From NCBI RefSeq assembly GCF_008831285.2, contig NC_045139.1:27872808-27936807 (forward strand): a stretch of DNA of 64,000 nucleotides. The letters run 5' to 3'. Origin of the DNA: Nymphaea colorata (lineage: Eukaryota > Streptophyta > Magnoliopsida > Nymphaeales > Nymphaeaceae). Below the pieces are notes generated by a model. The model did not search any database and was not told the DNA's origin. It saw only the letters and a program-made list of their open reading frames with translations. Shown piece after piece: positions 1-64,000 of the stretch. Each line of letters starts with the position of its first letter. The first letter of the stretch is position 1. A program made the position numbers and the translations under genes.

Positions 1-1240
1 AGTTTCCTCCATCAGGATTTTCCTGAAAAATAAATTTATGAATATTATTTTCCGTTTTAATGTTCAATCCATTAATTTTAGTAACAGCATCTGCATTGGG
101 AGTTGTTCCGAGTTGCAAACCTTAATCATTGCACACTGCAGAGCCTTAGAACTGTTAATGCTCAGTGTTACCAAAATCAACACATACCATCTCCTACCAA
201 AATGATGAAGGGACTGAAGGACTTTCACCTACTGCCTGCCATGCTGCCTGATTGGACTGATTGATCTTGCATTAGCTTCTTTAACTAACATGACCTTTTT
301 ACTTTTTCATAACAGAAATTTTTAAAAGTACCAATTGAAGCAGGTTCTTATCAGCCCAGACGGCCCATCCATATGGTTCGACTAAATGATACAGCTCTAC
401 AGATTTAAAAACATTGACAGAAATGGTCACCCATGTGCATTAATGCAGGGCAATCATTAGAAGAACATATCAAAACAATTGCAGAAGCCAATTCAATAAC
501 ATATTTATAGATTTCAAGAGCTCAACACTTCAGCGAGCATAAGAATCATGCACAAAAAAGAAAACAATAATACTTAGACAGTAGACACTTCATCATCTAC
601 AAGGGTCTCATAAAATCTAAGCGCTGCTGAAATGCATATCAAAATTAGTACAACTAATTACCATAAGTCAAAGAGGTACATCTTCATTCACGAAAATTGT
701 ACAGGCAATATACATCAAAAAATGGGCTCTGCTTCCAAAGGTGACATGTTATTGTTACGAAAATAATCAAACCTTTCCATCCCAAAAGCAGAAGGAACAA
801 CCACCGCATTCCTCAGAAAGCAGAATGTATTTGCATTACAAGACTTAGAAACTGGTTTCAGAAGAATCGATACATCCAAAATCAAAAAAATCAAAATTAG
901 AGATATGACTTATGGATGGTAGACTGATGCTACAGAGTAATTTAGCCAAAAGATTTTGTCAGATATCAAGGAAATATAAGACCAAAAAGTTATGTTGTCT
1001 TTATTTTATGCTATGAACTTTGTCCACCAAGTATACGAGCAATGCAAATTACCGATGGTTTAGATCTGAATCTGCTAGGAAAAAGTATTTCTAATTTTCT
1101 ACATCAACAAGGAAGTTTATGGTTAACAAAGTTTATTTTGGAGTTTAACTTAACATATATCACTTCACCATCCAAAAACTAGATGAGGAGTGATGCATTA
1201 GGATAAGCAAGTGAAGTACAAGAACCAGAATAATTTTCTC
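1..1240. other. Non-coding stretch, probably intron of the zinc-finger gene
   Basis: AT-rich sequence with no open frame of note on either strand. It lies downstream of the third coding exon of the minus-strand zinc-finger gene, whose later exons I could not find here, so it is most simply a long intron. I see no repeat or RNA gene in it. Confidence 0.4.
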
Positions 1241-2459
1241 TTATGTTGTCAATGTGCCCAAGCGCTGTCTAGGCGCCAGGCAGCGCCTAGCACCTAGGCA
1301 GGCCCAGGCAAAAAGGGTGACCAATTTTTTTTTTAATTTTTTAGTTATGTTAATATTTCAAGTTGTTTTTATTAATGAAATATGGAGAGTAGTAATATAA
1401 CAAGCATAATCAACTTAAAGTCTTAAACAATCAAAATTTAATTGTTTACTTCATTGAATATGCAAAATCAATAGAAGAAGTTTAACATTACTCATTAAAT
1501 GTAATCTGATACAAAAAAAAAAATAGATCTAATCTCTAGAAAGAATGTAAATCCAAACGAAGGCTTTAATCCATTTGTACTTAAAGAAAGACATAATATA
1601 ATAAAAAAAACTAACAATACATAATAGTATACATACAAGTACACAACAGTAACAATACATATAAGTACATAACCATACTAACGTGTATATATATATACAT
1701 GTATATATATATATATATAACAGGTATCACAATACTACATATTATGTAGCAGGCTAACAGTATATACATATAATAGGTTGATCATTGATGCAATACTATA
1801 TAACAGGTATAACAGACTGTACATAACAGTATATTACTATATACATATAACACGTATTACAATATATATAGCAGGAATAATAAATTGTATTATAATACAA
1901 TTTAACATAATAGTATATAGACGTAAGTTTATAATAGGTATAACAAATTAACAAGACATATAACTATATGATATAACTACGTAGCTTAACCATTAATAGT
2001 ATATAGACGTAAGTTTATAATAGGTATAACAAATTAACAAGACATATAACTATATGATATAACTACGTAGCTTAACCATACTAATGTATACATATAACAG
2101 GTATGAGGTACCCCAATACTATAAAATAGACTAAACAGTAAACAGACTAAGTGACTAACAATATATACATATAACAGTATACGTATAACAGCATAATCAA
2201 CATAATAATACATAAAAGTACGTAATCAATATGACATAAAATACATAACAATATATACTCAATTAAAAAACTTTAACTGAAAGATAATGTCGCTTTTCAC
2301 TTTCCCATGGACTAGGTGTGTTGGTGCCTAGGCGAGCTAGGGCACCGGCCTAGGCACCAACACATATCCCATCGCCTAAGTGGTGGACTTAGGCAACCGT
2401 TGTGGACTCACGCTTAGCCCACGCCTAGCAGAGGCTTAGGCGAGGCCTTAACAACATAG
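1241..2459. mobile_element. Non-autonomous hAT-type DNA element (1.2 kb)
   Basis: The element is bounded by an exact 8-bp direct repeat, ATTTTCTC, at 1233-1240 and 2460-2467. The ends are imperfect inverted repeats: TTATGTTGTCAA on the left, and CTATGTTGTTAA as the reverse complement of the right end. Just inside both ends lie blocks rich in CTAGGCG/CGCCTAG motifs (about 1257-1310 and 2315-2445), flanking an AT-rich core full of TATATA and ACATATAAC motifs. No transposase frame is present. An 8-bp target duplication is the hallmark of the hAT superfamily; the assignment rests on that and on the ends, not on protein similarity. It sits in an intron of the zinc-finger gene. Confidence 0.75.
1909..2079. 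repeat. Exact tandem duplication, 86-bp period
   Basis: Two adjacent copies of an 86-bp AT-rich unit beginning TAATAGTATATAGACG are identical by eye. They lie inside the 1241-2459 element, so the duplication is a recent internal expansion of that copy or a family feature. Confidence 0.85.
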
Positions 2460-2883
2460 ATTTTCTCACATCCTTCAAGAAAAAAATATATATACAAGGA
2501 ATATAAGATAAAAAGTAACTTACACAAGGAAAGATGACAAAAAGTAAACTTGTCTGTATTTTTTGTATGACTTTTGTAACATACGTGCAAAAATTTACTA
2601 AGAAAAATTATCTCATGGTCATAAGGAAGTTGAACAACAAGAAACTTCTGCTTTTTTAGCTTATCCAAAACCTAGAGAGGAGAGAGGACTATCACCCTAG
2701 GTCAAGCAAATGTGACGAAAGAACCTGAATAATAACTGCAAATCTGAAACTTTCACAATAACTTATACTCTACAATATTGATGTGTTATCTACCAATAGG
2801 ATTTCAATGAAAGAACAGAAAGCAATGAAGTGAAAAATGTATGTCTAAGACTACGTGTCCGCTAATAATTGCCAAATATTTAC

Positions 2884-5171
2884 CAAGTTATGATCCGCAG
2901 GCCTCGATTGGGTACAATTTCTCATATTGCAAGTGGTCCTAAAAGAAAAGTTAACATTTCCACAGCTAGGACATGTCCAGTCATCTTCTCTACGACTACC
3001 TGTATTGACCACAAATGCGAAATAATAAATACTAGGAGTAAAAATTCCATTCAATGAAATAAAATTGTGAAGCAACAATGGAAGAAATTGAAAGAAAGGG
3101 ATAAGGAATGCAATTTTGCATGCCTTATAAAGCAATTTGAACATGGTAGTAAGTAGCAACAAACAACAAATTCCATGAAACAGAAAACACATGTATCTAG
3201 CTTTGTAACTTTAAAGAATTAAAAAACTAGAAAAAGTGCAAAAATTTGGATTCAATTAGGTGTATGTACCACAAAGCTCAAATTATCTAGAAATCAGTCT
3301 GGAACTAAACCAGAAAAACCAGTTAGCACTCCCAACCTACGTAGCAACTCGGCCTTAAATTCATACAACATAAAGAGAGAACCCATTCATAGAGTCATAA
3401 TCTTGCCATTTTAAAATTGAAAATCTCAAACGAAAATCATCATAATTAATCTAACATTGTAATGGAGAACTAAGTCCATCTAATGGTGACCTGGCCAGTG
3501 AACCTCAGATCAAACCCATCACACTTAAACAAGCAATTGTAGGGGATAACTGAATTTAGATAACAGCAATTAAGACCTCCAAAGTTTCGAATAGAGCACA
3601 TTCAGATGACATCTGTCACTCACAAGCTTAATATTTATCAAAGATAATAAAGCAACATTTGCTACAAAAATTAAACGAAAAAGAAAAGCCTCAGAAATGA
3701 CAGTTAAGCATACTAACATGCAGGTATTCACAGATGCCAACTTCAAATCATTGACACATATATCGTGTGCGGGTAGTATTACGGCAAGGAATTTCTCGGG
3801 TATAATATGGGAAAGTTGTATATCTGGAAAAATGTCGGCAAATTTTTAAAAAAATTAAAACATTTAATAAATCCTGAAAATTATAAAAAAATACAAAAAT
3901 CATAAAAAATACAAAAAAAATGTATAATATGCATGTTTTTTCACATTTTTTATTTTCTGGCATTTTTTTAAAAATACGCATTTTTTCACGTTTTATACGG
4001 TTGACTTACTTTTTTGGGCATTATACGTGTTTTTTTTTAATAAGACAGCATTTTCTGTGATAATGCTTGAGATGAGCTAACTTGCAAAATATGAGAACAA
4101 ATAATTGAAGATGTAAAAGGATAAAAATATACCATCAGTACGAGCGCGTTTGGATGCAGAAGAATTACGATTATCAACCTACAAAAGGAATCATGTAATA
4201 AGTTAATTAGCACAAAGTTAATTAGAAAATTACTTTGACACAGAAAGTCTGTCTACACAAATTTCACTAGGAAGCAGGAATTAACAAATGAACTTAACAA
4301 CCAAACAGTTTAGCATCCATACAAAAGGCAGTGTCACAAAATAAAGCATGGTTTGAATTAAGACTTACGTGAAGGGGGAGAAAATATCCACTAAGAATGG
4401 TTCAAGCGTGTAACGAATTATAACAGGCTGAATTTAACACCGTGTCTAGATGGCAAAATGTACTAAAATTACTAAAAGTCTAAAACATGGCACTCAAGTG
4501 ATCCCCAATGCCCAAGTTTATCTCCACGAATGTCCAGGAAATATTGGTTTTTCAGGTCAGAGCGACATCAGTTTCACAAGTATCGACAGAAATCCACCAA
4601 ATCGGTCTTCTTGCTACGAGAGATCCAAGACATTTGACAACCCCGGTACCCATGATCCCCAGCCACAAGTTAAATTAGAACTTGGCAGATTGGTACCATA
4701 TTGCCTCTAAGCCAGACATACCAAACCGCGCCAACCTCGCCACAGCAGAAACAGCAGACTGACCATATCAAGTGTTGGCATACGTAGAACGCATAAAAAT
4801 GTACTAGTTAAAGATCAAGATCATGAAGGATATTATGCTCTCGAACCAACAAAATTTTCCATGCCACGTGAATATATCCTAGTCTCAGACGGATCTTCGC
4901 AAGTTCAGTTTCTATTTCAGCGCTAAAACCCAAAAAAATGCCAAAACGAAGCCACTGAATGTATTCAATTGTCTACCCTTCGGTTTAACATATAGCAATT
5001 ATCTCACAGCTATAAACCCATAACCCATATTTTGTATATAAACCAATAACTGGCCATATAGATGATCATAGTCTAAAAAGATATCTTGAATACATAAAAC
5101 AGGAAAGGCCGGAACCTGCAAAAGAACACGCATACCTCATTTAAACGTTCCAAATGACCGAGGTGGAGAGA

Positions 5172-5218
<47 letters not shown>

Positions 5219-5511
5219 GGACACAACGACCAAGCTTCTAAGATTCGAAGGAAGAAACCATAAACCTAGAACGGGAATACAGCCGGCTTCCATGAACGAT
5301 CTGATCTAGTGCCAAAAGAATATGATGAAAAGAAAAACACTAGGATGACTAAAACCCTAGCTATTGAGGTGATCGCGACCCAAAATATTACTTTAGAAAT
5401 CGAACTCCCACCATCGCTGCAAGGAGAAGTCCATAAAAAAAAATAACGAACTTTCTGATAGACGTGGGAACAACATGGCCACAATCGAGAACAATGATCT
5501 ACCTGAGACAT
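2884..5511 (-). CDS. RanBP2-type zinc-finger protein, 5' part (three exons)
   Basis: Spliced minus-strand gene: exon 1 is 5503-5511, exon 2 is 4133-4178, exon 3 is 2884-2999, all with GT-AG borders, giving 57 codons in one frame. The start codon gives only Met-Ser-Gln before the first donor, the arrangement I recall for the Arabidopsis At1g67325-type protein. Residues 4-22 are basic and serine-rich (a KRAR motif at 13-16), then a RanBP2-type finger: Trp26, Cys28, Cys31, Gly32, Asn35, Cys42 and Cys47, with the signature WTCPSCGNVNF. These fingers bind single-stranded RNA or ubiquitin in other family members; the plant branch is taken to be RNA-binding. Family members carry further fingers towards the C terminus. 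Those exons were not found between 1 and 2883 and should lie left of the window. The intron beyond exon 3 is therefore at least 2.9 kb and contains the 1241-2459 transposon. Confidence 0.85.
3000..4132 (-). other. Intron 2 of the zinc-finger gene
   Basis: Non-coding sequence between exons 3 and 2. The part at about 3740-4030 is an AT-rich block with runs of A on one side and T on the other and TATACG-like motifs near both edges. It resembles the subterminal parts of the hAT remnants elsewhere in the window, but I could not define its ends. Confidence 0.6.
4179..5502 (-). other. Intron 1 of the zinc-finger gene
   Basis: The 1.3-kb first intron, following only nine coding bases. It contains the GA microsatellite at 5166-5217. 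Short open frames on both strands here have no recognisable domains. Confidence 0.6.
5166..5217. repeat. (GA)n microsatellite
   Basis: An almost pure GA run of about 50 bp with a single C interruption, about 290 bp downstream of the zinc-finger start codon in its first intron. On the coding strand it is a CT run, common near plant promoters. Confidence 0.9.
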
Positions 5512-6060
5512 CGTTTCTGTCTAGAAAGCGAATTTGGGGGAACAGAGAAAGAAAATCGAGCTCGAGCGTTTCCCTGCTTCGCCTTCTTCTTCGTCGTCGC
5601 GCGTCCCCTAGATCAATGGGGCGAATCCGTGGGGACTAGGGTTCTTTTTTTAACCCGAGGTGAAAATTGGAAAGCCCCTCGATCTTCGGAATAATTACAA
5701 AAATGTCGTTGGTGTGGACCAAGTGCGTTGAAGTCGTACGAAGGGCCGTTTGATGAGACGTTAGTTCCAACGCAAACCTGAATCGATAGTTCAGTTTGCG
5801 ATCACGCATAGAGGAAACTACAATGCATTTCGGCGGTTTTTTGTCCGCGGAAAAACACTTCCGACCTAATTCGATCCATCGTTTGTCCAGGGACAAAAAA
5901 AATAGCCGTCGGCGTCGTCTTTTGTTCACATGCTCTCTTTCTAAACCCGTCTCATTTTCAGCAACAATAGCACGTTGTGTTGAGTGGGTAACAGGCTGGT
6001 AGTGCTGCCCTAGGAGTCGAGCCAACTTGAATTTAACTCCAACTCGTTTGAAAAAACTCA
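5512..6060 (-). promoter_or_regulatory. Probable 5' UTR and promoter of the zinc-finger gene
   Basis: Region directly upstream of the minus-strand start codon. It is locally richer in G+C and CpG than its surroundings and holds no protein-like frame. No TATA box stands out, so the transcription start is not placed. Confidence 0.4.
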
Positions 6061-6470
6061 ATTCGTACTTGACTCGTTTATAAACGAGCCGAGTTTGAGC
6101 TTATAAATATACTTTAAACGACAAACGGGTCGAGTTTGAGTTTCAAGAACTCGACCCGACTCACACTGGTACTCTATATAATATTGTCAAAACATGTTCA
6201 CCAAATCACCAGTTTTAACTTCGAGAGTAAAAACAAATTTTCACAAATTACACGAGTTAACGCCTAAATGAGTTAAATGGGTTAGTTCAAGTTCAATTTT
6301 GTGTAGTCGAATCGAGCTCGAACTTGTTATAAGGAGGCTCAAGCTCGACTCGAGCTCGACTCGAGCTCGACTCGAGCTCGACTCGAGTTCGAGCCAAGCT
6401 CAAGCTCGACTTGAGTTCGAGCCAAGCTCGAGCTCGAGTTTTTGAACTGAGTCAAACTCGAGCTGGCCAA
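6061..6470. repeat. CTCGAG-rich array
   Basis: A dispersed plant repeat made of ACTCG/CGAGC words. Its core at about 6338-6440 is a short array of an 11-bp unit CTCGAGCTCGA, palindromic and so able to fold. Related words recur at 17570-17740 and 51780-51925. Open frames across it are rich in S, R and L and are artefacts of the repeat. Confidence 0.7.
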
Positions 6471-6482
6471 CCTCTTCGTGTG

Positions 6483-7060
6483 CAGCCCTACCTGTTGGGA
6501 CTCAAACCCTGATGGACTGAGCACGAGAGAGTTATTTGACACATGAACTAACTCGACCAAAAAAAAAAACTCACCATGACAGGCTGGCCCAAGTGGGTAA
6601 CAGGCCAGGTACCCGTTGAGACTCAACCCCTAATGGACTGAGCTTGGAAGAGTTATTTGACACATGAACTAACTCGACAAGAAACCAAAAAAAAAAGGCT
6701 CACCATGATGGGCTGGCTCGAGTTGGGTACTTTGGAGCTCAAATCGGCCTAATATAATATATTTAAAACACATTTTCCTTTCATATATATGTATAGTGGC
6801 TCTGGCTTTTTAGAGTAACTTGGCCATCTAATCCTATCTAATCCATCATGGTAGATGGTTAAGAGAAAAATAACAAGACAAAAAAAAAAATTCACCATGA
6901 CGGACTTGGAGCTCAAATCGGCCTAATATATATATTTAAAACACATTTTCCTTTTATATATATATATATAGTGGCTCTGGCTTTATAGAGTAACTTGGCC
7001 ATCTAATCATTTCTAATCCATCATGATAGATGGGTAAGAAAAAAATAACAAGAAAAAGGT
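6483..7060. repeat. Two successive tandem duplications
   Basis: The first pair (about 6483-6590 and 6600-6712) shares the phrase GAGTTATTTGACACATGAAC and an A-run. The second pair (about 6728-6900 and 6905-7055) shares AGCTCAAATCGGCCTAATAT and GTGGCTCTGGCTTT. Copies differ by scattered substitutions and in the length of their A and TA runs. Confidence 0.8.
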
Positions 7061-7689
7061 GATTGATATTTTTGTTATTTAGTATTAATCTGCACATTTT
7101 TTTAGTTTTTCTCTAAACCGTCTATTAGTTTCAATAAACAACAACCTTGGTTAGATAGTTGGGTGATATATATATATATATATATACTAAAATATGAAAG
7201 GTTAAGGGTTTCAAATATAAGTGGGCATCGAACCGAGTACCTAACAAGCATAAAATTGATGATTGGGTCTGACTTGATAACTCAGCGGGCTAGGTTTGGG
7301 ACACCGGCAAGGGCTTCGGGCCAGCTCGAGCTCGGCTTTGTAGAACCTTGGCCCAACTGAGTTTGATGCCCAATCTTAGGTTGTGCCCTTTGACCACTAC
7401 CACAACAAGTTTGGTAGTGACAACCACCGCTCGTCTAACTCCACCACCACCATATTTTACGTAGTGTATGTTTTGGGTTTTTGGGGCTTTCATTTTTTCT
7501 TCTCATGTATTTTCCCCTCTCATGTTTTTAGGGCAGCCTATGCCCTCCGATCATGTGATTCAGGTCCATGCTTAGTAAGTCAAAGTGTCTACCCACATCA
7601 ACAGCCAAATGCATCAGCTTTAGAGAACCAGCAGCAGCAGACACTACTTGGTGAGCAACTGACTACTCTAGAGTGATAGGTGTCCTGAG
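7061..7689. other. Non-coding stretch left of Copia-A
   Basis: Contains a short TA run (about 7168-7185) and no supported gene. The last bases (about 7650-7694), joined to the sequence after 15683, resemble 22595-22663, so this is part of an older repeat into which Copia-A inserted. Confidence 0.5.
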
Positions 7690-7694
7690 GTTGA

Positions 7695-8150
7695 TGATGA
7701 GAGATTTTCCTCATGTATATACAAAAACGATATACCTTAAACAGGATCATGTTCATGCTAAATCATTGAAAAAAAACTTTAATTGAAGCAGAAGCGAATC
7801 CATCTGAACTGCACGGGTGGTAAATCGCAGTATGATCTTTCAAGGTCTGTGCGGTGCACGTGAGGTCTCTCTCAAATGAGGAAGAGACAACCCTAGAAAC
7901 CAATGTTTCAAGCAAGCCTTTGCACGACCCCAGGGACCAGTACCATTTTATATTATGGGCAATTACAGATTCAACTCATCAAAGAGTCCGTCATTACGTA
8001 CAGGTATCTATACATTATAAAATACCTCATACCATATAAAATGACGTAATATCCCAAAATACAATCACTTAAGCGGATATTTACATTAAGACAGCCATAA
8101 TGTCTGAAATTCCTCATTGACATATGTCGGCCCACCAAATGATCCTTACA
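7695..8150 (-). repeat. Copia-A 3' LTR
   Basis: A 456-bp direct repeat of 15217-15678. The two LTRs carry many scattered differences, so the insertion is not recent. Confidence 0.9.
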
Positions 8151-8547
8151 ATCTTTCACTTGGGCCAAATATGTCTTTATACATTCAGACATTACCTAAA
8201 ACCTTAGGAGCTCATAACTGCTATATTATTAAACGACATTTTCACCAATCTCGTCCATTATCACATCAACACAAAACCAAAGCGGCTTTCGCTATATTAA
8301 AATTAGCTAAACTTTCAATGATCACAAATGTTAATACAATCAATGACATAGATCTGATATGGATGTATAGCATGAGAATTACATGTAATGTGATTACAAC
8401 ATGTCTATTCTCAACTGGTCCAACTTTAAAACCTTATGGAGATAAAAAAAACATAAACACATAATAGAACCAAAGAACTTTAAACTATATTCTGCAGAAA
8501 ACTGAATATGTGTCCATACATAAGAGCAAATAAAATACAAACTCCCA
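8151..8547 (-). other. Copia-A 3' non-coding region
   Basis: Sequence between the end of the RNase H frame and the 3' LTR. The polypurine-like AAGTGAAAGAT directly abuts the LTR at 8150. No gene is seen. Confidence 0.6.
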
Positions 8548-11468
8548 CTAAACCAGCACATCATCCAAAGGTAACACCCCCATATGAACAACATATTCGT
8601 AAAAGACCTTAGGTGTTAAACCCTTAGTAAGCGGATCTGCAATCATGGAGTTTGTCTCAATATACTCTAAAGACACCTGATCATTCTGTATCCTCTCTTT
8701 AACAGCCAAAACTTTAATGTCAATGTGCTTCAACTTTGACAAACTGCGGCTATTATTAGAGTACATGACTGCTGAATTATTGTCATATAATAACCTTAGT
8801 GGTCTTTCTACACCATTCATAATGTGCAGCCCCGTGACAAAATTCTGCAACCACAAAGCATGATTGGATGCCTCGTAACATGCTATGAATTCTGCTGTCA
8901 TGGTTGAAGTAGCTACAAGTGTCTGTTTGACACTTTTTTGGATGTAGCCCCTCCAACCAATAGGAATACATAGCCTAAAGTAGACTTGCGAATGTCTTGG
9001 CACCCAGTAAAGTCAGAATCTAAATACCCAATGATCTCCAACTGATCTGACTTCCTGTATGTGAGCATAAAATATTTTGTTCTTTGTAAGTACCTCAATA
9101 CCCTTTTGGCTGTTTTCCAATGATCCATACCAGGAACACTTAAGTATCTACATAATATTCCAACGATAAATGCAATATTCGGACGAGTACAAACCTGAGC
9201 ATACATAAGGCTTCCCACAACAGATGAATAGAGAATCTTTTTCATTTCTTTACATTCGAGTTCACTTTTAGGGCATTGTTTGAGACTAAACTTGTCTCCT
9301 TTAGCAAGTGGAGTATCTCCTGCTTTACAATCTTTCATGTTATATCGCTGAAGCACCTTATCAATGTAGGCCTTTTGTGATAATCCAAGAATACCCCGAG
9401 AACGATCTCGAAATATCTGGATCCCCAATACAAAAAATGCATCACCATGATCATTCATGTCAAACTTTGTTGACAAAAATTTCTTAGTTTCATGCAATAT
9501 ACCCACATCATTACTTGCCAGCAATATATCGTCGACATACAAAACTAAAAAGATAAATTTACATCCACTTAACTTTTGGTATACACATTTATCAACCATA
9601 TTAGTCTCGAAACCAAATGAAACTATAACTTGATGAAATTTGTAATACCATTGACGGGAAGTTTAATTTGACCCATAAATGGATTTCTTGAGTTTGCAAA
9701 CCATTTTCTTTGCATCCCCTGAAACAAAATTTTCTGGTTGCACCATATATATCGTTTCATCAATGTCTCTATTGAGAAACGCTGTCTTTACATCCATCTG
9801 ATGCAGTTTTAAGTCAAAATGAGCCACAAGCCATTATGGTCCTGAAAGAGTCTTTCGACGAAACTTGAGAGAAAGTCTCTGTATAATCAATGTCTTCCTT
9901 TTGAGTAAAGCCCCTTGCAACAAGACGTATCTTATACCTTTCGATGTTTCCTAATGAATCTCTCTTGGTTTTAAATATCAATTTACAACCAATGGATTTC
10001 ACACCTTCAAGCAAGGGAACAATGTCTCCTACGTCATTATCTATAATGGACTTTATTTTCTCATTCATGGCATCTATCCACTTATGTGATTTAGAACTCT
10101 TTATCGCTTGCTGGAAGTTAATAGGATCATCTTCCATTAAGCCCATATCAACATCATGTTCTTGGAGATAGACAAAATCATTTGAAATTGTACTTCTCCT
10201 CTCTCTAGTGGATCTCCTCAGTGGCACCTTTACTTGATTTTCTTGAGGTTACTGAGTTTGTTTTTTAGTGGTTTGAATAGGAAGATCGTCATCATTTGCC
10301 TTCTTCTGAATATATTGATGGAACAAAGACCTGACTATTGCTTTCAACATCTGTATGAGTAGACTCACGCCTCTCTTCAAAGGCAATGCTTTTAACTTGA
10401 TCACCTCCCCCAAACTCAATATCGTCAAAGAAATAGGCATTTTTCGTTTCAAAGAAAGACTTACTGGTTGGATTATAAAACTTATAGCCCCTTAATGTTT
10501 GTTTGTTTTCTCTTTATACTTTCAATGCAAACATTAAAGTCTGTAAAATCAAGGGACTCAAGAATTTCATTCGATATAAGTCTTTTTATTCTCTTTTCGG
10601 AGATATGTCCTAAGTGTCTATGCCACAACATAGCAGAATTCTCATTGGCTAATTTTCTTTTAGTACCACCAGACATAACATGCAAGGTTTCATGATATGA
10701 AGCAACCGTATCAAACAAATAAATGTTATCGCTACTAGACAAAGAACCAGTAACAATCAAATTTGAGTGCAGAAACAACTTAAATTTACTATCTCCAAAT
10801 GAACAATAATAACCAAATTTGTCCAGTAAGAAAATATAAACCAAATTCTGTCTAGAAGACGGTACTACATAAGTTTCTGTCAAATTTAAATAGCAACCGG
10901 TCTTTAATAATAACCGAAAATCTGCTATGGCTTCAACCTTCGCCTTCTTATGATCGCTCACATAGATGAATTTTTTAGCATCATTTGGCGTTCGATAATT
11001 TAGGCAGCCCTGCATAGAAACACTTATGTGAGTAGTAGCACCTGAATCTACCCACCAAGTGTTTCTGGGTATTGAAGTTAAATTAACCTCAGAACAAACC
11101 AAAGTTAGAAGTGCACCTTTCCTTTCATGCCATGCGTGATACTTGGTACAATCCTTCTTCATATGACCTTCACCCTTGCAAAAGAAGCAACCTAATTGGC
11201 TTTCCTTATGCTTCTTCTGTTTCTTAATAGATGAATGGTCAACTGCAACTTCCTTAACAATCGTTCTTTTTTTACTTTTAAAATTTGAATAATTTAACTC
11301 AGGAATAGTACTCAAATTTGCAGATATCATGGAAGCAGAACTCACTGTACAAAGAACAAAAACACCAAAAACATGCTCACAATCAATACATGTACAAAAA
11401 TGAAATAACAAATACAAATCAATTAAATACAATGGCCTAAATTTCATCACAAGGTACCAGTACAACAT
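8548..11468 (-). pseudogene. Copia-A gag-pol remnant
   Basis: Broken minus-strand polyprotein. At about 11147-11189 is a CCHC zinc knuckle (CFFCKGEGHMKKDC); at about 11020-11062 the aspartic protease motif WWVDSGATTH; at about 10560-10610 the pre-integrase motif LWHRHLGH. The frame then passes almost at once to the region that normally follows integrase (about 10249-10480), so the DDE core is deleted. RT spans about 10227-8913 in several frames and keeps the catalytic YVDD within LYVDDILLAS. RNase H follows (8548-9003), ending in the usual MGVL-type C terminus. Gag begins with an apparently native start at about 11330, but only about 15 residues remain before the knuckle-proximal part. Stops and frameshifts break it at about 9600-9815 and 10230-10480. 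Confidence 0.88.
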
Positions 11469-12059
11469 TGATATCTAATCTTTAGATTGAAATATTAACT
11501 ACATGTGATATTCTTTGTCGACAATGAATATAGATAATTAGCTCTGTCAAATAACGAGTCCATTTTTGGATTGACTCACTACTCACATGGAAACCTAAAA
11601 ATTATCACATATTCATTGCCATGTATACTTAAACCTGACCCAGCAACAATCCTCCTTTGGGTTGATCATTACCCGCATGGATTAAATATACTATCATCTA
11701 ATATTCAAAATAGACAAATTCGTACAACAGAGGTCACTTTGGTGATATAAAATATAAATCTATTCATTTTGAATAATAGACATAGCCAAAGATTAAATTC
11801 ATAGTCCAAATATTCATCTATGGTACACCCACAATTTTAATAGCATGTAAAACATGATACATAAACCAAAATTACATACAAAATTGCCCTACATAGAATC
11901 CAAAACCAAATGATTCAATGAAATAAACCCAAAGAGCCCAAAATTTTAAAAAACTGTTACCAAAATTATGTTTAAGTGGGTTAAAAACTACTGAATCGGC
12001 TTTAAAATGGCCCGTATCGTTCTTAAACCGCAACTAAAACACCCACAAGGCCCTAAATA
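11469..12059 (-). other. Copia-A leader, unassigned part
   Basis: AT-rich sequence upstream of the gag start. No gene or clear repeat is seen. Confidence 0.5.
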
Positions 12060-12400
12060 GGGCTGAACCGGTCTAAAAATTGGACGAACCGGTGAAAAAT
12101 AAACAGAATCTGTTCTAAAACCCACTGAACAAGTTGAAAATGACTAAAATCGGTTGTGAAACTGAATGAACTGGTTTGAAAAGCCCTGAATCGGTTTTGA
12201 AAAGCATGAACCGGTTTGAAAAACAACTGAACCGGTCTGAAAAACAACTGAACCGATCTAAACCGGGTCTGAATCGGTTCCAAAAAGTACGAACCTGTTA
12301 TGAATCGAGTCAAATCGGTCTGAAACTGAATGAACCAGTTCGAATATCTTCAGAACCAGTTTAAAAGAAAAGGAACCGTTTTACAAAGTTTAAATTGTAT
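12060..12400. repeat. Degenerate tandem array, about 20-bp unit
   Basis: Roughly fifteen diverged copies of a unit close to CTGAACCGGTCTGAAAAACA. The best copies are at about 12205-12265. It lies in the Copia-A leader and gives K/N/R-rich open frames on both strands that are not genes. Confidence 0.85.
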
Positions 12401-12580
12401 GGATACGGGTCGGGTCCTACCTGACCCGATCCGAATCCGAAAACCGAATTTTCAAAATTTAAAACTTATGGATACGGGGCGGGTCCGACATGACCCGAAA
12501 TGGATCAGGAAGAACCGTATGGATATAGTCGGGTCATACGCAACCCGACCCGAACCCGTAATCCAAAATGCAAACCGAAT
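12400..12580. repeat. GGATACGGGTCGGGTC palindromic repeats, left block
   Basis: About three units of a motif in which ATGGATACGGGTCGGGTC is followed within a few bases by GACCCGA, making imperfect stem-loops. The same motif continues at 14223-14410 after the plastid insertion. Confidence 0.75.
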
Positions 12581-13209
12581 GGAATTCTGACTTATATTTG
12601 TTACTCACTTGGGTTTGCAATAATTTGTAAAACACATAGGCTTGAGACAAAGAAGATAAGTCGCAGTAAATCAGTGAATTACTATCACTACTTATATTAG
12701 TAGTATAAGTAGAAAGAGATTTTACAATCGAAATGAAGGGAATTATATTGGGATAGAAAATGTGGTTATAAATCCATAATAAAGTCCGACCATAACGACC
12801 GAATTCAATATATTCATCCATAATAATAATAGATTACCGAGTAGACTATATTTCAAAATCATTCATTAACCTCCCCTTTTCTGTTGCAACTTATCGATTA
12901 TTATATGATAATTTCTTAACTTTCCATATATAGAAAATAGAAACAGATAGACTAGAAATGACATCTCTTATGCCAATGATACCATCTTCTTCGATTGAAT
13001 GACATTCAAACCAAATAAAGGGAACTGAATGGAATTGGGATATGGATGGAATATAATGAAATAGAGCCCCTTTGAGGTTCCCTATGAAATGAGGCATGGA
13101 ACGGAGCCACTGCGAAGAAGTTTCGGGAGTTACGAAGGAAGCTTCGGGCTCATATTGGTCATGGGTTGAGAACGAGAGTTAAACTCTAGGAGATCTAATC
13201 TCCCGTTGT

Positions 13210-13281
13210 TCCTCAGTAGCTCAGTGGTAGAGCGGTCGGCTGTTAACTGATTGGTCGTAGGTTCGAATCCTACTTGGGGAG
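13210..13281 (+). tRNA. trnN-GUU: Plastid-type tRNA-Asn(GUU), in NUPT
   Basis: 72-nt cloverleaf matching chloroplast trnN-GUU. The anticodon GTT is at 13242-13244, the T-arm is GGTTCGAATCC, and the acceptor ends TCCTCAG and TTGGGGAG pair almost fully. No CCA is encoded, as expected for plastids. It is a transferred copy; expression in the nucleus is not implied. Confidence 0.93.
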
Positions 13282-13842
13282 ATTAATGAAGGGGCTCGCT
13301 TTGACCGTTAGGAGTAGGTAACCCGTTCCTTGTCTTTGTTTCTATTGCATTCTATCTCATCGTATGACATTCTGTTCTGCGATATTTGAGAATCACCGTC
13401 AATACCTCGGTGTAGATTCGGGATAATCCTTTGTTCCATAGCCCTGGGCCTATTTACAACCAGCCAATTCAGAATTCTCAAGTGATGTACTAGCAGTGCA
13501 GTCATCGATTCTCTCGAGAGGCCACAACTACCGCGAGCAAGCATAACATATTAATGTTAATGTAATGACGAGGAACGCATTTTTGCTACTAAGACTTGCT
13601 CTGCGATTCTGCCTAAGCCCGGCTGAGGAAGAGTTACGGGGAGTAAAACACAAATATGCTTATTCGGACCGGGGGTACTATATGTAACTATTATCGATCA
13701 ATATAAATAGTAAGGCCATTCCATTTCGACAGAAGACCTACACCCGAGTTCCATACCTTTGCGTCCGCTATCCCAATCATGATTTTCCTACCCCCAGAGG
13801 TAATAAAGGAAAGGAAGGGGCCTTCCCCTTTGAGGCCGGTTG

Positions 13843-13916
13843 TGGGCGAGGAGGGATTCGAACCCCCGACACCGTGGTTCGTAGCCACGTGCTCTAATCC
13901 TCTGAGCTACAGGCCC
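13843..13916 (-). tRNA. trnR-ACG: Plastid-type tRNA-Arg(ACG), in NUPT
   Basis: Minus-strand copy of chloroplast trnR-ACG. The anticodon ACG is encoded at 13880-13882 and the T-arm GGTTCGAATCC is intact. The acceptor start GGGCCTG pairs imperfectly with CTCGCCC, perhaps from decay after transfer. It faces trnN-GUU as in the plastid genome. Confidence 0.92.
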
Positions 13917-14117
13917 CACCCTGTCTCCACTGGATCCGTTCCCGGGAGTACCCTCCAAAAGGAACCTTTCCTCTCCTCAGCCATTTTATTTCAGATTAAG
14001 AAGATGTAGAAGCGCGTTTCTCTCTACTCTATAAGAACAGTGCGTTGTTCCGAGGTGTGAAGTGGGAGAGAGGGGATGTCATAATTAGAGTTTTGAATAA
14101 GACGACCTTTTCATTTA

Positions 14118-14220
14118 ATAAGGAGAAACCATAAACCAAAATAGAAGAGCTTGCCCCACCCATGAGTAAATATTTCGTAGTAGCCTCATTAGACTGTACA
14201 TCTCTCTTGGTATATCCAGA
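14118..14220 (-). pseudogene. ndhB: ndhB fragment (plastid NADH dehydrogenase subunit 2)
   Basis: The minus strand encodes about 33 residues recognisable as an internal piece of NdhB, including [20 protein letters not shown] followed by YGF. After that the frame runs into unrelated plastid spacer sequence. It has neither the start nor the end of the gene. Its junction with the trnR side shows that the plastid insert is rearranged. Confidence 0.85.
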
Positions 14221-14222
14221 CA

Positions 14223-14410
14223 CCGACCCGGATCCAAAATTCTTAAACGCAAGAATTTTAAACAGGATGGATACGGGTCAGGTCTGACAAGACCCGACCC
14301 AGATCTGAAAATTTTAACTTCAGTGGGCGGTCGGCAAAATGATTTTTTTTTTTAAATCCTTATGGATCCGGATCGGGTCTATCACGACCCAACCCGACCC
14401 GGTCCGACCC
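14223..14410. repeat. GGATACGGGTCGGGTC palindromic repeats, right block
   Basis: Continuation of the 12400-12580 array beyond the plastid insert, with GGATACGGGTCAGGTC...GACCCGACCC and a second unit at about 14361-14405. Confidence 0.75.
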
Positions 14411-15110
14411 TCTACCGCGCGAGCGGTTTCCGGCAGCGAAACCGCTGCTCGCCTGCCATACGCCGAATGATAGGGAACGGCGGAAACCTCCTCCGGCAGG
14501 CTGAGGGTGGGCGCTGGCGGGTCGCACAGTCCCGTCTGGTGACGGCGAACTCGCCGGCCGGCGCCCCTTTTATGTACTTTTCTATGGTTTGAACGAAAGA
14601 AAACCCGACGGTTTTCACCCAACACCGTGGGTGGGCACCGGTGGGTCAGGCTAGGACTGCCGGCCGTCACCCGCCGTGACGGCCAGCCGTTGCTCCTTTG
14701 ACCGGTCGGTCGTTGCCCCTCCAACCGGTCCCCCGTCGCCCCTTCTTCCTCTTCCTCTTTTGCGGTAGGGCAACGGAAGTCCGACCTGACGGTTTCCATT
14801 GCCCACCTCGGAAGGCATCGGCTTCCATCGCCCACAGGCAACAGAAGCCCGACAATTTCCTCCCACCCGGTGGGTTGAACAACACCGTCCGGCGACATCG
14901 ACCTCGCCGGCCGTGGGCCCTCTCTTCGCCTCTTTCTCCGGTTGCAACGGAAGCCCGACGGCCTTTGGGGTGGTGAGAGGTCCATCGCACGGAAGCCCGA
15001 CAGCTTCCATCGTTAATTCTTTCTCACGGCTGCAACAGAACCCCAATGGCTTCCATCGCCCACGCCCACCGATTTCCGGCGAGTAGCTAGCAGTGAGCAA
15101 ATGAAACCCC
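14411..15110. repeat. GC-rich degenerate repeat block in Copia-A leader
   Basis: A G+C-rich island in an AT-rich neighbourhood. It is built from diverged copies of a word near CAACGGAAGCCCGACGG followed by TTCCATCGCCCA (about 14769, 14813, 14940, 14985 and 15030). Overlapping open frames in every direction (P, R and G rich) follow from the composition; no domain is recognisable. Confidence 0.6.
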
Positions 15111-15200
15111 TCTCCTGCCCAATGACAGCCATCGCCAATTCGACCATAGGGCAAACACACGAATTCATCCAAAAAATTTAATGATTCAACAATGAACGTA

Positions 15201-15214
15201 GGGCTCTGATGCCA
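15201..15214 (-). other. Copia-A primer binding site
   Basis: On the minus strand, TGGCATCAGAGCCC starts two bases after the 5' LTR. It differs by one base from TGGTATCAGAGCC, the usual plant site complementary to the 3' end of initiator tRNA-Met. Confidence 0.88.
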
Positions 15215-15216
15215 AT

Positions 15217-15678
15217 TGATAGGAGATTATCCTCATGCATATACAAAAACGATATGCCCTAAACAGGATCATGTTCATGCTAAATCATTGAAACAAAACT
15301 TTAACTGATGCGGAAGCGTACCTGAATTCATTTGAACTACACGGACGGTAGATCGCAGTAGCATCTTCCAGGGTCTGTGCGGCGCACATGAGGTCCCTCT
15401 CAGATGGGAAAGAGACAACCCTAGAAACCAACGTTTCAAGCAACCCCTTGCACGACCCCAGTAACCACTACCATTTTATATTATGGGCAATTACGGATTC
15501 AACCCATCAAAGAGTCTGTAATTGTGTACAGATATCTATACATTATAAAATACCCCATACCATATAAAATGACGTAATATCCCAAAATGTAATCACTTAA
15601 GTAGATATTTACATTAAGACAGTCATAATGTTTGAAATTCGTCATTGACATATGCCGACCCACCAAATGATCCTTACA
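15217..15678 (-). repeat. Copia-A 5' LTR
   Basis: 462-bp direct repeat of 7695-8150. On the minus strand it begins TGTAAGGATCATTTGGTGGG and ends CTATCA. The target duplication GTTGA follows on the plus strand at 15679-15683. Confidence 0.9.
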
Positions 15679-15683
15679 GTTGA

Positions 15684-17830
15684 TGCCTCAGACTGATCCA
15701 CTTTAGGTGCTTCCATTGCTCAAGAGGGCAGCACAGTCACAGACCGAGGTGAGCTTGGCCGGGTGCAAGCGAGGATGCTTGGGTTCAGCCAACAGCGCAA
15801 TTTCAGCTAGGAAGAGGGTTGTGCTCCGTTGTTGCAAAGGCAAACAACTAGTCGATAAGCAGCTGTAGTGAGGGAAGAATCCTACGGCTGGCTCCACAAA
15901 TGGCCAAGGGCCTGGTTTGGGGCTAAGGCAAACCATGAGAGGCATGTCAGGTACAAGCCTTGACTGGACTGAGTAGGTGGGTCAAGAGATGGGCTCAGCA
16001 TGCGTTTGGGCCGAGGTTGAGTCTAGATCAACCTGAGTGAGACTTTGTTAGTTTCAGCCAAAGGTTGGATGCAGCAGAGTCTTCTTAGATCATGGTAATC
16101 TTAGCGCAATCAAGAGGGCTCGTGTTGGACTTAGCTATAGGGCAAGTGTAGCAGGGGTATCTCGAATTATGGTAGACCTCACTGGAGATAGTGAGCATCT
16201 CCGGCAAGATCGACCAGAAGATCTAGGACCAGTCGATGAACCAAATCTAGATCTAGTCTTTAGGCAAAGGAAGAGGTGTCAAATATGAAAACAGAACAGA
16301 GGAATCAATCAAGGAATTAGGGGGACAGATCTCACCATGCATCGAAATGGATCTCGGTGGTTGACTCCATGGTTCGCCTGGAACTTGTCCTCTAGGCCAG
16401 CAAGTTAATCTAGGTCTTGAGATGGATAGATGTAACAGTTAGAGCACATTGAAGCCTAGAACTTGTATGCCTATGGGAGTGATACACTTTCAGGGTGTAG
16501 TTGTCGTGGGATATGTATGGGATCTCCTCCTACATGGGAGAGCTACAGATTGTGGCATAGCTACTGTGCAAGCACCTCGCAAAGGTGTCGCAGACAGCTA
16601 ACGTGCATTGGTTGGAATTGACGAATAGAGTCTAGAAGCGAGTACCCAAAAATCAATTTGGTTGGCAATGGATGCTTCTCTTTTGACCGGCTAGATAGCA
16701 ACTTCGAAGAGGGCAGATCGGTGGCAAGCAACACCTACTTGTGGTGGTCTTGCTGTTGCTATGGTGGATCTTCACACAGAAATCATAGAAGACACAAGAA
16801 AGCAAAAAAAAGATGATCTAGTAAATGCATTGAATGAAAAAGATGATCTTGCTGCCTATCTCTGTTGATCCAAGTTGTAGTCTTTTTCATACAATGCTTG
16901 AATGAAAAAGAAAACACAACAACAGAGTTTAAATCTCAATTAGGGTTGTGCCATTTACATTTTAAGAACAAAATTCAAATGTTGAAATTTCATTGGTCAA
17001 ATTGGCCTAAGAGACACCTTTTTAGGTGCCTTCCTCTTTGGGAGGAAGCACCTCTTTCATGCAAGCTATGGAGTGCGCTAGGTCTGAGGTGGCACACAGT
17101 GGTCCTCCATGTGGTGTCCTAAGGGGCTTGAGGCCCGCATCAAGTCCTCCTCCTTAATATTGGTCGTGTCCTAAAGACCTAACAAATGAATGCCTGTCAA
17201 GTAGCTGATCCTTGTCCTCCCAAGTTCGGTCCATGTCTTCTTGATCCCATTGGACCAAGACACATCAAACATTTGTGCCCTCTCACATGATCCTCCTCAC
17301 TTTCACGATTTGGATCAGCAATGGTGAAGGCTCATCCAGTAGAGCATTGACTTCTTCAGATGGGACTAACCATGAAAATGCTTTAGTCAAGACACATGAA
17401 AGACCAGATGGACTCAGGACTATGAAGGTAAACCCAACTTATATTTCCTATCACCTCTAACACTTTGAAATGACCATGAAATCACGGGAGAACCTTGGAG
17501 TAAGGCTGGCCAAAGAGGGTCATTTGTCCACTTACAAGTCTTTTGAGGAGTACCCAGTAACTAGGGCTATTCATGAGTGAGTCTGAGCCAAGTTGAGCCA
17601 GCTCGAACTCGGCTCGCGTGTCTTGAAAGAAACTCGAACTCAGCTCGTTTAAGCTCGGGCCAAGTTGAGCCAGCCCGACTCAACTCGAGTTCTTAAAACT
17701 CGAACTCAGCTCGAGCCAAAGATTGGCTTGAGCTGAGCAATCTATTTTTTTATAATTTTATGAGACATATTTTATATATTTTCTTTCTCGAGTTTTATTA
17801 GGCTCAATATTTCATATCTTTCTTTCAACT
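15684..17830. other. Non-coding stretch between Copia-A and Gypsy-A
   Basis: The first about 40 bp, joined across Copia-A, resemble 22595-22663. The rest has no recognisable gene. At 17570-17740 is another copy of the GAGCTCGAACTCGG repeat family. It may include the 3' LTR of Gypsy-A, but I could not pair it with a 5' LTR. Confidence 0.4.
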
Positions 17831-20800
17831 TTTTATTCACAATAGGATCTTGAGAAGCACATTTTTCATAGCTTATTAGAGAATGTGGTGGTGACCATAT
17901 ACAGCCTCAAATGGGGTCATACCCATAGATGAGTGGAAGCTTGTATTGTACGACCACTTATCCCATGTTATGAATTTCATTCATTATTGTGAATGATGGC
18001 TATAAAAACAATGAAGGAAGGTTTTCAAGGTACAATTTACCACTTCAGACTGTCCATTGGTTTGTAGATGATAGACCGAACTAAAATAGAGATACTCACA
18101 CTAGAAACTACTCAAAAAATGAGAATCTCAATTGGAGACTATGGTTTGTGTGATACCATACAACTTCCCACATGCTCATGAAATGCTTTAGCTACCAAAG
18201 GAGTAGAAAAGATTCTATGCATTGAAATAAAATGAACATATTTGGTGAGTCGGTCAACAACAACCATAATTGTTTCCTTGCCATGAGAGCGAGGTAAGGC
18301 TTCAACAAAGTCCATAGAAATGTCCACCCAAGCTTTCTTAGGCATAGGCAATGCTAAAGAGAGATGTCCTGATGGTTTATGTTCTCATAGTTACGTTGTT
18401 GACAAGGAAGATATTTCTTAATAAATTTCTTGACCTTGATTTCATGTGTTTCCAGAAAAGGGACTCTTTGCGGCATTTTAGGGTCTTTTGGACAAGTCCA
18501 GCTAAGGGTATACAATGGAAATAGTCTAACAACTGAAGAATTAATGTTGACTCGGTAGGCAGCCATACTCTATCTTTGTAGTGAACAACCTCATTCCTAA
18601 GTGTGTACTTGGGACATGCCAAGGGGTCCCATTTAAGCTTAGCCCCTATTGAGGATATCTCTTTATCTAAGTTTTGGTCATCTACTATCTTAGGCCATAG
18701 GTCTACAAAAACACTGGATAGCGTTATGACTGCTTCATCCTCGATATGGTCACACTCCACCTTAGAGAGAGCATCGACTGCACCATTCTATTGACCCTTT
18801 TGTATTGGATCTCAAAGTCATATACCATGATTTTAGCAAGCCACTTCTACTGCATGGGGGTGCTGATACGTTGTCTGGTCAGGAACTTTAAACTACAGTA
18901 ATTGGTCTGGGTATGTAAGGTCTCCCACTTGTCAAGCGTCATCACAATGACTAGCATCTCTTTGTCATAAGTGGACAAAGGCTTACCTGAGGACGTGAGA
19001 GCCTTACTCAAATAGGCAATCGAGTGACCATCTTGGTTGCACTACTGCTATCCCTACATCACTAGCATCTGTCTCAATAACAAAGGTCTTTGAGAAGTCA
19101 GGCAAGACGAGAACAAACATGTGTAACAATGCTTCCTTTAAGGTGTGAAATGTTGCAGTGGCCTTCTTAGTCTAGACAAAAGAATTCCTTTACAAGGGCT
19201 AGGTGAGAGGGGAAACAATGTGGCCATAATGATGTGAGGCCTAGGAAATCATGTAAAAATTTGATGTCCTTTAGTGTTGATCATCGATCCATGGCCTGGA
19301 ACATTTGGGGTCAGCTTGCATGCACAAGAACTGACAATCTAGCTGAGGTAGGCCACCTACTACTAACTGAAGGTACACTTGGAGCTTGGCATAGGTGTAG
19401 TGCTCTTACAATACACCCAACATGACACGAACATGCTCAAGGTGATCATTTAGAGTGCAAGAGTACAATAAGATGTCATCAAAGAAACACTAACATAAAC
19501 TTTCTTACAAATAACTTGAAGATATCATTGATGCCCTTTGAAATATAGCCAAAGTATTGATGAATTCGAATGGCATAACCAAGAAATCGTAGTACCCATC
19601 ATGCATTAAGGGTGTTGTCTTTTCTACATCTTAAGGGACCACTCCAATCTAATGGTATCCAGAGCAAAGGTCCATTTTATGAATAACAGGTGCTATGAAG
19701 CTCATGTAAAAGCTCATCTATGATGGGCATGGGGTATTTATCCCTAACTGAGTATCATCTAGAGCATTGTCTTTCTTTTTAACCAGAAGGACGGGAGAGG
19801 AAAATGGAATGGACGAAGGACATATACTACTCTTAAGAATTTTCTAGACTAGTCTCTCGATTTTATTCTTCTGGATGTAAGCATAGTGGTAAGGATGAAG
19901 GTTCATGGATGCCTACCTCTAAGACAACATGGTGGTCATGGGATCTCTTCGGGGGTAGGCTAGTGGCATCGACAAAGATTGGAGACAAATGGTCTAAGAG
20001 TTGTGCCAACTCTACTACAACCTCCTCTTTAGACGGTTGTGGTTGACTCTCTATTGTATATGCAAATAACATGCAACTTCCAATGCTAGCTTGAAGGAGT
20101 TTGAGGGCCTCCTTGGGTTCTATATGTGTGGAGCAAACTTGAGCTTTAATCTTTGTTTCTTTCTCTCTCAATGAAAGTGATATACACATTTTGTTGAAGT
20201 TCCAAGTGACCTCTCCTAGTGTCCTAAGCCAATGCATTCCCAAAACCACATCTATACCTTTAATTGGAAAAACATATAGGTCCATATTAAATTATTCATT
20301 TGGAGATGGATCTTGACATCTCAACATATATATAGACATGGAAGCTTACTATCATTTTCTACAATGACCTCAAATGATGGGTAGCTTATGGTTTGAGCAA
20401 CTTCTTCATGCATGAAATTATGTGTAGACCCTGTATCCACTAGGATATTTACTTTTGTGTTGCCTATCATACCTTTTACGCTCATGAATTTAGGTGTGTT
20501 GGCCCTAGCAAGAGTGTGATAGGTCAAGTTGATCTCCCCACCTTCATCATGGGTGCTCTCCGTTTCTATTTGTAAAGAGCTCTCATCTTCTTAGGACACT
20601 CTTCTTCATCATCATAATCCCAAACTAGGAAGACTCGCATAATTTTGTACTTATGGCCATGGAAACATTTGTCGTCACAATTGTAGTACAAGCCACTTTT
20701 TTGTTGTTTTTCCTATTGTTTCCTAGCGATATATTCACTCTTAGGCACTCCAGACATGGTAGAATTAGGTGGCTTGGACATGAGCTTGGACTCTGGTTGG

Positions 20801-22310
20801 TGACTCACAAAGGGATGGGCAGGATAGAACTTCTTTACGTAGCTTTTTTGGTAAGTACTCTTCTTATAAACTGACTACTTAGCTTTTTTGTCAGAAAGTC
20901 TAGCCAAACAGAAGTACTCTTGAATTGTGGTACGTTGGACAACCAAGACCTGAATTCAATGTCTTCCTGAAGTCCTCCAATGAAGGAGCTGACTAGTGTA
21001 TGGGGTGGAATCATACCTACCATGGTGTTTAATTCTTCAAACTTGGCAATGTACTCACGTAAAGGGCCAGTCAATTTTAGGTTTTTCAACTCTACAATGT
21101 AAGTAGTAAAGGAAGACCTACCAAAACAGGCTGTCATCTCCCATGCTAACGTGTCTCAATCGATGTATAGGGTAGTGTTGTGGAACCACATATACCAATA
21201 GATAGCTTCACCTTAAAAGTGCAAGGTGGCTATGAACACGTATTGCTCTTGGGACTGACCTAACAAATAAAATTGTGTTCTGCTTTAAAGAATCATGTTT
21301 AAAATCTCTTCTTATCAAACTTAAAAAACTCGATTTTGACATGGGGAATTGTGGGAGTCCTATGAGGCTGACGACCTCTACGGGCATATGGATGAACCTG
21401 GGCTGGTTCCTACATGTTTTTAAGGCCAACATACTTATTATAAGTAAAATCATCAAATCACGATGAAAGAGGACGTGGCCTCTGTAGGTGCTCATGTCCA
21501 TACATAGCATCTTGACCATATCAATTGTACGACATTTGTTGTGCATATCGATGATGAACATACAAACCATATTGTGATACATAATGATCATACTATACAT
21601 GTGGTGCGTGTGCATGTGGTGCATGTGTAGGAGGTGGGTGTGTGCGGCTGGTGGACGCCATGGTGCGGCCATACATGGCTGATGTGGAGCATGGTATGCA
21701 TTTTGCTCATACATGGGTGGAAGATGATCAAAATCATGTCTGACATTTGATGGAGCATGCTGAGGGAGATGGGCTACTGCAGCATGCGTGGCCATAGCTA
21801 CCTGGCATGTAATGGGGTCGGCTTGGGGAGGAAGATCGACTACCGGCTGTTGCAAGACTGGTTTGACCTATGGTGGCAGAGATGGAGGTTGTTGTGGCAC
21901 TGGCTGGGGGCTGATGCTGGCGGAGAGGGTGTAGACACGCAGCCTGAGGTGCTAGGTTCGGCCATGGTTGTAGTCTCCTTTGCACATGCACCATTCAGCT
22001 GACTTGATGTGGCTGCTGCAGGCTGTTGAACAAGCTTAGGTGTCAACTGTGCTTGTAGGAACTCAAAAACGAGCGCTATAGCTTACTGGACCTGCACGGC
22101 CATTACTGGTACAGGTTGGGCAGCAATTGTGGTGGCTACGAAAGTGGCAATCTCGTTTGATACACCATCCAAAAGTTGTTGGAGTTGCGTCGAAGTGTTG
22201 TGCATCTCTGCCATAGGAGCTGACAAACTCAATATTTGCTCTTCTATATAATCCATAGGTGCAGCTTGACGGGTCATAGTTGGCTAGTATGCAAGATGGC
22301 TCTGATACCA
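17830..22310 (-). mobile_element. Gypsy-A: decayed Ty3/gypsy element
   Basis: Minus-strand pieces occur in gypsy order. Gag-like sequence at 20835-22300 includes a retrotrans_gag block with LREYIAKFEELNTMV. The protease motif ILVDTGSTHNFM is at 20321-20527. RT/RNase H at about 18780-20285 is badly broken but keeps FFDDILLY at about 19480. The integrase H2C2-side region is at 18377-18760. The integrase core has SMDF and VVVDRLTKY at 18139-18351, with the later SEVVN part in another frame near 18040. RNase H before integrase is the gypsy order. A primer binding site at 22297-22310 marks its 5' end. Stops and shifts are many. Confidence 0.85.
22297..22310 (-). other. Gypsy-A primer binding site
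   Basis: The minus strand reads TGGTATCAGAGCCA, an exact plant initiator tRNA-Met type site, placed just upstream of the gag part. Confidence 0.8.
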
Positions 22311-22569
22311 CTTGTTGCAAGTCCTCCTCGCAGTCGTAGGATCTCTTGCATGTGTTGACACACTCGCTGGCCTAGAAATACATGTTTCCATTCAAACAGA
22401 CCCTTGGAGCAAAGTAAACTCAATTAACAAGTATTCCCAACCTCAATACACCTCAAATACAAATGAATGACTCACTGTGCAAGTGTAGAACGTGGGGTGC
22501 ATAGGTAAACCACAAAGAATTGAGGGAGATAGAGCGGGGCTAAGCTAAAAAGGCACCGTGGCCGGACTT

Positions 22570-22663
22570 GAGAAGAGTGGGATTAGCAACCGACAAATCT
22601 AGAATGATAGGTGGGTCCCGAGGCCGAGGCCTTGAATTGATCCACTTTGGATGCTTCCATTGC
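22570..22663. repeat. Repeat matching the Copia-A insertion site
   Basis: The tail, TTGATCCACTTTGGATGCTT then CCATTGCT, matches 15694-15721. Its left part, CTAGAATGATAGGT, matches 7667-7680. The matching sequence is continuous only if Copia-A is removed. It may be Gypsy-A LTR sequence, but the wider flanks do not align. Confidence 0.6.
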
Positions 22664-22953
22664 TGTAAAATTGTGAAATCACGTAATTGCTCAAATGTAA
22701 GACAATTCTCAGAAATTTTGGTGAAAAGCCCTACTTTCTGAGTGCAATGCTGGGATGAAGGGGCAAAAAAATAATTTCTAGTTTGGTCAACCTTGGTGAT
22801 CTGGATCTAGGTGTTCAGTGCTAGTGTAAAAAGTGCTTGTTTGGCTCAAAAACAGCCTCTTGTTTTTGAAATTTAGTTATTGAAAATCTATTTGGAGATC
22901 TCATGGTGAAAGGTAAAATGATCATTTGGACATGTAAAAATTTTGGGTGTTCA
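22664..22953 (+). repeat. Dispersed repeat, copy 1
   Basis: About 290 bp that matches the reverse complement of 32513-32791 along its length. Shared landmarks are TGTAAAATTG at the start, CTCAAATGT, GTGATCTGGATCTAGGTGTT and the end GGTGTTCA. It starts TG and ends CA, like an LTR, but no flanking duplication is visible. Confidence 0.75.
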
Positions 22954-24079
22954 AATAGTTACACCCATACATTCACTTGTTTGTGTACTATATTGGTATT
23001 CTAACAAGATTAATTCTAACAAGACAACGGGTTCACATTGTTAAATTGAGCAACCTAATTTCATATCAGTTTTCTTGATGAATTCCACGTGATTTGTTCT
23101 TTCGACCCTTTAGAGGTAGTTTGATAACCGTTCCATTAAACATGACATCCTATCCACTACACATTTGTTTTAAGAAATAGAACACAATGTCCATTCTGTC
23201 TACCTTTTGTTTTAAGTTCTATTGGTTTTGTGTGTTATGCCTAGCATTTGTTTTATGTACTGTCTATACCGTTTAATGTTTGTCTTATGATGTTTGTTCT
23301 ATTTATTTTGTTCATTATGTCTAATGTTTGTTTTACGTTCTGTCTGTTCTATTTGTTTCATCCAATGTTTGTGTCACGTATGGCCCATTTTATTTAAGTC
23401 AGTTCATAACATGAACATTGTTATATCAATATCCTTACAAATTTATAACAAGACTTGTTATATCAAAATCAATACAAACTATTGTTGTAGACTCTGCTCA
23501 TCAATAAGTCTGCCTAGACTTGTGCACATGATGAGGCATCATCATCTAGTGTATAGTTCTAGGCTTTATTCATCTACATGTATGCATGGACCTACAAAAA
23601 TCCACAACTCATGTTAGTTTAAAAATTTGACATTTTATTGTATGATTGTTATGACATGTAGCATGAATATAGTGTAGTATGTCTGTAGCCATATTGATCT
23701 TGAGCTCTATCCATGTTCAACAACATGATTTTATGGGGTATGGCGTAACAACTCAAGGAAACAGAAGCAATGAGAGAAAGATCAAGCATGAACTTGGAGT
23801 TTGGTTATCTATTTCTAGAAACAAGTATCATATTGCGGATCTATTCATCCTTGATGAGAAAGAAACTAAGATTCATCCATTGATTTGTACAATTGTCTTT
23901 TATATTAGTAGTAGGTATTATCCAAAAGTTCTTTTAAGTGAATGGGGAAAACTTTGGTTGTCTGAGAAGCCAAAACTCCAATTTCCATATCTTTCACCCA
24001 GGTCACTCCAATAAGTTGTTGATTTTCAAATATGAAAAGAACAAGAAATAGGAAAAGATTGTTCTGAGTTTACTTACAT
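22954..24079. other. Non-coding stretch
   Basis: At about 23180-23400 is a degenerate T-rich array around the word TGTTTGTTYTA...TCTGTCTGTTCTATTTG. A plus-strand open frame at 23679-24014 has 111 codons with no family I recognise, and I do not call it a gene. Confidence 0.45.
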
Positions 24080-25690
24080 GACCAGAAAATACAATATCAA
24101 CACCCTTTTGATATAGGAGGTTTCCAATTTCCTGTCTCATGCACTCACAATCTTGATAATGTGAGGAGTAGTTATTGTACCAAGGAGGGTGCCAAGCAGC
24201 AACTAGCCATGGTGTTACTTTACCATACTCTCGTGATAATTTTTTTTTAAGCCAATCATACTAAGAGCTTGATTCGGGACATATATACAGACAAAACATT
24301 CAAGATGCTGAATTTGTGGTAACTGCTGTCTGAAACTAAATTTAACCTACCTGCTTCATTTAGTATTTACAACATTGTCACAAATATTAGCTTCTTTTCC
24401 CCACAAACACATGGAATAAATAAAGAAATTTGGAAAAGAAAAAAGGAAAAAACATAAAAAACTGTAAAATATTTCAACAAAGCAGCAAAATAAAAATATT
24501 GCATTTTTCATGTTCTTTTCAAAAAATGTTATTTGTATATTCTAACGTTCTTTTCAAAATGTTTTGCGAGAGAATTAACAAGATATTCATTTGATGAATT
24601 TTTTTATATTTTAAATTCATAAATTGCTAATCTTTTTAGGAAAATAAACTTTCTTATTAATTACTTGAGAAAAATCTCACCGATGAAAACACCGAGAACG
24701 ATGTCTATGGCAATGATTTGCCCGCATTCACTCAAAATGTAGAGAACCAAATTCATAGTCAATGCCATCTTAGATCAAATTTAAATTACATGTTGCATTA
24801 TAGTCCACAAATGCACCCAACATGATAAAATGCACACCTCTCGCATTGAAGGAGCAATAAATGCTATTGTTGGAGCCCAACTCGCTTGATGGAATAGCAA
24901 ACCTTGCCTGGTAGTACTGGAAAGTGGCATTCCCTAGTTGTGGTTCTATCTCATGGTTTCTTTCAATCACCATCATAGGCACCCTTTTGTCCATGGCTCC
25001 ATAAACTTGAAAAAGAAATTGATAGTCATAGCAAAGTTGAAGTTTTCCTTTGGCATGAAGTTCAAATAAATCTAATCATACCCTCTAATTAAAAATAAAT
25101 GACAGCGTTCTATGGTTTGGGTGGTGCCGGCTATATTAACTTGCAACTTGTAGATTCAGTAATGTAGCTCATGTCGGCTATATCAACATGCAATGTGTAG
25201 ATTCAGTAATGTAGCTCCTATTGCAGTTATGTAACATTTCTCTATAGAAGAAATATGATGTGGAAAAACCAAATATTTGTTGCACTCACCAACAAAAAGT
25301 TCAATTGGAGAAAATTTGTCGTTTAGCTTCATATTGGATATTTATTAAAAATCTGGACATGATATAACTTTCGGATTACCTTCCTCACGCATCCCAATGT
25401 GGTTGGCGTGTCTCACAAATTGGAGCATCTGGGAATGAACATGAAAGGCATGATGCATCTTTTCCACCATTGGTAAGGCATTGATTTGCATAACTTAAAT
25501 CTCCAACCCCCAGAAGTAGTGAAAGCTTGTTTCCAATAAGATGATCAATAGTTGATCTCCCTCTCTTTACATGTGTACACTTTCCACTGCTTCTTCCATA
25601 ATGAACCTCACTTGCAACAGTGGAGGGGTCTAGAGGAGCAACATTTCCTACCTGTGCATTGCCTTGAAATGCAGAATTCAATTCCCAAAT
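24080..25690 (-). pseudogene. Purple acid phosphatase pseudogene (PAP15/23-like)
   Basis: Three minus-strand exon remnants with introns kept, so this is not a processed copy. Exon A (25380 to about 25670) has STVASEVHYG, GDLSYANQCL and SFPDAPICET. Exon B (24790-25005) has VPMMVIERNHEIEP and FNARGVHFIMLGAF. Exon C (24080-24260) has YDWLKKKLSREY, AWHPPWYNNY and GVDIVFSGH, stopping at a GTAAGT donor. The family hydrolyses phosphate esters with a two-metal centre; the Asp/Tyr, Asn and His ligand motifs are seen. Lesions: TGA (25385-25387) replaces the Trp expected in WDAWGR, a frame loss after FMEP in exon B, Gly to Arg in GNHE, and about 70 residues missing between HVKRG and STIDHL. N- and C-terminal exons are absent. 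Confidence 0.88.
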
Positions 25691-27869
25691 CATGAACTTT
25701 CAGCTTGTTAAAATCTATTACGTACCAAATATGTGAATGTACCCTGGACTTGTAAAGCTTTGTTCTAATGCTGCATTATCAGCACTGGTTATTATGAAAA
25801 AAAAAATCAAGTCACAATCTTAATTAACTGACAGCAGATGGGTGTGAAATATACGACCAAATCACTTGAAATCTTCAACGTGCCAAGCATTTGAGGCAAT
25901 TGATTTTCAAGGGTTTGGTTCAAGGCAGAATAATTATATACCTACCTCATCTCTGCCTTATAGTCCATGACATGTAGTTACACCAGCAGAGATCAAGGAC
26001 AGACCCACCTATTAACATCGCATATCTATTACCAAAACCCGTGAAATAAATAATGCAACCAAAGCTCCTATACTGCTGCACTATAGGTGTTCAAGAAGCA
26101 ACTCCAAACAAACGTTAAAAGTCCACAAACAACATATCTCATTTCATTTCCTTGGTCGCAAATTTGTACTAGTTCATTCAGCCATTTCCTTAAATGCTTG
26201 GCATGCCCTACACACAATCCCAAACTTAGATTTAGACATTTAATTTTAACAAGAGAGAGGAAAACCAAGAAAACAAAATAAGGTCACACAGCCAATTTCA
26301 CTAGCTCAATAAACATCAGATATCTGTTAAATATAATGTTTAGCAAGAGAAAAGGAACATAAAAGTAGAAACTCAAAGAAATCTGATGCAAAAAGATTTC
26401 TAAGTGTAAAAAAATTTCCATGGAGGACTTGTCTTACAACTAATTACCTCCAAAACAAGAATGAAAGAAAAAAAAAATAGGAGGGAACAATTCAAAACCC
26501 TAGATACTGGAAGTGTGTGTATCTGTGTGTGATAAAGAGAGAGTGTGTGCGTGTGTCACCTGCAACTCCAAAATAACCCAACGTAACCTGCACTCAGACA
26601 ACTCCTTTTACAAAAACGACAAATTAAAGGGTCTTTAGGAAGAGGGAGAAAAGCAATGGCAAGGAGATTGGAGGGTTTCAAAAGTTGCTACAGTGAGGTT
26701 GTTGAGAGGAAGGAGCATTGAGGTAGGGATGGAGCCAAAATTTTTCCTTGAGGTGGGTCGAATTAAAGTTTCTAAATTTTGACTAGGGATATCATTTTTC
26801 AAAATTTTTATATAGAACAAGTGAACTTTTGTAAAATTTACATGTAATTTTTTTTTTAAATTGAGGTGGGGCTAGGGCCAATTTTTTTAAATTGAGGGCT
26901 TTAAAAGCTGTTATAGTGAGGTCGTCAAGGAGGAGAAGCATCAAAGGTTTCGAAACCTAAGGTCATCGAGGAGCATTTTGGGGTTTATTATATCAAGGTA
27001 AACCATGCAACAGGGATAGATATTTATACCCATGTTCTACTGTCAATCATGTCCTTGGAGTTCCATGTCAGTTTTTTGAGTCATCGTAAAATTTTGGCAC
27101 ATGTCCTGTCCATCCTTGGATGTTCCTTGCTTATCAAATGATCTCGTATGGTCACAGACAACATGATTCTCTTATGATGGAAATAACCATAGAAAAATTG
27201 TTGCTTTTTTCTCTATTATATATGTATGCAACTTTGAGTTGTTCATACATATTGTTGATAAGGTTTCCTTTAAATCCTAACTCTAATACATGCATTAGAA
27301 TATAGCTAAGCTAAAGGTGCAAACATTCATACTTGCCAACATATGTTATATATATGTACACAAAAAATCAGATTTTTTGTTTTTGTTTGACATGAATATG
27401 AAAAGTATGCATATATCCTGCAACTATGATTTCTAGATATGCATGTAGGTGCAGATTGCGGCTTTGGGCTTAAGCACCAACTTTTTTTGCACAATTGATT
27501 AGGACAGTTTATGGTTCTATAAACCTATTAATTGGACTTCATTTATCAGGCTCAATGACAGTTTACTTGTTTTGCATGATTATTATGCTTATGCAACAAT
27601 GGTGTATTGAGTATTTGGATGTAGAATTATAAGAAATCAAACAAAATCAACATTGATTTGTTTAACCAACCTTGTAGCCGTAAACTAATAATTAAGGAGG
27701 GATTAGAGATATTGTTTATGGAGTTTATGATTAAATCCAATTTCTCATGTGCATAGTTTTTGTAACTTCATATTTATATTTCTTTGGTGAGGATTTATTT
27801 GCTTTAGTCTATGGCTCTTAACCTCTTCCAATAGTTGCTTAATTTTTATTGAAATATTTATTCAATTGA
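25691..27869. other. Non-coding stretch
   Basis: No supported gene. It includes a CT/GT-rich patch near 26510-26560. A pair of related 45-bp segments lies at about 26672 and 26897 (TTTCAAAAGTTGCTACAGTG and its diverged copy), flanking an AT-rich insert with repeated AAATTGAGGTGGG-type words. Confidence 0.5.
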
Positions 27870-30110
27870 TTGTGCAAGTTTCAGAAAAATGCCATGAACA
27901 AATATTGTTTTGGCAACATTGTACTAAAGAATGTCCTAGTGATGAAGAAAAAAGAGGAATTTGAAATGCAAATGTTGCAATATAGTTTATAAAGGTGGTG
28001 TAACAATAATAAATGAACATTTATCTCATATCCACTATGATGTTGCACCATGTAAGATTGCACCACTGAAAGTTAGTATAGTTTTTCAAGAAATTCTTGC
28101 AAACAAGGGTTAGTGAAAATGAAGAAAAGCAAGAGAATTTGCATATGGTTAGAAATAAAGGTTTTGGTAAAAGAACAAGTGGTGGTTTTGCTTCACCTTC
28201 TGTTACTAAGGTTGAAGTTCAAAAAACCTTATGAATCCATATGTAAGTTCAAAAAGTCAACAAACAACCATGGACAGTGTCGTAAAAAAGAATCAGAGAA
28301 AGATAGTCTGTTCTAAGACGAGGGAGTTCTTTTTTGCAAATGTATTGTCATTTAACCTATGTAGCGATTCATATTTTGCATATGTACAAATCTGTTGGAG
28401 AATATGGTTGAGGATTTAAACCATCAAGTTATCATGAGATGAGAACTTGAATCCTAAAAGAAGAAGTTGATAAAGTGAACATCATGTTAGAAGAATACAA
28501 GAAAACACAGACAATGAATGGTTCTAGCTTCTGGTTGGACTGATGGTAAGGGTAGGAACTTGATTAACTTTCTAGTTAATAATCCTTGTGATATTGTTTT
28601 TATAAAGTCTTGTGACATCAGTGGCATGAAGAAGACACCTAAGAACTTGATAAAGTTATATAGAAGTAACTAAAAAAGCTGGAGAATTGAATGTAGTTCA
28701 AATCATTACAGAAAATGCTGCTAGATATAGGGCTGCATGTTTAAAATTAAAGGAGATTGAAGGTTTTGAATATATTGTTTTGGCACTTTGTGCAGCACAG
28801 TATTTAGATTTGATGCTTGAAGACTTCAACAAGATACGTGTGCAGACGCAAACAATAGATGAAACAAAGGTGATAACTACATTTATATATGAGGGCACAT
28901 GGATGTTGAGCTTGATGAGAAAATTCATAGAGAATAAAGAACTTTTATGACCATTGTTACTCAATTTGGAACTTCTTAACTTACTCTACAAGTGTTAAAG
29001 CAAACAAAAGAGCATTGAAAAACATGTTTTGGTTTCTAGAGTTTCAAGGGAGTTATTATTATCTTAAAAATGGAAATTACAAAAAAGTGCAGCAAATAGA
29101 TGCTGTAAATGGATGCATCATTATCAACATGTTGCAATGTATTCTTTGAACCTACACTTTTTTATAACGATGAAGTTGGCAAAAGATATGAAAATGAATG
29201 ATGGGTTTTTAAAATGCTTGAAAAGAATAGTGTTTATTCTAGGGCAGCAATGTGACATTTGGATTAAACTCAATGCATATGAAGATGCATCTGGCTACTT
29301 TCCGAAACTTGAAGTAGCTATAACACGAAAGAGACAAAAGTCAGGTATACTTTAAATTTGTCATTTACCTTGTTTATTTATTATTCTAATTGCATTAAAT
29401 GAGCTCTATAAATTATATTTATTTTCATTTTCTTTTATAAGCCGATGTAGAACATATTTGGCATTGACAAAAGAATTGATGAACTTTGTTATGTGAGTTC
29501 TCAATCTTATATGTAGTGCATCAGGACGTGAACATAATTGAACTACATTTTCTTTGGTAATTAGTATATATTTGTTGTTTACATTCTTTATTTATATTAT
29601 TTCTTCACCATATATGTTTGCTATTAATGACTTTCAAAATTATTTGATAAATGATATGTGCATACAAGAAGAAGAAATCACCTTGAGCAAGAAAAACTTA
29701 ATCCTTTGGCTTTTGTTATGTATAACATGAAATTAAGTGAAAGACATAGAAGAAAAGAGATGGTAGAGGATCCTTTGTATGTTGATAATATTGATTTAGA
29801 CAATGAATGGGCTTAGAAAGAGAATATTATGTTCTACCTCCTTATTTAAATGATTTTTGGTTGGACTCAGATTTCAATATAAATGACATCAATATTGCCC
29901 CACTTGAAAATTTATTTGGATCCACAAAGGAGTGTAAGAAAGACTCATTGTGCATGACAACATAGGTCTGTAAAATATTTGTAAGATAACTAAAATGCTT
30001 TTGGTTGTTTATTAAATGCATTAATTTTGTTGATGTTTTTGAATAAAGATAAAATAAAATAAGAGATGAAGAAAATGAGAGTGCGGATGATGAAGAAACA
30101 TAATTATCCC
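27870..30110 (+). pseudogene. hAT-A: decayed hAT transposase gene
   Basis: Plus-strand relics in the order of plant hAT (DUF659) transposases. A BED-type zinc finger at about 27905-28070 reads FWQHCTKECP, then in another frame KCKCCNIVYKGGV and NEHLSHIHYDVAPC. DUF659 at about 28500-28950 includes LNVVQIITENAARYRAA and IVLALCAAQYLDLMLEDF. A dimerisation-type C terminus at about 29660-30105 has LNPLAFVMYNMKLSERHR and an acidic tail ending NESADDEET and a stop. Many stops and shifts make it non-functional. Element ends were not found. Confidence 0.8.
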
Positions 30111-30616
30111 TTATAAGGATGATTCAAATGAAGATCATTTTTCCACTCCTATTCCTAATAAGGACAACATCCATGAAAACACTTGACTTTTGTTAAAAAC
30201 CTAATGATATATGGTACTAATTCGACCCTATTTTTGTTTAAGTAATTTTCAATCTGATTTTGTGAATATGGAACTTGATGATTATGCAATTGAACTATGC
30301 TTAGAATGTATCATTTTGGACAGGTTGATTTAGGGATTACTCCACAATGATTCTATTTTGCACATAGAAGGTATTGCTTAGGATAGGTCAATTTGGGGAT
30401 GACCCCACATTGGTTCTTTACTTATATGTTATTTTAGTTGTTGTTTTTATTTGTAACATTATCTTTTAGGGTGTTATATACTAGATAATTTGTGCCATCA
30501 TACTTAACGTTCATTATACCTCACTTGAGTATGCCTCATTTCATAGGGCTTAGTGCATCACTTCGCCTTACCACACTTAACAACATTTGATTGAATATCT
30601 AACAGACATATGCTGA
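30111..30616. other. Non-coding stretch
   Basis: AT-rich spacer between the hAT-A coding end and Copia-B. I see nothing in it. Confidence 0.5.
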
Positions 30617-32400
30617 ATGGTCTGTCTATTCAATTTGATAGAACCCATGATTTCACATGAATTTATGTTTTTTGAGACGATAGAGCAGATTTGGAGAACA
30701 ACAAAGGAATTATACAATGAGAACGATGATAAAGCACGCATGTTTCATCTACCCAAATGTATATGGGCACGCAAAAAAGATAGACAAATTATTAGTGAGT
30801 ACCTCATCGACATGCAAGATATGTGGGATAAGTTGAATTTCTTTACTAGCATGTCTGCTAATCTTAGAACTAAAGTGAAGCTGAGTGAACATCAAAAAAT
30901 TTTTAAACTATTGGCTGGTCTTCGACTATAATATGAAACTGCTTGCAATCAAATTTTGATGATGCATGAGTTATCTTCCCACTCTACTGTTTGTCTATTT
31001 GGATGATATCTAATTCTTGTAAAAGCGTCATGAACATGACAACAAACAATAATGAGGAAGACTTGAGTTGTAAGGTGGCATTCCATGCGACTGATAAAGA
31101 AGGTGATGCTAGCAAGTGGAACTCTCGCTCCAAGAGGTTTTGCACTCACTGCAAAAAATGAGGACATACCAATCAAAGGCATTGGAACATGCATGTAAAG
31201 CAACCTAACTTGAAGAGAAATGAAAAAAGAGAGACGTCGACTACAGGAAAAATTGTTGCGTCGCGTGGCAATGACTCTTCTGAAATTTTTGTTTTGTTGG
31301 AAAAAATAAATGAATGGTTGAAGCGCATCATGTAGGGTGTTGTGGATTTGACAGCTAGTCTAAATGTTCAAGCTAACAAAGGTACACCTTCATCTGACTT
31401 TTGGGTTTAGACTCAAGTGCTAGTGAACACATGACCATGAATCATGCCCTATTAAAAAATTATTCTCATTCTTCTTGCAATTAAGTCACTATCACTAATG
31501 GGCCCACCATGAAAGTAGAAGGCATTGGTGAAAAGTTTATATTTGGTATTGATAAAAGAGCTAAGGTGCTGCACATACCAAACCTTTCATATAATTTACC
31601 TTTAGTGGCATGGTTGACCAGAGATATGCATTGCCAAGTTATTTTTGCTTCAACTAACATGATGGTTCAGGACCTTGCAACAATAACAATGATTGGTGAT
31701 GGCTGACTACAAGATGGCCTTTATGTAAATAGGATTGTTTTGCCAGAGAGTTGGTGCTAGAGTCGATGGAGAATGAGCAATTGACACAAGAGGATGGGTC
31801 GCCCTTCAAGTCATGCATTGAATAAAACAATGCTTAGTTTGTTTTTTGACTCAAGTTTGTGTGAAATTTGTAAGTTGACAAAGATGAATAAACTGCCTTT
31901 TGTGATTCCAACATGGCACTTGTGCTCCTTTTACACATTGTTATTTGGGGATCAATCCTAGTAGATTCTTACTCTCACTTTTGATATTACGTGTCATTTA
32001 TTGATGATTTCCTAAAACAACATGGATTTATTTGTTGAAATGTAGAGATGAAGCATTCTCTAAATTTCCAGAATTTTATAAAATGTTGGAAACTCAATTT
32101 GAAATTCACATTAAGACCCTTAGTTTTGACAATAGTATCGTGTCTTAGAATCAATTTTTTGAAAATTTTGAGAAAGAGCATGGTTTGCATCATCAATTTA
32201 CATTACATGTCACTGGAATATAGTTGTGGAGCTCAAGAATAGGCACCTTCTTGAGACCACCAGGTCACTCTTATTGCAAATGAACATGCCTGAAGTGTTT
32301 TGGAGTGAGCGCGATGGCAGCTTGCTCTATTATTAATTGAACTCCTTCAAAGTGCTTGAAAGGGATCCACTTGAGACTCTTTTGAATAAGAAAAATCAAG
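30617..32400 (+). pseudogene. Copia-B: decayed Ty1/copia fragment
   Basis: Gag at 30617-30931 has a UBN2-type block (IEQIWRTTKELYNEND, YLIDMQDMWDKLNFF). Its Cys/His knuckle region near 31140-31190 is damaged. A protease/pre-integrase relic at 31380-31720 contains MKVEGIGEKFIFGIDKRAKV and LHIPNLSYNLP. Integrase relics at about 32010-32370 include WIYLLKCRDEAFSKFPEFYK, FEIHIKTLSFDN and FFENFEKEHGLHHQF. The order and motifs fit copia. RT and RNase H are absent after 32400, so it is truncated as well as mutated. No LTRs were identified. Confidence 0.8.
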
Positions 32401-32512
32401 ATTAGTCATGAAAATTTCTGGGTGCACCATTTATGTTAAGGCCCAATATGTCGATAAACTCAAGTCCTAGAAGCTAGTTTTTGGGACACTCTTTGTTGTT
32501 TGTGAACACTCA

Positions 32513-32791
32513 AATTTTTTTACAAGTTCAAATGACCATTTTACCCTTCACCATGATATTTTTCAAATAAGTTTTCAGTGACCAAATTTGAAAAACAATG
32601 TGCCATTTTGGAGCCAAACACTTTTCATACCAGCATTGAACACCTAGACCCAGATCACCTAGGTCGTCCAAGCTAAAAATTACTTTTTTGCCCTTGCCTC
32701 CCAACATTGTACCTAGAAAGCAGAAATTCTTCATCAAATTTTTTGAGAATTGCTTGACATTTGAGTAATTAGGCCATGTTTCAATTTTGCA
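32513..32791 (-). repeat. Dispersed repeat, copy 2 (inverted)
   Basis: The reverse complement of 22664-22953, about 280 bp with scattered differences and small gaps. Landmarks on the minus strand are TGCAAAATTG, CTCAAATGT, GTGATCTGGGTCTAGGTGTT and GTGTTCA. It lies beside the truncated end of Copia-B. Confidence 0.75.
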
Positions 32792-35174
32792 TGAACCTAG
32801 GAGTCACCAAAGTTATTCTAGTCTGAGGCCAGCTTCCCTATAGCTCAAATCAACTCCCAAGACTTAAAACTGTGATCTCTAGCTCAATTAAGTAAAAAAA
32901 ATCTACATTAATGGAGAGAAAGTTTTATTTCACTAATTTTGAGTCACTCAGCCCAAGTTCCAATCGTATGTTAACTTGCTAATTTCTACTCGGTCTTTTT
33001 CTCTCTTGTTTTCGGGGGCATGAGCTGAAGTTAAGCTACACCCAGAAGGATGAGCTAAAACTAAGCTAGGTCAATGTTTATCATGTATAAGTCAAGCTTT
33101 TATTAGTTCAGTTTGAGTTCATTCATCTCGGGTTGAGTTCAATTCAGTTTTGAGTGTTTTCTCTCTATTATTTTCGAGGGTTTGAACTGAATTTGAGTTC
33201 AACCTAATAGAGCTACTTGAAACCGAGTTGGGATTATTTTATCATGAGTAAATCAATATTCTCTAAATTTGGTTTGAGTTTATTCCTTTCAATTAGAATT
33301 CAATCTAATTCTTAAGGACATGGAGCTCATTCCTAGTACTTGCTATGCTCTGTAAACTGTTGTCGAACTCAGTTTTGAAAAATTAAAACGAATTTCTCTA
33401 ATCTTTTAACATGTCCTTACAGATAAGTAGATTTCACAAGCATCTTTAGCTCTACTTATAAAAATTCTAATAAAATATGATTTTTATGGCCTTCCTTGTT
33501 TTCTATTTATAAATGTGTAAAAATTGTTTTTGATTGTTAGAGCAATTCGAGAGAAATTTTTCAGCAAGATTTTAATCAAAGTCTATTTAGGAAATTGGCC
33601 ATAGGTTGATTCAGTCAGATCGAGAAAATTCATTCGAAATTCTAGAAATATACACAAGGGAAAAACGGATATTTTTTGAGTCATATTCTTTTGCATAAAC
33701 ATAGGGTATAGTTTACATATACTTTGGTTTATGATTTTCTATTATCATAAATCCTTAGTTCAGGCTCATCTCTTTATTTGAACCGATTTCAGCTCACAAT
33801 CACATGCAAGGGCATTTTGGTCATTTGTCACTATGCACATAACTTATATAAAACCTAACTAAGGAATTATATGAACCTAAGTTAGCTTTTCATGAACATT
33901 TCATGGATATGGTAGGCCAAAGCACAAGCTCTGCCTATCGCAAACCAAAGACTGCACACACCTAGGTGTGAACCCACTTTTTTTCAAAAACTGAACCTGA
34001 CCCAGGTCTAGCCTACGTCACACAGCTTGAACTCACCTAACCCAGCTCGAGCCAGGTCCTGATCCTTGCTATTTTCATATCTCCATTTCATACTTTTGAT
34101 TCAGATGATATATCTAAGTCTCATTTCTATGTGTGGATATCATATCCAAGTCTCAATATCAGATCTATCTTTATTGATCCAGACCCATTATTCTCCTTTC
34201 GGGACCTGGATGTTGAATCATAATATAAATTTCAATACCATATTGGAGCTATCATCTAGAATTTCCTTGGATCTAGATCTAGATTTGGGTTTCAACATCA
34301 AACAATCCAGGATCCACCTGTGTGCATAATGCGCATTATATATAAAAAATGTATCGTGATTTTCTCACTCCATGCTTTCTATTCATTTGCATGTAAAAAC
34401 TTGTTTTTTTTTGTTGGTGTTGGATCTAGTTGGGTCATATCCTACATTCTTGGCAGTGTACCTTTTCTTTTCTTATCCTTCTTACTTTGGAGGATGCAGT
34501 TAAGGTGACTTACATTGTAATTGTTTTTTTATCCCTGTGCAAGTGTTGAAGGGGATGAATGAATAAACCAAGTCACACAGCCATTGGTTGTTTTCTCTCG
34601 TGGATGTAGGTCATGTGATTGAACTATGCAATTTTGATGCCCTGTTTTTCTTTTATGCTTGTTCATTTCTCTTCCTACAAATCTCTACCTGAGCAAGCTC
34701 ACTTCTATGCCTCCTATGGTGAGGCAATGTGGCAAAGGAGGTTATCAAGCCATCAATTTGAAAGGAATAAAGGAGGAAATGGCTACTATTTGGTCGTTAA
34801 TTGTTATTGTTTGTGCTGAAAGAGATATAGATACATTACATACTAGAGTTATAATTGCTATCAAACTCATATGCATAGAGCTACAAAGAGAGTGGAGGCA
34901 GTCACTAGCAATGGCCATAGATTTGTAGTTGGCGAAGGTTATGATGTAGATGAGTTTGAACTGTTGATGGACTTTGCATCAAATGGATTTCCAAAGGAAC
35001 ACACCACTTACTTTCACTAACAATAGAGGATAGAAGCATAGAATCCTTGGAACAATAAAGGGGAGAAGGAAATGGCCTCAACATTGGTGACCTTTGGAAG
35101 ACTGGAGGGCAGAGATGAGGATGTTCCATTGCAGGTGGCTAAGGTTCTAAGAAGCAATAGAGATGTTGACATAA

Positions 35175-35279
35175 GTTATGAATTTGGTTAATCTCTATCA
35201 ACCAAGTGTTTTTTTTTCCTTCTGGGTTATGAATTTGGTTAATCTCTATCAACCAAGTGTTTTTTTTTTTTCCTTCTGG
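35175..35279. repeat. Tandem duplication, 51-bp period
   Basis: Two copies of a unit beginning GTTATGAATTTGGTTAATCT and ending in a T-run plus CCTTCTGG. They are identical apart from T-run length. Confidence 0.9.
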
Positions 35280-35623
35280 CTTTAGTGGCCTTTAACCCCT
35301 AGTTTTATGCTTCACGATATTGTTCTATGCTTCTAGTGTTTTGAAGAGGGTCTACCACTGCTAGGTGTAGTAGTTTGGTGACTCTCATCCCTTGTATATT
35401 TTTTGTTCTGTCTATATCCCATTTGTTTCTTTAATAAAGGCCGAGAGCCTATTTCCCTACATCATTCATTGGAAGTATGACAACAATCTCACAAGAAGCT
35501 ACATTGAGGTTTACTCTACATAAGTTGTGTTAATTCTTTGTGTCCTAAGAGACATCTAAGCATTTTTTTTATACATTATCCTGAAATTTCTGCACAAACC
35601 AGCAGGTTATAAATCATGCATGT

Positions 35624-35996
35624 AATGACCCCGATCCACTCCTGAGCTCAGACCTCTAGTCTGGTGGATCCCAATCCGCCCCCTAGCAATTTCAGTTTTA
35701 ACCAGAAAAAAAATAGAAACCAAGACAACTAGCCAATTCAATAGCTCCTCTTGTAAGCCCTTGAAGATATCTCACAATCTTCAAAATGAAACTAAACTTT
35801 TGGAGTGTTACAATCCACCCCTTAAGGCACACACATCAAGGCATGTGGGACCCCATGTTTAAGTGTTGAACTGTTTTTTGATACCATTGTAATGACCTGA
35901 TCCAATCCTGACAACTAGCCACTTTAACAATCCCTCTTATAAGCCCTTAAAGAACTCTCACAATCTTCAAGATTAAACTTTTGGAATGTTATAATG
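35624..35996. repeat. Diverged direct repeat of an LTR-like sequence
   Basis: The segments at about 35730-35826 and 35915-35995 share ACAACTAGCCA, TAAGCCCTT, TCTCACAATCTTCAA and AACTTTTGGA(G/A)TGTTA. TAATGACC...GATCCA precedes each one. This looks like a fragment of a repetitive LTR with an internal duplication. Confidence 0.65.
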
Positions 35997-36616
35997 CATG
36001 AAAAAGTTTCTTTGTGTAACATATTTGTAGGTGCATTAGTGCAGAATATGATTGATTTCCTTTTAAAAATACTGCTGCATTTGAGAATGTCATTATCCTT
36101 TGTTCACTTGTTTTTGCATTGGCCCGCCATCTTATTTTTCACCTTTTTAATGTACAAATAATTGTAAATACTTTTTATATAAAATTAAATAAAACAAAAA
36201 ATGTATGATTATAAAAAAAACAAATTAAAAATAAAAATGTTGTAACTGTTGGTTACTTTCAACTGTGCACAATCAAACACTACTTGATAGAGCACAAATG
36301 TTAGTGCTATGAGATCAACATCTCTTCTGCAATCGAACAATCTATTTTTTACAAATCAACCAACTCAATTAGAGAGACTGTTTATGCTGGTTCATTATGC
36401 AATTTATACATAAATATGCATTTCAATTGGGTCTTTATATTGCCAATGGATTAGATATGGATTGGATATCTACTTATCTAGTTGATCTGCTTTAAAAGAG
36501 CTGCACAGGAGAAAAAAATCCAATAAAAAAATTGAACAGGATTTAGATTTAGATAAATATAGGATCAGATTTAGATTCATATTCAAATTCAATTTTAAAT
36601 GAATATTATATAACCA

Positions 36617-36652
<36 letters not shown>

Positions 36653-37299
36653 TGAAATTTCGCTTCCTAATATATCATAATTTAGTTCAGATTTAATTGT
36701 GTATTCAAAAGTTGGATTCAAACTGAAAATGGAAGTCGAACTCCAATTAAATTCTGATTGTGAATTTCAAATCAAATTTGAATATGGCATAAACTTTCTT
36801 TATGCATAGTCGAACCTGAATATATATACATCTGAGACTGAATGTGGTGAGAATGGTAAATCCGATCTGAATTAGATCTATTGACATTGTTATGTTTTAG
36901 GCTTAATTTATCAATCCATTTCAATCATGTTTGAATCCGAACCCGAGCTGGAGTTGGAACCATTCAGCTTGGTTAGAGTTAGCATTTCTGTTCAGGATCC
37001 ATAATATCCAAAAAACCGACTAATTTGTACCGTTGTAAATAGGAAGATACTTTAGGCCGCCAATTTAGTTCATTTAGTTGCCCTTTGGCAATAATAATGT
37101 ATTTTTGTATTTTATGAATTTGCCATAAAAATGCATCAGATTCATTAAATACTTGTCATTGTGTCATATGAATTTACTTCGTCTTTTAAGGCAGGTTAGG
37201 TTCATAGAGCAGTAATAGAATGTTACTGTTGGATATGAATCTATTATTTGAAGTCACATCCATATCCAAACTCTGACCCGAACCAAATTGTGTTGTTGC

Positions 37300-39233
37300 G
37301 GATCTGAAATATTAGGTTTGACGAAGAGACGGGTCTGACATGACCCGCCCCGAAGCAGATGCACATGGGCCATAGGTGACGTGCCCCGCTTCCTTCCAGC
37401 TTAGTAAAAAGAAAGAGAGAGAAAGAGAGATCACCTTCGCTTCCTCGCGCCTGTTAGCATCGTTGCCTCTCCCACGTAAGTCTCTCTCGAACTTTCTTTG
37501 TTGCCCGCCTTTGTTACCGGCTAAGTTTAGGGCTTTGGGACGGAAGAGATCTCTTCGCGACTTCTCGCACAAGAAACAGAAAACCTAAATTCGCGAACGA
37601 AGAACCTAGGTTTTTCGATTCGAAATCTTTATAATTTCATATCTTCTTTGTTCCAACTGATAGATCCGGGAGTTTGGTTATAGGACATCTAGCCGTTGGC
37701 GATTTTGAATATGGAATTCTGAACTTATTGCTCACCCTTTATGAGCAAATCTGGTTGATTTGCGAAAGTTTCATCTACAAGTTTTGAATTCGAGAACTTT
37801 GTTAGTTGGACCATTATTTTGTTCAATTTATTTCTGAACAAGTAAGGTTCGGTGGTAGGTCTAGCCCCGTTAATCGCACGTCGCGGCTTCTTTCAGGAGC
37901 TGACGTTGGTTTCAGGTGCATGGAGGCAGGAAATTTAGAATGCTTATATCTCGAGTTGCAGTATTACTATTTTGATGATGTTGGCTGACGCTGAACCTGC
38001 GTTCTACGTTGGCACGATCTGTATACAGAGTTGTAGCTTGAGATGATATGCAGTTTTCTGCCTTTTTATGATGGTTCTGAAGGTTTAATATGTATATTGG
38101 ATAAAAATGTATTGATGCGCTCATCCTCCAATTGCCAATACATTATGGATGTCGTATGGATGACTGATAATTCCTTATTTAATTGTGGCACTTGACTAGG
38201 GACTGTTATCTCTTAGCATGATTGATGGCATCCAGAATGCTATTTCTACTGTTGTAGTTGTAGTCTTCTCAATGGAGAATTAGTGGCAGTTGAACTATTC
38301 TTTTAGACATTTAGACGGAACTGAACTTAGAATCTTTGTATGTAAGAGGCTGCCCCTTAAGTGGGGAAAGGCGTATGTGTCAGGTATGTTTAAGATCATT
38401 TGATTTTGTGTCGTTTGGATTGGTATAGGTCCAACATTTTTTCCTTTGTGGTGACCTTTGGATCTCACAGAAATCTTTTTTCCTACTTGTAATTATCTTG
38501 TCTATAAATGTATGTTTTGCATTCTTATGGTTACTGTCTTCCCATGCACACTTGTGATGGACAGATGGGGATGTGGAACACATTAATTTTGTGTTTTTTT
38601 TTATATAAATAGGCTTTTCTTACTGGACCAGTATCATATTTTTGCATCATCCAAGAAAAGCTGAACATGACATTCGTCCGAGACACACAAGCATACAAGC
38701 ACTCGTACATTCGTATGAGACCCACAAGCATACAAACACTTGTACATTTGTACGAGATTTACGAGCCCTCGTACTACGGTACGAGATTCATTAGTATCCA
38801 TGCACTTGCATTTTGATGTGAGATTTCTATGCTCCGGCGCACACAAGCATGCAAGCACATGCACGCCAATGCATGAATTTCACAAGTGCTTACAAGCATA
38901 AGACCTTTCACAAGCACACAAGCAACCAAAGTTTAGAAGCACAAAGGCATTCCAAGTTTTCAAGCAAACAAGCATGAGCTTTTACAAGCCTACAAGTACA
39001 CTCATCGCTAGATTAGAACGACGACGACTCTAGTGGAGACGACTGTTCCAAGGCGAACAAACTCTCATTTGATAAATTGAACTCACTACTGATGTCCAGC
39101 GCTTTGGTTAATTTACAGGTCTGTACTGCTGATGTGCTGCTGCATAGGAGATATGAAACCATTTTGCATTTTTTTTACCTGTTAAATAACTTTGGGAAAA
39201 TCAAACCCCTCACGTAAGATTTCTTTGCTGAAT
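37300..39233 (+). promoter_or_regulatory. Promoter and 5' UTR region of the YTH gene
   Basis: Composition shifts to C/T-rich and CpG-containing sequence at about 37390-37580, as in plant 5' leaders. A good donor, CACGTAAGTC, at about 37473 and an acceptor-like TTAATTTACAG near 39118 suggest a 5' UTR intron of about 1.6 kb; this is inferred. Between 38660 and 39000 is a loose repeat of ACAAGCA, CTCGTAC and ACGAGA words. Confidence 0.45.
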
Positions 39234-42200
39234 ATGTTGGTGCATGATGCAAAGGCCAAATCTTCAGATGTGGAAGGTGTGAAGGAACAGGTACTTGTAC
39301 CTCTGTCTGCAAACATTCTATATTAGATGTAGAAGTTCATGGCAGCTATGATTCACTTCTGTTTTCAGCCCGTGGCAAGTGAAGGTGAGAAGATGGCCTC
39401 ATCTGATGTCTCGTTAGATTCCTCCACAATTGATTGTTCAAAGGATGTAGCAGGACAACCTGGCTCACAGGAAGTAAGTGGAGTGAGTAATGAAATGCAC
39501 ACTCCCACTGTATATGCACCTCAACCTATTTATTATGGAGGTTAGTTCTGTCACCTACCATCCCTTTGGATATGTTTGATTTTGTTGATGGAATAAACTT
39601 AAATAACGTTGTTTGTGGTGCTTGTGAAAAAGATATTGAAAAGAAAAGTATCTTGATGGTTTTGCAGAGCCTACTCTTTCTATTATTTGGCTGGGTTTCC
39701 ATAGAAATTGCAGCCTGCTAAAGTCAAAATAGCTGAATGGTTAATTTCCATCTTTCACTGGCCGTCTTTTCTGTCCAATTTTTTGCTCTGATCTAGCTTG
39801 ATAACTTTCCCATATGAACTTGCTTAGTGTAACCACTCCATTTCTCCTTGAGTCACTGTGCAGATTTTATGTATGCCTGTTGTATTTTAGTTGTAGACCA
39901 AGGTAATTTTATCTATTTTTGCTCCTCTTTAATAAGCCATATCTTCATGGTTAACATTGTCATTCCTTTATGTTTATGAGGTAAAGGGAGCTAGGTCATA
40001 TAGATTGTTATAGTCTTTTACCTTTATCTCCAAATGGGAAAGTTTCTTCTCCGAGGCTTCATTTGTTTCAAATGCTAAAAGAAAAATCTATAAGAGTTAA
40101 GACATGGATTTTGATGTAAAAAAAGCAACTTCATGAGAAAGAACAATTTGACTTTGCCAACAAAATGGCATGACTCAGGACAATATGCTCTTGGTAGTGC
40201 TGTGCCCTAAATACTTTCATTGCTATACTATTGGTTGTGCCACACCAGTAACAGTATTGTTTTCCTGCAGAAACAACAAAAATCTCTAAAGCAATAGGCC
40301 CCAATAATGTATTTTGTTGTGTGTATACTGTATACTTTGACATAACATTGGAGCTGTATTAGATATTTGTGTTATTTAGAAGGACTTTTTGTAATGTAAA
40401 GGAGAAGAAGCTATGTCACATGGGTATGGGTATGAGTGCGGGTATCGGTGCAGGTACGAGTACAGACCATTTTCAAAAAACTTGGGTGTGGGGGTATGGC
40501 CATACACACACAAATATATATATATATATATATATGTCAAAACATTTCAAACAAAATAACATATTCACATATATATATATATCAAAAAATTACAAACAAA
40601 ATAACATATTCATAAATCATGATCCAAAATCTCTCCAATTTTTCCCACTTCTCTTCTCCTTGCTCTTCTTTCGACCACCGTCTTCCAATCACCGGCGATT
40701 GGCGACTGAAAACTCTCTTTTTTAGGCGAGTCTCGTTCAGTCCTCTCTCTCTTTCTCTTTTTCTCTCTCTCTAACTCATCTCCTGAAACCCCTCCACCTC
40801 AACCCTCTGCGTCGAGGCGCAGGGTCTCTGCAAACCCTTTGCCTCAAGGCAGAGGGTCGAGGAAACCCTATGCAAAATTCCGACAAGCAGTCCCTCTCCT
40901 TGGCCATCGGATCGAATACAGCAACAACCACAAAATATACAATCTTATGCATTAACGGAAGAACGAAACTCGATCAGAAATGAAGAAAACAACAAACAAA
41001 AGAACAAAAATGAAGACGAAGTGAAGAACCATCGTCGTTCGCCCGCCATCGTTCGCTTGCCATCGTTCTTCACAAAACAAACGAAATCTCCTTTGCCACT
41101 TGCCGTTTGCTGTTCGCCGCCTGCCGTCATCGGTCTTTGTCGGTGAAGAGTGAAGACGAAGAACCATCGTCGACGAAAATATGTTTAAGGGTTTCGATAA
41201 TTTTAACGTGAAAATTGTAAAAAATGTTAAAATGTAAAACATGTTAAAATCTATAATCGGACCATTTTGGACTCGATCAACTTTGACCGAGTCCGAAAAA
41301 GGTTGAATTCGACCCCGGGTATGTTGACCGTACCTGGTGCGGTCAACACTGCACCCGCACTTGTACCAGTGTCATATCGGTACTCCTCAAGAGGAGTACC
41401 GGTGTTACATAGAGAAGAAGGAACAATTTGCTTTTGATCTTAAGATGCATTAGATCTCATGATACTTTTGAGATTGTACCAGCTTGCCCTTTGTACACAA
41501 TGACATGCACTCAATTGAGAATTTGAAACATTGTCAAGATATTGTACTCGGAAAAATATCAGCAAGCTTTTTCTCAGGCATTTTTCCATGAGGTTATTTT
41601 TCTCAGCAAATTTCGAGAAAAATCTGGGTAATTTTTTTTAAGAAAATAAAAAATTTTAAAAATTAGAAAAAATAAAATAAATGAGAACTGAGAAGCTAAT
41701 ATTAAACCAAAAAATTATCAAAATCGCGAGATGTTCATTTTTGCCGAGTGAGATTTTTTTGATATTTTTATTTTACTTACTTTTCTCGTAAATATCGTGA
41801 GATTTTCAAAAATTTCACAAGATCTGTGCCAGTGGTTTGAAATAGGGATCACCAGTTCTTAATCTTGGAAGATCATCCAATCATGAACTAGTGTGATTGG
41901 ATCAATTTGACTTTTTTTTTGGCCGGTTGTAGTGGTTAGTGCACAGATGTCATCGAGCTGCTGGTATACATATTTTAATGGTTGAGATTTGCTGTGCCAC
42001 TGTCATTTTTATATGAATATTATCTATAATAGTTGTTTCAAGCTTCTATGAAGTGTTTTTAGGTGATCAAATAGATGGAAGTTCATGGTAGGTTTCATCT
42101 TAGCTGGTGAGATGAAGCAAATTTGATACATAAGCATATTTTGGTGGTTCATGCCTTCATGGTGACCATGTCTAGTTTGGCGTGTTAATTAGCTCTCCTG

Positions 42201-45200
42201 CATATCAGTCCATGCATTTTGGATTTGGTTTTGTTTGATATTTCATATTGCTTATTTGTCACAGGGTTTTTAACTTGCTAATCCACTGCATTGAGTTTTG
42301 CATATTGGTACCAGTTCTACTTGTTCATGCTTGTGTAGGAGCTTTGGAATATTTGTAGTTTGAGAATTACTTAAGATGGACAAAGAAAAGGTTCTGCATG
42401 TGGTCTGATGAACACTAAATATTTCTCTTGGGATGAATATCTGAAAATATACTTCAGGGCATTGAATACTAGAGAGTATGGGGGATAGGATAAAGGAAAT
42501 CATAGGTTGATGATGAAGACTATGCAACAGCTTCCTCTGAGTGGGATAAGAACTTTAAGCAAAGTCATGGGCTTTGGGTTTGGTAGAGCATGTTATAGCT
42601 CTAAGAAGTTTAAGAATAGTAAAAAAATAGTTAAGTTTGATGATTCAGTGGAGTTCTTGGAGTATATGTATGCTCAAGCCAACTGGCTGGGACATGATTT
42701 GAAGAGATTATAGTAGAGAAATTAAACTATGTTTCTTTGCTTGCTATTTCAGCAGTTTTCTGTTACCCTTACTATAGGTTGCCTAACATGGAATATAGTA
42801 TTCATATTATGTCCTTCTGGATCATAGTAGATGTAAGGGACATGCAGAGTGTGACAGAGTAGAAGCTGAAGCCAATGATAAACAAGAAGCTATAGACACT
42901 TCATGAGCTGAACTTGATAGAGTATGAGTAGCATTATTCATCAACCTGTTTTGCCTTCTCTGGCACATTAAATAGTTTATTTTTCTTCAAGAACCTGTTT
43001 TGCCTCCTTTGGTGCAGTGAATAGTTGATTTCATGGTTAAAGAGGCAAGGACAAAATTTGGGTAGTAAAGGCTAAATGAGGTAGTCTTGACTGTGACTTG
43101 AAGGTTGGTGGTGAAGGGGGTAGTAGGTCTATGGACATAGAGAGAAAATGAGTTCAACCATTGAAAGATGAACTGAAATGCAGTATTATATGAGTAGCCA
43201 GCCTGGGCCAAGTATTTGGCATGATTTTGTGGCTGTCCACCAGCAAAACATATTAAGTGCCTTCTAATCACTTGGTTGATTAAGACCTTCATTTATCTGT
43301 TGTGTTAGGGATAATAGGTTGTGCTAAGTTCCACTTGAATAAAAAAAATATTCTCACCAGAAGTTACTTAGGAACACCATATGTCTGTTGCTATATATGC
43401 TGCATGCCCCCAGATATGACAGTCATCTACAAATTCCTTCTGTGTTTTTCTTCATCCTCGGCCACTTCAAGGTAGGTTAATCTGCTGGTGGCTGCAGAAG
43501 GTGGTCTTCATGTGCAGCGCATGGAGTGGCATGGAAATGCTCTAGGATTTACCAGAAAAGGTGTATCCTGGCAAGTAGATGTAGTTATTATAGTGGATCA
43601 CAGGATCAGCCTTTATTTCTGTTTGATATTTCCTTCATTTCACCAGATTCTCTTCCACTTTTTGCCTTAACTTTAGGATGTTGGGGCATTGAGAGTGGAG
43701 CTCCCTCACTTGCTCCCATAAAGTAAATGTTGGAACAGTTTAGCTGGGAGGCTATTCCTGCAGCCTCCGGAGAATTCAAAAATTATTGATTTTTTGGGTA
43801 GGCCATCTACTACTTGGTTCTTTTCTCCTCTCTGATAATTCATTGCAAATTTGTACCCCAGAAGTTTGGTAATCCACTGCTGCTGCATAGGGGTAGTTGC
43901 TTGTTGGCTTGGCAGATAGCGAAGACTTTGATGATTGGTGACCAAAATGAAGTGATGTCATAGATAATGTGGCTAATATTGAACTGCTAACACCAACATA
44001 ATCATAATTTCCACTCGTAGGCTGAGAGCAGCTCGAACCTTCCTTTCAGATTCAACTGAAAAGGTTATCGGGTGTTTGCCATGTGACATGACTGCACTTA
44101 TACTAGTTGTCGAAGCATTTGTTCAACTAGCAGGCTTGATGAGGTAAAGCCAGCACAAGTTCCTCAGAAATAGTTTTCTTTAGTTGTTCAAAAGCTCTAT
44201 TAGCCTGATTTCTCCAATAAAAGTTGTCTCTGTGGAGCAGGACTGTTTAAAAGGAGCTGCTAATTTGACTGTGTACTGTAGTAGCCTGGTAGGCACAGGG
44301 ATCACCGAAGCTCCTTAATTGAGCCATGTTGAAGAAAAGGATGCTTGATTACATTATCATTTTAACCTTTTGCTGATGTTCCCACAAATTCTAAAGTGCC
44401 TTCTCTAGGTGTTTCAGGTTCTTCTTCCATGATTTATTGTATATCAAGATGTCAATGAAGAAGACGAGTATGACTTTCGTGATGCGCCTTGTCATGTTGT
44501 TCATAATGTTTTGAAATGTAGCAGGGGCATTCTTAAGGCCAAAGGTCATTACTATGAGTTGATAGGGAACTTCGTGTGTGCGAAACACAATTTTTTTTAA
44601 ACTCTTCCTCCACCATTGTAATTTGATGAAAATCGACATCTAAATCTACTTTGGATCACTACCATGCTCCAGGTATTCCATCTGAAGCTCTTATATGAGA
44701 TATATCAAATACTTATTTTTCATCTTATCAACATGTAACGTGCAGTACTGCATGCAGGATCATCATGTTCCGTTTTCTTTCCCCCCCCTTATGATAAGGA
44801 GTACTGAGATGAAAAAGGTCTTTGGTTGGGCTTTATGATACCATACCCCTTGTTGCAATTTCTTCCTTTAGCTTTTCATTTTCTTTCCGTTGAATGTGTG
44901 AATTGCCACATGGTCTAATTGCAACAGGCTTAGCTGCCTCTTCCAGGCAATTTGATGATCCACTCCTCTACTTCGTGGTAGTTGTGGGGCTTTTCAGAAT
45001 CATAAGAATGATGCCTTATTAGAGCATATCTTTGGCACCAACCCCTGATTTGGTATCTTCTTTACCTATGTAGCACTCAGACACTTGCAAAGTCAATGCT
45101 TGAACTCTTGTCTTGAAAATTTTGTGTGATAGGTGTTGTGGCTTCTTTTAATTGGGGGTTCTTCATGGAATTGGACCATAGTTGGCAAGCTTGTCAATTG

Positions 45201-48200
45201 CACTCAGAACAGTCAATGACTGGTTGCCAGTTCAATATGTTGACTCTATGACTTGGCTAGATATGGTCGTAAAATTTTATGAAGTATTTCTAGCAGAGAT
45301 TAATGAAGAAGTTGAACATATTTTTAAAATAACAACTAACAAGTAATATCAAGTATATAAATCGAACAACCAGAGTTTATGATGCAGTCTTTAGAGGTTC
45401 ACGCTCTAAACCCCATGGAAGAATGCAACAAAAGCAAAGTTGAACAAACCAAAAATGAAGAGAATGAACAGAAACAAAAGGGGGCTAAAATTAGGGCTAA
45501 TAGCCTAATACTCATTAATCTTGATCAAGGAATAATCACAATGAAGAAGCATGACCTTTAAATAGGGTCTCCAACACCTAAGCAGTGAGGACATTTTAAT
45601 AGGTCTGGATCCAAATAAATAGACTAAAGAAATAAACAAATGCCTAATAAAGGCACTAAGAGAACTATTGCATCAATTTATGAGCATTGAACACAAATTA
45701 CAGCAAGCAATTACAAAATAACAACTAACAGCTAATAAGCAACTTTTAACACGTAAAAAGTTGTCAAGTGCAATCAAAATATCAAATAAGTGCACAATAC
45801 GTAATGATACAAGGCGTAACAAAATTAAAGTGTGCAAGACCTGCAACAAAATTAGGTGGGCCACAAAATGCATTCTCATGTTCAAAGAAAGGAAACACCT
45901 TTGAAACTACTACTCCTTGATATTTTTAACATGAAAAATCAGAAAACAGATTAAACACCTGACAAACTAAAGGATCATCAAGGATTAAAGTTGAATTCAA
46001 TTTACTATTGCTAGAAAGAAGTGAGAGAGAGAGAGAGAGAGTGGGTTTGAGGTTGCTAGAGAGGGGGAGACCCCAGTCCTCGATAATAATCATCAGGAAT
46101 GACTGCGGGCCGGTTGGGGGGAGGGGGGGGGGGTGGATAGAGATTGTTGGGGACTCAGGAATGAGAGAGAGGGAAAGGCCCTTCTCATTGCAAATCTTGA
46201 CTTCAAAGTCAATAAACTAAGGATAAGCTTTTAACACTAAGGTCAGAAGTAGAAGAACACAAAACAGAATGAAAACAGTTGTATTTAACCACAGTAAAAT
46301 GCTTCAAAGAAGCATATCTTACGAAGGGGAATGTAACGGCTCTAGGTAGCCAATAACCATATCCATTGGAAGGCCACCAGCTAGAAAGCTAGCTTGTTGG
46401 AGCCTCCAACAGCTATAGGCTGCAGAGCTTTTGCTGCAACACAAAAATAATAAAATAAATAAAAAATTAGAAAAAAGAGCATATAACGCCTCTTATACAT
46501 GCAGCCCGATGCTATATATAGATACACACACATACATATACATATACACACCTTAACACTGACAAACCCTGAGGTTTTGCGAATTGCTAGCACTATCCTT
46601 GATGATTGTCACAGAGTTGGGAATGGAAAGAGGGAGTCAGAGAGAGAGTGACTAATTTATTTGATAGTATTTTGTTGGACAGCATTGCCGGGGGATGGCC
46701 CGCTAGTGACCGTGGCCCTTTGTCCTCTGGTGAAACCACCGCAATAGGCAATGCTCCAGGTGCAGGACAAAAGGTTTCGATAGCTTATAGTGGTGCTAGT
46801 GTACCCATTTCAAGTGTAAAATTGGGTCTTCAAAACCATACAAAATGCTGTATTGTGACATATACTACCAATTGGATTGGACCAAACTCAGCAATCTCAA
46901 TCCTAATTCTTCAATTCGATGATTCAATTGATCTAGGCTCAATTCCTCCAAAGATAGGTTTGTATGGATCCAGTCCTGTATTATTACCCAGCTTCTAGCC
47001 AATCTGAGCTGACTCAGGTGATTCCCAAATAGACTCCCTGGGTTTGCTTGTAACTCCACCTATGTACCGCCTAATCCAAATCTCATGGACATCCTTGCAA
47101 AGTCCTGTCACCCGTTGGGTTGAACACAATAGGGCATTTCTGGTACTGCTATATTCCATGGGACTTGTCAGCCCCTCTCGTAGATAACATGTGGAAATTA
47201 TCTTCAAAGTGTACTCCCTGTATTTCTTGGTGGCTTTGACTGCTGATGGTTCGGTCCTTGCAGTCTTGCACCCTTACTTCAAATGGTATATGAGTTCTAG
47301 CTTGGTATTTACAATAAGTTGCAGGTCAACTAGTGTAGATCAACGTACTAACCTCCTTGTGATTGATGTTGCTTGCCAATCTTGTGGCTCTGATAGCCTT
47401 CATTCCCTCCATTTCTTGCATTGACATCTTCAGGTCCACTTGATTCTCTTCCTTCGATCTAACCTACAGGTCCTTCTCTTTGATGTTGCTTGCCAATCTT
47501 GTGGCTCTGATAGCCTTTATTCCCTCCATTTCTTGCATTGGCATCTTCAGGTCCACTTGATTCTCTTCCTTTGATCTATCCTACAGGTCCTCTTTTAGAT
47601 TCCTCATCCTCTTTATCATGTACATGCTTAATTGTTTATGCTGATGTCCAACCATCCACTTTTCCTCCCAATTACAGTCCCTCCATGTCCTTTCATTTGT
47701 TTTTACCTTTTTAAGATACATTGGCTTGTCTTTTATGGCATTTGATTCAGCTTACCGTTCATCATGGCTCCTTGCTTACTACCATAGATTGACCTCAACT
47801 CCATACACTCTGGTAGATTTTGTTCTTTTTCTTGATGATTTTGGCCATGTTGAAGCATTTAGACAATAAATGAGGTTGAGCAGCCTGGACCTCAATTTGG
47901 AGTTCTTCCTTTAGGCTCTCGGAAGGCATCATGTTAAAGCTTCTAGCAGCCAAACCAATAACCATGTGACTGACAATTTCAAATTGTGCCTGCAAGGATC
48001 CCTTTAGCTGGATCATTATTAGTTACAATGTTAAAATTAACATAGCAAATGGGCCAAATATATACCACAATTGCCTTGGTGAACAACTCCCAGCTTGATC
48101 ACTCATGGAGGCCCTCGTACAAATGATATTTCTTGATGTCCTTGCCCTCCAACCTAACTCCGGTATTTGCTATTTTAGCCTTTGGTCAGATCCCTTGAGA

Positions 48201-51200
48201 AGTGAGATACTAGTCTGCCCTAAAACCCTAGTTAGGTGCATCATCCCTATGGAACCTTGAAATTTTTGACTTTGCTGGCTGGTATTGCATTGAGATATTC
48301 CTCTCATTTGGATCAAATGACATTGTTCCCCTTGGTCTAGTCGAAGATGACTATCCCTTTTCTCTCGATCCTTCCCTCTACGACTACCTTCATTTGGCTG
48401 TGAGGTCAGGCCTCTTGACTGATTTGCCCTTGACATTGATGCTTCTTCTAGTGCCTGAGGCATTTCCTACTGGATGAGATGCATTTGGTGGGTTTTTACC
48501 TCAGGAGGCCTTATAGCTTTTGTATTATGCTTGCAAGGTGCTTATGCTATTATTGACTCCACTCATCATCCTCTCCCACCTTGCCTTCAATGAATTAGCA
48601 CTAGGGCATGGAAAGATTTCTCCACTTCGAGGAGTTCTCTTGACAACTCTCCAATGTCCCTCTCTTGGGGCAAGTCCAATAATTTATAGTGGGGAAATCC
48701 CAGATGCATCTTCTGTCTAACAACAAAAATCTTCCAATTTTTCGAAGCTGACTTCTTAGTGGAATCTAAAGAGTTAATAGTGTGTCACCGGTTTGCAAGG
48801 GATATCAAGCGACCACAATATCGTGTGGAATTTAATATAACACTGTGGTTCTTGAATGAAGAGGAATTGGAAAATTCTGTTGCTCAGAGGCAACTTTAAG
48901 AGTTTCAAATATTTATTATTGTTAGATTTAGATCTACTCTTTTGTTCATATAATGAGTCGGTGATTGCTCCTTGTTAGTTCAGCTTGCTACACTTCTCAA
49001 GTTAATTGATTAAATACAAGGTCTTATATTCCACAACATTTCGCTGTTTCAGCTCTGACATGTGGAATTTGCTATTTGAGGTTCCAGTGCCGCATCCATG
49101 TTGACTTGAGGGGATCACTGTGTCTTGGGTGTGGTAAGACGAGTGTTATCCGTATCGTATGATATGGGCCCGTATCATGCGATATCGTATAGGTTTTCCA
49201 ATAGGTTATGCCTATGATATGCCTAGGTATTGTAAGCATATCTCCCGCATCGTGCGATATGGGGGTTGTATCGTACGATACACGATACTATTTGATGGAA
49301 AAAGGGATTTTTTTCATGCTTATTTTTAAAATAGTTCATCCCTCCCGCTTTAAATATCTCTAAGAGCTTTTGGGGGGGGGGTGGTGGGGGTGGTTTGCTA
49401 GTTTTCTGGAAAAATTGACCATATATTGGTGAGGACACTTTGTTAATATATGGTTTGGTTCAAGTCATACCTGACCCATTTACACCACACGTAGCACATA
49501 ATGGGCGGTGGAAAACTTGTAATATTTATTTTATTGTTCTTTTGTGTATTTTATTTGTAACACTTAAATGTAATTAGTTTAAGTAATGACAAGGGCCAGT
49601 TGCTCACCCAAAAGGCCCTAATTTTTCTTCTCTCTGCTTTCTTGGGCAACCTCATTCTCCTCTCTTCCTCTCGTATCTTCTTGAGACTCCATCTGGTGGT
49701 AATATATCAAAATCTTACATGGTATTAGAGCAGGTTTTGCCATTGAGAATGTCCGGTGAGAGTTTTTGATCTCTGCCCTAATCTTTTTGATCTCTACCCT
49801 AATCTCAAAACTGCTGTTTTTCTGCCCTAATCCCTCTGATTTCTGCCCTAATCCTGAAAGGCTGAAACTGCTGTCTTTCTGCCTTAATTTCCAAGGCGAT
49901 CTATCCTAGTTCCTAAAACTTCAGCCCTAATTTCCCAAGCCGTCTGCCCTAATTTCTACACCTATCTAATTTCTAGACCTATCGTGCCCTAATTTCCAAA
50001 GTCGTCTACCCTAAATTCCTATCCTTGTAGGTATAGCCTCAAAGTCCAAATATGGATCAAAACCGCAACTTCACCATCTTGTCGTCTAGCTTCTCTCTCA
50101 ACTCATCTCACAAAAACTGAACCATACCAACCTATGTCACATTGTACGGGTACGGGAAAGCGGGTACGGCCTACGGGTACTGGGTACGACATTTTCGCCA
50201 ATCTTGGTATGGCGGTACGGTGATAGTTATATATTTTTAATTAATTATATACATGAAATCAGCAAAAAAGTAACATAAATATAAGAAAATAATGCCAGTT
50301 TTGCCATAGATATGTTGTATGAAGGTAAAGGAGAAGGAGGAAGAGGTGTTAGGCAAAAATAGGTTCATTTAAAGTGACATAGGTATTATGTATGAGAAAG
50401 AAGGAGGAGTGCCGTACCACCGTACCGGTACTGGTACTTGGGCCCTTCTCACGTACCACTGTGACATAGATACCAACTATTTGACATGGAAACGTCAAAT
50501 AGTTCTCTTTATTAAGAGTCCTTGCCTCTATGGACACCTCAATGGCACCACACCTGCGCCACCAAAATGGATCATGCGGGAAGTAAAAAATGCTGCAGGG
50601 CAAGTTCAAGAAACCATCACACAAACCAATCCTGAATATGAGACATGGATGACTCATGATTAGTCTCTTGTTGCATACATTACCTCCACACTATCACTAT
50701 CAGAGGTCCAGAGGAAGTCCTGGCGGGCGTTGATGATGACCTTTCAACACTTGAGTTATAGAATGTACTCACTACTACATATTCTCAAGTATGAGAAGTG
50801 AGATTCATGCAACTCAAGAGGCAGTTCCAAGATAGCAAGCGAGGAACACACTCAGTTTTGGAGTACATACATGAAATAAAAAATGTCAGCGATCATAGGA
50901 CATCCAGTCAGTGACAAGGACAAGGTAAAGAAGGCTCTGAGTGGATTGGGGTCAGATTTTGATGTTTTCTGCACTCCTTTAGAGGTGTTACATGTTCTTC
51001 TTTCTTTTGAAGACTTGAAAGCAAAATTGATTCAACATAAAGCAAGTCGTATACAACGACAAGACTTGCCACCTTCTGGCAGTCACAATATATTGGTCAC
51101 TAGTACCCACGTCTTGCAAGGATGTCGTCCTCGAGTTTGGAACTCACAAGCAGGGACTAGGAGAGGTAACACCAAACACAAATGCACAGGCGAATGTACC

Positions 51201-54200
51201 ACGAAGAATACCCATTTGTTTTTATTGCAATAAGAGATGTCATTCGAGCTGAAAGCCTGAACACCTAGAATGGGTTTCAGTTTCCAAAACACCTGCTCGA
51301 GCAAGGTTAACAAACCCTCGATCGAGCGAGGGTCTGAGAGAGAACAGACCTTTGCTCGAGCGAGTGTTTGAGGGAGAACAGATCTCACTCGAAGAGGTTA
51401 GAGAGAAGATAGACATTCGCTTGTGCAAGGGTTTGTGGGTTTCAGAAACCCTTGCTCGTTTCGCTCGAGCGAGGTCTTGGCTCAAGCGAAACCCTCACTC
51501 AAGTGAAACCCTTGCTCGAGCAGAGATCATTGGGTTTTTGAGACCCTCTCTCGTTTGAGGGAGAGAGGGTTTCAGAAACCTTGTTTTATCTGATTTAGAG
51601 AGAGAGAGAGAGAGAGAGAATAGTACCGTTGTCGCAGGCTGTTGCCATCAACAGTTCCACCGATCGCCAGATGTTAGTGCTGATCGAAGGAGTTCGTTGG
51701 CATTAGAGGATGAAAGAGGAAGAGAGTGAAAAGAGAAAAAAGACAAAAAATGAAGATGAACCAATGAGGAAAACAATCAATATTTGTTGCTCCAGCTAAC
51801 GAGCCGAGTTAAGTGAGCTTCGTTAAACGAACTCGAATTCGGCTTGCTAAAATAAACGAGCTGAACGATCAACTCGAGCTCGATTTCGAGCTGAGCTTTA
51901 ACGAGCCGAGTTCGAGTTGCTCGACTCGTTGTTTACCTTAGAGGTCATGTGAAGTCAGAATGCTGGCATAACCCTCAAAATAAAGGAAAACAAGTTAGGC
52001 GTGAAAATAAGATAGTAGGGCCACCTGCGTCGAACACAATGGCGACACAAAACATTCTTCCTGATGTGTAGCAGATCTTACTTACAACTTTGTTCAAAGT
52101 CAATCTTAAGCAAAATGAAGAAGGATTATGGTTTGTGGATTCTGGTGCCGCAATTCACGTGACTAATGACGCAGGTAAGCTTTCTATTTTTCTTCCTTAT
52201 TTAGATAAAGGCTCAGTTATCATAGGAGATGGTTCTCATCACAAAGTATCTCATATTGGAAATGCACATCTATCCATGGCTCATTCTTCCATACCTTTAA
52301 AAAATGTTCTTGTTGTTCCGGATGTCAAGAAAAATATTATTTTCGTGTCAAAGTTTATTGATGATACTCGTTCTTTTGTTTAGTTTACTCCATCTTCTGT
52401 TTATGTCAAGGATGCTCGAACCAAGAAGACATTCGCTGAGGGTGTGCGCAAAAGAGACATGTACGTCATTGAAGAAGCTCCAAAAGTGTCCAAGTCATGT
52501 GTTTCAGATTCATCTTTTTCCAGTCAGAGTGAAGTCAATCTAATAGAGTATGATAAGTCATCCATTGGCATGATTGTTTAGCACGTTGTAGTCGGTCTTT
52601 CATTCAAAGTCTTGTTGTAGACGGACTATTGCATAAGTCTAGTTTGAGTCCCGTCAATGAGTCTAGCATGTGCTCAAACTGTCATATTTGTAAAAGCCAT
52701 GCCTTACCTTTTCAATCGATAAATAAGCGAACTTCAAAGTTATTTGATACCATATACTTTGATGTTTGGGGGCCTGCTCCTATTTCTTCTTCTTCAGGGA
52801 GCAAATATTATGTTGCTTTTATTGATTCTTATTCGCGGTACACATGGATCCACTTTATGAAAAGCAAATTAGAGGTTTTCTGCTTGTTCACCCAATCCCA
52901 TGCCTTGGTCCAAAACAAATACTCTTGTAATATTGTGCATTTTCAATGTGATGATGGGGGCGAGTTCATTTCCAATGAATTTACTGAGTATTTACTAAAT
53001 CATGGGATCACTCGACAGAGTATTTACTAAATCATGGGATCACTCGACAGATTTCCTGTCCTCACACACCACAACAAAATGGTATTGCTGAAAGAAAGCA
53101 CAGACACATAGTTGAAAGTGCATTAAGTATGATGTATAACACAGATGTGCTCATGAATTTATAGATTGAAGCCTTCCATACTGTTGTTCATGTCTTGTTC
53201 ATGTCATTAATCGACTGCCATTATCTCTACTTGATTTCATCTCCATTCTTTATTTTACATCAAGAACAACCAAATTATGATGACTACGTGTTTTTGGATG
53301 TGTCTGTTATGTCCATGTTGATATTTCTTTGAGAAATAAGTTTCAAGATCGATCTATTATCTGCAGATTTGTGGGTTATGCAGATAGATGTTACAATCTA
53401 AAGACTAGGTGCATGCATATTTCACATGTTGTTTTTGATGAGCTCAGGTTGAAGGACTTAAAGGAGCCACATGCAACATTCAATGCAAGAGATAATAATG
53501 CAAGAGATAATACATATGATTCATGGCTAAACGCTGAAATAGCAGGCCAAGGAGCTGATGCATATCACACACACAGTGACAAAATTATTGATGAATTCGA
53601 GGCAGCCATCAGATACTCAGATGGACAACACGCCTCTATCTACTCAGACAAACAACACGTCTTCACCTAATCGTTTTTCAAGAATGGTATATACTCGATG
53701 ATCAGTTACAACAACCGCTCCAGAAACTGTCATTACTTGCCCATGTAGATCAAAACATGTGCGGCACCTTATTGATAGATGGGTAAGCTATGATAACTTC
53801 TCGTTAGATTTTCAGCTTTTTATGACAAAATTGAGCAAAAAGGTGGAGCCAAAATGTTATGAGCATGCATGCAAAAGCAAATATTGGATCGAGGCCATGA
53901 ATGAAGAAATGACTGCCTCAAATGAATGTCAAACTTGAGCAATTGTTCCTCGTCCAAATGATAAGAATGTAATGGGTTCAAAATGAGTTTACAAACTCAA
54001 AGATAAACCCGATGGAAGTATTGATAGATATAATGCTTGTGTTGTGGCTAGAGGCTTTACTCAATAGTATGGGAAAAATTATGATGAGACATTCAGTCCA
54101 GTTATCAAGATGAGAATGATCCGGTTTGTCACTTCTCTTGCAGTTTCACATGGATGGACTTTATATCAGTTGGATGTTAAAAATGCTTTTCTCCATGGTT

Positions 54201-56183
54201 TTCTAAAAAAAGAAGTGTACATGGAATAACCTCCAGGTTATGCTACCAATGATCCAACTCAATGGGTCTGTAAATTACAAAAATCGTTATATGGGCTTAA
54301 GCAAGCATCTCGCTGATGGTTCGATAGATTTTCTCTTCATATACAACAGGCTGGTTTTCTCAGAAGTTTGCTTGATCATTCCTTATTCATATATCATACA
54401 GGTGAAATTACAACTTGGCTACTCATATATGTAGATAACATAGTTCTTGCTGGAAATTCTCCATGTCATATATCTAATGTTAAGGAAGTGTTAAAGCAAC
54501 AATTGAAGATGAAGGATCTTGGGGAACTACAGTATTTTTTGGGTTTTGAGCTTGATAGAAAGAGTGATATGTATTGGCTCTTATGCAACACAAATATAGT
54601 CTTGATATATTGGATAGAGCAGGTATGACAAATTGCAAGCCCATAAATACTCATAGTGTTCTCAACACAAAATTGAATGCCTCTAATGGGAGTGATTCAT
54701 ACTCAAACCCTAGTTTTTATCGGAGAATAGTTGGCATGTTGCAATATCTCACATTTACACGCGCAGACATAGTATATGTAGTGAATCAAGTATCTCAGTT
54801 TATGCACGCACCCACAGAAGGACATATGGATGCTATTAAACGTATTTTGCGCTATCTTAAGGCTACTCTTGGGGATGGACTCATCTATACAAGGAAGTGA
54901 ACCATTTTGAATGGACATAGTATTTCCACTTATACTGATGCAAATTGGGCAGGTGACCCAGATGATAGACAGTTAGTTTTAGGTTATTGTATCTTTCTTA
55001 ACTCCAATCTTGTTTGTTGGAGTAACAGAAAACAACGTGCAATTGCCAGATCGAGCAATGAGGCAAAATATAGGGCCATGGCTGTCGGTGCAGCTGAAGC
55101 TTCATGGTTACGTCTTCTTCTTGGGGAACTCTCCCTCCCCATTGCTCAATCATCTCTATTTTGCGATAACCAAAGTGCCATCAAAATTGCTTTCAGTCCT
55201 ATCTTACATAATCACACTAACATATAGAGATTGATCAACACTTTATTTGCCAGAAAGTTGAGGAGAGCGAAATTGTTCCTATTTATATATGTACGTCTCA
55301 ACAAGTGACTGAACTATTTACCAAGGATCTTATAGGGCATCATTTCTAGGAATTGAAAAACAAGTTGTACATGATCAAACCTCATGCACAACTTGAGGGG
55401 GACTGTTAAGATATGGTTCGGGTCAAGTCAGACCCGACCCATTTACACCATACGCAGCACATAATGGGCGGTGGCACACTTGTAATATTTATTGTTCTTT
55501 TGTGTATTTTATTTGTAACGCTTAAGTGTAATTAGTTTAAGTAATGACAAGGGGTGGGTGCTCACCCAAAAGGCCCTAATTTTTCTTCTCTCCTTTCTCG
55601 AGCAGCCTCATTCTCCTCTCTTCCTCTCATATCTTCTTGGGACTCCATCTGGTGGTAATATATCAAAATCTTACACACATAACGAAGAAAATGAGGATGA
55701 CGATGATGATGATGATGATGATTATCGTTGATTGATGGCAATCATGAATTTGGCACTTGGCAATGAACAATTATATGTGTGAACTTGTGATATAATCTAA
55801 AATACTTTAAACTTGTGACGGATGCTTATTAATTATTATGTTATTTTGATCTATGAGTTCTCATTTTTGAATGTGTTGTTGATATAATGGATTATGAATG
55901 ATGAATTATGAATGTTCTTTATGTGATGATTTTTCTGTATGAAATATTTTCTGAATTTTTCCTAATCTTTTTTAGTTTTTTTTTGAGTTAAAAAGTTAAT
56001 TTTATGATATGTTATGCTACATTTACGATATGTTATGATACAACATATAGGTCGGTCCGACCGATACGTGTTATGTTTCAATTTCTACAACATTAGGTAA
56101 AATAACCCAGACTAGGAAGAGGAGAGGCAGGAGGAAGGAGGAGGAGGAACATACCTGGTGGGCAATGGAGGGGGTTACCACAC

Positions 56184-56271
<88 letters not shown>

Positions 56272-59200
56272 GTTTGGTTTAATATTTTTAGCATTCAATC
56301 CTCCTTTTCTTATATTTACAGATAAACTTGTACACTTGAGGAAAACCTTTTTTATGTTCTCCTATGCTGATTTTGGTGAGTTTACCTTATGGATATTCAC
56401 CCAGCTTTTATATTTTTTTCAGTTTTTGTTTTACGTTCGAATGGTATTGTCTACAGTTGAAGTTGAGTATAAGGCTATGCCCATGCTGCTGCTGAGATAA
56501 TGAGTATGGTGGTTGTTACGTGTGTTGGGATAGGTACTTGTAAAGCTCACCTTGTATTATGACAGTGGCATTCATACGGCTAAACTATTGGAATTTTATG
56601 AGACAACGAAAAAATAGGTTGTCATTTTATAAGGAAAGCATATTAGGAGAGGTAACTGCTCTTGAGCACATGGGTTTTGGAGGGCAACTTGCAGTTGTAC
56701 CCAATGTATTCACTAAGCGCTCAGCTCCATTTCTGTTGGTAAGATTCTTTTAACAACAGGCTATGCTAAGCTTGAGGAAGAGTGCTGAAAAATGTAAGTT
56801 TTGATGCTGCTTTTTGAATTTTAATTGTAGACTAAGGGCTTTGAGGTCTGTACCTTCTTAGGCCTTTCTGAGGCTTAGTGTAATCAATTTTCGGATTCCT
56901 TTCAGGGCCAAGGGGCATGGCCAATATCAACTATAGTAGTATTTCACCCATTTACATTTAATAAAGAGAGTTCTACTAGAGTATATTGATTTAGCAATGC
57001 TTTGATTTTATTCTTACATGTTTTTAAGATGTATGTTTTAGATTTTGATTTGTATTGCAATTATTGTGTAATTGAAGAATTATCTTAACCATTCATTTTT
57101 TCTAAATAAACCTTTTAACAGGTTATGAGAACTCCATTGGTGGATGGGATGAATACCCTCAATATCTAAATGTTGAAGGTGTTGAAATGAGTTCTCCTGT
57201 AAGTGTTGTGAATGTGTGTTACCTTAATTTTCACTTTAGTTCTATGAGTTGGCGTTCAAATGGTTTCTTTTTTCATAGGGAGTTTATCATCCTGGATATG
57301 GATATAACCCTCAAATGCCTTATGGTCCCTATTCTCCATCTACAACGCCTGTGCCTCCCGTTCATCCACATAGTCCTATGTACTCTCCACAGCAATTCCC
57401 ATATACAGGTTCCTACTACCCACCAGTAGTTCCACCCACTGTGCCATATATAAGTTCACCAACACATATCTCTCAAGCAGATCTTTCTATGCCATCCAGC
57501 GTTGATCAACAGGGAGGTTTTGTTCCAGATGGTTCCATGAACAACAGTGTGCAACTTGATACAGGTCCTGGCTATTCACCTCCTTATGGATCTCTGGGTA
57601 GAGGGAACTTTTCTGGGAGTGCTGGGAATAATGGCTACTATGATTTTAGGCAAGGCTTTGATGGTTTTGGGTATAGTGGATCTTGGTCAAATTCATGGAG
57701 GATGGCTGAGGGGCAAAACAGATCATTGAATTCCTTAGCACCATCCTCTGCGCAGCCAGTTACAGAATCTCTAAGGCATAATATTGCACCTTTGGCTCCT
57801 GGAGCTGTAAGTTATTTTTTGCTATGTCAATGCATAATTTGATTATGTAGAACACATGCTATTCTGTTTGTGCATGTTTTTTCTTACCTGCCTATTTTTC
57901 TCATTTCGAGATAGTAAATGCTTCCTGGTCTGGAATCACTTGTTTGCTTGTGTACCATTGAACTTTGGTTGTTCACGTTTTTAATATGCTTGCCTGTTGC
58001 ATGCCAGGATAATTTGTACTCTTTGCACCCTGTGGTTCTTTAGTTTAGAGGTTTATGATTCATGTGTTTTTTTAATCCAGGGAAAAGGAAAAACTATGAG
58101 TTGCTTTTTTCCTTCAAATGGTGACTCTAATATGCTTTGGGATCCAGTTGTAGTGGTTGGTAAATTTATTAGAAAGCATGAGACATTCTGTCCCTGTTGC
58201 CTTGGAATATACCCAGAAAATATACACAGAGATATCTTCTGTGGACCATATCTCAAACTTACTTGAGCATTTGAGGTAATGGCGCATCAAATTGCCTAGA
58301 ATAAGTTTGTAAGGGGAAGGATTTTTTCTTCAAAAATCTGCAGATGTTGTTAATATTGCATTATTTCTTCTCCTTTTTGCTGTAAGATTGACAAATTTTA
58401 TCAAATTCTTGTTCGTTTTAAATACTTGTATATGACTGATTTTCCAGTTTCATGCTTCTTCCCAGCAAAGATCAGCATATGGCTCTGGTGCATCGATAAA
58501 TACCTCTGGCAGAGTGTATGGACATGGTGGATTCTATAATCAAGGTGTTAACGTTGGAAGATCTGGGCTTGGTTTTGGTGCAAATAGCAGGAGTTGGGTT
58601 TCTGTTGACAAAGGTCAGCGCAGAATAAGAGGTAATGGATCCTTGTGCAGCTGCAATGGCACACTTGATATTATTGGAGAACAAAATAAGGGACCCAGAG
58701 CTACAAGGCCAAGATCATCAGATCAGGAATCTAATACTGACGGCAAGAATGGTAGATCTACTGTGGATGCACATAGTGGAAAGTATAACAAGCTTGACTT
58801 TGTCACCGAGTATGAAGATGCTAAGTTTTTCATCATCAAGTCGTATAATGAAGATAATGTTCATAAAAGTATTAAATATGGTGTTTGGGCTAGCACAACT
58901 AATGGTAATAGGAAGTTGGATTCAGCATATAACGAATCAAAGGAGAAAGGACACAGCTGCCCAGTGTTTCTTCTTTTCTCGGTGAGCAAGCTATGCATTC
59001 GTCAGTTATTATTCTTGTCCATAGTCTCAGACTAGTTTAATGCAGTTTTTTGGGTGCTTCAAGGTGCTTGGCAGTTCATACCATCTGCAAGAGTATCTTG
59101 ATCTGTTCTTCATTTGGCTCTTGATTCAGTAATTGTATAAAAGTAGTCCTTAGAAACATCCTTGCGTCTTTATGGTCATTTGAAAATGAAGTTGTTCTTG

Positions 59201-59493
59201 GGAAACCTCTTTCTCTCTCCTTTGTTCCATTCTTTTGATAGCGCGACCCTTTTTTGTTCATGCCCTTGCCATCCATGCAGGTTAATGCTAGTGCACAATT
59301 CTGCGGAGTAGCTGAGATGGTGGGGCCAGTGGATTTTGATAAAAGCGTGGACTATTGGCAGCAGGATAAGTGGAGTGGCCAATTCCCAGTCAAGTGGCAT
59401 ATTGTAAAAGATGTGCCGAACAGCCTGTTTCGCCACATTATTCTGGAAAATAATGACAACAAGCCTGTGACCAATAGCAGAGACACACAAGAA
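39234..59493 (+). CDS. YTH-domain m6A reader, ECT family (six exons, 3' end missing)
   Basis: Exons 39234-39290, 39369-39540, 57122-57198, 57279-57806, 58448-58981 and 59281-59493, all GT-AG and in one frame, give 527 codons. Family members bind N6-methyladenosine in mRNA in the cytoplasm. Residues 1-400 are a low-complexity N-terminal region: [18 protein letters not shown] near 80-100, then a Tyr/Pro/Gly/Ser-rich stretch. The conserved [20 protein letters not shown] precedes the YTH domain, which starts near 400. The three cage tryptophans are present at 425 (GVWAS), 482 (DYWQ) and 487 (KWSG), with the 57- and 5-residue spacing I recall for Arabidopsis ECT2. The last exon here ends after SRDTQE at a GTAAGG donor; the C terminus was not found before 64000. 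The start is the first in-frame ATG of the exon; a further upstream exon is possible. Intron 2 is 17.6 kb and full of transposons. Confidence 0.9.
40411..41412. mobile_element. Non-autonomous hAT-type element, CTATGTCACA family (1.0 kb)
   Basis: Flanked by the exact 8-bp direct repeat AGAAGAAG (40403-40410 and 41413-41420). The termini are CTATGTCACA on the left and TGTTACATAG on the right, inverted with one mismatch. Subterminal parts are rich in GGTACGGGT-like words (GGGTATGGGTATGAGTGCGG on the left, CCGCACCAGGTACGG on the right as complement). The core has TATATA runs and a C/T-rich block. There is no transposase. It lies in intron 2 of the YTH gene. Confidence 0.85.
41545..41850. repeat. 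AT-rich fold-back-like block
   Basis: Contains A-rich then T-rich halves and recurring words CTCGGAAAAATATC, CTCGTAAATATCG and TCTCAGCAAATTTCG. It looks like a degraded short DNA element, but ends and target duplication could not be defined. Confidence 0.35.
41851..42980. other. Intronic non-coding stretch
   Basis: Part of intron 2 of the YTH gene. A plus-strand open frame at 42507-42713 (68 codons) has no recognisable domain and is not called. Confidence 0.45.
45350..47190. other. Unassigned stretch within Gypsy-B
   Basis: Contains a GA run at 46021-46041 and a G-run near 46117-46132. A plus-strand open frame at 46606-46998 has no known domain. It separates the gag and RT parts of Gypsy-B and could be a nested insertion, but no LTR pair or target duplication was found. 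Confidence 0.4.
47364..47590. repeat. Tandem duplication, 117-bp period
   Basis: Two copies of about 110 bp (47364-47473 and 47481-47590) starting TGATGTTGCTTGCCAATCTT and differing at a few positions. On the minus strand they read [16 protein letters not shown], so it is probably a duplicated piece of the Gypsy-B gag region. Confidence 0.85.
48464..49130. other. Intronic non-coding stretch
   Basis: Spacer between Gypsy-B and the left hAT-B remnant, within intron 2 of the YTH gene. No gene is seen. Confidence 0.45.
49131..49440 (+). mobile_element. hAT-B remnant, left part
   Basis: Rich in CGTATCGTATGATAT and CGATAC words that also mark the ends of the hAT copies at 55990-56075 and 62690-62750. 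It is interrupted by Copia-C at 49441. It is probably the 5' terminal region of an internally deleted hAT element. A G-run (49370-49400) lies inside. Confidence 0.6.
49441..49719 (+). repeat. Copia-C 5' LTR
   Basis: 279 bp, with a close direct repeat at 55404-55675. The two keep long identical stretches, for example the segment around TTCTTTTGTGTATTTTATTT. Confidence 0.9.
49720..49731 (+). other. Copia-C primer binding site
   Basis: TGGTATTAGAGC immediately follows the LTR terminal CA. It has one change from the tRNA-Met site TGGTATCAGAGC. Confidence 0.85.
50132..50469. mobile_element. MITE, CTATGTCACA family (338 bp)
   Basis: Termini CTATGTCACA and TGTGACATAG are a perfect 10-bp inverted repeat. 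They are flanked by the exact 8-bp duplication ATACCAAC (50124-50131 and 50470-50477). Subterminal GTACGGGTACGGG-type words are shared with the 40411-41412 element. Removing it rejoins the Copia-C gag codons as NHTNYLTWK, so the precise insertion site is known. There is no coding capacity. Confidence 0.93.
51237..51943. mobile_element. 0.7-kb insertion splitting the Copia-C zinc knuckle
   Basis: Left of it the frame reads CFYCNKR; right of it the frame reads GHVKSEC. Together these are the CCHC knuckle (C-x2-C-x4-H-x4-C), so everything between is extra. AGAG occurs at both borders (51233-51236 and 51940-51943), a possible short target duplication. Content: GCTCGAGCGAG words in both orientations at 51290-51560, a GA run at about 51598-51620, and the GAGCCGAGTTCGAG family at 51780-51925. 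No coding frame or clear inverted ends, so the class is open. Confidence 0.75.
51598..51620. repeat. (AG)n microsatellite
   Basis: A short pure AG run inside the insertion at 51237-51943. Confidence 0.85.
52986..53049 (+). repeat. Exact 32-bp tandem duplication in integrase
   Basis: Two identical copies of a unit starting GAGTATTTACTAAATCATGG. As 32 is not a multiple of three, the duplication shifts the integrase frame between the second Asp and the Glu of the catalytic triad. Confidence 0.95.
55404..55675 (+). repeat. Copia-C 3' LTR
   Basis: Direct repeat of 49441-49719. It includes GGGTCAAGTCAGACCCGACC, a motif of the same kind as the palindromic repeats at 12.4 and 14.3 kb. Confidence 0.9.
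55676..56078 (+). mobile_element. hAT-B remnant, right part
   Basis: Begins with the acidic end of a hAT transposase ([13 protein letters not shown] then YR and a stop), matching the tail of hAT-C ([10 protein letters not shown]). It then carries a T-rich trailer and terminal words ACGATATGTTATGATAC and GGTCGGTCCGACCGATACG, as at 62690-62750 in reverse. Copia-C inserted just in front of these last codons. Confidence 0.75.
56179..56268. repeat. Compound (CA)n(GA)n microsatellite
   Basis: About 43 bp of CA followed directly by about 47 bp of GA, in intron 2 of the YTH gene, about 850 bp before exon 3. Confidence 0.95.
56440..56800 (+). pseudogene. Copia-D: RNase H relic
   Basis: Broken plus-strand sequence with [12 protein letters not shown] (the SxxEAEYxA motif of copia RNase H), then [13 protein letters not shown] and a C-terminal part with TQCIH-ALSS. 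Its position beyond hAT-B shows that it is a separate, older copia fragment. No LTRs are seen. Confidence 0.6.
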
Positions 59494-60518
59494 GTAAGGA
59501 TTCTTCATGGCTTAAGCCTGTAAATTATTTTTGTCATTTCTTATGAAGTCATCTGGGTATTATTTATCTAAAATAGGGTATCTATGGTTTGAGTCTTGAA
59601 TGTTGTATTTGTGAAGCCTGTGTACATCCTATGGTTAAACATGCATGTTCTCATAATTTATTTCCCACTCATGTGGATGGAGATACATGATGAGTCATGA
59701 GTTTGAAAAGATCTCAACTGGACACTGGAACATACATTTTCTTTTCTATTTTTGTTCTCTTCTTAGGACATATAAATGATTCACGTCGACCAATAGCAGA
59801 CAGATTTTTGGACAGAAGAATCTCATTTACTTGTTTATTTTAAGTTTAAATATTTGTTTCTGAAGCCTGTAGTTCCTGAGAAAACTATGATGCAGTGGAT
59901 TACCGCTTCATCCTGATGTATGGGCTCTACAAACAGATTGGCCAACAGAACTTTTTGAGAATAAAATTTTCACTGACGTTAAATCCATATGTTTTTATAT
60001 TTAAAATGTCATGCACATAAAGAAAAATCGGCTTGAGAGAGACTTATATGCAAGTTAAATTGGATTTCTTCTATGTTAGTGAATACAGAGCAATGGATAG
60101 GAGCTGAGAAGGAACAGAATAAAATACTCCAATGTTGAAGCTGGACATGGGAGATGAAAAGGGGAAGTAATTTCAGTACAGTCCAGTTATTAGAATCAGC
60201 AATCAGGTTTGATGAGGGGTAGCCTGTTAACGCCTTAATGGTCCTATTCTTGTACATTCCACAAATCCATCTTTTGCTCCTAATCCTTTGAATTTGTAGA
60301 CATTGTATGACAATCATTATAATTTATAGGACCGTTGGTTTGAGAATATTGTTGCTCAGAACTTTCCAAGCCATTACTAGCCCTTGGGATCTAATTGGCT
60401 TGCATAAGGCTTCGTTTTGAGAATAGTATCACAATAATTTTGGAACTGTCTAATCCAAGTGTCTTGAGCATTGCTGTCTCAGAATTCACCAAGGTCAAAC
60501 TAAGCCTTGGGACATGCT
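59494..60518 (+). other. Non-coding stretch after YTH exon 6
   Basis: Follows the GTAAGG donor of exon 6. No continuation of the YTH coding sequence is recognisable, so the next exon probably lies right of the window beyond further transposons. I see nothing else. Confidence 0.5.
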
Positions 60519-62350
60519 TTGATAAAATTGATAATATCACTCAACGTCCAACGATGATCTCCACAAGTTTGATTTATAGAAAACAAAGGAAAGGAGAGAG
60601 GTGTGAAAAATGGTTGGTGTGGCAACACACACCTCCAAACCCTAATCCATCAAGTTAACACATTTTTACACTTATGAATATATAATCCCTTTAATCATGG
60701 ACATAATACAAGTGAACCATTAATGAATGAAAATAACACGTCAATAAAAAGGAAACCACCTGTGTATAGGAGGACGATTGGATCAGATATGTCTAGATCC
60801 AATCCAGGCCCATATATGATAAAGCTTATATTTCTACACTCCCTCAAGTTGTACATGGTCGTAAATCATTTACAACTTGTTCTTCAATAGCCTAAATTGA
60901 TGTATGGCTCTATCTCCTCGAGTTCAGCCTTCTAGCGTATGGAATGTTGGTCAATCTCAGTGTGTGTTGCCCGGCTATGTTGAATAAGGTTGAAAGATGG
61001 TATTTATAGCACTTTGATTATCACATGGTAATAATGATTGATCTATAGCACTTGATTATCACACAGTAATAATGATTGATCTATTCTATTTCCCAGATCA
61101 GCTGGCAAATATCTAATCCCTGTAACTTCCGCTGTCCCAGCAGCCATCGATATGTACTCAGCTTCCGTACTAGACAGTTTCACTGCCTTCTGTTTTCAAC
61201 TACTCAAAGATGCAAGATTTTTACCTATGAAAATATAGTACTCAGATACGGATCTCCTCTCATCTGGGTCAGCTGCCCAAACTGCATCCATATAGGTAGT
61301 CAGCTTGTGTTCTTCATTTCCATTGCCACTTTTACAATAAAACAACCCATATCCTACGACTTCTCAGTTTCTGCATGCTCCAAGAGAGGGACACATGGAA
61401 GTTGTGAAACGTATTTTAAGATGCATATGTCTGGTCTAGATACTAGAACATTCCAATAGTGTTGTGATACTTTGTGGGATTGATATAAAGCTCTCCATCC
61501 TCTAAACTTAATATCTGTTACCACACACGTAGAGTATTCGCTGCCTTACAATGCAACACACTTGGAGTATTCACTGGTGTACAATTTGTAATGACTGCCT
61601 TGTCCAAAAGATCTAGTATGTATTTATGCTGCATGAGTGTTGCCATGTCCCCTTGTCTATTTACCTCAACTCCAAGAAAATATGGAATTTGTCCAGATCC
61701 TTCAGTTTAAAAACCGTCATCAAATATTCTTTCACTTCTTGCACATGTTCATTTGAACTCCCAGTGATTACAATATCATTAACATATATGAGAAGTAAAT
61801 TGGTGGTACCCTTTGCCTGATAAATAAAAAGTCAGTGATCAAGTGAACACCTTTTGAAGCCATATCCTTGAATCTGTATAGAAAAGCTATCGAACCACGA
61901 ACGAGAAGCTTATTTTAGGCCATATAAAGAATTTTTTGACCTGGATACCCAAGTAGAAGCATCCCCCTTTGCATATCCAAGGGGTTTGCTCCATATGCAC
62001 TTCTTCTTTCAAGTCACCATGCAAAAAAAACACATCCTTGACATCTATTTGACTGAGCTTCCATCCGATCAACTGCAAGAGATATAATGACATAGTACCA
62101 TCTCGACTACTGGATTAAAAGTCTCTTCATAATTTTTTCCATATTTTGAAGCCATGAGCCACAAGTTGTGCTTTGTATCTCTCAATGCTCCCATTAGGTT
62201 TATGTTTTATCTTGTTAACCTATTTAGATCCCACAACTTTTTTTTATTCTAACCTCAGAACAACCTCCCATGTTTGACATGCATGAAGAGCTGCTATATC
62301 TTCATTCATGCTCTCAATCCATCAGTGAGATTTGGCTGTTTGATTGAAAC
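60519..62350 (-). mobile_element. Copia-E: truncated Ty1/copia element
   Basis: The minus strand has the 3' half of copia pol. An RT start near 62330-62094 (YGKNYEETFNPV) leads to 61887-62093 (WKLSQIDVKDVFFLHGDLKE). The catalytic region at about 61770 reads LLIYVNDIVITGS, with Asn where YVDD is expected. RNase H at about 61080-61280 includes STEAEYISMAAGTAEV, ending near KLMIYDHVQLEG at about 60850. A polypurine tract, CTTGAGGGAG, is followed by TGTAGAAATA at about 60836, the start of the 3' LTR, which extends left to perhaps 60519. Gag, protease and integrase are missing. A 40-bp tandem duplication (about 61011-61085) lies in RNase H. Confidence 0.8.
61011..61085. repeat. Short tandem duplication in Copia-E RNase H
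   Basis: Two near-identical copies of GATTATCACAYRGTAATAAT plus GATTGATCTAT, duplicating the codons around the LCDNQSA motif. Confidence 0.8.
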
Positions 62351-62679
62351 AATTTGGTTCATCTTGTTTAGTGAGCTATGTGATGAACAACTGAAAAACT
62401 AGAGAAAAATTGTCATAGCTCACCCATCATCTCTGAATAGGATGTCGAATTCAATTTTGATCTCCTTGAGGTTTCAGCCGTTGTTATCTCGTTATTCATT
62501 TTTGCATTCTTACCTCTTCTCGTGAAGACTTGCCCAGAAAAATGTTCTTCACACAAGATGTGTTGCATCTGATAGAGGATTAGTTGAGGACTCTGCAGCA
62601 TAAAAAATGGGACAACTTGTTTGACAAGATTGGTCTATATTTGCAAAAAGGTCTGCATTCATCCAAGGGTCATAGGCAA
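62351..62679. other. Non-coding stretch
   Basis: Probably the decayed linker before RT of Copia-E. No domain is recognised. Confidence 0.4.
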
Positions 62680-64000
62680 TGTTATCAATGCCGTATCGTA
62701 TCGTGTATCGGTCGGGCCGACCTATACGCCGTATCGTAACGTATCGTAAAATTAATTTTTTAATTTGTAAAAATATTTAAAATTTATAAAAAATAGAAAA
62801 AATATCAGAAAAATTCTAAAAAAATCCGAAAAAACTAGGAAAAATCAGAAAAATTCAAGAAAAATGTATTTAAAGGAACATTCATCATTCATGTATATGA
62901 AGTATGAACTATGAAGTATGCATATGAACAAGACATTCCAAAATAAGAAATCAAACATTCAAAAAACAAAATAACATACTAAGCAACCTAAGAGTATTCA
63001 ATTACATCACAATTCATAAGTTCAGAGGTCAAAACTCAAAACATATTGACATAGTTTTCAAAACTCAAAACAAAAAGCCTCGTCAATCGTCATCTGCATC
63101 ATCATCTTCATTCTTCATCATCATCTTCATTTTCTTCATTAATTGCTTCTTCTATCCCCTCTGTTGCAAATGGAATGTCACCAACATTCCATTGCTCCCC
63201 CTCAGCCTCTCCTTCATCAATAATCTCTGCTGCTCCTTCAACGTTCAAAAAATCAAGATCGTCCTCATCAAGTATTGCAGATGGTTCTTCTTCAACCCAA
63301 GAATCTAATATATCAAAATGGTCAATGAAGATAGGATCATATTGATTGTGATGCTTCCTCGTAGATGTTGTTTCTAGTTGCCTAACAAGAGAAAAATTTA
63401 ACAAATTGTTAGAGATTAAAATATATATTAGAATTTGCTATTTTGTATAACAAATGTTTACCTTTGTCTCAACTTCATATTATAACGAACGTAAACAAGG
63501 TCATTCAACCTTTTATGTTCCAGCCTATTCCTCTTCTTACTGTGGATGTGTTGAAATACACTCCAATTTCTTTCACATCTAGTTGCACTACATGTTTGGC
63601 TGAGGATTCTAATTGCAAGCTTCCTTAATTCTGGGCAATCAGGCCCAAACCTTTCCCACCACAAATTTAATAATAGATGGAAAGTAAAAATGTTGTCAGA
63701 ATAAATATGTGAGAAGATAGAAGAAAAGCTAAACAACAAAAAGTATAAATTCTCTTTTTCTAAAACCTGGACGCATAGTTGTCCTGCATCGAACTGATGT
63801 GTCTCTCGCCATGGTACCAGAAGCCGTATCATATTTGTTGATCGACATATGGATAGCGTCTTGTTCTTTACTATCGCTTACTCATACATCAATACAATCC
63901 AACATGCCATACTCGACCTTTCTATCCTTCTTAAAAATGAGAAGATATCTAATAGCAGGATTTAGGTAGTAGGCTGCTGCATGAAGTGGGCAATGAAGTT
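62680..64000 (-). mobile_element. hAT-C: 3' part of a hAT element, cut by the window edge
   Basis: Minus-strand transposase C terminus. Near 63860-64000 is PLHAAAYYLNPAIRYLLIF, followed by a stop in place of the residue after CIDV, then SKEQDAIHMSINKYDTASGT. The hATC dimerisation part at 63462-63670 contains LWWERFGPDCPELRKLAIRI, CSATRCERNWSVF, and NRLEHKRLNDLVYVRYNMKL. A GT-AG intron (63382-63461) joins it to the tail exon 63108-63381 (YDPIFIDHFDILDSWVEEEP, ending [10 protein letters not shown]). Downstream are the T-rich trailer and terminal CGTATCG words at 62690-62750. It is better preserved than hAT-A but has at least one stop. The N-terminal part with the BED finger lies outside. Confidence 0.85.

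Follow-up and report, generated by a model that had tools for sequence, protein, structure and literature searches.

Two elements with common ends in the window

The window, i.e. the whole analysed stretch of 64,000 nucleotides from Nymphaea colorata, contains two short DNA elements, e1 and e2, whose ends belong to one pair of types, CTATGTCACA / CTAAGTCACA. The second is hosted by a Copia LTR retrotransposon.

40403..40410, left copy of the e1 target-site duplication, AGAAGAAG
40411..41412, plus strand, e1, non-autonomous element of 1,002 bp with left end CTATGTCACA and right end TGTTACATAG
41413..41420, right copy of the e1 target-site duplication, AGAAGAAG
49441..55675, plus strand, Copia LTR retrotransposon hosting e2, with LTRs at 49441-49719 and 55404-55675 that are 90.3% identical
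50124..50131, left copy of the e2 target-site duplication, ATACCAAC, in-frame Copia gag codons
50132..50469, plus strand, e2, miniature non-autonomous element of 338 bp with perfect 10-bp inverted ends and GGTACGG subterminal words
50374..50382, plus strand, internal copy of the terminal 9-mer GTGACATAG in e2; 36 of 20,000 first-order core simulations have one
50470..50477, right copy of the e2 target-site duplication, ATACCAAC

The coordinates and lengths given for both copies in the initial annotation were exact on recheck, and so were the two duplications, which it had described as different perfect 8-bp repeats. The inverted ends of e2 agree at 10 of 10 positions, as claimed for the shorter copy. 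Its statement that the termini are common to both copies holds to within one mismatch and needs a small correction at the right end of e1 (CTATGTAACA), since the inverted ends of e1 agree at 9 of 10 positions. The cores had been called unrelated, and a BLAST comparison of e1 with e2 at 1e-5 indeed gave no row.

Subterminal words were counted inward over the terminal 100 bp and compared with 12,780 background windows of 100 bp taken from both strands of this stretch, the elements included. GGTAC occurs five times in the left end of e2 (three background windows reach five) and three times in each of the right ends of e2 and e1 (19 background windows reach three). In the left end of e1 it is found only once, a value reached by 684 background windows. 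The looser word GGT[AG][CT]G shows the reverse distribution in e1, with five occurrences on the left (reached by six background windows) and only one on the right (reached by 560). Short terminal inverted repeats and repeated subterminal words, as expected of hAT elements, are present in both e1 and e2.

The Copia host carries a primer-binding-site-like TGGTATTAGAGC after its left LTR. Its gag frame is split by e2 in phase, so that the flanks and one copy of the duplication read through in frame. The gag piece to the right of e2 alone starts at position 18 of the 48 positions of Retrotran_gag_3, a match (E 0.0033) that falls short of the family cut-off.

Compared with a MITE in the strict sense (short, A+T-rich, homogeneous and high-copy), e2 has 338 bp, 40.5% G+C and 11 long relatives at 77-86%; e1 has 1,002 bp, 42.4% G+C and a core that differs from that of e2.

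No further copies were found in the window by nhmmer with the four ends, for which only those four ends scored above the inclusion threshold; the next two hits fall inside e2 and e1. Two other hAT sequences in the window were rejected as partners. At the right edge, the sequence at 63108-64000 (minus strand) has different ends, YAATGTTRTC, and GTATCG words; for the decayed sequence at 28.6-29.75 kb (plus strand), no family end pair is among the pairs listed. Capture of a host gene in the core of e1 was also rejected. Of the three frames of 90 aa or longer that overlap e1, the two searched against Pfam, i.e. all except 40363-40725, had no match at 0.01; one of the searched frames had no match in PDB either. 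For structured RNA, Rfam at gathering thresholds gave only two tRNAs, located elsewhere in the window.

Copy number in the genome

Pairs of ends with at most one mismatch and an exact 8-bp repeat within 2 kb were counted in the window and in 300 first-order Markov simulations. Two pairs were observed against none in the simulations; with two mismatches allowed, the two observed pairs compare with one in all 300. The survey was extended to the window's own genome (408 Mb). It contains 2,066 occurrences of CTATGTCACAYRGGT but only 2 of the reversed control, and for the longer end CTATGTCACANNGGTACGGGT the counts are 541 and 0. For the bare 10-mer CTATGTCACA the numbers are 4,779 and 466, of which the former overcounts the family, because an unrelated repeat accounts for five of the first 20 such places.

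In a sample of 30 ends, fetched by a stricter pattern with 1.5 kb available per end, 15 pair with an inverted end of at most two mismatches and an exact duplication within 1.5 kb, the 8-bp length being set by the construction of the test. None of 600 shifted 8-mers did so. The 15 paired elements are 316-1,112 bp long. The other 15 ends showed no pairing with an exact duplication within 1.5 kb, and relaxing the rule to one mismatch in the duplication and three in the end brought the number of paired ends to 21 of 30. These 20 places were examined with some 7 kb of inward sequence; an exact duplication was seen in only three (L019, L029, L031) and a duplication with one mismatch in five more (L018, L020, L024, L026, L028) of the 20 bare 10-mer sites.

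The prediction had been that the genome would contain numerous copies with variable cores and 8-bp duplications, and the counts of 2,066 against 2 and 541 against 0 together with the 15 paired loci bear this out. The claim of a high copy number turned out to be right, though it had been argued weakly, from two copies lying 9 kb apart. That e1 and e2 are inverted repeats formed by chance, with flanking repeats that match by coincidence, would fit the presence of only two copies in the window. This explanation has a negligible probability, as the simulations and the genome counts speak against it and e2 lies in phase within gag codons; a microsatellite artefact is ruled out by the same simulations and counts.

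Exact-pattern searches outside the plant gave no copy in two scans of viral contigs. Three matches to the end pattern in bacterial and archaeal genome contigs have no flanking 8-mer repeated within 4 kb and are taken as chance.

Transposase-bearing copies and the relationship of e1 and e2 to them

A copy with the same ends and a transposase had been predicted, and four with exact 8-bp duplications were found. L029:1001-6730 contains matches to DUF659 (8.5e-43) and Dimer_Tnp_hAT (2.1e-8). L062 (3,543 bp), L063 (3,639 bp) and L065 (3,869 bp) are complete, and L062 has an open frame of 698 aa that matches DUF659 (7.1e-44) and Dimer_Tnp_hAT (1.5e-14) and whose C-terminal part weakly matches Hermes transposase (2.5e-5). 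L062 to L065 are not a random sample, because they were picked among transposase matches without stop codons; no end pair was found for L064, one of these four chosen loci. No BED zinc-finger family was matched in the domain searches of L029 and L062.

The assignment to the hAT superfamily made in the initial annotation is now backed by the transposase itself as well as by the length of the duplications, which are exact 8-bp repeats in e1, e2, L029, L062, L063 and L065. Plant superfamilies other than hAT can show similar duplications, and the hAT terminal consensus YARNG, which is a tendency, is missed by the CTATG ends of e1 and e2 at position 2, where A is expected. The hAT at the right edge of the window fits it with YAATG. 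Both points would suit an origin in another superfamily with 8-bp duplications, such as P or Mutator-like elements, that merely resembles hAT. We consider this very improbable, since the hAT dimerisation domain PF05699 lies above the curated cut-off inside elements with the same ends (2.1e-8 and 1.5e-14); the 15 paired loci against 0 of 600 also count against it, their 8-bp length following from the test. YARNG was not treated as defining because elements with these ends carry a hAT gene. PMC4423477 gives CA as the start of hAT elements, a feature likewise absent from these termini.

The transposase-bearing copy at L029:1001-4552 was compared with both elements of the window.

40411..40630, plus strand, left end region of e1, 80% identical to the left end of L029:1001-4552 (220 aligned positions)
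41173..41303, plus strand, right-side region of e1, 73% identical to the right side of L029:1001-4552 (141 aligned positions)
41370..41412, plus strand, fold-back at the right terminus of e1 whose arms of 19 nt are 84% complementary; L029:1001-4552 has a similar one at its right end

By these alignments e1 is a Ds-like derivative with a different core, and the pair corresponds to a two-component system, in which gene-less copies share only the ends and carry variable filler. For e2 no extended homology at 1e-5 was detected to L029:1001-4552, the sole transposase-bearing copy compared, and only its ends and subterminal words connect it with the family. Six other places in the genome cover at least 333 of its 338 positions at 77-86% identity, the closest full-length copies being 86% identical. 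We accordingly assign e2 to a separate, old and separately amplified miniature subfamily of about 340 bp.

The difference between e1 and e2 in this comparison favours separate lineages: e2 and its kin might be moved by another hAT lineage than e1, either by cross-mobilisation or as two families with convergent ends, so that the copies in the window would not form one functional family. Several hAT lineages are indeed present in the genome, as of 102 transposase match rows (hand count) 56 show at least 70% and 46 show 40-68% identity, and one relative at 55% identity, located at C2:8910923, is 1.2 kb away from a CTATGTCACAATGGTACGGGT end (hand comparison). However, e1 and e2 agree in their terminal 10-mer, in where the first GTAC/GGTA word stands and in having an 8-bp duplication, and we regard separate lineages as rather unlikely.

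e1 and e2 are almost certainly non-autonomous members of one plant hAT family with an Ac/Ds-like organisation. The ends, the duplications, the copy number, the transposase in elements with the same ends and the end homology of e1 are the observations on which this assignment is based. The full-length copies, about 3.5-3.9 kb in length, code for a hAT transposase, which combines DUF659 with a hAT dimerisation domain at the C-terminus. This enzyme most likely recognises the CTATGTCACA termini and presumably binds GGTAC-type words in the terminal 100 bp. It would excise any DNA between two correctly oriented ends and reinsert it with an 8-bp target duplication. Since only the ends would be needed, elements with replaced or deleted interiors could be carried in trans. 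e1 has retained about 220 bp of the left end of a transposase-bearing copy and about 130 bp of its right side; the foreign filler between them may have originated by gap repair.

Pairs of elements may also move the intervening DNA as composite units, a possibility to which we give slightly less than even chances. L029:1001-6730 consists of the transposase-bearing copy (1001-4552), a spacer of 1.7 kb, in which retroelement RNase H sequence begins at most 10 bases from the right end of that copy, and a second short member (6262-6730). The exact 8-bp duplication GTTAAACC is present at the outermost ends only, and the inner flanks GCCACAGG and ATGTGCAG mismatch. The composite reading was considered because macro-transposition of two adjoining hAT elements would leave such flanks.

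Comparison with known hAT elements

According to the accessible part of PMC3260210, maize Ac/Ds termini are (C/T)AGGGATGAAA with AAACGG hexamers, and the heterogeneous maize copies include Ds1 (about 400 bp), Ds-l4 (modal length about 1 kb) and Ds2. The family described here resembles this system, as far as it is described there, in its short inverted ends, 8-bp duplications, subterminal words and gene-less copies with unrelated filler beside a transposase-bearing element. It differs in having CTATGTCACA and GGTAC-type words, and its termini are therefore not those of Ac/Ds proper. According to that paper, Ac failed to excise any of the Ds-l elements tested, so that shared ends alone are no proof of mobility.

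BniHAT-1 and BniHAT-2 from Brassica nigra (673 and 666 bp, 70-75% A+T; accessible part of PMC7385995) are similar in their hundreds of copies, 8-bp duplications and hAT assignment, with inverted ends of 25 and 12 bp. In contrast, the sampled lengths here are 316-1,112 bp and e1 has 42% G+C; this comparison concerns features other than the end sequences. The MITE-like hAT derivatives named hATpin, as characterised by titles rather than by sequence, are said to fold stably, and e1 has a fold-back at its right end. The RNA fold of e2, on the other hand, is unexceptional (z -1.69; 8 of 100 shuffles fold as well). A Solanaceae repeat that starts with CTATGTTGCTCGGACTC, a putative hAT MITE, begins with CTATGT and is a candidate for comparison. 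A tobacco small RNA contains CTATGTTGCTCGGACTC (accessible part of PMC3237444). A text search for the end sequence returned no paper on transposons as judged by titles, and CTATG and CATAG do not occur in the main texts of PMC3991616, PMC8227079, PMC12804786 and PMC6466647.

Within one plant genome, the terminal sequences and target duplications of a large hAT family are linked here by sequence with its transposase-bearing copies and its miniature derivatives. For annotation this accounts for about 2,000 ends of one type. The understanding of hAT transposition is unchanged by this sound but ordinary discovery, which opens filler capture, cross-lineage hAT mobilisation and possible composite transposition to study in this genome.

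Ends and duplications of the two elements in the window

The initial annotation had placed two gene-less transposable elements, e1 and e2, at 40411-41412 (1,002 bp) and 50132-50469 (338 bp), and these coordinates hold for both. Each element lies between exact 8-bp repeats, which differ in sequence between the two. The inverted ends are perfect in e2 (10/10 bp) and match at 9/10 positions in e1, and the first word of type GTAC or GGTA starts at base 13 from all four termini. No end pair with at most one mismatch and an exact 8-bp repeat occurred in 300 windows simulated with the first-order composition of the real one, while two are observed. A motif-free search of the window (inverted ends of at least 8/10, exact 8-bp repeats) ranked e2 top among the eight listed pairs and also returned a third element at 1241-2459. 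e1 is absent from that list because the script dropped repeats composed of fewer than three different letters, and its duplication, AGAAGAAG, has two.

Further features of the window
1241-2459 (1,219 bp): third non-autonomous element of hAT-like type, with TTATGTTGTCAATG / CTATGTTGTTAAGG ends and the exact duplication ATTTTCTC
28654-29744, plus strand: hAT gene, decayed, with a DUF659 match (1.9e-12)
58436-59523, plus strand: exons of a YTH-domain gene, PF04146 1.9e-16 and 1.9e-25
62678-64000, minus strand: another hAT transposon, truncated at the window edge so that its 3' part remains (Dimer_Tnp_hAT 2.9e-14)

The third element carries CCTAGGC-type subterminal words and two identical 86-bp tandem copies (1908-2079). 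The hAT at the window edge has a Hermes-like C-terminus (1.8e-4) and the end YAATGTTRTC with GTATCG words. A C-terminal piece of the decayed hAT gene is 50% identical over 30 aa to this hAT at 63.5 kb; ends of the decayed gene were looked for in the window and not found. Direct repeats at 7695-8084 and 15217-15612, 87-90% identical and about 7.5 kb apart, stand on either side of Copia-like frames and are probably the LTRs of a second Copia element. The Copia pieces, the hAT genes and the YTH-domain gene together would suggest a plant source.

e2 itself is located within a Copia retrotransposon, the LTRs of which (49441-49719 and 55404-55675) are 90.3% identical over 279 positions. A relic of the hAT family of 62678-64000 adjoins the right LTR at about 55680-56094. 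With one copy of ATACCAAC retained, the flanks of e2 translate in a single frame as a 20-residue peptide, which we take to be a gag motif. The right flank piece on its own aligns to Retrotran_gag_3 starting at model position 18 of 48 (E 0.0033), a match too weak for the curated cut-off. Pre-existing gag sequence was the target of the e2 insertion, with an 8-bp duplication. Stops are present upstream of e2 in the gag frame; the host gag is therefore decayed, or begins there.

Copy number of the family ends in the genome

The assembly searched comprises 407,766,735 bases in 783 contigs, in which the window is G000:C2:27872808-27936807. The terminal 10-mer of the family, CTATGTCACA, was counted 4,779 times and the reversed word 466 times. 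The former number exceeds the family size, because five of the 20 first-listed places (fetched as L012-L031) belong to an unrelated repeat and three others (L012, L013, L017) lack both GGTA and GTAC within their initial 100 bp. In that repeat (L014, L015, L016, L022 and L023), which inflates bare 10-mer counts, CTATGTCACACTGACGTTTTCT(T/C)CTGGGACTGCA follows a TTACCTCT-like word. Exact duplication pairs were found at three of the 20 places (L019, 401 bp; L029, 5,730 bp; L031, 316 bp) and duplications with one mismatch at five (L018, L020, L024, L026 and L028), both in a single run without a control.

The word CTATGTCACAYRGGT was counted 2,066 times (control 2) and CTATGTCACANNGGTACGGGT 541 times (control 0). 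The first 30 listed CTATGTCACANNGGTACGGGT loci, all from contig C1, were taken with 1.5 kb on each side. L032 and L033 in this set coincide with L029 and L031. An inverted right end, accepted with up to two mismatches from CTATGTCACA or CTAAGTCACA, together with an exact 8-bp duplication was found in 15 of the 30, with lengths of 316-1,112 bp, and CTAAGTCACA is a recurrent variant of the right end in five of these 15. In the control, which used 8-mers from 20-400 bp beyond the element, there was no match in 600. L032, one of the 15 unpaired loci, exceeds the fetched stretch in length.

Transposase-bearing copies and their relation to e1 and e2

The seed at C1:1673668 (L029) starts the 5,730-bp unit, which has the exact duplication GTTAAACC. 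Its minus strand encodes DUF659 (8.5e-43) in a frame of 431 aa and the hAT dimerisation region (2.1e-8) in another; the frame between them gave no match. The outer ends of the unit, at 1001 and 6730, have GTTAAACC in common, and two inner ends are present as well, one right-type (4552, flank GCCACAGG) and one left-type (6262, flank ATGTGCAG). No further end pair with matching flanks was found in L029, allowing up to two mismatches. A retroelement RNase H (RT_RNaseH_2, 1.3e-14; query cut at 4553) lies at about 4561-4698, at most 10 bases from the inner right end, and two other frames in the spacer had no match. On the simplest reading of these sequences, the transposase-bearing copy and a short copy may possibly have moved jointly with the 1.7 kb between them.

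In a genome search for Dimer_Tnp_hAT all 150 scored candidates (of 1,113) match. The 431-aa query gave at least 102 match rows, with 97 of 1,329 candidates scored; at least 56 of them are at least 70% identical to the query by a hand count in which some rows are two pieces of one gene. Four loci among the eight best transposase matches, selected for absence of stops, were fetched. Three are complete, with one CTATGTCACA end, the other end two mismatches off, and exact duplications; by the same test L064 gave no end pair, and a reversed-motif control on L062-L065 gave 0 pairs.

Complete transposase-bearing copies
L062: 3,543 bp, duplication AGTAGAAG, variant end CTATGATACA
L063: 3,639 bp, duplication CCTATGGC, variant end CTATGATACA
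L065: 3,869 bp, duplication GTTTTTAG, variant end CTCTGTAACA

In L062 a 698-aa frame is open and carries DUF659 (7.1e-44) and Dimer_Tnp_hAT (1.5e-14); its C-terminus weakly matches Hermes transposase (2.5e-5). An open frame read from sequence is no proof of activity. Among 17 transposase matches (those of C1, plus those of C2 as far as the last listed end; lists compared by hand), three lie 1.2-1.6 kb from an exact 21-mer end in the same arrangement, where about 0.05 are expected from 21-mer density: C1:1673668, which is L029 itself, C2:4472500 and C2:8909691. Several contigs carry a sister lineage of the transposase at about 58% identity, with at least 11 rows having an open 670-aa frame without stops; five rows of equal score suggest near-identical, recently multiplied copies.

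Over its first 220 bp e1 shares 80% identity with the left end of the transposase-bearing copy L029:1001-4552, and a right-side stretch of e1 shares 73% with the copy's right side over 141 positions; in both a fold-back adjoins the right terminus. The middle 0.54 kb of e1 has no match to this copy at 1e-5. From these comparisons e1 is a Ds2-like derivative, with genuine family ends around foreign filler. For e2 an extended match to the same copy was not found. It matches L033 (316 bp) and L056 (323 bp), and its genome search gave at least 49 matching stretches including e2 itself (40 of 145 candidates scored). At least six other places span 333 or more of its 338 positions with 77-86% identity, and at least five more match from position 41-50 to 338. 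e2 represents an old miniature subfamily, whose link with the family lies in its ends and words.

Proposed mode of transposition and the Ac/Ds analogy

The hAT features tested are found in the family, except for a hAT terminal consensus. For Ac/Ds, PMC3260210 describes 11-bp ends, 8-bp duplications and hexamers bound by the transposase within the terminal 200 bp, a Ds1 of about 400 bp and a Ds-l4 of about 1 kb with filler. In that study Ac excised none of the Ds-l elements tested, a warning that many family copies here may be immobile. The filler would probably originate from interrupted gap repair following excision. The terminal 9-mer is also copied inside e2 (36 of 20,000 simulated cores contain one), and repair slippage would fit this without being proven by it. 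The family and Ac/Ds share the same way of working, but the termini of Ac/Ds differ, so the family is not Ac/Ds. By this analogy the transposase would read the terminus and the GGTAC words, and any DNA between two such ends could be mobilised by it in trans.
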